Source: Paramacrobiotus metropolitanus | Taxonomy: Eukaryota; Tardigrada; Eutardigrada; Parachela; Macrobiotidae | DNA length: 64,000 nt | Direction: 5' to 3' | Assembly: GCF_019649055.1 (NCBI RefSeq) | Contig: NW_026570269.1 | Span: 558,001 to 622,000, forward strand | Shown: positions 1-64,000 of the stretch, one piece after another | How the letters are laid out: every line of letters starts with the position of its first letter | Position numbering within the stretch: position 1 is the first letter of the stretch | The notes under the pieces: generated by a model | What the model saw: the letters and a program-made list of their open reading frames with translations, nothing else | What the model was told of the DNA's origin: nothing | The model's database searches: none | Made by a program: the position numbers and the translations under genes

Positions 1-3000
1 AACAGTAAACACGATAACCAAACAGCAGTTCGCACTTAAAAAGTTTTATCGCGGCTTCTCAAACGCAAATTACGCAATATCTAAAACAGTACATGCAGCT
101 TATACAGTACATGCATTTTAATTATCGTAACTCTCAAGTCATTTACTAACAGCAGCAAAAATTTCCAAAATATTTGTGCTACCGCCTGTATACGTAAAAT
201 ATCTGTACTATCGCATCTATCTATTTATCAAGCGTCAGCGAAAGAAATCGTCGGTCAAATATTGCTTAAAAACAATAATCTTGACCATAAATCAACATAA
301 CATATCTCAAGCCTATAAAACCGCTAAAACAGGATAACACTAATAATACTCATATTAAATTTGCAATATAGTTATAAATTACCTAATAGGCTAATACTCA
401 CAGAAAATGGCCGTGTGGAGTAGTTATGACGCTGAGGAAGTTTTAAGCTCTATTCTCGCACTGTGTTAACTTTACTCGTGTCATTTATGAATCCATACTT
501 TAACTCCCGTACAGAACTTGGTCGTCAAGCGCGAACATTAATTCAACAAAAAGGAAAAAGTCCAATTTTCAATATGATTTGAGGTCGGTGAAACCGTGAA
601 TAAATGCATGAGGTTAAATGCGGCTAACATGCTGACACGAGAAAGTGCAAGTGAGCAAATTACTTGCTCAAACGAACAGAACGACTAATACTTGCACGAA
701 ACCAATGCATATAACTGATATAAGTAACTATCTCGACGACGACCAACTTCGAAAAACCAGTTCCAGCGCTGTCAAAAGTCATTCACAGACGTGCGTAACA
801 ATTGTAAAGTGCACGTAATCGATATTAAGCAATTTACCGTAATTAACAGTGACACAAGACATAAATCTACATAACGTTACCGCATCAAGCAAACGATATG
901 AAAGAGAAGTGCATGTTCTCAAGAATACCATCTAAGGAGCCCTCGTATCCCTTATAAACTATCTAACCGGAAAATCAAATCAATAGGTAACAATTCATTG
1001 TTATTCACACGTAATACCATTCTGCTTTAATTAATAATAGCGTCATTGTCAGTTAAACACTGCTAAATGTTCTACGTACATTCACTAGAAACGACGCTAA
1101 AAAAATAAATAATATAAACTGTCTTACTGATGCAGAAAACGCGCTGGTATCCTTAAATTTAAGCAAATATTGCACCAACACAGCAAGGAAGGGGGAAACT
1201 TGAAATGATGTGCTTAAAAAGATCTTCCACAATGACTCCTGTATTGCACACTTATTACAGTCTATCTGACTATCAGTTCACTGCGTCACGGTTACAGTAT
1301 CTGTACATACATGTACATCGATAAAGGCACTTAAACACTAACCTGGTTTTCACAACATCATCCTGGGATTTAAAAAAATTTCATTAAACTGAGCATCACC
1401 CCAACACCGTGCATCAGCATTTGACTTCTAGAGAGCCTTCACTGTCTTCTACGCACACGATACCTGTGTCAACAAATGCTAGTGACGCATGAACGGAACA
1501 GCCAACTTCGGCGAACCCCGTCTAGTTCGCTGACGCTGACAGTTCAGCAGACGAATCAAGTATCCACCACCAGGTTAAACAGGATCCGCCCGACCTAAGT
1601 CAAGCACTTACCGTTTCTTTATGTCGACTGTTAGACAACCGAGCCAGTAGGATAAGCGACGGATTCCGTATAATAAAGCTCAGCAAACTTAATCTGCAAA
1701 GAATTTTCAATCCACATCAGGCACGTTTTTCCACCAACGAGTTTAGGATGTAACAATAAAATGTTTCTTCTCACAGCTTTCCTAACACCAATATAACTCC
1801 TTGTTAAAATAAAGATCACTGTTGAATGTTGATCAGCCAAAACTTGGGGATTTGAAGAATGACCAAGAAGCACACTTACAGTATTAATTTTGCTTCACAG
1901 GTGAGAAACTGAGAAACAAACAAGCGATGAAACGTACGCATGAAACGTTTCCAGCTGATACGTTCGTGCAACTGAGATACATAACGCAAACACTGATTAA
2001 AAAAGCATATCGACATCGGATTAAAATTTTATCACAATTATAAGAAATTCGTATAAAATCATACTGGTTAAGTCGTAAGGAACATCCCAAGTCCAAAATT
2101 AGCACAAATGAGGAAAGAAGAAAGTGAATCCATATGGCCGTAATACAGCTGACAGGTTCGTACTTCATAGGCACTTATACAGTAGCTAATTTCTGAAGGA
2201 CCTATCCCTAATATTGCCTACGACATACCAGTTACGTAACAGAGCCGGATCAGCCGGAAGTAGTTTTTCAGGGAACTGGCTTACGGAGGAAGGGCAACCG
2301 AAAGCCAACTGTAATAAGATAAACCGTTTGTCTGAATTTGTGTGGCGTTTGTTTGTAAAATAAATACACTTCAATGATTTTAAATTTTAAAACGGCAAAA
2401 TAATTGTTCTTGTTATGATTTTTGCTGATTCAGTGAATAAATCACTGGATCAACTTTGCGTGTAATAATTATTTCAAAACTGTTAGAGATAAATTATTTA
2501 TTTATCAAACAACAGACACTTCGATAATTACGAGCATAATGTCACTAAACGCATGAGTTTAGTGATATTATTATGTTACGAGGAACATAAAACGAAATCG
2601 TAAATACAGATTTTATGCAAGCACAAGGATTTACGTGAATTGAGGCAAGCTCAATGCCCACCATTAGCTAACCAAGCGTCAGCAACTTCGATTATCATTT
2701 CTTTGGTAAACAACGTCTGGGAAAGTGCTGCCTCATGAAAATTCGCAAAAACTCGTTCTGATTTTTCTGATTTTAGGAGATGATTGAGGGTGGTATAATA
2801 CCGGCAGTCCGCAGTCGCCAGAGTGTACAACTAAATTTTTATATCTGATATTTATGTGATAGCTGAGTAGTTCCTCGATCTGCATGGAAAATAAGATCTA
2901 TGCATAAAACCAAGTTCTGCATCTATATTAAGTTATAACTAATGATCGCAAGCGTGTCATAATCCCAATTCGTTTTTTTATTGATGCTATTAAACTCTAA

Positions 3001-3052
3001 TAATTTTATTAACAAAGCTGTCATTCGAACTAACAAAAACAAACCTTAGTTC
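1..3052. other. No gene recognised
   Basis: This AT-rich stretch has only short open frames (under 100 codons). None shows a recognisable motif, an exon-like boundary series or a homologous domain. The region just before 3053 may hold the promoter or 5'UTR of the PEBP gene, but no clear TATA box was assigned. Confidence 0.5.
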
Positions 3053-4736
3053 ATGGCTCATTCTGGTCAGCACTGCACTACCGGCGCTGGTCGCGCATGT
3101 GGCAAAGGTGACCTTTGTAGCAAAGGATCAGCGGACTGCAAACAGGTGTCAGCGGCATTTCTTGAGAGTCGGATTATTTCAGATGCCATTGAGCATTCAC
3201 CCAAAGAACTTTTGAAGGTTTGTAAATATAGTACATTGTTGTCGTGAGTTAGATTTTGTCTAGTGCGTTACAGCAGGAGCTGATAATGTATACGAGTAGT
3301 ACATGCGGTACAACTGAGTACATAACAACTACGGGTAGCCTCTAAAGCGCTTATTTTTGCAACTTACTTAAAAAAGCTTATTCAAAATCGAGATTTTTAG
3401 AGACCGCATTAAAGCCATAGCTATAGGTATAGTGATAAGACTAACACTCTACTGCCGAGAAAAGAAACAAGACGGGAGAATCAATGCGAACTTCTCTATT
3501 TTTCAATACGCTGAAAAGTTGCAAATGTTGGTAGGTCTGTTACGAGGGAAAACTTGCTGTCGTGCCTGGGAAAGAGCTCGCGCCTGTTCAAGTGATCAAG
3601 CAGCCTACTGTGCAGTGGTCAGCCAGAAGTGATCAGCTGTACACCCTTGTGGAATTGGGTGTGCTTCAAAATTTCTTACTGTTAGATATGACGAGATTTT
3701 GTAACCAACACTTACGGTTTTTACGTTTTATCTTACAATTAGGTACGTTCTGCGACAGTTTTCCAGTGTTCTATTCGCGCTAGTAACGTTGGTTTATAAT
3801 TGCCTAACACCCCAAATATTCCTCAAGCCTCCATGCATATTCGTTTGCAGATTTAGACGCTCCAAGTGCCACGGACTCTTCTTTAAGATCTGTTCTGCAT
3901 TGGTTAATCTACAACATACCCGGGAAAATTTAACTCAAGGCCATGAATATGCATCGTACATGGGAAGTGCTCCTTTTCCAAACTCCGGTACAGTATATTT
4001 TTTTATTACGAGGTGTCCATGCAGTGGCTATCCGTTTTACATGCGATACTTCCCTTTTATATGTAACTGTCCAGTCTACCCCGAACGGGCTTGTATTATA
4101 ATATTGCAACGGCAACTTCTAAGCTGCCACTAGTGGAGTGGGTTAATCCACCCGTACCACGATAAAACGAGGTTTGATGGTTCGTCGGTGATGTTGCGAG
4201 TTAGCGAATTACCCAAAAATCAGTTATGCAATTGCGAACAGGTTAACCGATACCGGCGCGATTGTCAAAGTGCACAAACATTTTTAATCAGCTGAAAAGT
4301 CATTGGGGAAGAGCAAGGGCAAGGGCAAGAGCAAGAATGATTTCAGAACATTCAGACAATCTCAGAAGTCTAGAAAAAATCCACGTTAGAACTGGTCATC
4401 TCGTACAAGTACACATTCAGATGTTTCCGGTTGAAATAGCACCAATGAGATGTACATCTTCACTACAGATCTCATTTGTACGGCTACAAAATGTAGTTAA
4501 ACATACATTTTTTTTGTTTTGCAGGTCTGCACCGATATGTGTTTCTAGTGTTTCCACAGACCGCGTCGTTTAAAATACCCCCGCTGATTGCCACTCCAGA
4601 CTTTTCCGAACGATTGCGATTCGATATAAAAAACTTTGTACGGCAACGTAATCTCGGTCCACCCTTAGCGGGAAATTTCTATGTTGCCCAGGCTGATGCT
4701 TATGCTACCGAATTTTGGAATAAACGTAACGCTTAG
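3053..4736 (+). CDS. Phosphatidylethanolamine-binding protein (PEBP) family, with one frameshift
   Basis: Four exons: 3053-3217, 3535-3658, 3851-3987 and 4525-4736. PEBP/RKIP proteins bind anionic phospholipid heads and often inhibit kinases or proteases. Visible family blocks are QPTVQW, the LDAPS form of the DPDAPS ligand loop, HWLIYNIPG, GSAP and the GLHRYVFLV strand, in canonical order. The C-terminal helix ends ATEFWNKRNA. There is an N-terminal extension of about 30 residues with four cysteines that ordinary PEBPs lack. The exons join in phase except inside exon 3, where the frame shifts by one base at the A run 3925-3928, just after NIPG. One missing A would explain it; with that base the protein would be about 212 aa. 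This is either an assembly error or a disabled copy. An AATAAA at 4936 is the likely polyadenylation signal. Confidence 0.85.
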
Positions 4737-5294
4737 TTATATCTGTCGCTTAAATACGTTTACTTAATTATAGATATTTTAATATGTAGATTGATTCTAA
4801 ACGCCCGGCCATGAATATAAATTTAATTTACCTATCTGGGCAAGAATTGCAACATTACCGCAACATTTTATAATGCCATGTTCGTTAGTCATTCATTCGT
4901 TATAAAATGTCATGTTCGTTAGTAGGTGATACTTTAATAAAATACTGTATGCACTATGCAGTATGCTCGGCTTTATTGGATTACAATTAAACAAAAGTAG
5001 GTACAGGTACCTGCAGTATATTTGTATACTGCAGACAACAGAAAGAACATTTCAGATTCACTGATGAATGAATGGAAGCGGTTGTAGCGGTCACAAAACT
5101 GACGTTTCTGCGATTTGCATCGAATTACATAGTATACGAATATCGCAGTGATGTTATAATATTAATAATCACTAACTAACGAGTACCAAATGCGCGCCCT
5201 TGCAGTTTGCACACTCTTAAGCCCAAAAACATGGGTAGGCCTACAGAACGTACTCCATAAACTTTCGTTTTAAAATGCTTAAATTATTTCCACT
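4737..5294. other. Convergent 3' intergenic region
   Basis: This is the 3' region shared by the PEBP gene (+) and the symporter gene (-). It holds AATAAA on the + strand at 4936-4941 and TTTATT (AATAAA on the - strand) at 4972-4977. No coding signal is seen. Confidence 0.5.
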
Positions 5295-8199
5295 TTAGTT
5301 TGGTTGGTCGATGCCGGTGAGTTGGATGTTAACTTTGTTGTTTTTGTACGCCTGATAAGCCGCTCGCATTTCCTCTACAGCGGGAGCAATTATAATAAAC
5401 ATGGCCGCTATTGTCACCCATCCAAAGACCATGTTGATCCAGTTTGAGAAAACAACATCAGTAAAGACCCCCGCCTGTAAGGAAGTGGCATTACGCACTA
5501 CGAGATTTCTTGGCCGAAATGCATTGCAAGAGTTGCTTACTACGACCATTGCCGCTGGCCATACAATCGCCAAAATGAATGTGAACGATGTTCCCAAACC
5601 GTTGGCTGCCCATGCCAATTTCTTGAAAGTAGTGTAGACGCTCTGAAAGGTTGGACGATTGTCCAGTTTGTTTCCCTCGACCAAACCCAAATCACTGCGC
5701 GAAGAAAGCACATACAGGCACATTTGTAACAAAACTGTCTTATCACTTTCGTCATACTTTTGGTACATTTCCGCCCATGGATGCAATGGATTGTCAATGT
5801 CGTACGTGTAGTTCCAAATGTCGTGCACTTCAATGGGTGGTTTAGTGCAGTAGCTGACCAGTACGCAGATCAGCCCGCCTCCTAATATGGCCACCAAATT
5901 ACCGCCGAGCATGGCGAAATCTTCACCGCTATTCTGGTAGAATGTCGATGGAGCCAAGCCGTTTTCCAGGCGGGCAGCCAATCCAAGCCAAACTGCCATG
6001 CCTAGCAAGTGCAAATCTCGTATAACCACAATTTTGAAAGGTTAGGACAAATGTGAAAGCTTTTACCCGCAATCAATCCTCCAATTCCCCCCGCAATCAT
6101 GCCCTCCGAAGTCAGCCTCTCCCAGAACATACTCAAGGAAATCGGAATAACGGCTGAGCCGATCACCACTCCCATGAACTCGTACAACCAGCCCAGGCGA
6201 ATTTTCAGTACATCTATCACAAGGGTCAATGGAATGAGGCCGAAACTGCACAGGATAAGGCACCAATTTTTTAACCCGTCCATGTACTCCGTGTACCGGC
6301 GGTATTCACCATGCGTCGGGCATTTAAAATCGGGTTTCACAGCCATTTTACTCTCCGATCGCGCGCTGTACAAAATTTCGTGTAAAATGTAATCATATTA
6401 GAGAATAGGCGAAGCGACAGTCTTACCTATCATCCAAACTGCAATCTTTGCATTTGGTTTTACTTTGACAATGGCACTGTAAAGAAAAGAACGATAGAAT
6501 TAAGTTCAGTAAGAGCGGCGACTGTTGATATCCTAAATGTACAAGGTAGAGTACCTTGTCAACAGGGTTCGCCATACGGCCTCTGGCCTTGCCGCACAGA
6601 ACGCACGAATTGATGTCGTCAACCAATCGGAACGGCTAAAGATTGTCATGGCTTATAAGAAATCAACAGCGAATTGCGAGAACCAGTAAGCGTTTGTCAG
6701 CTAACCTTCCAATAAACTTGGTACAAATCATGTACAATAATGGAAGTAACAGCCATGACCTCAGCGGAAGCCGTCGAAATGACGGCTAACAACAGCGCCA
6801 ACAGAATGATGAAAGCGCCCTGCGTGCCTAATAGTGTTTGCGCAACAATGGCAGGTACCAAACCGGCGTCCTGGTCATCAGGACGCAGCATCGGTGTGCC
6901 ACGCTCTGAGCTCAGCGACAAATATCCCAGGCCCATTGCTACAAAAGAAAAAAGACTACAATAGTTTATTTTCGTTTTGCGTGTCAACCCGGCCGCTTAC
7001 TCGTTGACATGCCAAAAGGAACCGCAAACCACACCAGTCCTCCAGCTAAGTACCCGTACACGACCTGCCGCGGCTTGCTGGCTACAGCAATCTGCCAATA
7101 ACTCTGATCGACGAAAACGGTACCAAAATTCCCTACAATATTGATAATGCCGAATATGAAGCCGGACTGCGAAATCATGGTGGGGTAGGCACGATCGCGG
7201 TTGCCTTCGGGACCGTTGATGCAGCTGATCAGCTCGTATACCGATTTTATTGATCCTGAAAGAAGTGTTAAGTGTTTGTAACAAAACAGTGGGTTGTTCA
7301 AACTTTCACAATATTTACCCAAGCCGTTATTGACATTTCGAACATAAAACACTTGGGAGGCAAAATACATGATGACCACCAAAATAATCCCAGCACAGCA
7401 GTAGGACACGTAAAATAATGCACCTGTGCAGAGAGCGGAGTGAATGCATATTTGACCTTTGACAGATGTTTGCTAGTTGCTACCCGTCTGTTTATTTGAT
7501 TATTTACCCATTCCTCCAATTAAAGTGTAGCAAGAAACAATAATTGCAATGGCAATACTGGCAAAAGCCGCCGAACAGTCTTTAATCAGAGCCACGGCCA
7601 CAGCCGCGCCTCCCGCCATCAACATGGCGGTGACAATCAGGTTCGTTGCCAGTGCAAAGCACACATAGACAATGTGTGTTGTTGATCCGAAGCGCGAGTG
7701 GATGACGCGGAGAAAGGTTTTTGCACCCGGTGCGCGTATTCGCAGTTGAATGGCCAACATAGCGAACAGGAGGATCTGAATGGTTGCACCCGACGCGTAC
7801 CTGTAAAACAAATAGAAGTATTATAGCGACAGCTTATCCTAATAATTTTGAGGGATCAGCGCATTATGCACTACTCATTGATAATCTGAGCATGGGTCAA
7901 AACGTAAAAGGTGAAATGTGTGCCAACTCACCAAAATCCACCAGAGACACCAAATTTACTAGCCACATTGCTTGACTGCAGCAGTGTAGCCGCCCATGTC
8001 CTACAAAGGTCACCCATAACAGCACCTGCTTGCGTAGCTTCTCGGTGATGTAACCGCATTAACGGTAATCCTGTATGAGTACGTCATATGACCACAGTCA
8101 TATTATAACTCATATACTGTACCATTGAGCCACAATCGTTGCGGCTGTCAGACCTCCCGAAATGGATCCACCGGCATCAAAAGCGGTTTCGATTGAATT
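5295..8199 (-). CDS. DUR3-like sodium/solute symporter (urea transporter type), 5' end missing
   Basis: Ten exons read on the minus strand: 8199-8123, 8000-7932, 7800-7508, 7423-7319, 7255-7001, 6938-6706, 6635-6555, 6476-6427, 6365-6067 and 6001-5295. They join without a stop into 722 residues. The order of motifs follows the DUR3 branch of the SSS family: WTWAATLLQSSNVA, YASGATIQ, then many hydrophobic helices, AVISTASAEVMAVTSI, the CVLCGKARGRM cytoplasmic loop with extra Cys pairs (CHCQSKTKC), and GGNLVAILGGGLICVLVSY. DUR3 proteins are plasma-membrane symporters that take up urea, and sometimes polyamines, with protons or sodium. The exon or exons for the first helix (about 60-100 residues before NSIETAF) were not found upstream, so the start is unknown. 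Substrate is inferred from family only. Confidence 0.88.
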
Positions 8200-9628
8200 C
8201 TGAAATGCACATATAATCCAATATAATTCAATTTGTCAAATATAATATGTAACTGATGTTAGAAAGTGCGCTTTCGCAGAAGGTCTACCAACTGCCACAA
8301 GTTACTCGATGGCACAAAATGCTTCCGTGCGTGTCCCTTGACTAAAGGTTCTGTCCCACTTAATCAGCGGTCACATTTAGGTGATGCAATTCGTACCGAA
8401 TTATTCAAATGATTTTTTGTGATACCATAAAGCATATTTTTTAATGTGATAAGGATGTCCACGATCCTATTTTCCAAAGTGTTTAATATCGTGATCATTG
8501 TAACTTTTTACTGATTAAAATGCTAATAATGGTGAAACCAATTTGAAGTAATTACAATCGTAACGTGATCGTATTATAACCAATAAACGTTTGCTTCGTT
8601 ATTCGTAGACTTTATAACATTTCTGGGTGCCTTCGTTTAACCGGCAGACCACGTAATACCTGAGTGGTTTGTTGGCTGATGTGTTATTGATCGACCGTGA
8701 AACACTCATATTAATTTTTGCATATCGCAGTTACTCAAAAGAAATATTTTGCGGTTATGTATGCGTAAACGGCATGCGATTCATGCGGTCTGGAGGTCTT
8801 ATTTTCTGAATATAAGCGTAGTACTGTAATTCATACAGTCTGCTATCACGCATATTGCGTGGTTGCAGTACCCGAGGAACATTTGCTCATATTTAGAAAA
8901 TTAAAAACAGCAACAGCGGTTTAGCTAGCCCATATTACATGTTAACGTTCAGTACCACAGAACCGAGCTGAAAGAAAACTATTGCATGTTACAAATAGCG
9001 GCAACTAACATTTCGTAATTAATTTGGTTAATGTGATGACTTTATCACTACGGTCAAGGCACATCATCAACATGGCTATGGCTGTCAACTGAATATCATA
9101 GCAAATCAGGCAAAGGCTGAATCAGGCAAAGGCTTATTAGCTTCCTCTTAAAACTTAGTTATTAGATTTCTCAATAAAATTGCTTTGTTTCTGTTGAATG
9201 TTACTGCAAAATGAGCCGCTTGCTGAAATTCAAATTATCTGTGTCCCCAGTAAACCTGTACGCATTAGTGGATTAAGAAATCCCCGGGTCATAAGTAAAT
9301 ACAGTACATATACCCGGTGCAAAAAAGGCGTTAAAGTTACAGGAAACCGGATATTCGGAATCTGTTTCAGATCGTGATAGATTGTGTGAACCTGATATGT
9401 GCAGCGATGAGGGTTCCTCCTTGGATATTTATTTGAAAAAGCCGTAATTACGCCTATTTGGTGACATTTGACTCTCAAGTACGTTAGGAAAGCTAAAATA
9501 TCTCGTGCACGGTACACTTAATTTATAAGCCCGATCAATATGTAAGTGATACCTTTGTCAATGAAATTTTATCATTCTCGTATCTAGCTAGCTCTGACTC
9601 GTGGATAGCAAGCTACTATACGGCATAT
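8200..9628. other. No gene recognised; possible 5' part of symporter gene
   Basis: The missing first exon of the DUR3-like gene should lie here on the minus strand, but no hydrophobic segment with splice sites could be assigned. A short direct duplication of about 15 bp occurs at 9104-9134 (AATCAGGCAAAGGCT, period 16). Confidence 0.4.
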
Positions 9629-10342
9629 TCAAACAACGTTAAATGCTAAGAAATCTGTTTTGCGGTGAGACTTGCTTTTATTATTTTGTGACAACAAATT
9701 CACTTTGACACTAACCTTGTCACGGTAAACATACTTCCGGATCACCATAAAGCTTTCCGCCACAAGGATTGATCCAACAAGAATTCCCAGGAGCATAAGA
9801 ATTGCTTGCCATAGTTCTATACTGGGTCGGAAGACTTCAGCAGATTTGATGGATGCGGCGGATTTATTGGCTAGCCGGCTGCATGTCTGTGTGGTCTTGT
9901 AGTAGGGGACTTTTGCTGCTGATTTGGCAGTTGTTGAGGTGCCAGCTGTAGTTGCTTTAGCGGACACTGCAGAACTGGTGTCCGTTGATGATTCAGTCTG
10001 CGTACTACCCGATGCACCGGTGGTCGAATCAGAGAATAGTTGGCTCGATGTATCAGTTGCTGATGGTGGTGTAGTGGTCAACCCGGATGTGTCGCCTGTG
10101 ACACTAACGCCATTCGCCACTGTTGTCTGTGCGGCGGCCGGTGTGCCAGGATTGACCAGTTGCGCATCTGGAACGGCCACTTTATTGCTGAGGGTTTGTG
10201 CATTTGGCGTTATCGATGAAAAATCTGGCGAACTTGAAGCCACAATGGGAATTGTTGTATTCGCCGGTATAATTTGGAAGGTGGCATAATTAGCCTGGTG
10301 CAGTGTTATGGCCAGCAAAACGATAGAATTTGCTGTATACAT
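9629..10342 (-). CDS. Ser/Thr-rich single-pass membrane protein (mucin-like)
   Basis: A single exon encodes 237 aa. The N-terminus (MYTANSIVLLAITLHQANYA) looks like a signal peptide. Residues about 25-150 are dominated by Ser, Thr, Ala and Pro, as in heavily O-glycosylated ectodomains. One hydrophobic segment lies at about residues 177-200 (LWQAILMLLGILVGS), followed by a basic cytoplasmic tail of about 36 residues. A TTTTAG sits just 5' of the ATG, so a 5'UTR intron is possible. No enzyme or adhesion domain is recognised. By composition it is probably a cell-surface mucin-like protein; no orthologue is claimed. Confidence 0.7.
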   Translation of the reverse strand: MYTANSIVLLAITLHQANYATFQIIPANTTIPIVASSSPDFSSITPNAQTLSNKVAVPDAQLVNPGTPAAAQTTVANGVSVTGDTSGLTTTPPSATDTSSQLFSDSTTGASGSTQTESSTDTSSAVSAKATTAGTSTTAKSAAKVPYYKTTQTCSRLANKSAASIKSAEVFRPSIELWQAILMLLGILVGSILVAESFMVIRKYVYRDKVSVKVNLLSQNNKSKSHRKTDFLAFNVV

Positions 10343-12098
10343 GTTGGGATCTAAAAAATGAAATACGATGAAAATGAGATATTAAAGGAAAAATTAAACT
10401 GAACTCCCGATAATTGCTGTTACATTTGGGGTATACCGGCACTGCAGGTAGTCGGTCTTCATACTTAGCAAATCGACGGTATGGATAGTTGGGCAGTTAC
10501 GCTGGTGTTCCCGTTGACGTATCGGATATCGACTGGGTTGCTCATGTTACGCCACATGTTCGATGTTCGATGAAGCCAATGGGAGATGCATAATTCAGAC
10601 GTCGATGACAGAAATATGGTTTGTGAATGACTTTCGTTTTCTTAAGGTCCTTTCTCGCCATTAATGGCATAGGGGAAATAAACAATTTGACTCTCTAATT
10701 GTTACAAACGTAACAGCAGAGACGGATTGTCAGCAAAATGAATAAGCAAAATTATCAGCAAAATTAATAAATGTACGAGCCATACGCCTTCCACAACTGC
10801 TTAAAGTTTTCCAAGCAAATCGGATGTAAAGGGAACCTCAGTTTATAATTAATAGAGCTGGGAAATTATTTCAGTTGACTGACCAGAAAATTTTGTGGCC
10901 GCAGCCCGCTGCGACGCATACTTTGCAGTATGAATATATATTTGCGCAGTCTTCAAGAAATTGTTGCGGCAAAAATAATTACAGCGGCACACTGTCACAC
11001 TGCAGTGAGCAGCTATTTAAGTTTGCTGACTCGCAAATATTAGGGACATTAACAATACTTAAATTAGTGCCTTGCTGCATGAACAAAATTTTGTTGCAAA
11101 CACATTTGCCCAGAGAATGTACAGTAATGCCGAAGTAAAAATCGGTTGGTTATTAACTTATTTGATGGAAGTGGAGTTACCGTTGTTAAATCCGTGGGAC
11201 TTCGGAATGCTGGTCAGTCAATCTTACTGTACGTTTAGGTACGTTTTTCTTGTACTTCATGTATGATATGTCATAGATTTCGAAACAGCTAAATTCTCTT
11301 TCATCGCAGATAGAGAATTACCGCGTATAGTCAGTTACCGGTATGTATTTGTAGAACTTCGTGTTTTGCCCAACATTCCTAGGGCTTTTTATTTTGTCCT
11401 TTGAGATGATTCCGACGCACCGTGACATATGAAATCGCAAATTTAATATTTGTTGTCCCGTGTCCTAGAGAGATGATGTTGCCCTAAAAACGCGTGCACC
11501 TATATATAATTTACTGAAAAGAAAATACTCATAAATCTTTTGTTAAAGCCACGCCTCAGTGACTTTGAGTGCGTGTATGTAGTCTCCGTTCAACGCATTT
11601 TTTTTGTGTTGTCTGCTTATCATACTACAAAATACAAGACACAGCAATTTGCAGGAGGGAGAAACGATGAACCTGACGACGGGCGTTATTTAACTGTATC
11701 GACTGGATATCTATACATGTGACGGGAACCGTACTCACTGCGCGTGATCCGCGGCACATCGACATTCCCCCACGAGTGACTCCTGGGATAATGCGCTCAA
11801 TAAGCAGATAGATCAAACAAAACTCTTCGCAAATTTCTTGATCTACGACTCATCATCCAACTTGACAATAAAATTAATCGGTGACTTTGATCCGTTCATC
11901 GGCATTTACGGAAAGCATATTTACGTAATCCAGCCATCATGCATCCCATTTCTGGGAAAGTACACGCACAATGTACGAACAAAGACGATGGGAATCAATG
12001 CCTGGATCATTTATTGAACATTAGCGCATCCTTTCCGGCGTTAACTGCATTTTTTGCATTTATTCCTGACCGGCTAATCATATTCTGTCGTGTGTCGA
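10343..12098. other. No gene recognised (upstream of receptor guanylyl cyclase)
   Basis: Only short open frames without domain signatures are seen. The sequence next to 12099 probably contains the promoter of the receptor guanylyl cyclase and, at the other end, that of the mucin-like gene. No core element could be fixed. Confidence 0.4.
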
Positions 12099-15000
12099 AT
12101 GGGATGCCGGCAATGTGAAAAAATGTATTACAGCGTCGTTATCCTTGGATGCAGCCTGATAGCCATGCATACAATATCCGCTGACCAGTGCGAATTGCGC
12201 TTTGTCCTGCTAGCACCTACGGCCATGAGTTCGCTGCTGGTCAGAGAAATGGAACGCAGTCTGACGACCGTGCAGCGCCGGCCCAATACACTCTACCAGT
12301 TGGTGGATCTATCGGCTAATGTGTCGTCTGCGCCGCTCAGCGGAACAGGCGGGAGGGTAATTGTAGACGAGCCGGAAGTTGGCCGGTTGGCCAGTTATTA
12401 CTATGGAGTAGGAAAAAGTGCACCTTTTCTGGCACTTCCGCTGCTTAGCGAACCCATGGCGGTGGATGTGGCCGGCTTGGCCCGCGGTAAGGAGATGGCG
12501 CTGTAACTGTCTCGCCCACGTTAACAGCTTTCAGCTAACGCAGGGTTTTTCCTATACTGATTAAATTTGCATGCACAAATTCACGATTTCCCTTTTAATG
12601 CTAAGAACATGCTAATAAATTTATAGCAATATCCATATTTTATTTTGTTAAGCAATTGCCTTCTGGCGCCAGGATGATAATATTTGCATACGCGGTGCCT
12701 ACAAGGTCACTAAAATTTAAACAATATGAAAAATCGTAGAAAACAACTTGCAAATATCGTAAAATATCTAAAACGGAATGAATAGTATGCCTCTGTAGCT
12801 AGCTGGTCGCTATCGTACGAGATCTTATTGCAAGATGAACAAGATGCTGTATGGCATAACTTTTCATTTCAATGGTATACACAATATATACGTCAAACCA
12901 GTTAAGTGCATGAAGTAAAAACCATAATTAAGCAAATTGCCATTGCAATGTTTCATCTTGTATTGTTAGATATTCCCAGAAATTTAATGCTTTATACGTA
13001 TACCTGAAAACTGAAAGTGAACAACAGCTGTTTTTCATACGTACAAATAAAACTAATGAGTACGATCTAAGCGCGGTCACACTGGAGGCGGTGAATGTGC
13101 ATCATTCACCCATTTGTCTGCAACAAACATGCATATAATATGTAGATTTACATTTGTCTAAACTTGGCCAAATAATACAAATATGTCAAATTATCCCGGC
13201 TAAATGGAACTTATTGATTTTTCAAATTCTGTCGCATGAGCCCCTATCACCACAGTACGTATCCAATACAGTATTAGCAAATAAACGCGCATCATTGTTT
13301 TCAGAATGGCGAGTCCCTGTGATAAGGAGGTAAGTGCGGTGAATATAGCATATTGCTGAATGTTTATAAAGTGATTATGCTTTTCCATGGTGAAAATTAC
13401 TTCCTGTGCTAGTGTTTGGAGTAGTCGACGCAATTTGCGCCTGCCACCAGATGCCCTCGTGGTCAATAGTGAAATCGGATACATTGCCGACGTCGCTCAA
13501 GCCCTTCTTGCCTTCTTCCGACTGCACCTCTTCAGCAACGTTGCAATAATATGTGACGCCCAGGAAAAGGACATCTTCCTTCGACAAACCTGTGATTATT
13601 CCCTATTAGTCTTCAGACAAGAGAAATTCGATGTGATCTATGTGGAAATCCCGGAAAATCAACGCGGAAATGATAGATGTGGCGATGCGCTTCAGAAAGC
13701 GAAAGTTGCTGCGCGCGGTGAGCATCCTTTGCGTATATAGTAGATGTTGTAACATGTTGCGTTAGCTTTAGTTTACCCACTCCCGCAGATATTCCAGACA
13801 TGTCATTTCTTGTAATCAGTTAATACCTTCCGTGTTCTATTGATTCAACATTAATAAAAAGAGAGTTTACATGTTCGGCAAATAACCAAAATGACAAAAA
13901 TACGCTTATCATTTTCCTAGGAATTTCCTGAAGTAATACTGCAGTATAAGCTACCAGGTTCAGCTTTTGTATTACATTACATCGTTCCACAAGCAAAATA
14001 TAAATATAACATCGCGTGTCATTTGCTTTTAGCGTTTACTTTCGTATTGCCGGATGTGTTGTTAAAGTCATGCTTGGTAAGATATCCAAGGATTCTCCGC
14101 TATAACATGCCCAGTTTCCCTAACAGCCGTGTGTGTAGGAAAGTGCAGCACAAATGGGCTTTTCGGATGGAAGTTATGTAAGTGGAAAAAATGGCGACAC
14201 ATTATGAAAATTTTCTCACTAGTTTACCTAACTTTCGTTAGGTTTTTGTTGCGGTTAAATCTCCGACAATAAAAGAATCCTTACTTGCGACAAATACGCC
14301 AACAAATACATCGGCAAATACGGTATCTGTTTCTAGCCAGTCATTCTGAATCGTCATGTCTGTTTGTCTGAATTGCCATTAAAGCCTTCAATTCTGACTT
14401 CAGGGTTTATCAACCGTGCCACCGCCAACAAACCTTTTTTCTCAAGTATTCTTTGTTTATTCCAATTCGGCGGCACTGGACGACATTACGGAGATGTCAC
14501 AAAAACTTGCCAAAATTAAGATCAATCCAGCGCTGTTCTCACACCAAGTAAGTTGTCTCTCTAATGTACAACGCAACACATTGTAAATTAACGTTTGTCC
14601 CACTAAAAACCCCGTGCTCTGTAAATCGTTGCTGTTGCAGGAAATACTAACATTGGCGTCCGTTCAACGCACTATGGATTTATTTTCTAAGGTACCTTGC
14701 ACATGGATTCTGCTTGTGTATTTTCATCATGTAAAAAACTATTAAAAATTTAGTAACTGAAGCCGTAGCGATGCTTTGCGAGATATATGTTTTCATGAGG
14801 ATTTATAAAAAGAGTAAAGTAGTACCATAAAACCAAATTAAAATGAACCTATACAGGCTCTGGAGCAAGAACAGAGCCCAAAACAGTCCATTAACCACAA
14901 CACCTGGAACTGTTCCATTCCTGCATCCTATGTTTTTCTTATCCGCGGCATGCAAAGTGCACTTTTGGCGTCCAGAAGGGCCGCATCGAAATCCCTGGTG

Positions 15001-18000
15001 ACTTTCCAAAGAGTTGCCGCAGCCGACGCGGATGCTTCATTGGCGGTAAGGATTAGCTGAGCTCTGCATATTTTCGTTTGAGTTCCGGTACGAAGTTTGA
15101 CCGAGCGTTTGTGCGTCATTGTGTCTCAGAGCTTCAGAGCTTTTTCGGCCAAAAGTGCATCGGTAAAGAAATTCTAGTGCTGAAGACAACTGTAAGCAAG
15201 AAAATGAAATTAATTTTCCCCATTTTCCGATTTGTGTGCATAAATCTTTTTGTATTAATCACACAATTCGCATCGATTCATTTTTCGGAATTTTCGGGGC
15301 ACTCCGGCAGAGTTGTATCCCTTACGGCTACTTGTAAAAATTTACCAGGTTCTGCATCCAAGAATTATTGACTTTTTTGTCAACCTAACACTTGGAAAAT
15401 CTGTACACCTTAAATATACAGACGAAGTGCATATTTTGCTTATTCTGTATTAATTCTGTAAGATCAATGTCACGACCACGAGATTTTGTAGGTGTTTGCC
15501 GAATTCGATCCGAGTAGCGCGCAGGGACTGAATGTGGTGATGGACCGAGACACTTTTATTGCAACATGGCCGGGTGGTACTTTTCCGCCGCCTAACGTGC
15601 CCTTCTGTGGCTTCCGCAACGATGCTGATCAATGCCAAGCAGCAGGTATACCCATCCCATATTAGCTAGTTTTATAAAGCTTATCGGACAAAGTGAACGA
15701 CTGCAGCACCGATCGAGCAGCACCGTACTCTGTATAAGAACAACTGTAGTCGATCATCATAAATTTGTTCGATATTCATGCATAACTTAACATAAGGCAT
15801 AAAAATAAAGTGCTAGGTAAATGTTCCAACTGGGATAATGATCGAGGACATAAATTAGGCAAAATCTATCATGTATTGCTTACATATTTACATTACCTGC
15901 CTGGTTTCCAGATAATACCATTATGGCCATTATTGCCGCGCCTTGTGTTCTGATCATCATAGGCATTGCTTACTTATTGCACCAGCGGAAAAAAGAAGCC
16001 GGGTACGCAATATGTACAGTAGTAAAAACTAATGAAAACGGGGGTGACATTGACTTAAATTAAAATGCAACTACCTTAGAGAAGAAACCAAGAAACCGGC
16101 TGTAGCGGCAGAATCCAACCAATTCGAGCAGCTGGACCCATCCAAATGGGAAATCAAAGAAGAAGAATTACGTCCGGCGATTAACCAGACGATGGCCAAA
16201 TCGCTAAGGGCGCTGTCACGCATCTCCCTAAACGCCTCTGTCGTCGGCTCCACCGCAACGCAGATACAAAAGATGCAACCCGAAGTGCACATCTTTATGG
16301 GGCGTAATGTATGGGTCAAGTCCAGGGAATTGTCGTACAGTTTTGTTCCGGAAGGCGAAACACTAATCTATATTCAAAAGGTAAAACGGAGCTGAAATCC
16401 GTGGTGCTTACGTATTTAGCTTCCATAATTAAGCAAAAGGATTATTTAAGAAAATATATGATTATATACAATTTCGTTTGTGCAGAGTGCAGAGGACTAG
16501 TAATTATATCAAACTTGTACAGTACAATCTCGCAAGTTTTATATACGTATATCTACATAGTTTTTACACGTTATGCGTTACTGTGGTTAGGCACGGCGTC
16601 TCAATCACGCAAGTATGGCGCAGTTTTTGGGTGTGGTGCTATCAAGTGATCCCTTGGTGTACGAAATGAAAATGGTTATGGAATACTATCAACGAGGAAG
16701 CCTTCAAGATCTCATCGGACAGGAGGACATGGATTTTTCCTTTCCGCTGAAAGCCGTATTTATTCGTGACATTGTTGCGGTGAGCTGCATAATGCAACAT
16801 CTGAAACATAATACGACATGTGATTTGCACTACTAGGGTAGTCTTTTCTCGTTACAGGCGATGACCTTTGTGCACAATTCTTTTATTGCCTGCCATGGCT
16901 CACTAAAAAGCCCTAATTGCTTAATCAGTGAACGATTTACAATCAAGATTACCGATTATGGATTAAATGTCTTTCCTGTTCATCCACCAGCCGTTGAAGC
17001 CGATGAATATCTGTACCATGGGCTTCTGTGGACAGCACCGGAGATTCTGCGAGGACCGATCATTCGTGTGCGCAAGGGAAGCAAAGAAGGGGATGTGTAC
17101 AGTTTTGCCATTATTTTGCAAGAAATCCTCACCCAAACCGAGCCGTACTACGATTTCCAGACGAATTCTGCCTTATTGCCAAAAGGTCACGCACATGCGA
17201 GCCCGCACAGTAAAATGTCGTGTGCCTTGTCGTGTGTCGTGTCGTGTACTTCCTAACAGGCACAAACGTTTGCAACTTGCTAAGAGAATTTTTTTCGCAA
17301 AAACGGAAACAGTATTTTTAACTGGTGCATAAAAACGGTTCTAAAACAAAAAATCCTGTTAACTTGACACATGATAGGGTCCAGTGATACAATGATTCAG
17401 TTTAACGCAATCTACATAATAGGTTGTTTTTTTCCTTACATTCATTTTGTAATTTTATCTGGGCTCTATTAAAATTGAGTAATTTTCTTGTGCAGAAGTC
17501 GTCCACCTACTAATTCAGAAATCTGGAAAACCTCACCGTCCGGAAGTGCCATCTGATAAATGCTCACCGGAATTAATGGCCGTAATGCGCACATGCTGGG
17601 CGGAAAATCCCGCCGAACGTCCAACCTTCAAAGCGTTAGGCGCCACCCTGGACCGAACACCGGGATTTGCTGGCAAGCAGACCTACCTCGACTACATTCT
17701 GGGCAAAATGGAGGAGTACAATAACCAACTAGAGCACCGAGTGCGAGAAGCCACTTCCGGTTTGATTGAGGAAAAAAAGAAATCGGAGGAAATTCTTGCC
17801 CAAATGTTGCCTAAGTATGCATATATGCAGTTCCCACCTAGCTGCGCGCACATGACGTTGACAACGCTCGTACGTTTCACGGAATCGATCAAGGCGCTTA
17901 TTTATTTATGGTTTTCGATTAACAGGGCCATATTGGAAAAGTTCAAGCGGGGAATAATTATTGAGCCCGAGTCGTTCGACCATGTTACGTTGGGGATTAC

Positions 18001-19303
18001 CGCGATAATAGATTTCGCCATGATTGCCCACAACAGTACTCCGTACCAGATAGTGGCCTTCCTCAACGAACTTTTTATTAGATTCGACGCAGTTATAGAT
18101 CGTTTTGATGTCTATAAGGTAATATAGAATGAATGTTGGTATTTAAACCTGTCTGAGTTAATAAATGGTTATGCAGGTTGAAACGATTCAAGATTCCTAT
18201 GTGGTAAGGAACATTACAAAATGTTCAGTGCTATTTAATGCAGCCAGCGTAACACAGTACCATCATAATGGGATGACCTTTCTATTGTTCTGTTGTTTAA
18301 ATTAACTAGAAAATTTTAAAGCCGTGAATCGTGAAGCTCGTGTGAATGGAAAACACATCTATTACCGTAGCTTTGATTATCTGTGACCGTTGCAGATTGC
18401 TAGCGGGCTTCCAGATCGAAATGGTCGCGCCCATGCTTCTGAAATCGGTACTACTTCGCTCGATATGTTGGATACCGTTAAAACCATTAAGATCAAGCAT
18501 ATGGAGAATCATGATGTGGAGATGAAAGTGGGAATTCATACCGGTAATCTAAGGGCGATTCTCTTACGTCAGGCCATTGTGCTCAATGACCTTTACGTGA
18601 TGTGTCGATTATATCGATAAGCCTGTATCATAAAGTGCGCTTACTACCACAAAATCGTTGATAGGCATGCTGGCAGCCGGTGTGATTGGTTTGAAAGCAC
18701 CCAGATACTGTTTGTAAGTAATTCTAAGTCAAGCAGCACCGGCAATAAATATAACGTATTATTATGCAAGGGTCATGAATTGTTTCCTTAATAGATTTGG
18801 AGATACAATCAATACAGCATCTAGGATGTGCTCTACTGGCGAAGGTATAATGCACGAACTGAGATGCATGATTAGAAAAAGACATTTTCCATGCCCACAT
18901 TTTAATTAAACGGCGTCCTCTGTACAAAAATGCTCGAACTGTAGGCGCTGCTGCAATTCCAAAAATTTAACATGTAATTGTCTGCTTATATAATACTTCT
19001 ATACATACTTGGTTTTCAGCTCAACGTGTACAAATCAGTGAATTCACAAAATCCTTTCTGGAAGACTACGACAAAGATAGGTTTAGCATAGCCTTTCGCG
19101 GTGAAGCGGAAGTCAAGGTAATTAGTGATATTACCAAAGAGTGCATGCACCTGTGTGCGATAAGTACAATTATTAACAAACTTAAAAACTACTTTCATAA
19201 AAGCATGGCGGTTGATGCTGAAACTGTTAAATCTAACAGTTTGTATTTGCAGGGCAAAGGGAAGATGCGGACATTTTATATTGATAAACCAGGAAGGTCA
19301 TAG
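12099..19303 (+). CDS. Receptor guanylyl cyclase with a substituted catalytic metal site
   Basis: Twenty-four exons join in frame to about 1,115 aa. Exons start at 12099, 13305, 13413, 14033, 14139, 14242, 14404, 14641, 14857, 15132, 15492, 15912, 16080, 16493, 16591, 16858, 17496, 17926, 18177, 18396, 18665, 18795, 19020 and 19253. Order: signal peptide; ANF-receptor-type ectodomain ending PPPNVPFCGF; one membrane helix (about residues 495-515); kinase-homology domain with HGSLKSPNCL and ITDYGL; a linker helix rich in Glu/Lys (about residues 870-905); and the cyclase domain (FDHVTL, VETIQDSYV, PRYCLFGDTINTASRM). The guanine-selecting Glu and Cys and the NTASR motif are present. The first metal Asp of the usual FSDIVGF motif is Ala (about residue 937, codon 18002-18004). 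Exons at 13305 (25 bp), 16493 (24 bp) and 18177 (27 bp) are very small. AATAAA lies at 19795. Confidence 0.9.
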
Positions 19304-19913
19304 CAATATAAACGTTTGTTGGTTCTAAATTCTTTCTGTACAGAGATTCAGAACATTGCTTTACTGCTTGTTGAGAAATTTTTTATAACGCATTTGATTT
19401 GCCCGGGGTTGTTGGGCGGTCAGTTATATGTCTGAGAAACAAAAACAGTCTTAACTGTAACAACAGAATCTTATATATCAAATACATAGTTATATACCGT
19501 ATTTTATATATCAAATACGTACATTTTTCAGGCATTAATTTAACGCTTTTATTATAGGGCAAAATTTACCATAAGTGCCCCATTTTTCCGGTTGAGAAAT
19601 TTATTTGCACAATGAGAAAAGTGAAAAGCATTCAGCATTATGAATTTAGCGTTACAAAAAGGATTCCAGGTTTGGGACAGTGATTCGGCTATCGCAGAAG
19701 CTTCTTGGAATACACTTAAAAACATTTCTGTACGAGTAGTGTCGAACTCACAAAAAAACCGGGGTAAAAATGTTACCCCTGATGCTGTTTACTAAATAAA
19801 GGCATGACATGATTAAAAACCGGACAGGTCGAAACTCATAGAGCAAATCTTAGTACTCAAAAAACAAGCGAAATGCAGGAGTTTGCACGGCTGTAATTAC
19901 GCATTTATTCTTT
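19304..19913. other. Convergent 3' intergenic region
   Basis: This is the shared 3' region of the guanylyl cyclase (+) and ALAS (-). AATAAA is at 19795-19800 on +. TTTATT (minus-strand AATAAA) at 19904-19909 lies a few bases past the ALAS stop. Nothing coding is seen. Confidence 0.5.
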
Positions 19914-22900
19914 CTAAGCCGCGGCCATAACGTACTGTTCCCGAGGTGCTTCTTCGGCCGAGGACTGCAGTGTACCGCTATTCAAATGGAAGCGGTCAAC
20001 GCCGACTTCCTTCCAGATACTGACCAAATCATCCACAAATTTGTCCATCATGGGCTCCGTATGGAACGGAGTCGGAGCTAATCGAAGGCGTTCTTCGCCG
20101 CGCGCTACAGTGGGATAATTGATCGCTTGCACGTAGTGACCGAAGGTGTGCATCAGCCGGTTGGATACTTCCGTCGACAGTTTGGGATCGCCAACCTAAG
20201 ACACCAGATTGTATTGACTGGAAAACTGCAACACATTTTACGTATTGGCTCTGTGAACAATATGTGTATGAATTATAAAGAAACGACAGGCACACTGGTA
20301 AATTAAATCGTTGCTTACGTGGATCGGGATGATATGTGACGGAGTGCTCAAAGCCGGAATGTAAGCGGATTTCAGCGCATTACGAATGTATTTAACGTTC
20401 TCCTGGTGTCGAGCCCGTAATTGCCGGCCCTCTTCGGACGCCAGCACCCGGATGGCCGTCAGAGCTCCCACCAGAACGGTCGGGGGCAGCGACGTGGTGA
20501 AGATGAAGCCACTGGCATAACTACGAACGGTATCCACCAGAGTAGCGTCACTCGCAATGTAACCTCCAATATTGCCGAACGCTTTGCCTGCAATTGGCAC
20601 ACGCATATACACGTAATATAATCAATTACAAAACAATTTTTTTGAAAAGTCAGCGCAGATAGGTATATAATGTATGTGCAGATAGGTATATAAGCTTGAT
20701 TCTAAGGACGGACATGTGTTAACGAATGTTCGATGCGAAGTAGCGTAAAAAGAGCCTTGAAATAGTTCTTACCAAGAGTTCCGGAAATGATATCCATTTT
20801 GGCCATGCATCCGTCGCGATCACCCACACCTCCGCCATTATCACCATACAATCCCACGGCGTGTACTTCGTCCACGAAGTTCAATGCGCCGTGCTCGTGT
20901 CCAATGTCACACATTTTTTCTAGAGGCGTGATCGCACCTGCCCAAACGAAAAATATATATCAAACCATAAAAACCTCATGATAGGAAAATTCCTTAAAAT
21001 TACTTAACTTATGTGTACCGTACTTTTGCCATTGTCAAAAACTGAATGACAAGTATTTACCTGTCATACTATGGACCGTTTCGAAGGCCACAATTTTTGG
21101 CCTTCCTAGTTCAGAGTTGTGCAGTTTTTCCCGTAAATGTCCAGGGTCGTTATGGCGGAAGACATGCTTAGGCGCGCGACTGGTTCGAATACCATGGATC
21201 ATGGATGCGTGATTGCCCGCGTCGGAATAAACATGCACGCCTAAATACGCAGAAATTGGCAGATGCTGAACAGAAGTGAACCTTGCTAAAATTTTTACGT
21301 TATTTATATTTCATAAAGAGGTGCTTTTTACGGGATGCAGTACTATTACTTTCACCCCGACCATTTTTCGTCGACCACCACCAACAACAGTTACCGTAGA
21401 ACAACTCTGTATTTCTGGAATAATGTTACATAATGCATACCGGGGAGCATTTGACCCAGAGTGTGAAGAGTCGACTCATTGGCCACATAACACGATGTAA
21501 AAAGCAACGCCGCGGGTTTCTTATGCAGTTTTGCCAGTTCGCTTTCCAGTTCTTCGTGCATAGTGGAATTGCCGCTGATGTTGCGTGTTCCTCCAGCACC
21601 GGAGCCATGCTTCGACAAGGCGGTACTGAAAAAAAGAACGGATGTACTTTTAGTTGAGAGATACGTATCAAGAATAAAAACTTATGTATGCGCATTGCAA
21701 AAGACACTTGCTTTTTTTGCAGGTAAAAAGCCTTTTGCGCTGCCAGGTTATTATAATGTAATTACACTTCGCACAAGAAACTTGATAACTATTCCCGAGT
21801 AATCTTTAGAAGCAATCTCCCTGATTTATTCCAGACAGACTGCACGCGCCAACACACATACATACCTACATCTGATCTTGGACAATGTTCTGCTGCTCCC
21901 AGCAGTGGGAACTGGACTTTGTTACACTTTTCACCGACTTTTGCGACTACCGGCCGTTGGCGCCAAAATGTGTTGCATATTAATACCATATACATTGACC
22001 AGTTTAATTTATCCAAACGGTTTACAGGTAAATACATACATCAGTAACGCAAATATTGCAGTGTACGTACTGTTTTAAACGTTTATAAAATCGTACCAAA
22101 CACGTATTACAACGACCAACAGAGAAAATGGCTCTTTCTATTGGCATTAAAACACACTTAAACTATAACGATCGTTTCCAAATGTTGCAAAGCTTATTGG
22201 ATCAGTGCATGAATACGGTCACAATCCAAGTGTACATCATAATAATAATTATATACAGTTAAATTAGAACGATAAATGGGCTGTTGGTTTGTTGCGTTAC
22301 AAATATGTGATGACGTATAGATATCAATTAAATTACAAAATATTTATAAATTTAAAGTCCGCTATCTAGAAGCTATAATAATTCTTGCAATAAACTCACT
22401 TTAGGGTGAAACTTCCAAGAAAAAGATGGACTTTTTTAAAACTGCTTTTACCTGACAGCTTCCAGTACTTTTGGATGACGACTCATCCCTAAGTAGTCGT
22501 TGCTGCACCAGACAGTAATGTTCTTCTCATCTCCGGTGAATTCGCGTCCATAGGGAAAATTTTGCGCACTACGATTGACCTTTTTAAAGATGCGATACGA
22601 ATGGTCGTTCTTCTTGTCATCAATTTTCTTTTGCATGAACTTTCCGTAATCAAACGCTTGGGTGTTGTTAAAACTGAGCTGTTGTTTCTTTGATTCGCTT
22701 TCCACTGCTTTCGTTTTCTTCTGCTCTGGATCTCCATAATCTTCCACGCTAATGACCTCTTCGTTCTTAACACGCACCACGCTGATGCTGTTCTGCGTCA
22801 AGAAAGGGCATTTGCTGCACGCCGCCGGATTCGTCGCCAGTGTGTTGCTGGACACTCCTACAAATTAAACATTTCTGTAAATTCAAAAACATAATGCTAG

Positions 22901-23160
22901 TGACTCGTGAATACGTTCGACATGCGTATTACAATCTGCATATACTTTTTGAAAACTGATTTTGCACTGAATTCGAAATTTGGGAAGAAACTACTACACA
23001 AAGTGAACTTGCCGTTTGGTGCGCTGGTATGGGCGTGAATTTTTTGCATATAAGACGTGAAAACCGGGCATTTCTCTCCATAATACTTAGCTAAAAGGGG
23101 TCCGCAACTGCCGACTACACTGGATGGTAATCGGCTAAGCAGAGGGCAAGTCAGCTTCAT
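19914..23160 (-). CDS. ALAS: 5-aminolevulinate synthase, mitochondrial
   Basis: This enzyme makes 5-aminolevulinate from glycine and succinyl-CoA with PLP, the first step of heme synthesis, in the mitochondrial matrix. Seven exons: 23160-23013, 22857-22452, 21625-21441, 21240-21061, 20937-20773, 20587-20319 and 20195-19914. They join to 544 aa. Motifs: [34 protein letters not shown], and [13 protein letters not shown] with the PLP lysine at about residue 363. The N-terminal region carries three Cys-Pro heme-regulatory motifs (about residues 5-6, 31-32 and 66-67, the last in KCPFL), which in known ALAS proteins mediate heme control of import or turnover. Intron 1 uses a GC donor (CG|GCAAGT at 23013), the only donor that keeps the frame. 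No iron-responsive element was seen. Confidence 0.95.
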
Positions 23161-25493
23161 TTTATTAATTTACTGTGAATGCAATAAATAATTTGTATGA
23201 AAATGTGAACGGGGCATTGGATTCGTTAAAGTTATTATTGCAGAGAAAACCGTTGATCGTCTTAACCAGGGCATGGATTAGCGAAAACAGTGCCTGTTTG
23301 TACAATATTTCACGCAGACAATGTCCGTCGCTATCGCCGTGTGGATCAGTTGACCTCGTGGACATTAGCCGCCACGTAACCCGCAACTGGTGCGATAAAT
23401 TTCAAAGATACTAAAAAAAATGTATCCATTTAAATGAAACTGCTGCCTGTTGAATTTGTGCCATCCAATTGCAACAACCAAGATTGTTTTTTACCGGTTA
23501 CATCGTATTTGCTATCCATGCAGTTTTACATAAGCAGGGCTTATTCACACTTCCACAGACCTGCGGTGTTGCGTTACAAAAACTTCGATTGTTTTTGCAT
23601 TCTGGGCATTTCCTCAATACATTTATTTCCCCATCCAAACACCTGGCTGCATTAGCAGACGCCCTAGCGAGAAACGCAGCAACTATTTGTACATATTTTG
23701 AAATCGGTCGTACGTTGAATAACCCGATGCGTTTCTATAATATCACCGCACGCTGGTGCTTCTCCTAATGCAGCAAGGTGTCCGGAGTGCGAAATATTAT
23801 GTGGTATTACTGTACATACTGTAATACCAAAGAACTCGTGCTTCTATGTACTATAAAATGCAGGAGAATCGCGTTAGTGAAAGCTCCATAATCTGTATAG
23901 ACAGCTGAAATGTATGAATCTGTTTTTTAATAACTTTTATAATACTATGCATTGGCGGGAATTCCGTGAGGCAAATAAACCTGTACATGTCTTACCTCTT
24001 TGAAAGATTCTTTTGAAATATATCATATTACCACAACTGCAAGCACAAACAACTGTTATTATAGTCGTAGAACGCGTTCGGTTCGCTGAATAAAGATAAG
24101 ATGAACTGCTAATTCAAAAAAAATACTTAGAATAGTGGAAATAATTGATATAAGTAAGCATGTGTATATAAATAATCCGTGTCCCTTCTGTTATATATGA
24201 TACCGATAGCGTCTTTATTATTATGCTGTTGATCATGTTTTTGCTTTTCCTGTGGGGCTAAATCTCATGCACTTCAAATACCAAATACCGATTTCTGTTA
24301 TCTTTTTTCTGGCAACAAACGGATGCTAGCAGCGAAAGCAAGCGTCACTTCCTTAATTTATCTTTGAATCCTTGAACAACACCATAAAATTTGATAAGTA
24401 ATATTACTGCTCTGGTAAAAATAAGGATAAATATGATGCAATGCGGTTTGGCACAATAAACTAATATGTTCTCTTGTTTCATTACTAATGCATTTGTGCA
24501 CAGACTTTACGAAGTAGTAACAGTAAAAGATAAGGTGCAATTAATGGAGTAATCAACTACGAAATCACGTTTCTGCAGTAAATTCGTAATCTAATTTATC
24601 ATTTGTAACGAAGCTGTACAGTATTTATATTTGTGATGGCGTATGGAGTTTTTGCATTCCATTTATCCCGCTAATTGTAAAAAGCGGTTAATTAGAACTT
24701 AGAAGTTATGATATGTATGATCATCAAATTAAGTGATGCAGGGGTTAAAACTCAAAAGTTACAAAAAAAAACCTCAGATTTATAGCTGATCAGGGGCAGT
24801 GTTACGGACGCGTTTATTTCAGGTTTTTTTTAACAATCGTTTATATGGCACACAGTTGAATTATCCGAATAATTTGCGCCCATCGTGAACATGTGCACGT
24901 CCTATACGAAATACTCCGTGAGAGATTTTTGCACCACATCTGAGAATAGAGTATACAGTATTCCAGAGTATACAACATTTCCGGACACACTGCGGTATGA
25001 GATGCACTATGTAAAAGATCATGACCATACTGTATGGGTGATGCATCCGATCTGACATCAAATTAAATTCAAATGCTAAAAACGAGACTAGAGTTTATTA
25101 CTCATATGGTCTATCCAGACCGCAGCCAGGCAAATGCCAAAACAGATGGCAGATATAAATTTTTACAACACCGGAAAAGTTATTAGTCATTTCCATTGGA
25201 TTTACGGTTCCGTTTTCAAATCCCCTCACACTATTCGAATCTTGCTTGATTTACAGATTCATTTATTTCCATCACAGAACGTTTTATTCTTACACTTTTG
25301 AATTATATTCGCATGCCATTATATCCTTCTAATACAACCGTATATCCATATTGTCCAAATCACTGTTGCATAGTATTGTCGTATTGTCACAATTAGGTTT
25401 TCTTAAAAGATGAACACTTAATATTAACATCGCCTATGTAAGTTGGAAATTGTTTGTAACATTGGTATCAGCCAAAAAATTTTACGGATAACC
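23161..25493. other. Divergent intergenic region; no gene recognised
   Basis: This lies between the divergent ALAS (-) and VWC-type gene (+). TTCACAG (minus strand, about 12 bp 5' of the ALAS ATG) looks like a splice acceptor, so ALAS may have a 5'UTR intron. The rest is AT-rich with only short featureless frames. Confidence 0.4.
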
Positions 25494-26610
25494 ATGAATT
25501 CCTATTTTTTTTCGCGCGCTATATCCTTGTATACCATTGCTTTGGTTATCTGGAATTTTTCGTTATTACTCCCCGTGCACGGAAAGGGGAAATTATACCG
25601 GCAAAATAATTTGGCACATAAAATCGTCAACGAAGGTAAGGGGTAAGCCAGCTCGTCTCATTTTCGGTATGTTTATTTCGTATTTTAGGAATTTTTAATA
25701 ACATAAGCACTGCAATAATTAGAGATCGCGCATCTGTTTAGTGTAATATATCGCTAAAACTTGTGTACAATACTACTCTAGTATACTATAGCTGCGTATC
25801 CGAATCCGTTATTGGGTATAGTCTATTGTATTTATGCCAGCAAATAACGGGATAAAAAACGAAAAAATAAACTCAAACGTTAAACATAATTAACGTTAAA
25901 CTCCAGCAAAAAACGAAAAATACAGTACTTGTTTTCTGAGTCATGAACAGGTGTTTTCTAGATGTGAGGTTGTAATGCATAATAATGCTACCGTAATTGT
26001 TAGCTGGGACTCAAATGCATTGTATTTCAGCATGTAATGATGTTGGTGAAGTTGAAAGTAAGGATCCATGCCGCCCGATGTGTGCATGTATCGATGGGCG
26101 GTTAATTTGTGCGGAAATACTTTGTTCGAAAAAAGTGCCGGATAGTTGTGCAAAGGTTACGCCAGTAACAAGATGCTGTCCGTCTTATGTTTGCTGTAAG
26201 TCTTTTGGTGAATAAGTTAGATTAAAACTGCTTACCATTTGTTGTTTTCGAATAAAAACTTAAATATCCGTACAGGGATTTGCTATATATTGAAAGGAAC
26301 GTTTGAGCCCCTCTTGCATAACAGTATGCCAATTATTTTTGTACAATTCTAATAGCTACATAAATTAACTAAAAATACTAAAAACTTCCTCAGCTAGGCA
26401 ATCAGTTTGACACTTTTCTTATATCAGAACGTACCCTTACATATTAATTAAGGTTCATTCGCGTTTATGGTTTGTCATATTTCAGATGATGATGAAGGTT
26501 CATCGTTTATGCGATATCCTTTACCGCGCGTGGTCGTTCCGACTGAATTGCAAATATTCCAAGCAAAACAGCACGATAAAAAATCTGACAAAAGCGAAAA
26601 GCTGCTGTAA
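25494..26610 (+). CDS. Small secreted protein with a von Willebrand factor C-type module
   Basis: Three exons, 25494-25635, 26031-26195 and 26486-26610, join in phase to 143 aa. The ATG at 25494 begins a signal-peptide-like stretch (SLYTIALVIWNFSLLLPVHG). Exon 2 (about residues 48-103) holds nearly all cysteines in the VWC spacing: a C-x3-CxC cluster (CRPMCACIDGRLIC), C, C, then CCPSYVC. Exon 3 is an acidic-then-basic tail without cysteine. VWC modules bind BMP-type ligands or matrix partners in proteins such as chordin-like factors; here there is only one module, so the role is open. The upstream frame that begins before 25494 uses no ATG. Confidence 0.72.
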
Positions 26611-28528
26611 ACCGCAAACCATACAATTTGTGGTATACACCGATTTTGCTAGCATTGGTTATTTTATCGTGTATACATAGCCTACATGTACATAGATCAT
26701 CATCGGCCATCAGCTGACGAATCTTGGCAATGATTGCATTCTTATGTGAGAAGTAGGTCCACGCACACGGCTGCTACCGCCAAAGTCTATTGTTTCATAC
26801 GATTATCAAATTTGTTTGTGATTTGCATCACACGACAATGCCATTTAATTTTATGCCAATTTTATTTATTGCCGACAAGGAGGCGCCGCCTATGCAAATT
26901 CGCCAAAGCGAGCGCACGGTGTGCGATCACGCTCCAGGAGCCTGCACACACTTTCGGCCCTAATTACAGCATAGTATCTGTTGACGTTCTTTCGGTGTGC
27001 GTGGTCTAATAATTTTTATTATAACCCAACTTTTATTAAAGCAGGGCACATAGTTATCTTAACCCTTTGTTTATATAATGCTTTATTTGCTGATCCTGCA
27101 CATAAATACTGGTGACAGGTACAAAATGCGAAGAATTTGACCTTTCCTGTTAGTATTAGATGTGCTGTTATTCACCCTTTTCTTGCATATTCAAAAGCGA
27201 ATATCTGGTCAGATAGGTGTTTAAACAAACGGCTTTTTAATTGTACGGTTAATATTTTTTCAATAGGATATGTTGTGCCATATTTGAAATTGCTGGAATT
27301 AAATACCGGTGAATCGGTTACCTTATCCACTTGTAGTGTTTAGTGTATACGTAATGATCCCTACTATATGCATTGAGCATCATTGGCTATTAAAAGTAGA
27401 AAATAATTATATATTGACTTGAAACCCAAACGTTAACCAGAAGAAACCAGAAATCTGGAAATTTAAAAACTCACATTGTTTAGCGATACTATTTGTATCA
27501 GTTGTATCGCTGTAATAAATTTTTTATTATTCGAATTAAATCTGCTCTAACGTCTTTTGTTGCCGTTCAATGATCGATAATATTATCATCATTATCATGT
27601 GTGTGTACAAATATGACGTTAGTAATGCGAAGCGCGTCGTAAAAGCGTGCTAATTATAGATTAGACACTTTAGTTTGTTTGGTGAAGTGAATTAGTCATA
27701 CTTAAATTAATGCAGACAGTCCGCTTGTTCAGTCAATTTGTTAACCGTGATTTAAACATCATTGTGGCATATTATTCACATATGCTCATAAATCCGGTTG
27801 CAATTTCAGTTTCTTTGGCGGACGGACAGTGACAGGAACATACTAGTAAAATATGGCAAGATTGTATACCGTCATAATTGAAGAATGACAAATCACAAAT
27901 TCGAAATTCATAGTCAGTTTTTTTCGCAGGTGAGTCATTCGCCCAGACGACAACCCGGTAATTAAGGTGGTGGGGCTACCACATTAGCAAATGCCACAAT
28001 TGAGATATTTCACACAGCATACATTTGTAGCCATATCTTTGCGTCGTGTCCATCGTGAGATCAGCAATGTTTGGCAGTTTTTCACTCTTTACTGGTTATC
28101 AAACTGTATCCTCAGAGTCAAGTTTCAGATATCTTCTGATGCTTCGTGGGTTATAGCAGTCCGGTATGGAGAATCCCAAACGCTTTACGCATTGCCGGCT
28201 ATATATAACAATAATCAATCCCTGATTCATCCATAACACGACATCAAGCAATAAAAGATAACGATAATTATCGTTATTATGCAACACTAATTATTTGGTG
28301 TTGCAGCTATGGGCACGCTTATTCAAGAGTATTTTCTCGTTCAAGACGTAAAGGTCGCGCCATACGGCTTCGGAATACCGTAAATAACGCAATACTGTAA
28401 ATTGTACTTAAAGAAAAAGCTGTTTTAAACTTTTAAGAGACAAAAATGGATGTACCACATCACAAAAAAAAGTTTAGCGTCTTGCAATATATTGCATAAA
28501 AAAATTAAAGGTCACAAAAGCGTTTCAT
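26611..28528. other. No gene recognised
   Basis: AT-rich sequence with short frames only. A 20-bp perfect palindrome (ATAACGATAATTATCGTTAT) is at 28258-28277; it is short and AT-rich and may be chance. Confidence 0.4.
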
Positions 28529-28942
28529 TTAAGTAATATTACGCGAGTTTTCGAACGGTTTATTAGTTTTATTCACATTCTCTCTCCAGTCGGACTGGAT
28601 CATTGCTGCACCGCGGCCTACCGTGACGGTTAAATCAAAACTAATATTCGCCTATTTAAAGAAAATGGGCGCTGTGTTTTATTACCTGCATTTGAGATGA
28701 TCAAAAATGTTTCCCAGGGTATCATGACATCTGGCGCAGGCCACTAATAAATACAAATGTCAGTTTATTTATAATATGCATTTGCAATAGAAAGTCATAA
28801 AGGGGTGCTTACCAACACATACTGCAATATCATCAGCAGTGTCATCATTGCTGTTGACCTCTGCGTTGCATAGTGAGTTGGAAGATATTAAATAAGCCAC
28901 CACGTATGCGGCAACCATCCATTTCATATTTAAAAAACCCAT
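28529..28942 (-). CDS. Tiny secreted cysteine-containing protein
   Basis: Three exons on the minus strand, 28942-28813, 28743-28686 and 28640-28529, join in phase to 99 aa. The N-terminus (MKWMVAAYVVAYLISSNSLC after an upstream ATG) is a good signal peptide. After an acidic stretch (NSNDDTADD) comes a Cys cluster (CVVACARCHDTL, then LKC). The tail is basic and rich in Asn and Lys with an NKT sequon. No known family was recognised. The third exon uses the second of two nearby AG acceptors; the first would give a stop. A TATATAAATT-like element lies upstream on the minus strand near 29068-29077. Confidence 0.5.
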
Positions 28943-29067
28943 CGCACCGATCGTGAATATCAATCTAGTATATCATCTACAAGTATTCGCTGCAGAAACT
29001 TTAAGACTTCGCACGAAGTTTTTCAGTGAAGTTCTGAACTAAGTCAGACACAAGCAACCTCAATGGA

Positions 29068-29077
29068 ATTTATATAT
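29068..29077 (-). promoter_or_regulatory. TATA-like element
   Basis: The minus strand reads ATATATAAAT here, about 130 bp before the ATG of the tiny secreted protein at 28942. Position and sequence suit a core promoter with a 5'UTR of about 100 bp. This is motif matching only. Confidence 0.3.
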
Positions 29078-29544
29078 GAAAAACCAAATCATCTTTTCCC
29101 TCATGTCTAAGTATTAGGGAAGTCCGGTCAATAATTATCGTTTGTCACTGCTTTATTACTGGTAATGAAGGCAAATCGTTTGCCGAATATTCCGAGTGAT
29201 TCATCACTCAGAATTGTCCATTTACGTTTTCGGCAGTGTGGCACCTTGTCGACGCCACGGATGACAAAAAATGCGATCTAATACACCTGTAACTGTCGCC
29301 GACCACAACGCCATTCCGCCGGCGGTTTGTTCACGCACTCAGTGGCTGCGCATCCACCATTCACCTGTCGCTCACGGATTTGATAATTAAACGGATGGTT
29401 TGCTGGCTATTGACAATTTAAATCGTTAAAAACACAAATTATGTCGTAATCCTGGCGTATATGCCCAACCACAAATTCATCCAAACCAGTTTGTCTTCTC
29501 CAGAATTTACATTCCGTAAGTACTGCTAACAATTTACATTTACA

Positions 29545-29727
29545 AATTTGTAGGTAGTATTGCAGTTGCAGTTTGCAGTTATTCACCGTTGCATTTGTAG
29601 TTATAATTCAATTGCTCGAAGAAATTACAAAATACAATTTGTAGGTAGTATTTGCAGTTGCAGTTTGCAGTTATTCACCGTTGCATTTGTAGTTATAATT
29701 CAATTGCTCGAAGAAATTACAAAATAC
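29545..29727. repeat. 91-bp tandem direct repeat, two copies
   Basis: Copy 1 spans 29545-29635 and copy 2 spans 29636-29727. They are almost identical; copy 2 has one extra T near its start (AGTATTTGCAG against AGTATTGCAG). Each copy contains GCAGTTGCAGTTTGCAG sub-repeats. Further TTTGCAGTTG units occur at 29775-29806, just before the palindrome. The open frames over this block are products of the repeat, not genes. Confidence 0.9.
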
Positions 29728-29806
29728 AGAGTACTGTTAAATATGTAACAGCTGAACTGATCGAAATTACTCGTATTTGCAGTTTGCAGTTGTTTGCAGT
29801 TGTTTG

Positions 29807-29891
29807 CGTCGCTATGTCTAATTGTGGACTGGACATAATTATTTGTAGGCTACAAATAATTATGTCCAGTCCACAATTAGACATAGCGACG
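29807..29891. repeat. Perfect 42-bp inverted repeat with 1-base spacer
   Basis: The left arm 29807-29848 and right arm 29850-29891 are exact reverse complements around a single G at 29849. Arms start CGTCGCTATGTCTAATTG and end at the centre with ATTATTTGTAG. No flanking target-site duplication was seen. It lies 252 bp beyond the NSF stop codon. Confidence 0.95.
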
Positions 29892-30142
29892 ACTGACGAC
29901 GACATTCTGAACGTTACAGTTGTATTTAATGCAGAATTGTTAGCAATTAAATGTGTCACGTGCACACTCTATTACAGGCTCTCGAATGTATATCTACTTA
30001 TATCATGTCAAAACACAATCACTAGGAAAATTAGGAATGATCATGTCAGAAATTCACAAAAGGGCAATCGCAAACCCTGAGACCATTCATTCGACAGAAC
30101 AACAAACACAACCTTCTGTTACACCGCGTACCGGCGTACGTA

Positions 30143-33100
30143 TTATTGTCCACGGGAAACGCCCTCGGCTTCTAACTCGCTTAAAAATCGCACCACTCTC
30201 TCTTCTCTCTCCACCTGCATCATAGCGCTGCACATGGCCAGCAGTTTCTTAATTCCAATCCATAATCTCTGGTTCTTCAGCTGTTTGCCGATGTACTTCA
30301 AGTCATCCGCAGCGAAGATGTCCAAATTCTCTAACACCTTCACAATCTGATCGCCAGTGGAGATATTGCTTACATGCACTGTCCGCGTGAAGATGGGCGC
30401 TAAACGCAGCTCCTCCAACACGCCTCGGCATGCGGTGGTCCCAAGTACCAGCAGTTTGTGGTTCTTTGGTGGAGGATCGTTCATCAGTACCAGGAGGGCT
30501 TGTAAAACCAAATTACTAAAACGCGGACCAATCGGAGCATAGTCAATCAGGCCCTCGATATCATCGACTAGGACACAGGATAGCTCCGACTTGTACGCAT
30601 CGTCAAAGACTTTCTTAATAGCCATACATTTGGCCGTTTCCGTGAAGCCGATCATATCGCGGGGCGTGCATACTTTCATAAACGGGAACTGAGAGTCTTT
30701 GCAGATTTTCGCGGCCAGGCAGGATTTTCCGGATGAAGGAGCGCCTTCCAGCAGCAGACTGATGAGGCCTTCGCGGCTGGATGCTTTGACGGTTTGAATG
30801 TACAGATTGCCCAGCTCCAGAACAGCAGTCACTGAGTCGTCGTACACAATAATGCCATTCTTTATGTAACGGTCCAGAACTTCTTCGTTAAGACCAAACG
30901 CCGGTTTAATGTCATGCTCCAAGGCATGGAGAAAATCGTTGCGATTGACTTTGAATTTATCAAGTGCATCCTCATCCACCAATGCCTAATACAAGCAAAA
31001 TGCACAGAAATTTTCAAGAAAACAACTTTAAAGTAAGCTAATAAATCATTCAATAATACTGTAAATATTACCAGAGAGCTCAGTTTTGCATTTGCTTACC
31101 TTTTGGCCTACTTTGACTAGCCGATTCATTGCCACAGACTGGGCAGCTCGCACCAGACCTTCCAGTTCCGCACCGCTAAAATTCTTTGTTTTTTCCGCAA
31201 GCTCTTTAATATCCACGTCCGGTCCTAAATTGTTCTGCTCTCGCATACGAGCGGTGTGAATATTTAAAATCTGCACTCGGCCATACTCGTCCGGCAAGCT
31301 AATTTCCATCTGGATTTCCATGCGCCCTGGTCGAATCAGAGCCTCATCGATCATATCTTTCCTGTTTGTCATGCCGATCACCAGAATATTGTTCAACTGA
31401 TCCACACCATCCATTTTAGCCAGCAACTACATCAGAAAAAAACTTTCGATCAAAAAAAGGGACGCACTCTTCCCGAAAATTGCTCAATTCGGAGTCAAAC
31501 TGATCTCTAATGCGAATTATTTAGCGGTGATTTGTACCTGATTTACGATGGTGTCATGGACAGCTGTATTACCCGCAACAGACCCTCGAGCTTTGCAAAT
31601 GGCATCAATTTCATCGAAGATGATGATATGCAGCTGACTGTGCGGACCCATGCGTTTCTCTTCTTCTTCAGCGGCAGCGAAGAGCTTTCGAATGTTCGCC
31701 TCCGATTCACCGACATACTTATCCAAAATTGACGGTCCGCTCACAATCTGCGGCTCCCTGGCATTCAGCATTTTGCCAATTTGGCGGGCGATCAAAGTTT
31801 TACCGGTTCCGGGTGGACCATACAGCAGCATACCGCGACAATGTTTAATCCCTAATTTCTCAATGAGATCAGGCGGTACAACGCGGGAAGCAAATGCTCG
31901 TCGAAAGATGGTGGAGAATTCCTTATCAAGCCCACCGATGCCCATTTTTTCGAAGTTCCAGTCAGGGTTCAAGATGTTCGTACGCTGAACACGCCTGTAA
32001 AATCAGAATTCAACTCTTGAACGAATGTAATGGAATCAGATAAGTTCACTATGCTGCTCAGCAGAGACTACCAAAGTACTAACAGATCAATACGTGAATG
32101 GCAAATCTTCCATAATTTCGAAAAGATGATTATTGCAATACACAACTACATGATACGTGCAATATGATATTTGATAACACCGATGCATCATCGCTTCGCA
32201 AAACAAACTGCAAAGAATGAGTACTTTAACGCAGACCATAGCAATAACCGTTAAAATAAGTTTTATGAAGTAGAATGATTCGTATAATCTTACAATTAGC
32301 AAATGGTATATAAGCTTAATAACTAAAGATGCACGTCAAGAACTACGAATGTTTATAGCGGATTAACGCGCACGGACATTAATTATTCAACTTGCGTATA
32401 TCGAATTACGCTTTGCACAGTCGTTAAATTCGCTTTCGACACGCGTTTAAGCGTTGTGCTTCATTTTATCCAAAACATTTTCAACAGTATCACGGATAAT
32501 CTGTATGTAAAACCTGCTGAAATAATGTGGCACCCCTATTGATCTATCAAGCATGGCCAAAGCCAACACACCGCATCATGTTCAAGCTAAGGCAAATAAA
32601 GACTTACGCAAGCGATTTGCCCGTCAGGGTAATAACAGCTCCCTCAGCCTTCTCGAAATTGACTTGGATATTGGGTGTTGTCACTCCAATCCCGTCCGCT
32701 GGCTGTATCAAATACCATCAAGAGCTAAGCTGATTTTCAATGCATTTTATAGTAGACATCGTGACTTATTACGACTAGAAGTACTGTAGGACTAGGTACT
32801 TACCTCCGACGATTTTGCCTTCTGCTTGTCATTGCCGGTTACGGCGTTCAGATCGATAACTGTAAAATATCACAATCATCAAATTACTGCAAGGACAACC
32901 GTTCACTGATGGAATCCCATAAAATGAGGAACAACTTCTCAATCCCGCAAACAAGACGGGACGCTCAGTACTCAGTCAACATAATAAACATTTCCAGATT
33001 ATCATTTAATTCGATCGTATTTTGAAATCTAAAAGGTCAATCAAACCGAAGTAGTCTAAATGTTCACAAAGTCTAAATGTTCACAAAGCAGCAGATAAGG

Positions 33101-35262
33101 ACTCAAAGCAGCGGATAAGGATCGCACAACATATGTAAAAAAGAACCCACTTAGAATACAACCATGGCTATGAGGAACAGGTCACTTCCATTTTGCACTT
33201 ACCGCCTAGAGATTTGACGAGTAAACGTAGCGGCGGTTTACCGCCATGGCTAAAGACAAGCAGTTGTCCTTTGGTCACTGCAAGGCTGGGGAACTGCTGC
33301 TGGAAATCCATTGCCATTTTATCCGTATCAAGTGGATCTTGTGTAACTCTGCAAGATTAATTTTCCCATTAGAAAGAATTAATTAGAAAAGCATATGCTG
33401 ATGAATCCTTTTACACTAGTACAGTAACAGAACGTGCCAATCCTGTCTGGCTCTAGCGTGAAAAAGCGGATACCTATACAGCTGTACAGTACTTTCAAAA
33501 GCAGCTCGTAAAATCTACATAGATCTCAAGATGTGCTTTTTTTCGGACTGTCATACTCAGCCACCACAATTACAAACTTCGCACATAATTTGGGTAAAAC
33601 TGATGTATGAATCAGTAGGAGAATCTGGTTACTCACTTGGCTTTTGAATAAAAATCGATTTCCAAAGTTACTGATGCCAGATATTGTTCGGGATAGAAAG
33701 CAAATGCGCGGGCATGAACGTGCTGTCCAATGGAAATTAATGCCCATTTTCTCTGCGAAACAAAAATCAGCACTGTTAAGGATGACAAACCACACCAAGC
33801 GCCCGTAGTTACCTGAGGATCGCCAAAACCAATTTCTCCGGGTTTCACAGCGGCATCTGGTCTGATCGTGAATATGAAGTCTTTTCCATTGGCTTGTAGT
33901 AGGATATGCCTATTAAAAATATTCTAAAATTATGGTCCGGGCCCCGATTAACATTCTTTTTAAAAACCAGCTTGGCTTTTGAGAGTTTATTAAGACACAC
34001 ATTTGGTTATGCTTAAACATTTACTCGACTGTAATGCAACTTAAAAAATTCCATAACGCGACACTAGCATTTTCCATCTACAACCGGAAATGATTTCGAA
34101 AAAAGTACGACTCGCATCACAAATTTGTAGACTGAACTTGCACGTTCACGGCCCTTAAACAGCAGCCATAACTTTCCGGGTCATTTAGTTTATTCATCTA
34201 GTCCAGCAACAGTGGTGTGATTATGGACGAATTGGCCGTAATGGCATTTCCGCACCGGCAGCACCACGCAAACGTCAACTCTATTAATCTGCAAAGGAGA
34301 GCCAATTCATCCGCTCAGCAGTAGCGGTTCACTGCTAACTCTTTTCTTTTTCACGATAAGTAGTCATTAACCACTGTATCTTTTCCCAGTAACCTCATCA
34401 GATTCTGCCCATCCTCTGTTCGTGCTTCCGACTATCGCCCATCAGTTTTAACCAAGTAAAAAAGCCGCGCCAGCGTTTTTTGTCAGCCTCATGCCGCCAA
34501 CCCATTCCCGTGCAGCCCGGGCCGTATATCGATTTCCGCGGGAAGATTCACTCTGTGAATAGACTGACTAGGGCCGAGAGACTCGTTGTTGCGATCAACT
34601 TGTTTCGCGACCCTTTCACAAGCCCGAGCTGTTGACGCAGCCAGGAACACGTCAGCCCTGCCCAGTTGCCTTTATGCACACAACGGTCTGCAGATAAAAA
34701 ATGTACGCAGCGAGGAAACACTTAATGCTACCCGATCGATTTCCTTAAAATTCTCTATGAAGAAGAACGGATTACTACAACTTAACCTGCCGTACATGAT
34801 CGCATTGATAACCGCATGAAGAAACCACGTTACCCAAATTACATGGGAAACAAAAGAACTCAACAACGTGGTACAGGAATATTCACAAAATTCCTTTACA
34901 GTTCTACGATTCATACGTTGAAATTGCAATTTCTGATAAATTTTTCAACTTCTCATCGCAAGGGATACTGTACTACCGAAAAAATGCTCAAGCGCACAAG
35001 AAAGTTGCAAAAACATTTATGTTCAGAAGAATTTTTCAATTTTTGTTACAAAATAAAAGAAATAAATATTTATGTAAAAAATTAACACGTTCCGTCAGTG
35101 TTTGCACATTTCACAAAGCTAAATCTCAGATATATATAAGAACAGAAAGAAGCCTTACTGCACTCGGGAATCCCAGTCGGCGGCATTAACAATGGCACAA
35201 TTGGTGTACACGAGATCTTGACTGGGACTCTTAGAGGCCAGAAAATTCCGCATTTGCGCCAT
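30143..35262 (-). CDS. NSF: N-ethylmaleimide-sensitive factor (vesicle-fusion ATPase)
   Basis: NSF is the cytosolic hexameric AAA+ ATPase that, with SNAP adaptors, takes apart SNARE complexes after membrane fusion. Nine exons: 35262-35159, 33909-33813, 33752-33637, 33348-33203, 32859-32804, 32702-32608, 31994-31538, 31426-31100 and 30985-30143. They join to 746 aa, close to the 744 aa of the human protein. The N domain shows [24 protein letters not shown] and [11 protein letters not shown]1 has Walker A GPPGTGK (about residues 264-270), [30 protein letters not shown]2 has Walker A GAPSSGK (about 547-553), VLVDDIE and [17 protein letters not shown]. The first exon lies 1.25 kb upstream of exon 2 and the start is fixed by frame and by the conserved TNCA block. 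Confidence 0.97.
33053..33120. repeat. Short tandem repeats in NSF intron
   Basis: AGTCTAAATGTTCACAA is present twice in tandem, followed by two copies of a GCAGC(A/G)GATAAGGA unit. It lies inside the NSF intron between 32860 and 33202. Local slippage is the simplest source. Confidence 0.7.
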
Positions 35263-36162
35263 GGTCGTCTTTATCTACCACAAGAGGAATGCTCACACAA
35301 GGCGCAACGCAAATTTTAGTCGCGAATATCTTGCTAAAATACCTGCCGATGGTTTATATTACTCTACACTCACCCGTCAGCTGGTATTCACCGTGATGCT
35401 GGCGCTGCCAAGCTGGAAAGGAATGATAATGTTAGTGCACGACCACGCACACAACGCAGAAATGGATCCAGAGGTTGTTGTGATCGATAGGATGACGACA
35501 GCTCCACGCTCGCCTCACTGCGTACAATATACGAGCGACTAGCTGCTAGCCACTAAACCATAGCGCAAGAAAAAAACAGAGGGACGACGGAATTATATGG
35601 GTGTGATTATACAACAAACTCCGGAAGGTGGAAACGGGGGAGAGAAAACTGAAAACAATCGATTTTTTGGGATAAGACGGCATACGCAGCCATCACTTGC
35701 GACAGCGTATGCGTACGCGCTTGCGCCTGTTGTTAAGTCTCGAGAGAGGCTACGCTAATTTACGTATACGCGTGTGCGAATCAGCAACTGCGTCTGCGTG
35801 CTATAGACTGTAGACAGCTTTGGAATTTTGGATTACTGATTACAAAACCAGAAACCAGTCTGGGTAATACCGTTAACTCGCTTACAAGTTTGATTCAATC
35901 TGTGGTTCTCTTGATTGTTTCTTATTATATTTTAATTTTATGATACTTTTGGATCTGTTATCCAGGAAAACACGTACACGATCTTCAAAACACACGCTGG
36001 CTCGATATCTGGGAAACGGATCCTTGGATTAGCAGCTTGAACTTGGCGAGTTTCGTGCACACCAGAAAATTTGTGAAACTGCAAATCCAATCTGGTTTGG
36101 GCTGTCCAGCATCATCCTTATTGACGAGGGCCTAAGTGACCATAACCGTAGTCATCTGGGTT
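35263..36162. promoter_or_regulatory. Divergent promoter region between NSF and DNAJB12/14-like gene
   Basis: About 900 bp separate the two ATG codons on opposite strands. The stretch 35690-35800 is CpG-rich compared with its surroundings, with repeated GCGTATGCGTACGCG-like words. No TATA box was fixed for either side. Use as a bidirectional promoter is inferred from layout only. Confidence 0.4.
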
Positions 36163-37660
36163 ATGGCAACAGAAATGAACAGAGACGAGAGTGATCGCTG
36201 CATCCAAATTGCCCAGCGAAGTATCGAAGCAGGTGATCTCGAGAAGGCTGTTCGCTTCCTGGAAAAATCGATAAAACTGTTCCCCACTTCACGTGCCCAA
36301 GGTAAACGCTTTTTCCGCTGAATTTGCTTTAATCGGCTACATGTGCTGCTCATTAGATCTCTTGGACGAGGTGGCCCAGCTTCGTCAGGAGCGACAGGAC
36401 CGTCCGGATGACAACCAGGAGAACAATCCGGACGAACCGTCCCCTGAGCAGCCATCACGATCTCGTTCCTCCTCCCACCCTCGTCAGCGTCGTAAACCTC
36501 CGGCCTCTCCGGAATTTGCTGAATCTCGTCCCGGATCGGATACTCACAAAGAGTACACCGACGAACAGAATCAGGCTGTGATCCGCGTGAAAAAGTGTAC
36601 GACATTCTATGAAGTGCTCCAAGTGGAGAAGACCAACTTCTCCGAAGCGGTGCTGAAAAAGCAGTACAGAAAATTGGCCTTAGTATTACACCCGGATAAA
36701 AATAAAGCGCCACATGCTGGTGAGGCGTTCAAGATTGTCGGAAAAGCTTACGCTGTGTTGTCAAATCCCCAGAAAAAGGTGGATTATGACACCCATGGAG
36801 AAAATTACGAGACAACGCGGTATGAACAATCATCCGCGCGCCGTACGGGTCGACGACGGTATTACCGTAGTGGGAATTTCATGTTCTACGAGGACGATGT
36901 GTCGGCCGATGACATCTTCAATATGTTCTTCGGAACGGGGTTCCAGAGGTTCAATCAGGAGGCGGACGATGACCGGGCCGACTATTCGCGTCAAGGCAAT
37001 GCTGGTGGAGGCCAACAGCGCCAAACCAGCATCGTGACGTTGCTGTTGCAGTTGTCCCCGCTGCTCTTGTTCCTTGGGTTAAGCGCCCTGAGTTCCTGGA
37101 CATACACGGAGCCCATGTTCAGTCTCCATCAGTCGGTCAAATATCCCAATCCGAAAAATACTCGCGATTTAGGAGTAAGATTTTACTACAAGGACGACTT
37201 GGACAAGCTGACCAGTAAAGATTGGTATAATATCGAGAGAAATGTGGAGGAAGTGTATATGAGCAATTTGAAAGAGAACTGCATGCGGGAACGGGCGTAC
37301 AAGGAGAATGTTATCTGGCGAGGAAAGTAAGTAGACATTGTTTTGACTGCAGCTTAAGCTGAATTTTACGGTATTTAATAGAAAAATTTGATGCGGATGT
37401 AATTTCACCTGGTGTAATAATTTTGTGATCATATAGTTGTATTACGAACAGTGACAGTGAAATATAGATATTACATCTTTAACATTTTGGATCGGCTCTG
37501 GGTTTAGTGGGTGACACTGCAGTAGAAATCGTTCAAGGATTTGAATTTCCTTTTCAGGTTGTACGGCGATGTGAAATTAATCAACAAAGGCAAAGACTTG
37601 ACCACGCCATCGTGTGACAATTTAGCTTCTGCATATGAAAAATTAGCGCATGCAGCTTGA
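36163..37660 (+). CDS. DnaJ homolog subfamily B member 12/14-like ER membrane co-chaperone
   Basis: Three exons, 36163-36301, 36357-37326 and 37558-37660, join to 403 aa. The N-terminal helix block (RDESDRCIQIAQRSI, AVRFLEKSIKLFPTSRAQ) is typical of DNAJB12/14. A charged linker follows. The J domain starts at about residue 127 (FYEVLQVEK) and holds HPD at about 158-160 (LHPDKNKAP), so it should stimulate HSP70. A Gly/Arg/Asp-rich part with DDIFNMFFGTGFQ follows, then one membrane helix (about 271-294) and the DUF1977 C-terminal domain (LGVRFYYKDD, NIERNVEEVYMSNLKENC, TPSCDNL). Family members sit in the ER membrane with the J domain in the cytosol and act in quality control of membrane proteins. 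ATG at 36163 is chosen; 36175 is a second in-frame ATG. Confidence 0.93.
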
Positions 37661-38725
37661 TACAGCGCTCTAAGGAAGGAAATGTGGATGTACAATCATT
37701 ACAAAAGATGGCAGTCAGAAATTCCTTTGGTTCCCCCACTGATTAGCGTCTGTGACATTTCCCATTTTGATAAATGACAGATCATAGTACCGTACTCTCG
37801 TGTGTCTCTGGAACTGATTGTCAAATGTTTTGTTTATTGGTTTCGTGTTGTTTTTATCATTTTTCCCGGTGTGAGGCGTTGCTTTTGCCCAAAGTTAAGT
37901 TTCTGACGATATTACGTCAGGTGATGCTTTTGCTCTGATAACATAAGCCCTCTTTTTGGTAATATTATGGTCACATTGGAAGTTATTGTGAGCTACTGTG
38001 CTTTATATTATTTTAAAATGAACTCTGAATATCCATGGACAGCATGAGACGGTGACATATGTTCCACGAATCACAATGTCCGTAGTTTACTGAAAACTGG
38101 ATATTGACGTAGATACCTGCCTATATTAAAGTGACTGAATAATTTTATTCGAATTAAGAAACGTAAAGTTCGGAATTCGAATTAAGAAACGGCAACCGTG
38201 AATACGGATTACGGAGGCAGAAACCAGCACTTCCTTCATACAAGTTTATAACCAACGTTTTACCAATTTCTTTCCACAGGTGGCAACTGCACAGTAATAC
38301 CCGTCCCTCGCAAGTGATTCGCCTTGAATGCAATCGGTACACAGTTGCAAAATACAAAGTATTACGATACAATTAATTTTTAAATAATTATACAAACGTA
38401 TATACGTACTTATACGCATACGCTGCATGCATCCAATAACTACGGTCTAGCGACTTGTGAGCTGATCGCTCGTAGGTATCTTTGTTAAAATAAGGATAGA
38501 CTTATATTACATTATCAACTACGGACTGCAGAGATAGGTATAGGCGTTTTGCATGACTTTTGTATAATTGATTTCGACAGAAGTAACGATAACACGAAGT
38601 GCAGCCGTGCTGCAGCATACGGCACATGAGTGCAAAGTTGAGGAACTGGTAACTCGGTTACAAGCTTAAGACTAACGTTTTTGGTTTGCGGCCTGGTTGC
38701 AAATTATAATCCAGTTAAAAGAATT
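37661..38725. other. Intergenic, no gene recognised
   Basis: 3' region of the DnaJ gene and upstream region of the HSD17B12-like gene, both on the + strand. An imperfect direct repeat (GAATTAAGAAACG) occurs at about 38151 and 38177. No other feature is seen. Confidence 0.4.
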
Positions 38726-40727
38726 ATGGCATCCCTAAGTTGTTTGTTGTCTTTTCTGGGCTCCTGTCAAAGTTCTTTTGCGGCAACCGGGATTCTCCTT
38801 GTCCTCTTTCTGCTAGCTCGCACGCTGTATATTTTTGGGAAAAATGTGTATGTGTATTTCTTAGCAGAACGTCTGGGTAAAACTGTCGACTTCAGAAAAT
38901 TCGGAAAATGGGCAGGTATGGCTGAAACTCGAAGGCCTGGATTTCAATATACGAGTAAAAGAATGCATCACATAGTTTGTTTTCCTTTGGCAGTTGTTAC
39001 CGGCGCTACAGATGGTATCGGAAAGGGATATGCACTTGACGTAAGCAACTGATTGTTTTCTTAATTAAACATGCTCCGTGCCGCCTGCTGTTTAGTGGTT
39101 GATGAAATAGCCTTTACTGACCACGTGTTTTTTACCTCTGATACAATTAGAACTTCTATCATTTATTAATATTCCTGAGATCTCAAATATGTATATCCCT
39201 TAAAAGCTTTGGCTTTTCTCACTGTCCCTTTATTTTTGTAGCTTGCACGAAGAGGATGCGATATCGTTTTGATTAGCCGGAGTGAAGATAAACTGAACAG
39301 TGTCGCAAAGGAAATTGGTAAATACGTTGAAACTGATAGAACAGTATGGCATACCATATAATGATATACCTTATCAATAGAAATTCACTCGCCACTGGCC
39401 ACGCATGTGAGCCGGGGACTTTCTGAAATGTCACACTATTCAGTCGAACTAAGGTGCACATTTGTACTGAACGATAATGATTATCGAGCCTGTTGTATAT
39501 TATAGCTTCAAAGCATGATGTTCTCACGCGTATTGTTGTGGCTGATTTTGGTTCCGACGAACGGATATACGAAAAAATCCGCACGGAACTGGAAGGTTTG
39601 GAGATCGGCACGCTGGGTATGCAAAGCTATCATGTGCTATCGGCATCGTACTTCGATGTTGTTTATGACTTGTGAGTGCTGTAATTTTATTTTGGATTGT
39701 CATTACAGTCAACAACGTCGGCATGGCCTTGCTGTATCCAGACATCTTCCATCGTGCTCCCGGTGGCATTGATGCTATGTTGAAAATGATCCGCGTTAAC
39801 TGTGTTGCGCAAACTATGGTAAGCATAACCAAAATAAGCCAAAAACTGTGCTTTAGGTGGTGATTCGTAGATACAAGTTTCCGTTAATCTTTAGTATCCC
39901 ACAAAAATTTCTTCCTTATAAACTTCTAACCTACTGATTACGCTTACGTTCCTTTGGATGGAGTCTTCTGTATGCGGAAGTCTTTTTTCATGAAAATAAT
40001 ATAAATTATAGAATATTTAATATATGTGAGCTGTTTATATGGATGCAGTGTTTATTTGAATACGCAATGTAACTACGAGTACGGCTATTAAGTTATAATA
40101 ACATGTACTCGTATAAATTCCACAGATGACCAGAATTATTCTGCCTCAAATGGTTGCAAGAAACAAAGGCATAATCATTCATTTATCATCTGCCGCCGGA
40201 AACATCCCTATTCCGCTTCTGGCCGAATATTCCGCTACTAAAGCTTACAACGATTTTCTGGGAAGAGCCCTCCAGCACGAATATAACGATAAAGGGATAA
40301 TTTCTCAAGTAAAAAATCTGTGCACCGATGACTATGTTTGTCGCATAATTCATGGTGCGGCAATCAAAACACTGTTACTTCATGGTTAGGTGATCTTCCC
40401 TTACGGAGTGGCAACTAATATGTCAGGAAGAAGCAAGACCAACCTGTTTATGCTGAATGCCGAAGCATATGCCCGAAGTTGTCTTAATTCCGTGGGATTT
40501 TTTTCACGGACCAACGGACATCCTTCACACTGCATCCAGGTTACTGAGCGTCACGTCAGTTAGTCAGTGTTTTTGTTAAGTGCAACCCGTGATCTGTTGT
40601 TTAGAACTGGATATTTGAGCATCTGCCGTCTGGAATATTTTCGAAGGTCCTGCGCAAAATTATGGAGAAAGGACGAACCAGACACATTAACAAATTGAAA
40701 GAAACTGGCGAATACAAAGGAGAATAA
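38726..40727 (+). CDS. HSD17B12-like short-chain dehydrogenase (3-oxoacyl-CoA reductase / 17-beta-HSD type)
   Basis: Eight exons: 38726-38915, 38994-39040, 39242-39317, 39506-39616, 39709-39818, 40126-40308, 40390-40539 and 40605-40727. They join to 329 aa, close to the usual 310-320. An N-terminal membrane segment (ATGILLVLFLLARTLYIFG) is followed by the NADP(H) Rossmann motif VVTGATDGIGKGYA, then ARRGCDIVLISRS, NNVG, and the catalytic Ser and Tyr-x3-Lys (HLSSAAG, EYSATKAY). The C-terminal part (VIFPYGVATNMSG, TNGHPSH) fits HSD17B12/HSD17B3 rather than classical soluble SDRs. Family members act at the ER membrane in very-long-chain fatty acid elongation, and some reduce steroids. Which substrate this one uses cannot be told from sequence. 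Confidence 0.93.
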
Positions 40728-42470
40728 ATAAATGATTTTGACTCTCCGCGTTTTAACGTTTTCCCTTATTCTGTTGCAGTACTTATACTCAAATGCGGCA
40801 TTTATGTGATAGTTTTGTGGCGTTTTCGATAGCGAAGCTTTCATTATAAGTTGGCATAATTTCTCTACCCAAAATGCCGCTTATAAATATTTCAGGAGAT
40901 ATGTTGAGACTAAAAAAATGAAAATAGACTACTGCTTTGCGGCTGTAGAGCCCATTGGCCGGTAATTTACACAACAATAATAATATGAGTTCCGTCAGAT
41001 ATAAACCTGACACATGTGCAATAGTTTTCGGTCTACATGGACAGTACTTTCGTAAATACTGACGCTTATGGTCTTGTTAAAAAAAGTCGGAGCGCTAACT
41101 AAAACTGAATATTTTTTTTCAAACTATGTACGATTTCACAGAGTTTGATTTGCTATCGTCGAATATCGCAAGTAACCGGAGCCTTCTGGAGTAAAGGTCT
41201 TGCAACAGATTTGAATGTTGTCGTTCATGTACTGTATAAGAAAGTGCTCGTCAGTCGTCAGACTCAGCCGGGACAAATCTTGGCCACTGACCACGGGTAT
41301 TTTTTGGTTGACTTCGCATAAAATGTGTTATACTTGCAGCCTGCTGCACGGATATACATTGCACAGTTAACTGAGTTAATTAACCAGAGTATGTACGTCT
41401 ATCCGAGTAGAGTATGCAGTGTTTGCATACTGCATTACACCATAACCGTTAAATGGTCGGTCGCATAGTTGCAATGATACATATGTTAGAGCCTTAGAAG
41501 GGTTTCTTACTGTCCCAGTGCGAGCCGGAAAACGGCGTTGGGAACTTGAGCGACCTCAAAGCGCCACAGACGAGCCGGAATCAGTAATTTTCAATACTCC
41601 TATGATAAGCTAATAATTTAATCTAAACATTTCAGAATTAGCTTGATTTTTTTCCGACCAGTCGATCAGTAAGCACAATTAACAATCAGCATTAATGCAA
41701 CGCTGATTAAGGTACGTATCACAAAATACTAAAACGTCTCGTTATCTGATTGTTCTCTTGTATCATGAAACAACTGTATTAATTCGCAGTTTTCGACAGC
41801 GCACATTAAAACAGGATTCAACGTGGCAGCTGTACTCTGTAGCCTGTATTATAATTTTTGTCACAATTATGCAAGCCCACAAAAGAGCGCAACAACGAAA
41901 CTACAAGCTAGATCTTCATTATTTAAACATAAACTCAACCGCAATTTCATCTAACCTACCATTACCTGCAAGTACTACTAATATCATTATTATCATTTCT
42001 GATCATTTAATCTGAATTTTTAGAACTGATAGAATCTTAGATGCTTATCTTTTGTAAGGTGTACAAGGTCGCCAGATCACATGAAATAAAACCTGTCTTA
42101 GGTTAGAAACTGCAATACGCACAGAAATGTAAGTAAAGTCAGATTAATATTAACATTATTTGAAGCAACTATACAAGTACTCAATGGGACAAAGAGCACA
42201 CGTACGAGTACAACCTAACTTTGTTACAATAATGAGATTTCTGAATATCTAAAGTTACAATATCGCAGCATCAAGCACTGAAAGCTTGACTTTTACATAC
42301 TTATAAATCTTGATAGTAATTTTCGCAGCTGTTTTATTTCTAGCGCAATTTTATGTAAAAGTTTATTCCATCCACGCAAGCCTAAATCAGCAATTACCTC
42401 TTCAATAAGAGAGGTTGTGCCGGCAAGTTTGGCGCCTTCCAAAGTATACAGCAATAACGCCCTCGGCAGA
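40728..42470. other. Intergenic, no gene recognised
   Basis: 3' region of the HSD17B12-like gene (AATAAA overlaps its stop at 40723) and upstream region of the astacin gene. Only short, featureless frames are present. Confidence 0.4.
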
Positions 42471-44822
42471 ATGTGGCAGATGCAATTGATTTTCCTTAAT
42501 CTGCTATTCCCTGCTTTTTTTATTTCCGTGGAATTGCTGGGGAATGCGGCAGCTGTACGTCGATCCAAGGTACCAAAAGGTAATTCAAGTTTTGCAGTTA
42601 ATTAAAGGGAGACTTTCTGTAGAGGTACATATCTCCAATCTGCGCATCCAGTGGTAGGCACAAAGCGGCATATTTTGCGGTAAATCCGCAAGTTTCATTA
42701 TTGTTCACTTTCGCAGTAAAACTCGATATTTTCTAGGATGGCAACGACGGTTGGATAAGGACATTTTCAATAAACTGCGCAAACGGCTTGTGTGCACGCG
42801 AACGGAATTGCGAAAAACGGCGCAATTATTCCAGGGCGATATTATCATTGATAGCGCCTTTATGGATGGGTCGCTCACCTTTACCGGTGAACTGCAACCC
42901 GAACAATATTGGCCCAGAGGAACACCGGTGCCTTACAAAATATCTGACAATTTCGGTATAAAGCAGATGATCACAAACACATACCTGTGTGTTGCTGCGC
43001 GTAAATTTAAAATAGCTGAATTATAATAATACTGGTACCTGTTCTTCGTATATCTGTAGTATGCTTCATAGGACTATTAAGAATCTCATTACAGAAATAG
43101 TTGTTTTGCATAAATATTCACAGTCGCATTCCAGATGTGTCACAACAAATCATGATACGGAAAGCAATGGATGATTTAACACGGCAGGTTTCGGGATGCA
43201 TTTATTTTAAAGAACGTGACGATGAGCCGGATTACATATACATCGTCTACCCTCCAGTTAGGTATGAAGCTCTGATGATTATTTTAAATGGCTTTGTTAT
43301 TATTTATCAAGAATTGAATTAACCATTGTTTTCCCTCAATGTTTATCGTTCTGCTACAGCACAATGTGCAGCTCCATAATTGGACGGCGGACTGGTGAGC
43401 AGGTACTGAATCTTGGAGAACATTGCATGTTACATGGGACTATTCAGCACGAGCTCATGCACGCACTGGGCATCTTTCATGAGCAATCGCGCCCCGATCG
43501 CGATCAACATATCGTCATATTTGAAGAGAATATTATACCGGGTAAATAACGTTGCATAAAAAAAAGTGGTACGACCAGCGTGAATGCTGCTTTTCAGTTG
43601 TGCGGTATTATGAGTATAAACTTTCTAAAAAACAATAGGATACAGCACTGCACCTAACAAAATTAATTGTGAGTACAGAAATATATAGAGCCTTTTGTAG
43701 TTGTTTTGAGTTTTCTTACTTAAGCGAATGCATCGAACAGGAACGCAAAGCAACTTCCAAATCCTTCCCAAGATGGCAACATATGGCGTTCCTTACGATA
43801 TCGGCTCCGTTATGCACTATGGTTGGAATGACCTTTCTGTTGACTCGGAAAAACCAACGATTCTGCCTCGAGACGAAAACGCTAAAGCTAAAATGGGACA
43901 ACGGGACGGCATGACAATGTACGATGCAGTTAAACTGATGGTCGCTTACAACTGTCCAGTGCCGATGTCGACTACAATGGCGTCAACCGCGCCGGTATCG
44001 TCGACGAGAACAACACTACCTGCATCCACAAAGAAGTCCACAGGTGCTTTGAGTTTGCCGGTAATACAGATTGATGACATTTCTGCAACTGAATGCAGAA
44101 GTCTTAACAGCAGAAACTGTGACGTTTCCTCGCAGTCCAACGATTGCAAAGATTCTATCCTACACATTGCCTGTGGAATTTCGGCAACAAACGATGAAAT
44201 TCAGGGAGTTTTCCGAAAGTTTGCAACTCTCCGCAAAAGTCGCCCCTTGACGATAGAAATGCAGGGCAACCGAGTGCTAACCGAACATCTTTTTGAGTCG
44301 GTTCGAAATTATGTTATTGAATTAACAGTTGGCTATCATAATGGAATCACCGGAAATATTTTAAAAAATTTAAACCTCCCACATCTTCTTGGGCTGGGAT
44401 TCTGGCAGTGTCAAAATATTAATATTCCGGATGACGCGTTGTATTCATACAAGAATCTGCGAATGCTGGAATTCGGCGACAGCACAGTTGATTTCATGAG
44501 TCAAACCGCAATATCGAGTTTACCAAACTTGAAATTATTAGCGTTGGAGTATGATGTGGAGCCCCCCTTTCGGTTATCACAAGCAAAGTATATATGGAAG
44601 TTACACTGCAGCTGCGATTATCAATGGCTCCGCGACATTCTAATTGATAAACCGTTTTTGATAGCGGAAAAACAATGGGGCGAAATACATCAGTACGGAA
44701 ATCGCGGAAGTATACCGTATACAAAAAAGAGTATTTTTATCCCAGTTGATTGTGCCAGAAGTACAGAGAGGGCAATTTATTATAACGCTGTGGGTACGTT
44801 CTCGACAAATGTGCAGTGTTAA
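42471..44822 (+). CDS. Secreted astacin metalloprotease with C-terminal LRR-like module
   Basis: Five exons, 42471-42579, 42737-42955, 43135-43261, 43360-43541 and 43741-44822, join to 572 aa. A signal peptide (MQLIFLNLLFPAFFISVELL) leads into a prodomain with FQGD, the likely Asp switch that blocks zinc. The catalytic domain has HELMHALGIFHE (zinc His at about 182, 186, 192), GSVMHY with the Met-turn and Tyr ligand (about 237-239) and the closing VAYNC, so it should be active. A Thr/Ser linker (about 287-316) follows instead of the usual EGF/CUB domains. The last 245 residues show leucine-rich periodicity (LNLPHLLGLGFWQC, SLPNLKLLALEYD) ending in LHCSCDYQWLRDIL, which resembles an LRR C-cap. 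That whole module is in the last exon. Astacins process matrix, cuticle and growth factors. Confidence 0.9.
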
Positions 44823-45029
44823 ATCTTTTAATTTTATTGCTAATATTGCAAATACATTCCAAGAAGTGTCTATATCTTCATTTATAAATGCTGCACACCC
44901 TTTATTTATGTCATACGAAAAGCCAGTAAAACGAGGAACATTTCGCCAGACTTGTAAACTTCGATTTCGAACAGAGGAAAAACCAGGAAACTTTAAAACA
45001 AAAGCGTTAACTAATTTCCTACTAAAAGA

Positions 45030-48000
45030 CTACAAAGGGTTTTTATCATCCCATAAATAATCCGTTAACGAGGTCCGCATACGAGCCGCTTGCTGCCAGG
45101 AAAAATTTGGGAACCACTGAAATCCAGTTAGCCGTTCCACATCTTTTATAGTGGCTGAGTTGGTCAAAAAGTAGAATCGCTCCGGCTGTATTTAGCAATA
45201 GTTTATGGTTAGTGGATGAAAACATACACTGGCTATGCCAGTATTAAAGGATCGGAGGCATTATTTTGTATCTCATTTCCATATCCCACTTCTTCGCAAG
45301 ATTCAACATTGGAAAATATAAATCGAAGTTAATTTAACACACGCTAAGCAACTGCCGCGCCGCTTGCTTTAATATTATTATGTAAAATAAAGTAAAGCAA
45401 TAAACTCTGGCCTTAAATTTAAATAATCTATGCATTTTTTCTACCTGGCATGGTTTCTGCGTTTGCATGTGGTGTGGTAAAATGAACGAAATAACTTCAT
45501 GTGAACATTCGTCTTCCAAACAGTATTCTTTCGTCCGTTGTCTCCAAGCCACCAAATAAAAATGAGTCGGAACAGTGTTGTCGAGCACATCCTTTTCTGT
45601 AGTGGTATCCCGAGACCTTCACAGGACAACTTCGAGCTTATCTTGTATATTTACAAAGTATGTGAGGTTCCAATTTCAACGCTTTTATTGTAACTATACC
45701 ATACCGCAAATAACTGTCTGCAACGCCAAACGGCGGTTTCCGGTCCCATGCAGGTCCAACGTAAATGTGCATCGGTGTCTCCTTTCTGTTCCAGCTAGCT
45801 ACCAGTTGAAGCAAGCGCCTCCAGTATTCTTCATAAAACGATCGGTACATCGGCACTATATTGGTGTGCAGAATGGATTCAATTCGCGAGGTGTTTGTGG
45901 TTGCCAGTTCTACCGTTTAAATATTTTCATCACAACCCAAACAAATACATTTGTGTATAGATTAAAAACTGTTCTTCGACTTCAGTGCCATATCAATTCC
46001 GATCTGTTGTAAATTCTCTAAGCTGACATCCGCTGATTGCTTACCTGGCGGAAATAGCGAAACAGGTACAACTTTGTCAGTAGCATTTGTGTTAGGAACA
46101 TTCAAACCAGCACACGGAAAGGAAAACGCGGCACTAGAGTTGACCCTTGGATCTTTATAGATGCAGTCAACTCCTTTTCCACTCTAAGCGATCATGCTCA
46201 TTACGAAATGCAGAGAAAAATCTAATCCACTTGTCCCGTATTTACAAGTAACGATTTTTAATCATATACGTGATACCACGTATGTTTACCGTCTGCTAAA
46301 ACAACTTACTTTCAAACTTTCCTGGAGTTCATTTCCAGAAACTGGTGGTAGTTCAAAAGATACCCAGGATGCGATTTGACGAATTGTGTTGTACCCAGTG
46401 TCGCTGTCAGAGTTGGAAAGATAACTGATATCCGTATCCAGAACACCACCGGAAGTCCCGGCAGGCCGAGGATTATAGTCTTTTCTGGGAACATCGCTCG
46501 GTAACGTGCTTAAAGTAACCTGTGAATTTACCTCTGCAATTATCTGAATGGAACTCGCTTTTTCGTGTTTTTAATTAATTACTGCAACGACCCATGTTGT
46601 TATTTTTAAATTGCTTAATTAGCACTCATGAATCTCTCTTCTCTCTATGATTTGCATTTAAAGTTTTGCAAACTGTAGTACATTTATGGTCTGGCTTACC
46701 TCTTCGCGACAACCTTCTTTGCAAACTACACCGGCCCTGACGTTTTGCTGCGGATAGGAAATAAAATTCACCGGGTAAAAATTGGTCGATTCGTTGTGGT
46801 AGGCATGCATTGTCTCCTCTTTTGCCTCGCGTATTATGTGGCGCAAACTGCCAAGCGTTCCGTTATTAGCTACACACTGAATATTCAGCAGATCACATAA
46901 TAAATTGAACAGCTCCACATTTTCAAATGGTTCAACCGTGGTTTTTGTTTTAAACGATGGCCCATACGCCATGAAAATGGATTGCATTTTGTCGTACAGG
47001 TTATCCCAGCCATGCATTTGGAAGCGGTCAATGCATGTCTGATTGCTTTCGGGTGGAAAGAGGATATCCGAAATATTGGGCAGAATTATGACTGGAGCAA
47101 TGATGGCCGAGTTGACGTAATGCAGTCGTACTGGCAAGTCTTCCTTCTTGTAAACCTGATAAGGAGAGTTCTGCGATGGGCAAGACAGCGATGACACCGC
47201 TTGATCGACGTCGGCATTTTTTGCCAGAGTCACCCGGTTCATGGCACCATTAGACTACAAAGTTATGTATGTTTATTTGGTCTGTATTACCCATAATTAT
47301 GTGACCTCCATGTGATTAACTGAGAATAGTCAAAACGCTCAACAATAATTTCGGTATGCAATGATGCAAATTTTGAATTTCCTAATTAATTTACCCTGTA
47401 AGCATCCACAGGATTGGCGCGCTCGGCATGCGGATCCACAGTACTTAGGCACTGCGCGATTCCATGGTCCGACAGGACAATAAGGTCCACACAATCCACA
47501 AGACCGGCTTCTGTCAGCCCATTCATGAGCATCGTCATATAATTTTCCACTTGTTGCAAAGCATTTTGGAATTTCGCGCTGTTTTCCAACGCCGCATGGC
47601 CTGCGCAAATTCAACATACAACTGGTTTGTAAGGTCTGTTTAAATCTTAGTCGTAAATAGATGCGTATGCTAAAGATTATTTCGCACACTGACAATCTAT
47701 ATTTGTCGTTTAAGATTGCACGCATTTTGAATTGAACCCTCCAAAAATGTTTTTATATTTTACTTATTTGGTGGATTATTTTAGCATCGAATGCGCACTG
47801 CCAGCCTACCGGACGAGTCCGGCTCTCGTAGATACGCTAAAATCATATCCGGACGTTGCTCTACTGGAAGACGAATCCAGTTTATAACGGTGTTGGCTAT
47901 GGAATCAAAAGGCTCCACATCGGAATACGTGGTCCAGTTCGTTGGACGAACGCCATTTATGACAACCTAATTTTAATCACGAATAAAAATCATTTCGACC

Positions 48001-48945
48001 AATTAATGAACAAACAGATGCCCTTCGAAGCCAAGCGCTAGACAGGTAAAGTTCCAATAGAAAACTTAACTGTTAATATCCAAGTATAAGTTACGTATTT
48101 ACAACACATTTATATTATACAAGCCGGAAAAGTTACAGAATGGCTACCGTCATTGGTCAAACTTACGTCGCCTCCTGGCCAATATTTTGTGAAAACCTTT
48201 CTCCCTTGTTGTTGCGCAACTTCCCAAATTGGATGACCTTTCCAGAAGTCACTAACTGCATGACTCGGTCGATAGTTGACAAAGAACGAGGTGTTGTCCG
48301 CTGAATAAAATGTCTGGTCTATTATTCCGTGTGACTCGGGATACAGGCCTGTGACGATGGAGTAATGATTTGGATAGGTGCTGGTAGGGAACACCGGGCG
48401 CATGTGTTTGGCGTGCAGCGCCTGCTGAAATAGGAACGCAACGGAAGGAACGTGAGGAACAAAGCGCGTAGCAAATCCATCCAGGGACTGCACCAGTAAG
48501 AGTGGACGGTCAAATCCATACCTGCGCAAAATAAAATTATCTTGCAACAGCTAGATTTCTGTTGGCTTATGCTGCACGCGCTATACTTACAATTAGTATT
48601 ATAACATATAAAACGTAACAACACTACTACTGTATTGGTTTTACGCACTGGGCAGTTACAGGTTCTCGTATGCATACTGACACGGTATATTAAAAACACG
48701 GGTATTAAAAGTTGAATTACTCCGACTTTTTTACTCAAATAATATGTCAACGATAATCTCCGTATATACTTTTTTGCACAACGTTCAAAATTTGGAGCTC
48801 CCTGGCTGACTGTTTCCTGCCAGGAATTACCAGATGGCGATTGCCTAGAATCGTACGACGACACGCGCAAGCTGGACGGATTTGCCAGTTCACCGCAAAA
48901 CACGAAACAAACGATTTGCAGAAATAAACTTGATACTCCGATCAT
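45030..48945 (-). CDS. Ectonucleotide pyrophosphatase/phosphodiesterase (ENPP1-3 type)
   Basis: Ten exons: 48945-48770, 48521-48167, 47966-47810, 47600-47395, 47254-46700, 46519-46310, 46183-46045, 45909-45705, 45616-45445 and 45185-45030. They join to 776 aa. ENPPs hydrolyse phosphodiester bonds of extracellular nucleotides or lysophospholipids with two zinc ions. Visible site residues: Asp in SLDGF; the Thr nucleophile in PTSTYPNHYS; Asp and His in EPDSSGHA (split by an intron); Asp-His in LSDHGI; and His in MHGWDN. A nuclease-like C-terminal domain follows (HTNIVPMYRSFYEEYW, PTHFYLVAWRQR, DVERLTGF). The N-terminus is a signal peptide plus a short Ser-rich stretch without the somatomedin-B domains of ENPP1-3. 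The Ca-binding Asp loop expected in the nuclease-like domain is not conserved (near GPAWDRKPPFG). Confidence 0.93.
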
Positions 48946-51853
48946 CTTATAATGCCCAGAAGGAATAAAACTTTTGATGTATCAGCTCAGTGTTTAACGC
49001 ATCTCTAATCGGAACACCCCTTGATCGGTTGGACATGTGCCTTAATTTCCAGAGTTCAGAACTGATGCTGCGCAGTATGAATTCGGTTTCGGATCCAGAT
49101 TTGCTTCGAACATGTCGATCGCCGCAGTTACTATGAGTATGAACTGTAGCTGCATGGATCGACAATATCAAATGAGTCACGCAATACGTGCCAATTTATC
49201 CCGCTTGTCAGAATAATTGTAAAAACATATAAAACACTAGCGCATACCAAATAGATGCACTGTATCTGTCTATTTGCGCGTTATACGAATATCTGTATAT
49301 CTATATATCCGTATGTCTGTCTGACATTTGCGTGGGATAAAAATGTAACTTTGGTGTTCCACAATTTCCGTACGACACCAAAAAACAGTAATAAAATTTT
49401 TAATTGAGCGCAAGTTAAAGCCTTCGAGCATTCTGGCATTCGAGGGTTTTTGGTGGTAAGAAGTTAAGCAAGTGCAAAAATGTTCTACGTACGAGTACAA
49501 TAGAAGCACCGGTTGTCCTTGGACTTTTTAAACTGCAATACGTATCGACTATTATGCATTGCACGTGCTTTTTAAGTATGGTTGCACCGTCAGCGAATTC
49601 AGTCGTACGTTTATGTGATTTCTCCAAACCCTTTCTCGCAGCAGTCTTTTGTGTAGAAGTAGTGAAATCAAATCCCTTGTAGACATCCGAAATATTGCGT
49701 CGTGCGTACATTGGTGCGTTCTCAAGGTTCGAAGACCTTGATATGAAGATGCATAGAGTTTATGACAGCATATTTAATTTAGCTACAAAAATCTTGCTTC
49801 AACGTTGCACAAAAAAAAATCGGAAACCTTCCGTAGAGGTATGAATATACTAAGCCAATGAACTGATCGGTGACCTTTCAACTGATGGACTGTTCGGTGA
49901 CCTTTCAGCCCTTGCAGTAATTGCAGACGCATGTTCCAAACTGCCAAATCCCGTCACACCTACATCGGTCGTCACAGATTCCACGCTTGGATCGAAGTAG
50001 CTCCATTGCGCTGGGGTCATCTTGATTCTTGAATAGTCGCAGAAATCACAGTCATCCACAAGAACGATACAACTACACAGAGAATGAAAAAGCAGCTTAG
50101 GATCTTCGCAAAGGCCATGATAAAGTCTAGACCGTTCGTTTGTAAATCCTTGCAGCACGTAAGTACTGCAACCTTTCCTGTGCAGAAGTTAATGTGGTAG
50201 GCCTACGCGGTACGATCCGAATGCCTGACAGTGGGCCTGCACAGTATTATGTAACGTGATGGTTCTTTGATGCCGGTCTTTCATACGCAAGCAAAAATTT
50301 TTGGAATGTTGGGCTACCAATTGTTTGCTTCTAATGTCTATATAATGTCCCGACCTCCTAATTACGCGTCATATCCGGGCAGTTAAGCAAGGATAGCTGC
50401 AAAATTTGTACGAAAGTTTTTTAGCGACATATCTTCAATACGTAAATGTGATATGAACACTTCCTGAATTTATTCAGCAAAAGCGATTACCGACGAGATA
50501 AATGACTTCGACGAACCGGGTTTTAACCATGAATTCCGCAAACTTACCGATACATATAATCATACTTTATATTTGCCTTTATATCAGGCATATCGATACC
50601 GGTACCTGACCGGCTGACCGTAACTTAATAATTATTATTTACTGCCGATTTGTTTAGGTCGTAACACCGGAGCGACCCCCGTGGACTGATTGTAAGGACG
50701 ACATCCGCATTGGCAGAATAGTTACAGAATACTTTCAAAACGTTTTCTGCATGCTGACCATGCGGCAGAAGATGTTAATAATTATTATCTGATCATACAG
50801 ACACATTTCGAGTTTAAAGTTACATATTTAGGGTGCAGTCAGTTTATGATAACGATGCCCTTTCATGCGGGTCCAAACAAGCTGCCTGCACAAAATCGCA
50901 AAGGAACTGCCTGCGCCTCCAACGAGGCTTTGACAAATAATTAAGATGAAGTAATAAAAAACGCAGGTGGAGGAGTACTATAATTATTTCAAATCATATA
51001 CATCCGATATATAAGTAATAAATAACATTAGCAAAACCCAGCAAATTATATGTTTAAGCCCAGAATTTATTTAAAAGTTATCGTTGCAATTTAGACTGCT
51101 GCTACGATCAATACGAGAATTTATGTGGTCAACATATAGGCAACCTAAGTTCAATTGCAATATTCATAATTCAATGGAGCAAATAAATGTCCAGTGCATA
51201 CTGATATAATATCAAGAATCAGAATTCGTTCTTTTACAGAATTCATTCTTTCATTTGGCATCCTTATCAATAATTCGTACTTATCGTTTCTCGTTAACTC
51301 TGAAATGTTATGCCAGGTGTAAAACATCCGGCCATGCATATCGTTACGTAATGCAGATTTAATTACAGTACCTGCAGTGCGCACTGTATTGTGTGTACAA
51401 TATCTACGATCAACCGGTTATACGGGTGACTACAAAAAGTATGGTTTCACCGTTCACGTGTGCAGTATACAGTTAAAGTACCGTAACTGACGTTACTGAA
51501 CTTGGAGTTGAAGTCCATATGCCGATACGGCAATACCGATACGGTATTATGCCGATACGGCAATACCTACTGTAGCGTTAAAATTAGTTGGTGTGACTTT
51601 ATCGATCATGGGAGTCTAGTGTCGCCTCCGATAAATTTACGGTGTTGCACCACGCGGTGCATCGACTCCAAGCTGTCAAAACTGGATCACGATAGAGGAA
51701 AAACTGTGCTATAGCTACACTGGGTGGTTTCCGGAAAAAGCTTTCCAACACCAGGTTTTGGTCTACTACATGATCTGTGTGCCAGCTGACTGGTGGCAAA
51801 ACTGTGAAAATCTTAAGCTTTATACACATCGCGCGCGTCTGTTGTTAGTCAGT
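48946..51853. other. No gene recognised
   Basis: This lies between the divergent ENPP (-) and GNAT (+) genes. Minus-strand frames at 49415-49711 and 49850-50158 are open for about 100 codons but match no family and have no exon pattern. A short duplication TCGGTGACCTTTCA occurs twice near 49865-49907. Confidence 0.4.
51519..51567. repeat. Short direct repeat, period 30
   Basis: ATGCCGATACGGCAATACC occurs at 51519-51537 and again at 51549-51567. Between them is CGATACGGTATT, partly an inverted version. It lies about 290 bp before the GNAT start codon. Confidence 0.8.
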
Positions 51854-52777
51854 ATGGAATATCCTGAAATTTTCAATGTCGACGAGGATGAATTCTTGAT
51901 TGGCGCAGTCCGTGATCCATTTGATCTGATTCAGCTAAACAAACTGCATTCATTATGGAACAGCCAAGGCGCCTTGGAATGGTCATCCGGTGTCAACGAT
52001 TTTCCTCTCTTCAGTTTGATAGATCCAGATGGGTGTTTGGTAGGAAAACTTAACGGTCGCATCGTCAGCATTCTCATTGCGATAAATTACTCCAAAACTA
52101 ACTCATTCATCGGCGCTTTCATAACGGATCCCAAACTACGAAATAGGGGTTACGGCACGCGCTTGTGGGAGGCTGCTTTGGCGCATTGCGGCAAACGCTG
52201 CATTGGTATGTACGCCGTTGAGACAATGGTTAAGCGGTACCAACGCGATGGATTCCAGTCAATGGGAAAGGTACTAATCTACAAGATTGGTCAACTGGAT
52301 CGTTTTGATGATCCAGAAGATGACAGCATCACGGATGCCAACACGGTGCCACTCCAGGAATTGACTGTATTCAATCAAAGCACCGGTCTGGCTCATCTGC
52401 CGGGAAATTTCCTGCAAGCGTGGATGCGGCAGCCGGGAGCCGTTGCGGTAGCCTATAAATCACGAGACGGACTCTTGGGATATGGAATAATTCGTCGGTG
52501 TTATGCCAATGGAATGTGGAAGATTGGACCGTTGGTGGCGACGGATGGCAGAGCTGCGGAAAAGATCCTCCATGTTCTGCTCAGCAGAGCACCGGATGCC
52601 CGTGGTGTCCTGATGGAAGTTTTCGCTGACAATAAGCCGGCAGTTGAATTGGTAGAGGGGTTATGTGGCACCGTGCTGGAGGAAAATGTGATAATGTACC
52701 GCAGTATTACTGGCAGTGAAGTTCACTCAAATTTTACCTCTTGCATTTATGCAGTTACATCTGGTGTGATCGGTTAA
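51854..52777 (+). CDS. Intronless two-domain GNAT acetyltransferase (DUF1248/YitH type)
   Basis: A single exon of 307 aa. The ATG at 51854 (MEYPEIFNVDEDEF) is chosen because the frame upstream has no other ATG. Domain 1 (about residues 20-150) is a GNAT fold with the acetyl-CoA pyrophosphate loop RNRGYGTRLWEAA after a beta strand (SFIGAFITDP). Domain 2 (about 175-290) resembles the second GNAT-like domain of YitH/HolE proteins (GLLGYGIIRRCY, GPLVATDGRAAEKIL, EVFADNKPAVELVEGL). Proteins of this layout occur in bacteria and as families in some invertebrates; substrates are poorly known. AATAAA at 52911 gives a plausible polyadenylation site, so it looks like an expressed animal gene rather than contamination. 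Confidence 0.85.
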   Translation: MEYPEIFNVDEDEFLIGAVRDPFDLIQLNKLHSLWNSQGALEWSSGVNDFPLFSLIDPDGCLVGKLNGRIVSILIAINYSKTNSFIGAFITDPKLRNRGYGTRLWEAALAHCGKRCIGMYAVETMVKRYQRDGFQSMGKVLIYKIGQLDRFDDPEDDSITDANTVPLQELTVFNQSTGLAHLPGNFLQAWMRQPGAVAVAYKSRDGLLGYGIIRRCYANGMWKIGPLVATDGRAAEKILHVLLSRAPDARGVLMEVFADNKPAVELVEGLCGTVLEENVIMYRSITGSEVHSNFTSCIYAVTSGVIG

Positions 52778-53735
52778 ATTGCTAATCAACATGATTGATT
52801 GCAGACTCACGTGAATGCATAGTTATTGTGGCAGGTCACTCCAAAGATAAATTATTGTACTGTATTTGTACTGGCAAGTTTAATAGATTAATTCCTGACA
52901 GGAAGAGTTAAATAAAAAAAAACAGATTCATTATATACGATCGAAAAGTGAAGTGTTATATAGTTTGAGTTCGGAACAGATGGGCAGTGCAAGAGTCTGC
53001 ACTCGGCTTTGCCGGAACTAACCATAAGCTACCCTAGGTGTGCACCGGAAGCTGGCGGAAAAATTCTCCTTGAAACAGATTCTTTGGAAATGACATTAAT
53101 TTTTCATTTCTAGGTTTACAACATTCCAGGTAAAGATCTTAGAGAAGCAGAAAGGTGAAAGCAAAAAGCGAAAGTTATACCTAACGGTAAGCATGCAACC
53201 ATTTGTATGAGTACGAGTTTGCCTGTTCCGTTGAGTTGCTCGAATAACTCACGTTACGTCATGCAGACTCCATGTCACTGCCGCGGGCCACATCTGCTAC
53301 GTGCATTACCAAACGTTGCATGATCTGATCGTGCTCAAGTCGGTTATTGTGTCGCGAATAAAGTGAAACGAAAGTTAAATGTGTAAAATAAAAGCCCGTA
53401 TTAGCTGGAAACCGCAGCATTCGTGCTCCATACTCGTTCGAAGTTAAGACTGCATAATACAGCTGTTCAAGGTTACATCACAGGTGTCATCACAGGTATC
53501 ACACAGTTTTCCCTGTGCAAGTGTACATCGAAATGATCCAAGAGCTGAAACGCAGATTCCGCTGAATATGAAATTCCGAGCGATGTGGAGCGTGAATTTG
53601 TTGTAACGGAAACAGCCTGTGCTAATAATTATAAGACCGCCTAACTTTTAAATTAATTGTTGTGCTTTGCAAAACCTTGTGAACCGAAAATCGTCTGTGT
53701 CGGCATTCTCTCTGAATCATAAAAATTAAATCGTA
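52778..53735. other. Convergent intergenic region, no gene recognised
   Basis: This holds the 3' region of the GNAT gene, with AATAAA at 52911, and the 3' side of the tectonin-type gene. No coding pattern is seen. Confidence 0.4.
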
Positions 53736-54533
53736 TCACGCTTTATTAACAAAACCATTATCACTTAAACACCAAATGTTTAGTTTCGAAGCGACCGCCT
53801 GTTTGCAGTTAGGGTAAGGTTGTTGCAACAGTTTCCACTTCGGTCCCGGCGGCCACTCTGGTGTCCCAACACCGAGCCAGCGTTCTCCCGCATTTATGTA
53901 CAAATACAACCGTTTCCATGCGTCTGTCGCCACAATACGGCTGTTATCATACGCATCAATCCGAGTCATCTCCATATCCACCTTCGGCATCACTTCCCAG
54001 TCGGTGTCATTCCATCGCAGCACTTCCTGATTCCGTCTTACACACCACACACTGGCGTCTTTACCCACGGTCACCCACTGCGCATAACCCGCGAATTCCC
54101 GCCAGGAATCATTGCCATAATGCCAGATTGTATCGTTGCTATCGACGGCCATAGCCTCATACTGGTCGAGTGGGGATATTTGTACTAGTTTCGATCCGTT
54201 AAAAGTCGCTATGGTGCCCATCACTGTCCAGTTTTGCCCGACCATCCGCCGTACTTCACCGTCAACGGTGACGACCCAGACGGAATTGTCGAATCCCACA
54301 CCGACGTTCTGCATTTTATTCTGATATTTCTCAGCATCCACCCAAGACCAGTCGTGTAGTCCCCATACCCAACGCCACAGATTCTTGTCATCCGTTACAC
54401 ACCATACTTGATCATCCCGCGCAGCGATCTGATCGCATAAACGCGGCATACGAGTCCATATTTGTCCGCCCGTCTGCTCCAGATGGGTCGTAATGTAAAT
54501 CATGGCAATTAGAAGTCTGATTAAGGAATGCAT
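53736..54533 (-). CDS. Secreted tectonin-repeat lectin-like protein
   Basis: A single exon of 265 aa. A signal peptide (LIRLLIAMIYITTHL) is followed by about five to six Trp-rich units with the tectonin pattern, for example DDQVWCVTDDKNLWRW, NSVWVVTVDGEVRRM, DTIWHYGNDSW, ASVWCVRRNQEVLRW and LNIWCLSDNG. Each unit would be one blade of a beta propeller, as in fish-egg lectin, tachylectin-1 and TECPR proteins. Such secreted forms bind bacterial sugars or LPS in innate defence. Several N-x-S/T sequons are present. The function here is inferred from the family; no ligand is indicated by sequence. Confidence 0.8.
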   Translation of the reverse strand: MHSLIRLLIAMIYITTHLEQTGGQIWTRMPRLCDQIAARDDQVWCVTDDKNLWRWVWGLHDWSWVDAEKYQNKMQNVGVGFDNSVWVVTVDGEVRRMVGQNWTVMGTIATFNGSKLVQISPLDQYEAMAVDSNDTIWHYGNDSWREFAGYAQWVTVGKDASVWCVRRNQEVLRWNDTDWEVMPKVDMEMTRIDAYDNSRIVATDAWKRLYLYINAGERWLGVGTPEWPPGPKWKLLQQPYPNCKQAVASKLNIWCLSDNGFVNKA

Positions 54534-55595
54534 GATTGAAATGAATGTAAGTAGTTTTATTATTAAGCGGTGATATAAGAGTAAAATCAGCGGGAAATGC
54601 GGTAGATCGATGCTCAGTCGCGTATCAACATCCGCACCATTTGGCTTGCGTAAAAGGTGAATGTCATAATCTTAATTTGGTGTTCTAAGCAAAATGATTA
54701 AAAAAAATTTCGTTCTCGGCGAAAAAGCATCGTAGAAAAATTTTTCTTCCGGCAGTTTGCTTGTAGTCATACCCAGTTCTCTTACAGTATTACTTCGCGC
54801 GTTAGCAGTACGTATGTACTGTACTGTACAAGTACAGTACTTATGGTTACAAAACAATACAAGTATATTATACTGTAGCCTGTAGGTGCAATACATTTCA
54901 CATTGTATACTAAAATATACTAACATTGAAATACGTAAAAAATGCTAACATTATTTACCAACATTAAAGTACGTAAAAAATGCATAATATCACCGAACAC
55001 TATTATTGCGTTTAGTAGTGATATTATGATAATGTGAATGTCTTCAACAATAAAAATAATGCATCTCTCATTTATATTGTACAAATTAATCTAACAAGAA
55101 GTTCATCAACAGCTGCGTAATGTTGTAAGACATGTGGACATTAAATTAAATTAGCAAATTTCCAGATTGTACAGTATTCGAACAATTGTTATTTATTATG
55201 CAGATCACCGCCTATTTCAAACACACACGTATAGGTGCTTTTTTCAGAATTTTATTGCAGTAGATACATATCTGAAACCGGCTTATTAGATAGTCCCGTT
55301 ACTGCGCAAGGACGTAGCAAAGTGTATTGTACAAGTACATTGTACACAACGTCGCCGACCTGCTTGGCCTTGCACCATTTAACATTTTTCTCGCTACTGT
55401 CTCTTTATTTTACCAGTGGTACAATTATTTTATAATAATTAGAAACTCAGCAATTTTTACAACATCAAAATTTCATTAAACTTTCTGCTCCTTCCGTCGT
55501 TCCCATTAACGATGCCGCGTTACCACGCTGTATCTCTAGTGACAATTAGATCTTTGGCGTAAAAATTCATGAGAACGGGTTTCGCGTGGTTGTTG
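54534..55595. other. Intergenic, no gene recognised
   Basis: AT-rich sequence upstream of the tectonin-type gene. It contains short ACTGTACTGTACAAGTACAGTAC-like palindromic runs near 54815-54842 and repeated AAAATGCTAACATT-like words at 54910-54985. No coding signal is seen. Confidence 0.4.
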
Positions 55596-55967
55596 CTAGA
55601 GTCGTTTGCCCAGTGCTTTAATAATGGCGATAGCGGACGGTCCCCAAGGGCCCGTTGATTCGAAATCTATCGGCGCAAAGACGTATCTGCCTCTTAGGTT
55701 AAGTACAACTAAAACCGGGACTTCTTTTCTTCCGCTTCCAACGCCGCTGCACCTGCGTTTGCTGCCGTAGAATTGATGTGGGAAGGCGCAGCCATGTCCA
55801 CACAAGTGACATCGTGATTTCTGATTGCTTCTTAACACAGTTTGAAGTGTTGGTTTGAAATAAAATAAGTCAGTGACATCCCACGCTAACGTAAGCACAT
55901 CTTTCTCTGCCAGGCGAACGTTTAGAATTGTACCTGTCCAGCTGTATAACTGTATTTCAAACCTCAA
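55596..55967 (-). pseudogene. Possible decayed retrotransposon reverse-transcriptase C-terminal fragment
   Basis: The minus strand encodes WDVTDL near one end and, downstream, FAPIDFESTGPWGPSA, which looks like the closing segment found after the reverse transcriptase domain in many animal retroelements. Between them a second frame reads DMAAPSHINSTAANAG, the kind of continuation expected for that region, so the piece has shifted frame at least twice and contains stops. No start, catalytic YXDD motif or element end was found. It may instead be unrelated chance similarity. Confidence 0.4.
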
Positions 55968-56648
55968 GGGGCGTTTTTATTAATTAGCAGCACATTTCCA
56001 CTTTAAAAAACAAAATCGTCAAGGACAGTTTTCAAACAGAATGCCTGAGGCTGACCGGTATATGTTATTACGAGTATAAAAGTATTTTCATATATGTAAG
56101 TATTGTATATGAAACATTTTTCCAATTGTAGGCCCGTGTAGGGTAATTCCTCGACAGTCGGCGGCGGAAATTGTAGTACGGGTCAAGATAGTCTAAAGAC
56201 TGCCCGCTCAGGAGGTTAGCAAGCAACTTTTTGAAACTACATACCAGCGTAGGTACATCAGATAGGTTTAAAAAGCCCTGTACATACATAGTCGAAAAAC
56301 TTATATTTAGGTTTAGGGAGTCTCATCCACTGCGAAACATTTCCTTCTCACCGATTCTCCCTTTCTCTTGACTTGTAAGAATCCTTACAAATGCGGTTTT
56401 TTTCAATCGTTTGAACAACTGGGATTTTTCCAGTAAGATCGGAATTGAAGGCAGCGTGCAGTATGGTTGACACACATCCATTATAGTTGCCAGTTGGGTT
56501 AGTGATTACAAATTTACGACTTCTTGGTCGGGTCGAGGATCTGTGCATGTGGAGGCCGTTGTAATCGTTTGCTGCGGTCATTTCCTTTTGTCCGGTGTCG
56601 CATTATTCTAAAATTATTGGATAGAAGGAACTAAAACCTGCGAGAACT
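55968..56648. other. Upstream region of CTNNBL1; no gene recognised
   Basis: Minus-strand frames of about 75 codons (56068-56289, 56348-56581) match nothing. They may be further remnants of the element at 55.6-56.0 kb or chance. The promoter of CTNNBL1 should lie at the right end. Confidence 0.35.
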
Positions 56649-59595
56649 ATGAATGTCAACGATATCCTACGTTTTAAGGTACTGTACTTGGATGGCAGTG
56701 GTACCGAGACCGTCTCAAAGCATCTGCGTTGTTGCAGATCACACGAATTGACAAAAGGATGAAAAGTTTTCAATCCCAAAAATTATATCATTATTATACG
56801 TTCTTTGCCGTTTAGAATAAGGAAATCTTTTTCTTAAGTTGTTGGTTTGGCGTAGAATGCACATGTATGAATCTACAAAGCTCTGGTATGAATCTGTAGA
56901 CAAAAAAGCCTGGGAAGCATGGTGATGACGAGACTGCGGATAAGGAGCTCGGATCGCCTGCCAAAAGCCGTAAGATCGCCAATGGAGAGAAAGAACCGAT
57001 TCCCAGTAGCCCCGGCGACCTTCCCGCCGATTTCTTCGACGCGGAAACGCAGGAAATTATGAAGAAAATTGAATCAGCGCCTAGTGTATGTAATTCGAAT
57101 GTCTCGTATTATTTTGTCTTCACTTGATATTCTTAGTCGTTTCGTTCGCAACTTTGGGTACGGATTTAACATGTAATTTTTGGTAGGCGGAACCGTTTGA
57201 TGACACTGCATTGCGGAAGATGCTCAATGCGTTCGAGAGAAAAGCATTAAAGAACCAAGAGCATCGCGTAAAATATTCTGATGATCCGGCCAAGTACGTG
57301 CTTGTGAATTAGAACAGTGTATTGTACGGTACTGTACTACTCGTATGCTTTTACGCAGCGGTTTTAATGTCCCATAGGTTTATGGATTCTGAGATCGAAT
57401 TGAATGATGCTGTTCAAGAACTGCACATTATTGCTACACAGCCGGACCTCTATTCCGTCGTTCTCCAGATGAATACAATGCAGACTTTGACGCAGCTTCT
57501 TTCTCATGAAAACACAGGTGAAGTGCACTTGCAAGTATCTGTACATAAAGCTCAAGCGCTTGAATACTATTTTTTTCCATCAAGGTTGAATGTCTTTGCA
57601 TCATTTCACCTGTATTTTGTTAAAATTTATTACGCTTTCGTTGTTCATTATTCTTCAGACGTTTGATGTTGTAGATATCTCAATAGCAGTCGTTGATTTG
57701 CTTCAAGAGCTAACCGATGTGGACACACTAACTGAATCTGTGGAGGATGCTACGAAACTTGTCGATGCGATTGTAAACTGCTTGATGTCTACCTGAAGCT
57801 GTAACCCGTTTTAAAGGCCTTTTTGTTATTAGCTGCAGCAGCAAGTCGTCGCTAGTCTGTTGCAAAACATGGAGCGACTCGATGAATCTGTGAAAGAGGA
57901 AGCCGACGGCGTGCACAACACGTTGTCCGTAATGGAAAATATTCTGGAATTTAAACCTGAAAGCTCGGAAAGCCTGGCAAGAATGGGCTTGTTAAGATGG
58001 CTTCTGAAACGAATAAAGGTAGGCAGTGAATATTCGTATGTATTTCTGAGGAGAACTGCAAAATATATATTGCGGAATGTGTTTTGATGATATATTTTAG
58101 ATGAAAGCTTTCGATGTTAATAAATTATATGCGAGTGAAATCCTATCCATTTTACTGCAAATCAAAGAAAATCGGAAAATGTTGGGCGAAAAACTTGTTG
58201 GTGAACGCACGGACACGGATGGAATTGACATTTTGTTGCACCAGTTAGCGGTATGTTATTCTTATTGTAGCTTTGAAAATTCGGTTGCAATACTGTTAAG
58301 CTGTCGGTAACAGGTTTTTAAGCGCCACGATCCCGGCACGGGAGAAGAATACGAAATGATGGAAAATTTATTCGACTGTCTGTGTTCAGCTCTGATGTAC
58401 CCTCCAAACAGAAAACTGTTTTTGGACGGTGAAGGTTTACAGTTAATGAATCTGATGTTAAGGTCAGTGAGGACTGAGGTGTAAGTCAGTTGCCTGTTGC
58501 TACTTGCTCGAGTGTCTTTGTTTTACGTTTTAAGCTTTTTTCTGCATTTGTCGCATTGGTCCTACTTCTGCCTTAGAGAAAAGAAGCAGTCACGGAATAG
58601 CGCAATTAAAGTTCTGGATTATGCGCTGTCCAGCGACGAGGGAGTCGATCTATGCGATAAATTCATTGAAATCCTTGGTTTACGGACAATATTCCCTTTA
58701 TTTATGAAGCCGCCCAAGCAACATAAGAAGCGTGGTCCAACACGGGATGAAACGGAAGGTGCGTGGGAGTAAAAGCTGGCAAAAATTATAAAAAAACCGG
58801 CAGAAATTGTGCTCAATTATAGAATACCTTTGCGCGATTATGGCATCGTTGGCGAGAAATTCGCGTGGCGATAAACGTGAGCGCTTTATGGGAAAATTTT
58901 TGGAGAACGATCTGGAGAAAGTGGAGCGGCTGATGGAACTGCATTTTCAGTATTCAGACAAAGTTGCACAAGAAGAGGCTAACATAGCACGCGAAAAACG
59001 TGCGTTACGGGAAACGGGGGCTGAAGTTGACGATGATACCGAAGTGGAATTTGACCTCAGACGATTGGAAAATGGACTTTTTACGCTGCAGAGGATTGAT
59101 ATTGGGATTGTCGAAGTTTACGACGATGCCGCCGCAGAAGTGAGTTCACACTGAAATTAACCCAAAGTTTTATCGACTTCAGATACCGGTTGCAGAAATT
59201 TTCGGAAAAATTAAGTTAGAAGTCAAACAGGTTATGAGCCCTTATCTTTGCTTTTGTGTCTGTTAGAATACCTAAGTGTCCATTGAGTATTTTGCTGGTG
59301 TACTCGTATCGCATATTTAAAGTCTGGCGTTTTAAGGATGAGTGAGTTTTGCTTTTTTCAGGTCAGAAAACGGATCGATCGAATTATTTCGATGCGAAAT
59401 TCCAGTCGATCTACCGTTACCAATGTCGTTAAAGGTATGGAAATTTCATTTCAGTCGTTTGGTAAAATTTAACGGACTATGTCTTTTTCAGAATATGTGA
59501 AGGAAATTGCTGACGATAAAAATGACTCAAGTAAACAGCGAGATCTCAAACGATTGACGCTCCTTGTACAACGTTTCATGGATTCTCCATCGTAA
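56649..59595 (+). CDS. CTNNBL1: Beta-catenin-like protein 1 (spliceosome-associated armadillo protein)
   Basis: Twelve exons, starting at 56649, 56900, 57187, 57378, 57675, 57839, 58101, 58314, 58577, 58823, 59362 and 59492, join to about 571 aa, near the 563 aa of the human protein. CTNNBL1 is a nuclear armadillo-repeat protein of the Prp19/CDC5L spliceosome complex. Long conserved blocks are clear: ISIAVVDLLQELTD, NMERLDESVKEEADGVHNT, LLRWLLKRIK, LFDCLCSALM, EGLQLMNLMLREKK, LGLRTIFPLFMKPPK and VERLMELHFQYSDK. The N-terminus (MNVNDILRFK) is on a 30-bp exon followed by a Lys/Asp-rich part that may include a nuclear localisation signal. AATAAA is at 59738. Confidence 0.95.
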
Positions 59596-59737
59596 TCGCG
59601 TTAGAGTTCGTGTGTACACATTTGATGGAGATTTTCCATTTTGTTAATTTTATTTGAGTGATTTTTACAGCTAACTTGTTGGTTAATTTCTATGGCGTGG
59701 CTTTGCCGGATAGAACGTTTCCTTCCATAATCTTGAG

Positions 59738-59743
59738 AATAAA
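59738..59743 (+). terminator. Polyadenylation signal of CTNNBL1
   Basis: AATAAA lies 143 bp after the CTNNBL1 stop and just before the stop of the convergent Sel1-repeat gene. Confidence 0.5.
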
Positions 59744-59800
59744 ACCGATAACGGTAGTCCATCAGCCGGACCTGCTTTCTTTATCGAGCATAATTTGAAA

Positions 59801-60690
59801 TTAACGACGACACTTTCCTCCGGCACATGTGTATTCTAGAGCATAAATAGCTTCTTCCAGTCCGGCATCCGCTGCTCGTTTTATCAGAACTTCGGCTTCC
59901 CTACCAATGTGGACGCTTTTTGTTAGGCATAATGCAACACAACCGAATTTTCTTTTAAGAAAACTATGAAAAGCGTAACAATATTGGTAAAACACCGAGT
60001 AAAAATTACAGTACCCAGGCTGGAGTGATTCGTGAGTGCGATGCACATGGGAGAGTGCTAAATTGTATCCTGCCCGGTGGTCTCCGTTATCGGAAGCACG
60101 ACGAAACCACTTGGAAGCGTGCTCTTTGTTTTGTGTAATTCCAACACCTATAACAGTTCAATTTGCATTTTTAAAATGTCCCCGTAATAAAACGGTATTA
60201 AAACCATCGTATTGACTGAGCACCAGTTGAGACCTGCAGTGAGGGTTAGCCCCTTTACTCCTTAGCTTTTTATCAAAAAGCTACTGTCGTAAGTTTTAGG
60301 CCAGGTCACGTCTGAGAACGGGACCGTTTCTCGGTAAATCCCGGTCCGTCTACCATAGGTACAGTATAAAACACTAGCGTAATGCGGTCCAAAGGTAAGA
60401 TTGTAGTATGTTTTGTTCGCATCACCTTGCAGAAAGTGTTGAGCGACCATATGCTGGGAATCGGCGTCGCCGGCATGAGCATGCAGTAAAGCGCACAGAA
60501 AACCAATTTCGTCTGCGAAATAAGGAATTGCGGCTAAACATAGAATGGCTGCGATAATCAAGTAACGAGATCCCCAGGAGTCCTGCGTTATTTCTTTTGG
60601 GGGATTCACTGTCCGTGGTCTGAACTCATCTAGCACGCTAAAATGTATGGTATCTTCTGACGAACCAGCATTCTTTCTTGCGGGGACCAT
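59801..60690 (-). CDS. Membrane-anchored Sel1-repeat protein
   Basis: Three exons, 60690-60354, 60147-60015 and 59900-59801, join in phase to 189 aa. A cytosolic N-terminal part of about 45 residues precedes one membrane helix (SRYLIIAAILCLAAIPYF). Sel1-like (TPR-type) repeats follow: a partial one (GDADSQHMVAQHFLQG), a clear one (YGVGITQNKEHASKWFRRAS, GDHRAGYNLAL) and a last half (EAEVLIKRAADAGLEEAIYA). Sel1 repeats bind proteins, for instance in ER-associated degradation. The donor of intron 2 was fixed at 60015 (GG|GTACTG) because only this keeps the frame and the repeat spacing. The stop lies 205 bp from the convergent CTNNBL1 stop. Confidence 0.75.
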
Positions 60691-61775
60691 TTTGCAGTTC
60701 GTACATGTTTAAACGTCAGAGTGAGTAAGAAACAGGTACTAGTATTTAAAACTCAGTTACAACAGACCTAGTCACACCCTCAAATTTTGGGGAAAATTAG
60801 TGTGTAATACATACTGCTTAGCGCTCAACGTTCAGAATTGTTTACGTTGCTAACTGTAAAATTAATGAACGGAGTTACGTACTACATAGTACATACGCGG
60901 CACCTCCACGAACTCAGTAAAGGTTAAAGTAGGTGTAGATATAATTATGCCTTTTTCTTAGATGCGTACCAAACACAGTTTGTAAATACCTAAGTTTAGT
61001 ACAGTACTGTTTATTGTACAGGTAGTATACTTACCAACTAACAGCATAGTGTTCTATATTTTCGATGCATATCGTTGATGTTGTCATCTTATGCCATTAC
61101 CGCCCTACAATTAATAGTGTAGAGTGCAGACTACGACGTCAGTAATCTGCACTATTGTAGAGCGGCACTGGTCGCCTAAAGCGTGGCGTGCAAAAATTAC
61201 TTTGTATAACATTTTTTCACTTTAGCCAAAGCGTTTCTATCAACCAAAGGTCCGAGGCGAATTTGAACTACGAGTAAACTTAACGTGAACACTCTCTGTA
61301 AATAAGTAAATTGTTATCGAGAACATCGCTGTTGTCCAACTTATCGTTGAGCGCTGATTAATTACTGTACTTATGTAAATGTTGTCTTTGATTGCGTCTG
61401 CAAACATGTCTAAGACTGGAGGTTGACCGCGCTGCAGCAATCATATGCTAGAAATATGATTCATTGTTTGCAGATGGGAACTAAAGCGCCCCTGGAAGTA
61501 TTTGTCACAAAATAATCCAAAAGGTCTGTGTGCCAAGTAGTTTATTCGAAATACTAACAATAAGAAACTTACATTACGATTCCGTATTGCTTATTACTTG
61601 TGCGAAGAAAAATGCTTATAAAACATTCGTTCAAAACGGACGTCTTTCGACCCAAGCGTCTAAAAAAACAAACATTCGAGAGCATAAAAAAATTAAGTAG
61701 ATATAAAGCAGGTACCAGGGTATTTATTAAAAATTGCGTTACAAGTCAGAAACATTTCTCGCATCGTTAGTCATG
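60691..61775. other. Intergenic, no gene recognised
   Basis: Upstream of the Sel1-repeat gene. Contains short AGTACAGTACTGT-like palindromic words near 60999-61012. No coding pattern is seen. Confidence 0.4.
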
Positions 61776-62024
61776 TTAGTCGTTTAATAGTTTTGCAATG
61801 TTTACTGACGCGCTTTTCGGAAGAGTTTCTCTTTTACGTCTGTTCTTCGTGTTGACACTGCGCCTGACCTTCTTTGCCGGTTTCATCGAAACCGGAAAGA
61901 GCAACAAGAACAAGCCACTGCCAGATCCGAAAGCCAAGAACAAACTTCCTACCATTACCGAATAAGCTAGAAGGGAAGGCACCACTGTAGGTACAAAGTG
62001 GTCCAAGTCCTTTATACTTAACAT
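61776..62024 (-). CDS. Possible small membrane protein
   Basis: An open frame of 82 aa from an ATG at 62024. It has a hydrophobic stretch (SLLAYSVMVGSLFLAFGSGS then GLFLLLFPV) followed by a strongly basic tail (KKVRRSVNTKNRRKRE). The composition is unlike random frames nearby, but no homologue, intron or promoter supports it. It may be an exon of a larger gene or chance. Confidence 0.25.
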   Translation of the reverse strand: MLSIKDLDHFVPTVVPSLLAYSVMVGSLFLAFGSGSGLFLLLFPVSMKPAKKVRRSVNTKNRRKRETLPKSASVNIAKLLND

Positions 62025-62936
62025 TTTTAAAAGGCTACCATACAGAATCGGTTAAATATATATGTCTATCTGTAGGATATACTGTAGATTTTAGATCTGC
62101 AGTACTAGTGGTGTATAATTTCGCATTTTGCTATCCGATATTCAGGTTTTTTAGCCGATTTTGTTTGATTCCCTTCGCGGCATAGTTACAAATATAAATA
62201 TCACAGTAGGTTTTCTACAATTAAGGATTTAAAGATACAGAGCTTACTATGAAAATCTGAATGTGGTAGATATACAAAGACCTTCATTAACTGTAATGGA
62301 AAAGAAATCCTGTGCGTGTAGAGCGGTTGTGCGGCTAGAGCATTTCCACACTGGTTGTTCCGGAAAGTTTTCAGTCTCCCAGAAGCTTTTCCCATTTTGA
62401 AAACAAAACATTACAGCGATGAGCGCGTGCCTGGCAAATCCTACTCTAGGGCGTCCTTGGGAAAATCCTTGTGATATCCTACTCTAGGGTTTACAGAGAT
62501 ACAGAGCTGTAGACGCTGTTACTTGTTACTTACCTTAAGCTGTTAGTGTAATATTAAACGCAGACATTAATATGCCAATGCCACGGTGACATCAGTTTGA
62601 CCGGCATATTCATTTATGGCATATCTGTCTAGAACCTGCTACACTATAAATAATAATCTGCACTATAGCTCGCCAAAGTAAGTACCAGACCAGCAAATCA
62701 TCGTGACATCATCTGCTACAGTATGTTACCCCTCATGATCTGCAGTGCTAGCTGCATAGTGCTCAATTAACCCGTTCTGACATCATCTGAGGTAATAACA
62801 AACCAATAACAGAGAGCAGACGCTCCAGAAAACTTGACTGCGTGTGATTTCTTTACTGCTTCGCGAATTTGCGTTCGCTACAGAGAACAGACACCCTTGC
62901 ACCGCCTCCGAAGATTCGCTATTCATAGAAGTACCG

Positions 62937-62944
62937 TATATAAG
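62937..62944 (+). promoter_or_regulatory. TATA box of the small Cys-rich protein gene
   Basis: TATATAAG stands about 150 bp before a clear 5'UTR splice donor (AAAG|GTAAGT at 63097) and 333 bp before the ATG at 63270. Transcription would start near 62970. Confidence 0.5.
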
Positions 62945-63269
62945 CTGTCTAGACTTCCGTTCCCGGAAGTGCGGTTCACAATTGGAATCCAACAGTGATA
63001 ATAGCAAAATCTACTAGTTCAACAAATTAATCTGCTTGTGTTTACGCTCCATTTCGAACTTTGATCCTGTTTTTCCTCGCATCCACACTTCGGAAAGGTA
63101 AGTAACCCTTCTACAAATCCTGCAGTATGCATGAACCTTACCATTAATAATTTTTGCTGAATTCGCTTACCATTATCGGTTTACTTAATTCGGTAAATTT
63201 TTTTATTTGCAATTTCAGTAACCACCCAGTTACAGTACGTTGCATTCTTTTACAAAGCTCCTTGCAACG

Positions 63270-63608
63270 ATGGAAAATCTTGGAAAACAGTGGATGGAAT
63301 TCATGCGCCGGCAGTCGGCCCGGACGGCCATGGATCCGCACGCAAAGACCAAGGCAGCCGTCGCCTTGGCCGTTATGCTCTTCATCGCCTATGGTCTGCC
63401 CAAGGCCCACGCCGGTCCCGTTTCCTGTGGCGCATGTGTAACATTCGCCTGTCAAGCGTGCGCCTCCCTCGTGGCTGCCGGTGGTGCCTGTGCCACACTG
63501 ACAGCGGTTCCACCTTTACTCTGTGCCTGCCTGCTGGCATATGGTGGACTAGGTTGCGTCATCGCTGCGGGAACGTGCGTGGCTATATGCCTTACACCCA
63601 CTATATGA
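63270..63608 (+). CDS. Small Cys/Ala/Gly-rich secreted or membrane protein
   Basis: The coding part is in one exon (112 aa). A 5'UTR intron is likely from 63098 to 63218 (AAAG|GTAAGT, TTTCAG). The first 30 residues are polar and basic (QWMEFMRRQSARTAM). A hydrophobic segment (AAVALAVMLFIAYGLPKAHA) then reads like an internal signal or anchor with a cleavage site at AHA|GPVS. The rest has regularly spaced Cys among Ala, Gly, Leu and Val (SCGACVTFACQACASL, ACATL, LCACLL, GCVIA, TCVAICL). This resembles the small zygote-specific-protein-like families that begin GPV after the signal, but that resemblance is from memory and weak. Confidence 0.6.
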   Translation: MENLGKQWMEFMRRQSARTAMDPHAKTKAAVALAVMLFIAYGLPKAHAGPVSCGACVTFACQACASLVAAGGACATLTAVPPLLCACLLAYGGLGCVIAAGTCVAICLTPTI

Positions 63609-64000
63609 CGATATTTGCCGTAATAGTGACAACGGCTGGCATTTTGCTGTAAATGTACTGATTTTTAAATCCAGTTTGGTTGTTATAATAGTTTTTTATA
63701 ACTACCCCATTTGATTTTAAGTTTTCTAATTTGCTACTGTTGCTACATACAACTTATTGTACATGGTGGGTGCAATTGCGCAAGAACTATCTTGTTTGCT
63801 TCTGTTGCTTTCTGTTCTTCTGTTCTGTTTGGAAAAGGCGACCACAAAGTTCGATAAGCTGTCGCAAAATAAAGTATTGTTAGCTATCAGCTATCTGCTG
63901 CGAAATCCGAAAATTCCATTACAAAAGCAGGCAGATTGCAAATAGCCGTGTGCTCCGAAATGACCAAAAATCGTGGTCAGTGGTGGTCCGTGGTCACTGG
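63609..64000. other. 3' region, no gene recognised
   Basis: 3' region of the small Cys-rich gene. An open frame at 63757-63945 with a hydrophobic start is not supported by anything else. The last 30 bases contain GTGGTC repeats. Confidence 0.4.

Follow-up and report, generated by a model that had tools for sequence, protein, structure and literature searches.

What can a receptor guanylyl cyclase do once the first of its two metal-binding Asp residues has become Ala? The catalytic sites of class III cyclases sit between two domains, and both sides are needed, from different domains: one cyclase domain provides the two metal-binding Asp residues and the phosphate loop, and the other provides the Glu/Cys pair, the ribose-binding Asn, and the transition-state Arg. 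The question is raised by a gene on the forward strand of a 64-kb stretch of DNA, the whole of which was analyzed and is called the window below.

We modeled this receptor guanylyl cyclase gene as a coding span of 12123–19303 with 21 exons and 1052 codons plus a stop, free of internal stops; the initial annotation had proposed a 24-exon frame, a count that the open model does not reproduce. All 20 introns of the model are GT-AG, a rule that was imposed when the boundaries were picked. In-frame GT-AG joins were enumerated for the gene's first half and then selected by eye. Between 13717 and 14547 there were 26 in-frame options with two inserted exons and 45 with one, at most 41 of the latter being listed, and the choice was made by fit to known receptors; across 15045–16380, the first of eight frame-keeping joins was adopted. 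A dynamic-programming exon search over the same half was set aside, because it broke the extracellular region into short exons judged to be spurious. A missing kinase-homology exon was suspected between 16380 and 16591, and the alignment to GC-A passes through this interval without needing one. One extracellular junction is ambiguous, since 14139–14177 with 14404 and 14139–14181 with 14447 are both in frame and give different loops, which could be alternative splicing or uncertainty of the model. The features of the gene, together with the other genes recognized by Pfam in the window, are as follows.

12123..19303, forward strand: coding span of the receptor guanylyl cyclase (21-exon open model; Pfam)
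12123..15645, forward strand: exons 1–9, with the start, an apparent signal peptide (read by eye), and the extracellular domain
15912..16002, forward strand: exon 10, with an apparent transmembrane segment, NTIMAIIAAPCVLIIIGIAYLLHQRKK (read by eye in the translation)
16080..17814, forward strand: exons 11–14, with the juxtamembrane part, the kinase-homology domain (HGSLKSPNC, DYG), and the coiled-coil/signaling helix (GC-A and GC-C alignments)
17926..18118, forward strand: exon 15, where the cyclase domain begins, with ITAIIDFA replacing FSDIVGFT (GC-A and GC-C alignment)
18002..18004, forward strand: GCG (Ala) codon at the position of the first metal-binding Asp (alignment)
18177..18203, forward strand: exon 16, VETIQDSYV, which keeps the guanine-selecting Glu and second metal Asp and has Gln for the Gly before that Asp
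18396..18543, forward strand: exon 17, with C-terminal MKVGIHT and Lys at the position of a triphosphate Arg
18665..18844, forward strand: exons 18–19, APRYCLFGDTINTASRM, with the guanine Cys, the ribose Asn, and the transition-state Ser and Arg kept
19020..19303, forward strand: exons 20–21, completing the cyclase domain with VKGKG, in which the phosphate Lys is kept, and carrying the stop
20241..20621, reverse strand: aminotransferase I/II
30146..30985, reverse strand: NSF-type AAA ATPase
36275..37327, forward strand: DnaJ with DUF1977
43710..44819, forward strand: astacin
48113..48550, reverse strand: phosphodiesterase/nucleotide pyrophosphatase
51635..52774, forward strand: GNAT acetyltransferase
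53739..54671, reverse strand: tectonin

The spliced protein matches the Pfam families for the guanylate cyclase domain (E 3.3e-52) and the kinase-homology domain (E 1.1e-31). In phmmer comparisons, a part that starts where the kinase-homology domain ends and takes in the complete cyclase aligns with GC-A, for which a structure has been solved (E 1.3e-86), and with GC-C (E 3.2e-66). The kinase-homology domain itself aligns with GC-A (E 6.6e-41) and GC-C (E 1.1e-25). Hence, a class III cyclase domain is present, as both Pfam and the GC-A match indicate, and it is preceded by a kinase-homology domain and a signaling helix. The extracellular part is less readily recognized: the Pfam ANF_receptor match lies below the cut-off (E 0.015), and the sole match to GC-A found for this part is a weak one (E 0.62) to the Pro-rich juxtamembrane stretch at the end of exons 1–9, which resembles that of GC-A. 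The gene had been described as otherwise intact, with ligand domain, helix, and kinase-homology domain; the open frame, the helix, and the kinase-homology domain bear this out, but the ligand domain is only weakly discernible at the sequence level. No haem NO-binding domain appears among the five Pfam families listed at E ≤0.1, and an HNOBA match (E 0.015, below the cut-off) is confined to the helix.

The kinase-homology domain carries HGSLKSPNC and a DYG motif between 16858 and 17185; according to PMC8045692, the presence or absence of basal activity in a receptor cyclase is believed to be reflected in its D(F/H/Y)G motif. A 113-codon open frame at 16308–16649 crosses one of the gene's introns in a frame different from that of the gene and is probably due to chance. 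Adjoining the gene on the reverse strand, a 250-codon stop-to-stop frame (9629–10381) is rich in Ser, Thr, and Ala, looks mucin-like by eye, and seems to have a membrane helix in its C-terminal part. Pfam gave no match for three of the ten other frames tested in the window.

The replacement itself lies in exon 15 (17926–18118), which is bounded by cag| and |gtaata, joins both neighbors in frame, and encodes AILEKFKRGIIIEPESFDHVTLGITAIIDFAMIAHNSTPYQIVAFLNELFIRFDAVIDRFDVYK. As the initial annotation had it, ITAIIDF falls under the FSDIVGF of GC-A and GC-C, gap-free in the phmmer alignments, and the codon at 18002–18004 is GCG, placing Ala at the first metal Asp. The same alignments corroborate its reading of the remainder of the site, in which the second Asp (VETIQDSYV), NTASR, and the guanine-selecting Glu and Cys are retained and Gln replaces the Gly before the second Asp. 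The loss had been presented as that of one Asp; the Asp is indeed lost, but the change is not confined to one residue, for the cyclase domain has other residues in place of the +3 Gly, the +5 Thr, and the 'RIG' Arg as well. The window contains no Ns, and to reach GCG from an Asp codon (GAT or GAC) requires two substitutions. These two base changes, together with differences from GC-A at five of seven metal-side sites, mean that the Ala is not accounted for by a single base-call error. An alternative exon carrying FSDIVGF in cDNA, and reads with Asp at 18002, had been named as findings that would overturn this assignment, and neither has support in this genomic sequence. Two patterns for an FSDIVGF-like motif had no match in the six frames of the 64-kb window, and the introns flanking exon 15, of 111 and 58 nt, are too short to hold an alternative exon of 193 nt. 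The upstream one of these introns (17815–17925) is a multiple of three in length and stop-free in the reading frame, so that its retention would add 37 residues between the signaling helix and the cyclase without a frameshift.

To place these replacements within the catalytic site, we scored 14 positions, comprising the residue lists published for soluble guanylyl cyclase (sGC) and the guanine Cys, with GC-A as the reference. In the parts of PMC7289801 and PMC3591389 that supply these lists, sGC alpha contributes D486, D530, V488, G489, F490, T491, and R574, and sGC beta contributes E473, L542, N548, S551, R552, and K593. Compared with GC-A, the window protein keeps two of seven sites on the metal/triphosphate side, two of the five changes being conservative (Val to Ile and Arg to Lys), and all seven on the guanine/ribose/transition-state side. 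Thus the pattern expected of half an active site is observed, with the metal side incomplete and the guanine/transition-state side complete. GC-C keeps 14/14 sites, including 7/7 on the metal side. Scores on the metal side and the other side are 4/7 and 6/6 for sGC beta1 and 7/7 and 3/6 for sGC alpha1, in human and Manduca alike, 6/7 and 0/6 for the C1 domain of AC5, and 1/7 and 4/7 for its C2 domain; the denominators of six arise where the Lys site was left unscored for want of letters (five of the nine rows), and the low adenylyl cyclase scores on the base side are in part due to adenine taking the place of guanine. The first Asp is missing in four of the nine rows, namely the window protein, both sGC beta1 subunits, and AC5 C2, and the same four rows have no Arg at 'RIG', with Lys in the window protein, Thr in each sGC beta1, and Lys in AC5 C2.

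A count over the whole domain gives a similar picture. GC-A and GC-C agree in 107 cyclase columns; 71 of these are kept in the window protein, distributed as 4/12 in the metal-side motifs, 22/23 in the other motifs, and 45/72 elsewhere in the domain. Fisher tests gave p 0.00016 for metal-side versus base-side motifs and p 0.019 for the metal side versus all other shared columns, values that are descriptive because the sequence was already known when the motifs and scored sites were picked, because neighboring sites of one motif are not independent, and because the references were two receptor cyclases. Furthermore, among the catalytic elements listed for membrane cyclases in PMC5461267 (two Mg-binding Asp, the guanine-selecting Glu and Cys, the ribose Asn, and two triphosphate Arg; the list covers seven mammalian members), five of seven are kept, the first Asp being Ala and one Arg being Lys. 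The Arg change alone says little, since Arg at this position is not universal among cyclases: the Cya2 cyclase has no equivalents of R925 and C946 (PMC5461267).

Because the changes sit on the metal/triphosphate side (2/7) and the other side is intact (7/7), a partner-dependent receptor is the best-supported reading. Judged from sequence, this would be a half-site receptor subunit, able to complete one active site when joined by a metal-competent partner cyclase, and we put this at slightly better than an even chance. Specifically, a homodimer would have two poor sites, each lacking the first metal Asp and having a changed phosphate loop, whereas pairing with a metal-competent receptor cyclase would produce one complete site in the manner of sGC alpha/beta, to which the window protein would give its Glu, Cys, Asn, Ser, Arg, and Lys. 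From the one-sided pattern we infer dimerization with another receptor and activity of the resulting pair, under a ligand whose nature is likewise conjectural. The initial annotation had suggested a pseudo-cyclase that dimerizes with active partners; its partner dimerization is what the contrast of 2/7 with 7/7 best supports, but the term 'pseudo-cyclase' undersells a protein that keeps half of its active site. Among the observations that count against half-site pairing, the second metal Asp is kept, the ROS-GC1 mutant described below retains part of its activity, and no second cyclase that could serve as partner was found in the 64-kb window, where six-frame motif patterns had no match and tblastn with the part from the juxtamembrane region to the end gave matches outside the gene of E ≥0.67.

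A close catalytic parallel is sGC beta1. In both human and Manduca sGC beta1 the first metal Asp is likewise lost (Gly is found there), the second Asp, Glu, Cys, Asn, Ser, and Arg are kept, and the phosphate Arg is replaced, by Thr in beta1 and by Lys in the window protein. PMC3591389 describes the human catalytic beta homodimer as inactive and beta as active with alpha: neither the alpha2 nor the beta2 catalytic homodimer had significant activity, and the mixed domains were active. Unlike the window gene, which has a kinase-homology domain, sGC is a soluble haem protein (PMC3591389), and the window protein matches GC-A (E 1.3e-86) far better than it matches sGC beta1 (E 8.4e-36). Its phosphate loop is also more degraded than that of sGC beta1, with Gly changed to Asp. 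In sGC alpha1 the one-sidedness is reversed relative to the window protein. The C2 domain of AC5 resembles the window protein in the absence of the first metal Asp (Ser), in Lys at the phosphate Arg position, and in keeping Asn, Ser, Arg, and Lys, but differs in that the second Asp is also lost, adenine-type Lys/Asp stand in place of Glu/Cys, and the domain belongs to the same chain as its C1 partner (both domains were matched in 8sl3_A).

Among membrane receptors, GC-A and GC-C share with the window protein the order of kinase-homology domain, signaling helix, and cyclase, and are 52% and 43% identical to it, respectively, over 184 aligned cyclase columns, but both keep 7/7 metal-side sites. 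Mammalian receptor cyclases are called obligate homodimers in PMC8045692. The same review mentions a number of C. elegans receptor cyclases without such catalytic residues, and PMC5225109 calls ODR-1/DAF-11 an obligate heterodimer. DAF-11/ODR-1 and other proposed obligate heterodimers are thus alike in kind, being receptor cyclases said to be without GTP-binding or Mg-coordinating residues, which a partner would supply (PMC8045692, PMC5225109); the likeness is drawn from these review descriptions, and both reviews lean on Morton 2004 for receptor pairing in C. elegans. Residue loss and obligate pairing are not tightly linked, since the R. globosum rhodopsin cyclases RGC1, RGC2, and NeoR are described in PMC8815786 as obligate heterodimers in which RGC1 and RGC2 keep all relevant residues.

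The alternative that fares best is a non-catalytic receptor, which would bind ligand and partners, produce no cGMP in any pairing, and serve as a decoy, as a scaffold, or as a dominant-negative subunit. In keeping with such a role, the phosphate loop has lost its Gly and Thr and the first metal Asp is gone, and an inactive heterodimer has a precedent in MsGC-beta3 with NO-sensitive sGC subunits, going by a title in the reference list of PMC1435932. However, a receptor of this type would have no evident reason to keep 7/7 guanine/ribose/transition-state sites and 22/23 shared columns, and we regard it as unlikely, if a serious contender.

A homodimer with reduced or metal-shifted activity is a less probable alternative, one that we consider doubtful; it would act through the remaining Asp, or through the Asp at +3 plus water. 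The second Asp is kept, and in ROS-GC1 the substitution of Ala for the first Asp removed 71.3% of basal activity in COS membranes, leaving about 29% (PMC5461267). That mutant is not fully dead, and the window protein still has its second Asp, so a homodimer of weak activity is conceivable. Active homodimers of sGC beta subunits have also been reported (PMC5225109). Against this stand the alteration of 5/7 scored metal-side sites together rather than one, and the inactivity of the human sGC beta1 catalytic homodimer although its second Asp is also kept (PMC3591389). The initial annotation had offered the Asp three residues on as a substitute ligand, a proposal that is disfavored. The +3 Asp of ITAIIDF stands where sGC alpha has G489, a Gly whose backbone N formed a hydrogen bond with an oxygen of the GTP phosphates during 73.9% of a simulation (PMC7289801, from a table with merged columns). 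Since the Asp replaces this phosphate-contacting Gly, its carboxylate would sit beside the phosphates, and a rescue of metal binding by this residue is unlikely.

We consider it very improbable that the gene is decaying on its way to a pseudogene. The lost residue is present in GC-A, GC-C, and sGC alpha1, and the extracellular domain is weakly similar to known ones, as decay might produce, but 1052 codons remain open over 21 exons with GT-AG introns (boundaries having been so chosen), the Pfam cyclase match is strong at E 3.3e-52, and the changes are concentrated on one half of the site. Scarcely credible is an artefact of sequencing or assembly, or an overlooked FSDIVGF exon, for which the single genomic copy leaves room, but which the two base changes from Asp to GCG, the several linked changes, the lack of Ns, the absence of matches to the two FSDIVGF-like patterns in the window, and the short flanking introns all oppose.

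Receptor cyclases that have lost a metal-side residue and would be expected to rely on a complete partner are an already known kind, and the principle of such pairing has been published for sGC and proposed for some nematode receptors. Our literature search found no report tied to this gene, a result that carries little weight; in viral contigs, 14 stretches fit a pattern, and none encodes a relative. The observation on the gene in the window is correct and illustrates this known kind fairly cleanly. More tentatively, and as a possibility rather than an expectation, it may represent a dedicated guanine-side membrane receptor subunit, in which the alpha/beta division of sGC would have been reproduced independently and cGMP would report that two receptors are present together, as in a coincidence detector. 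If the pairing is real, the output of the receptor would be set by whichever other cyclase the cell makes, and receptor cyclases could therefore signal combinatorially rather than as fixed homodimers.
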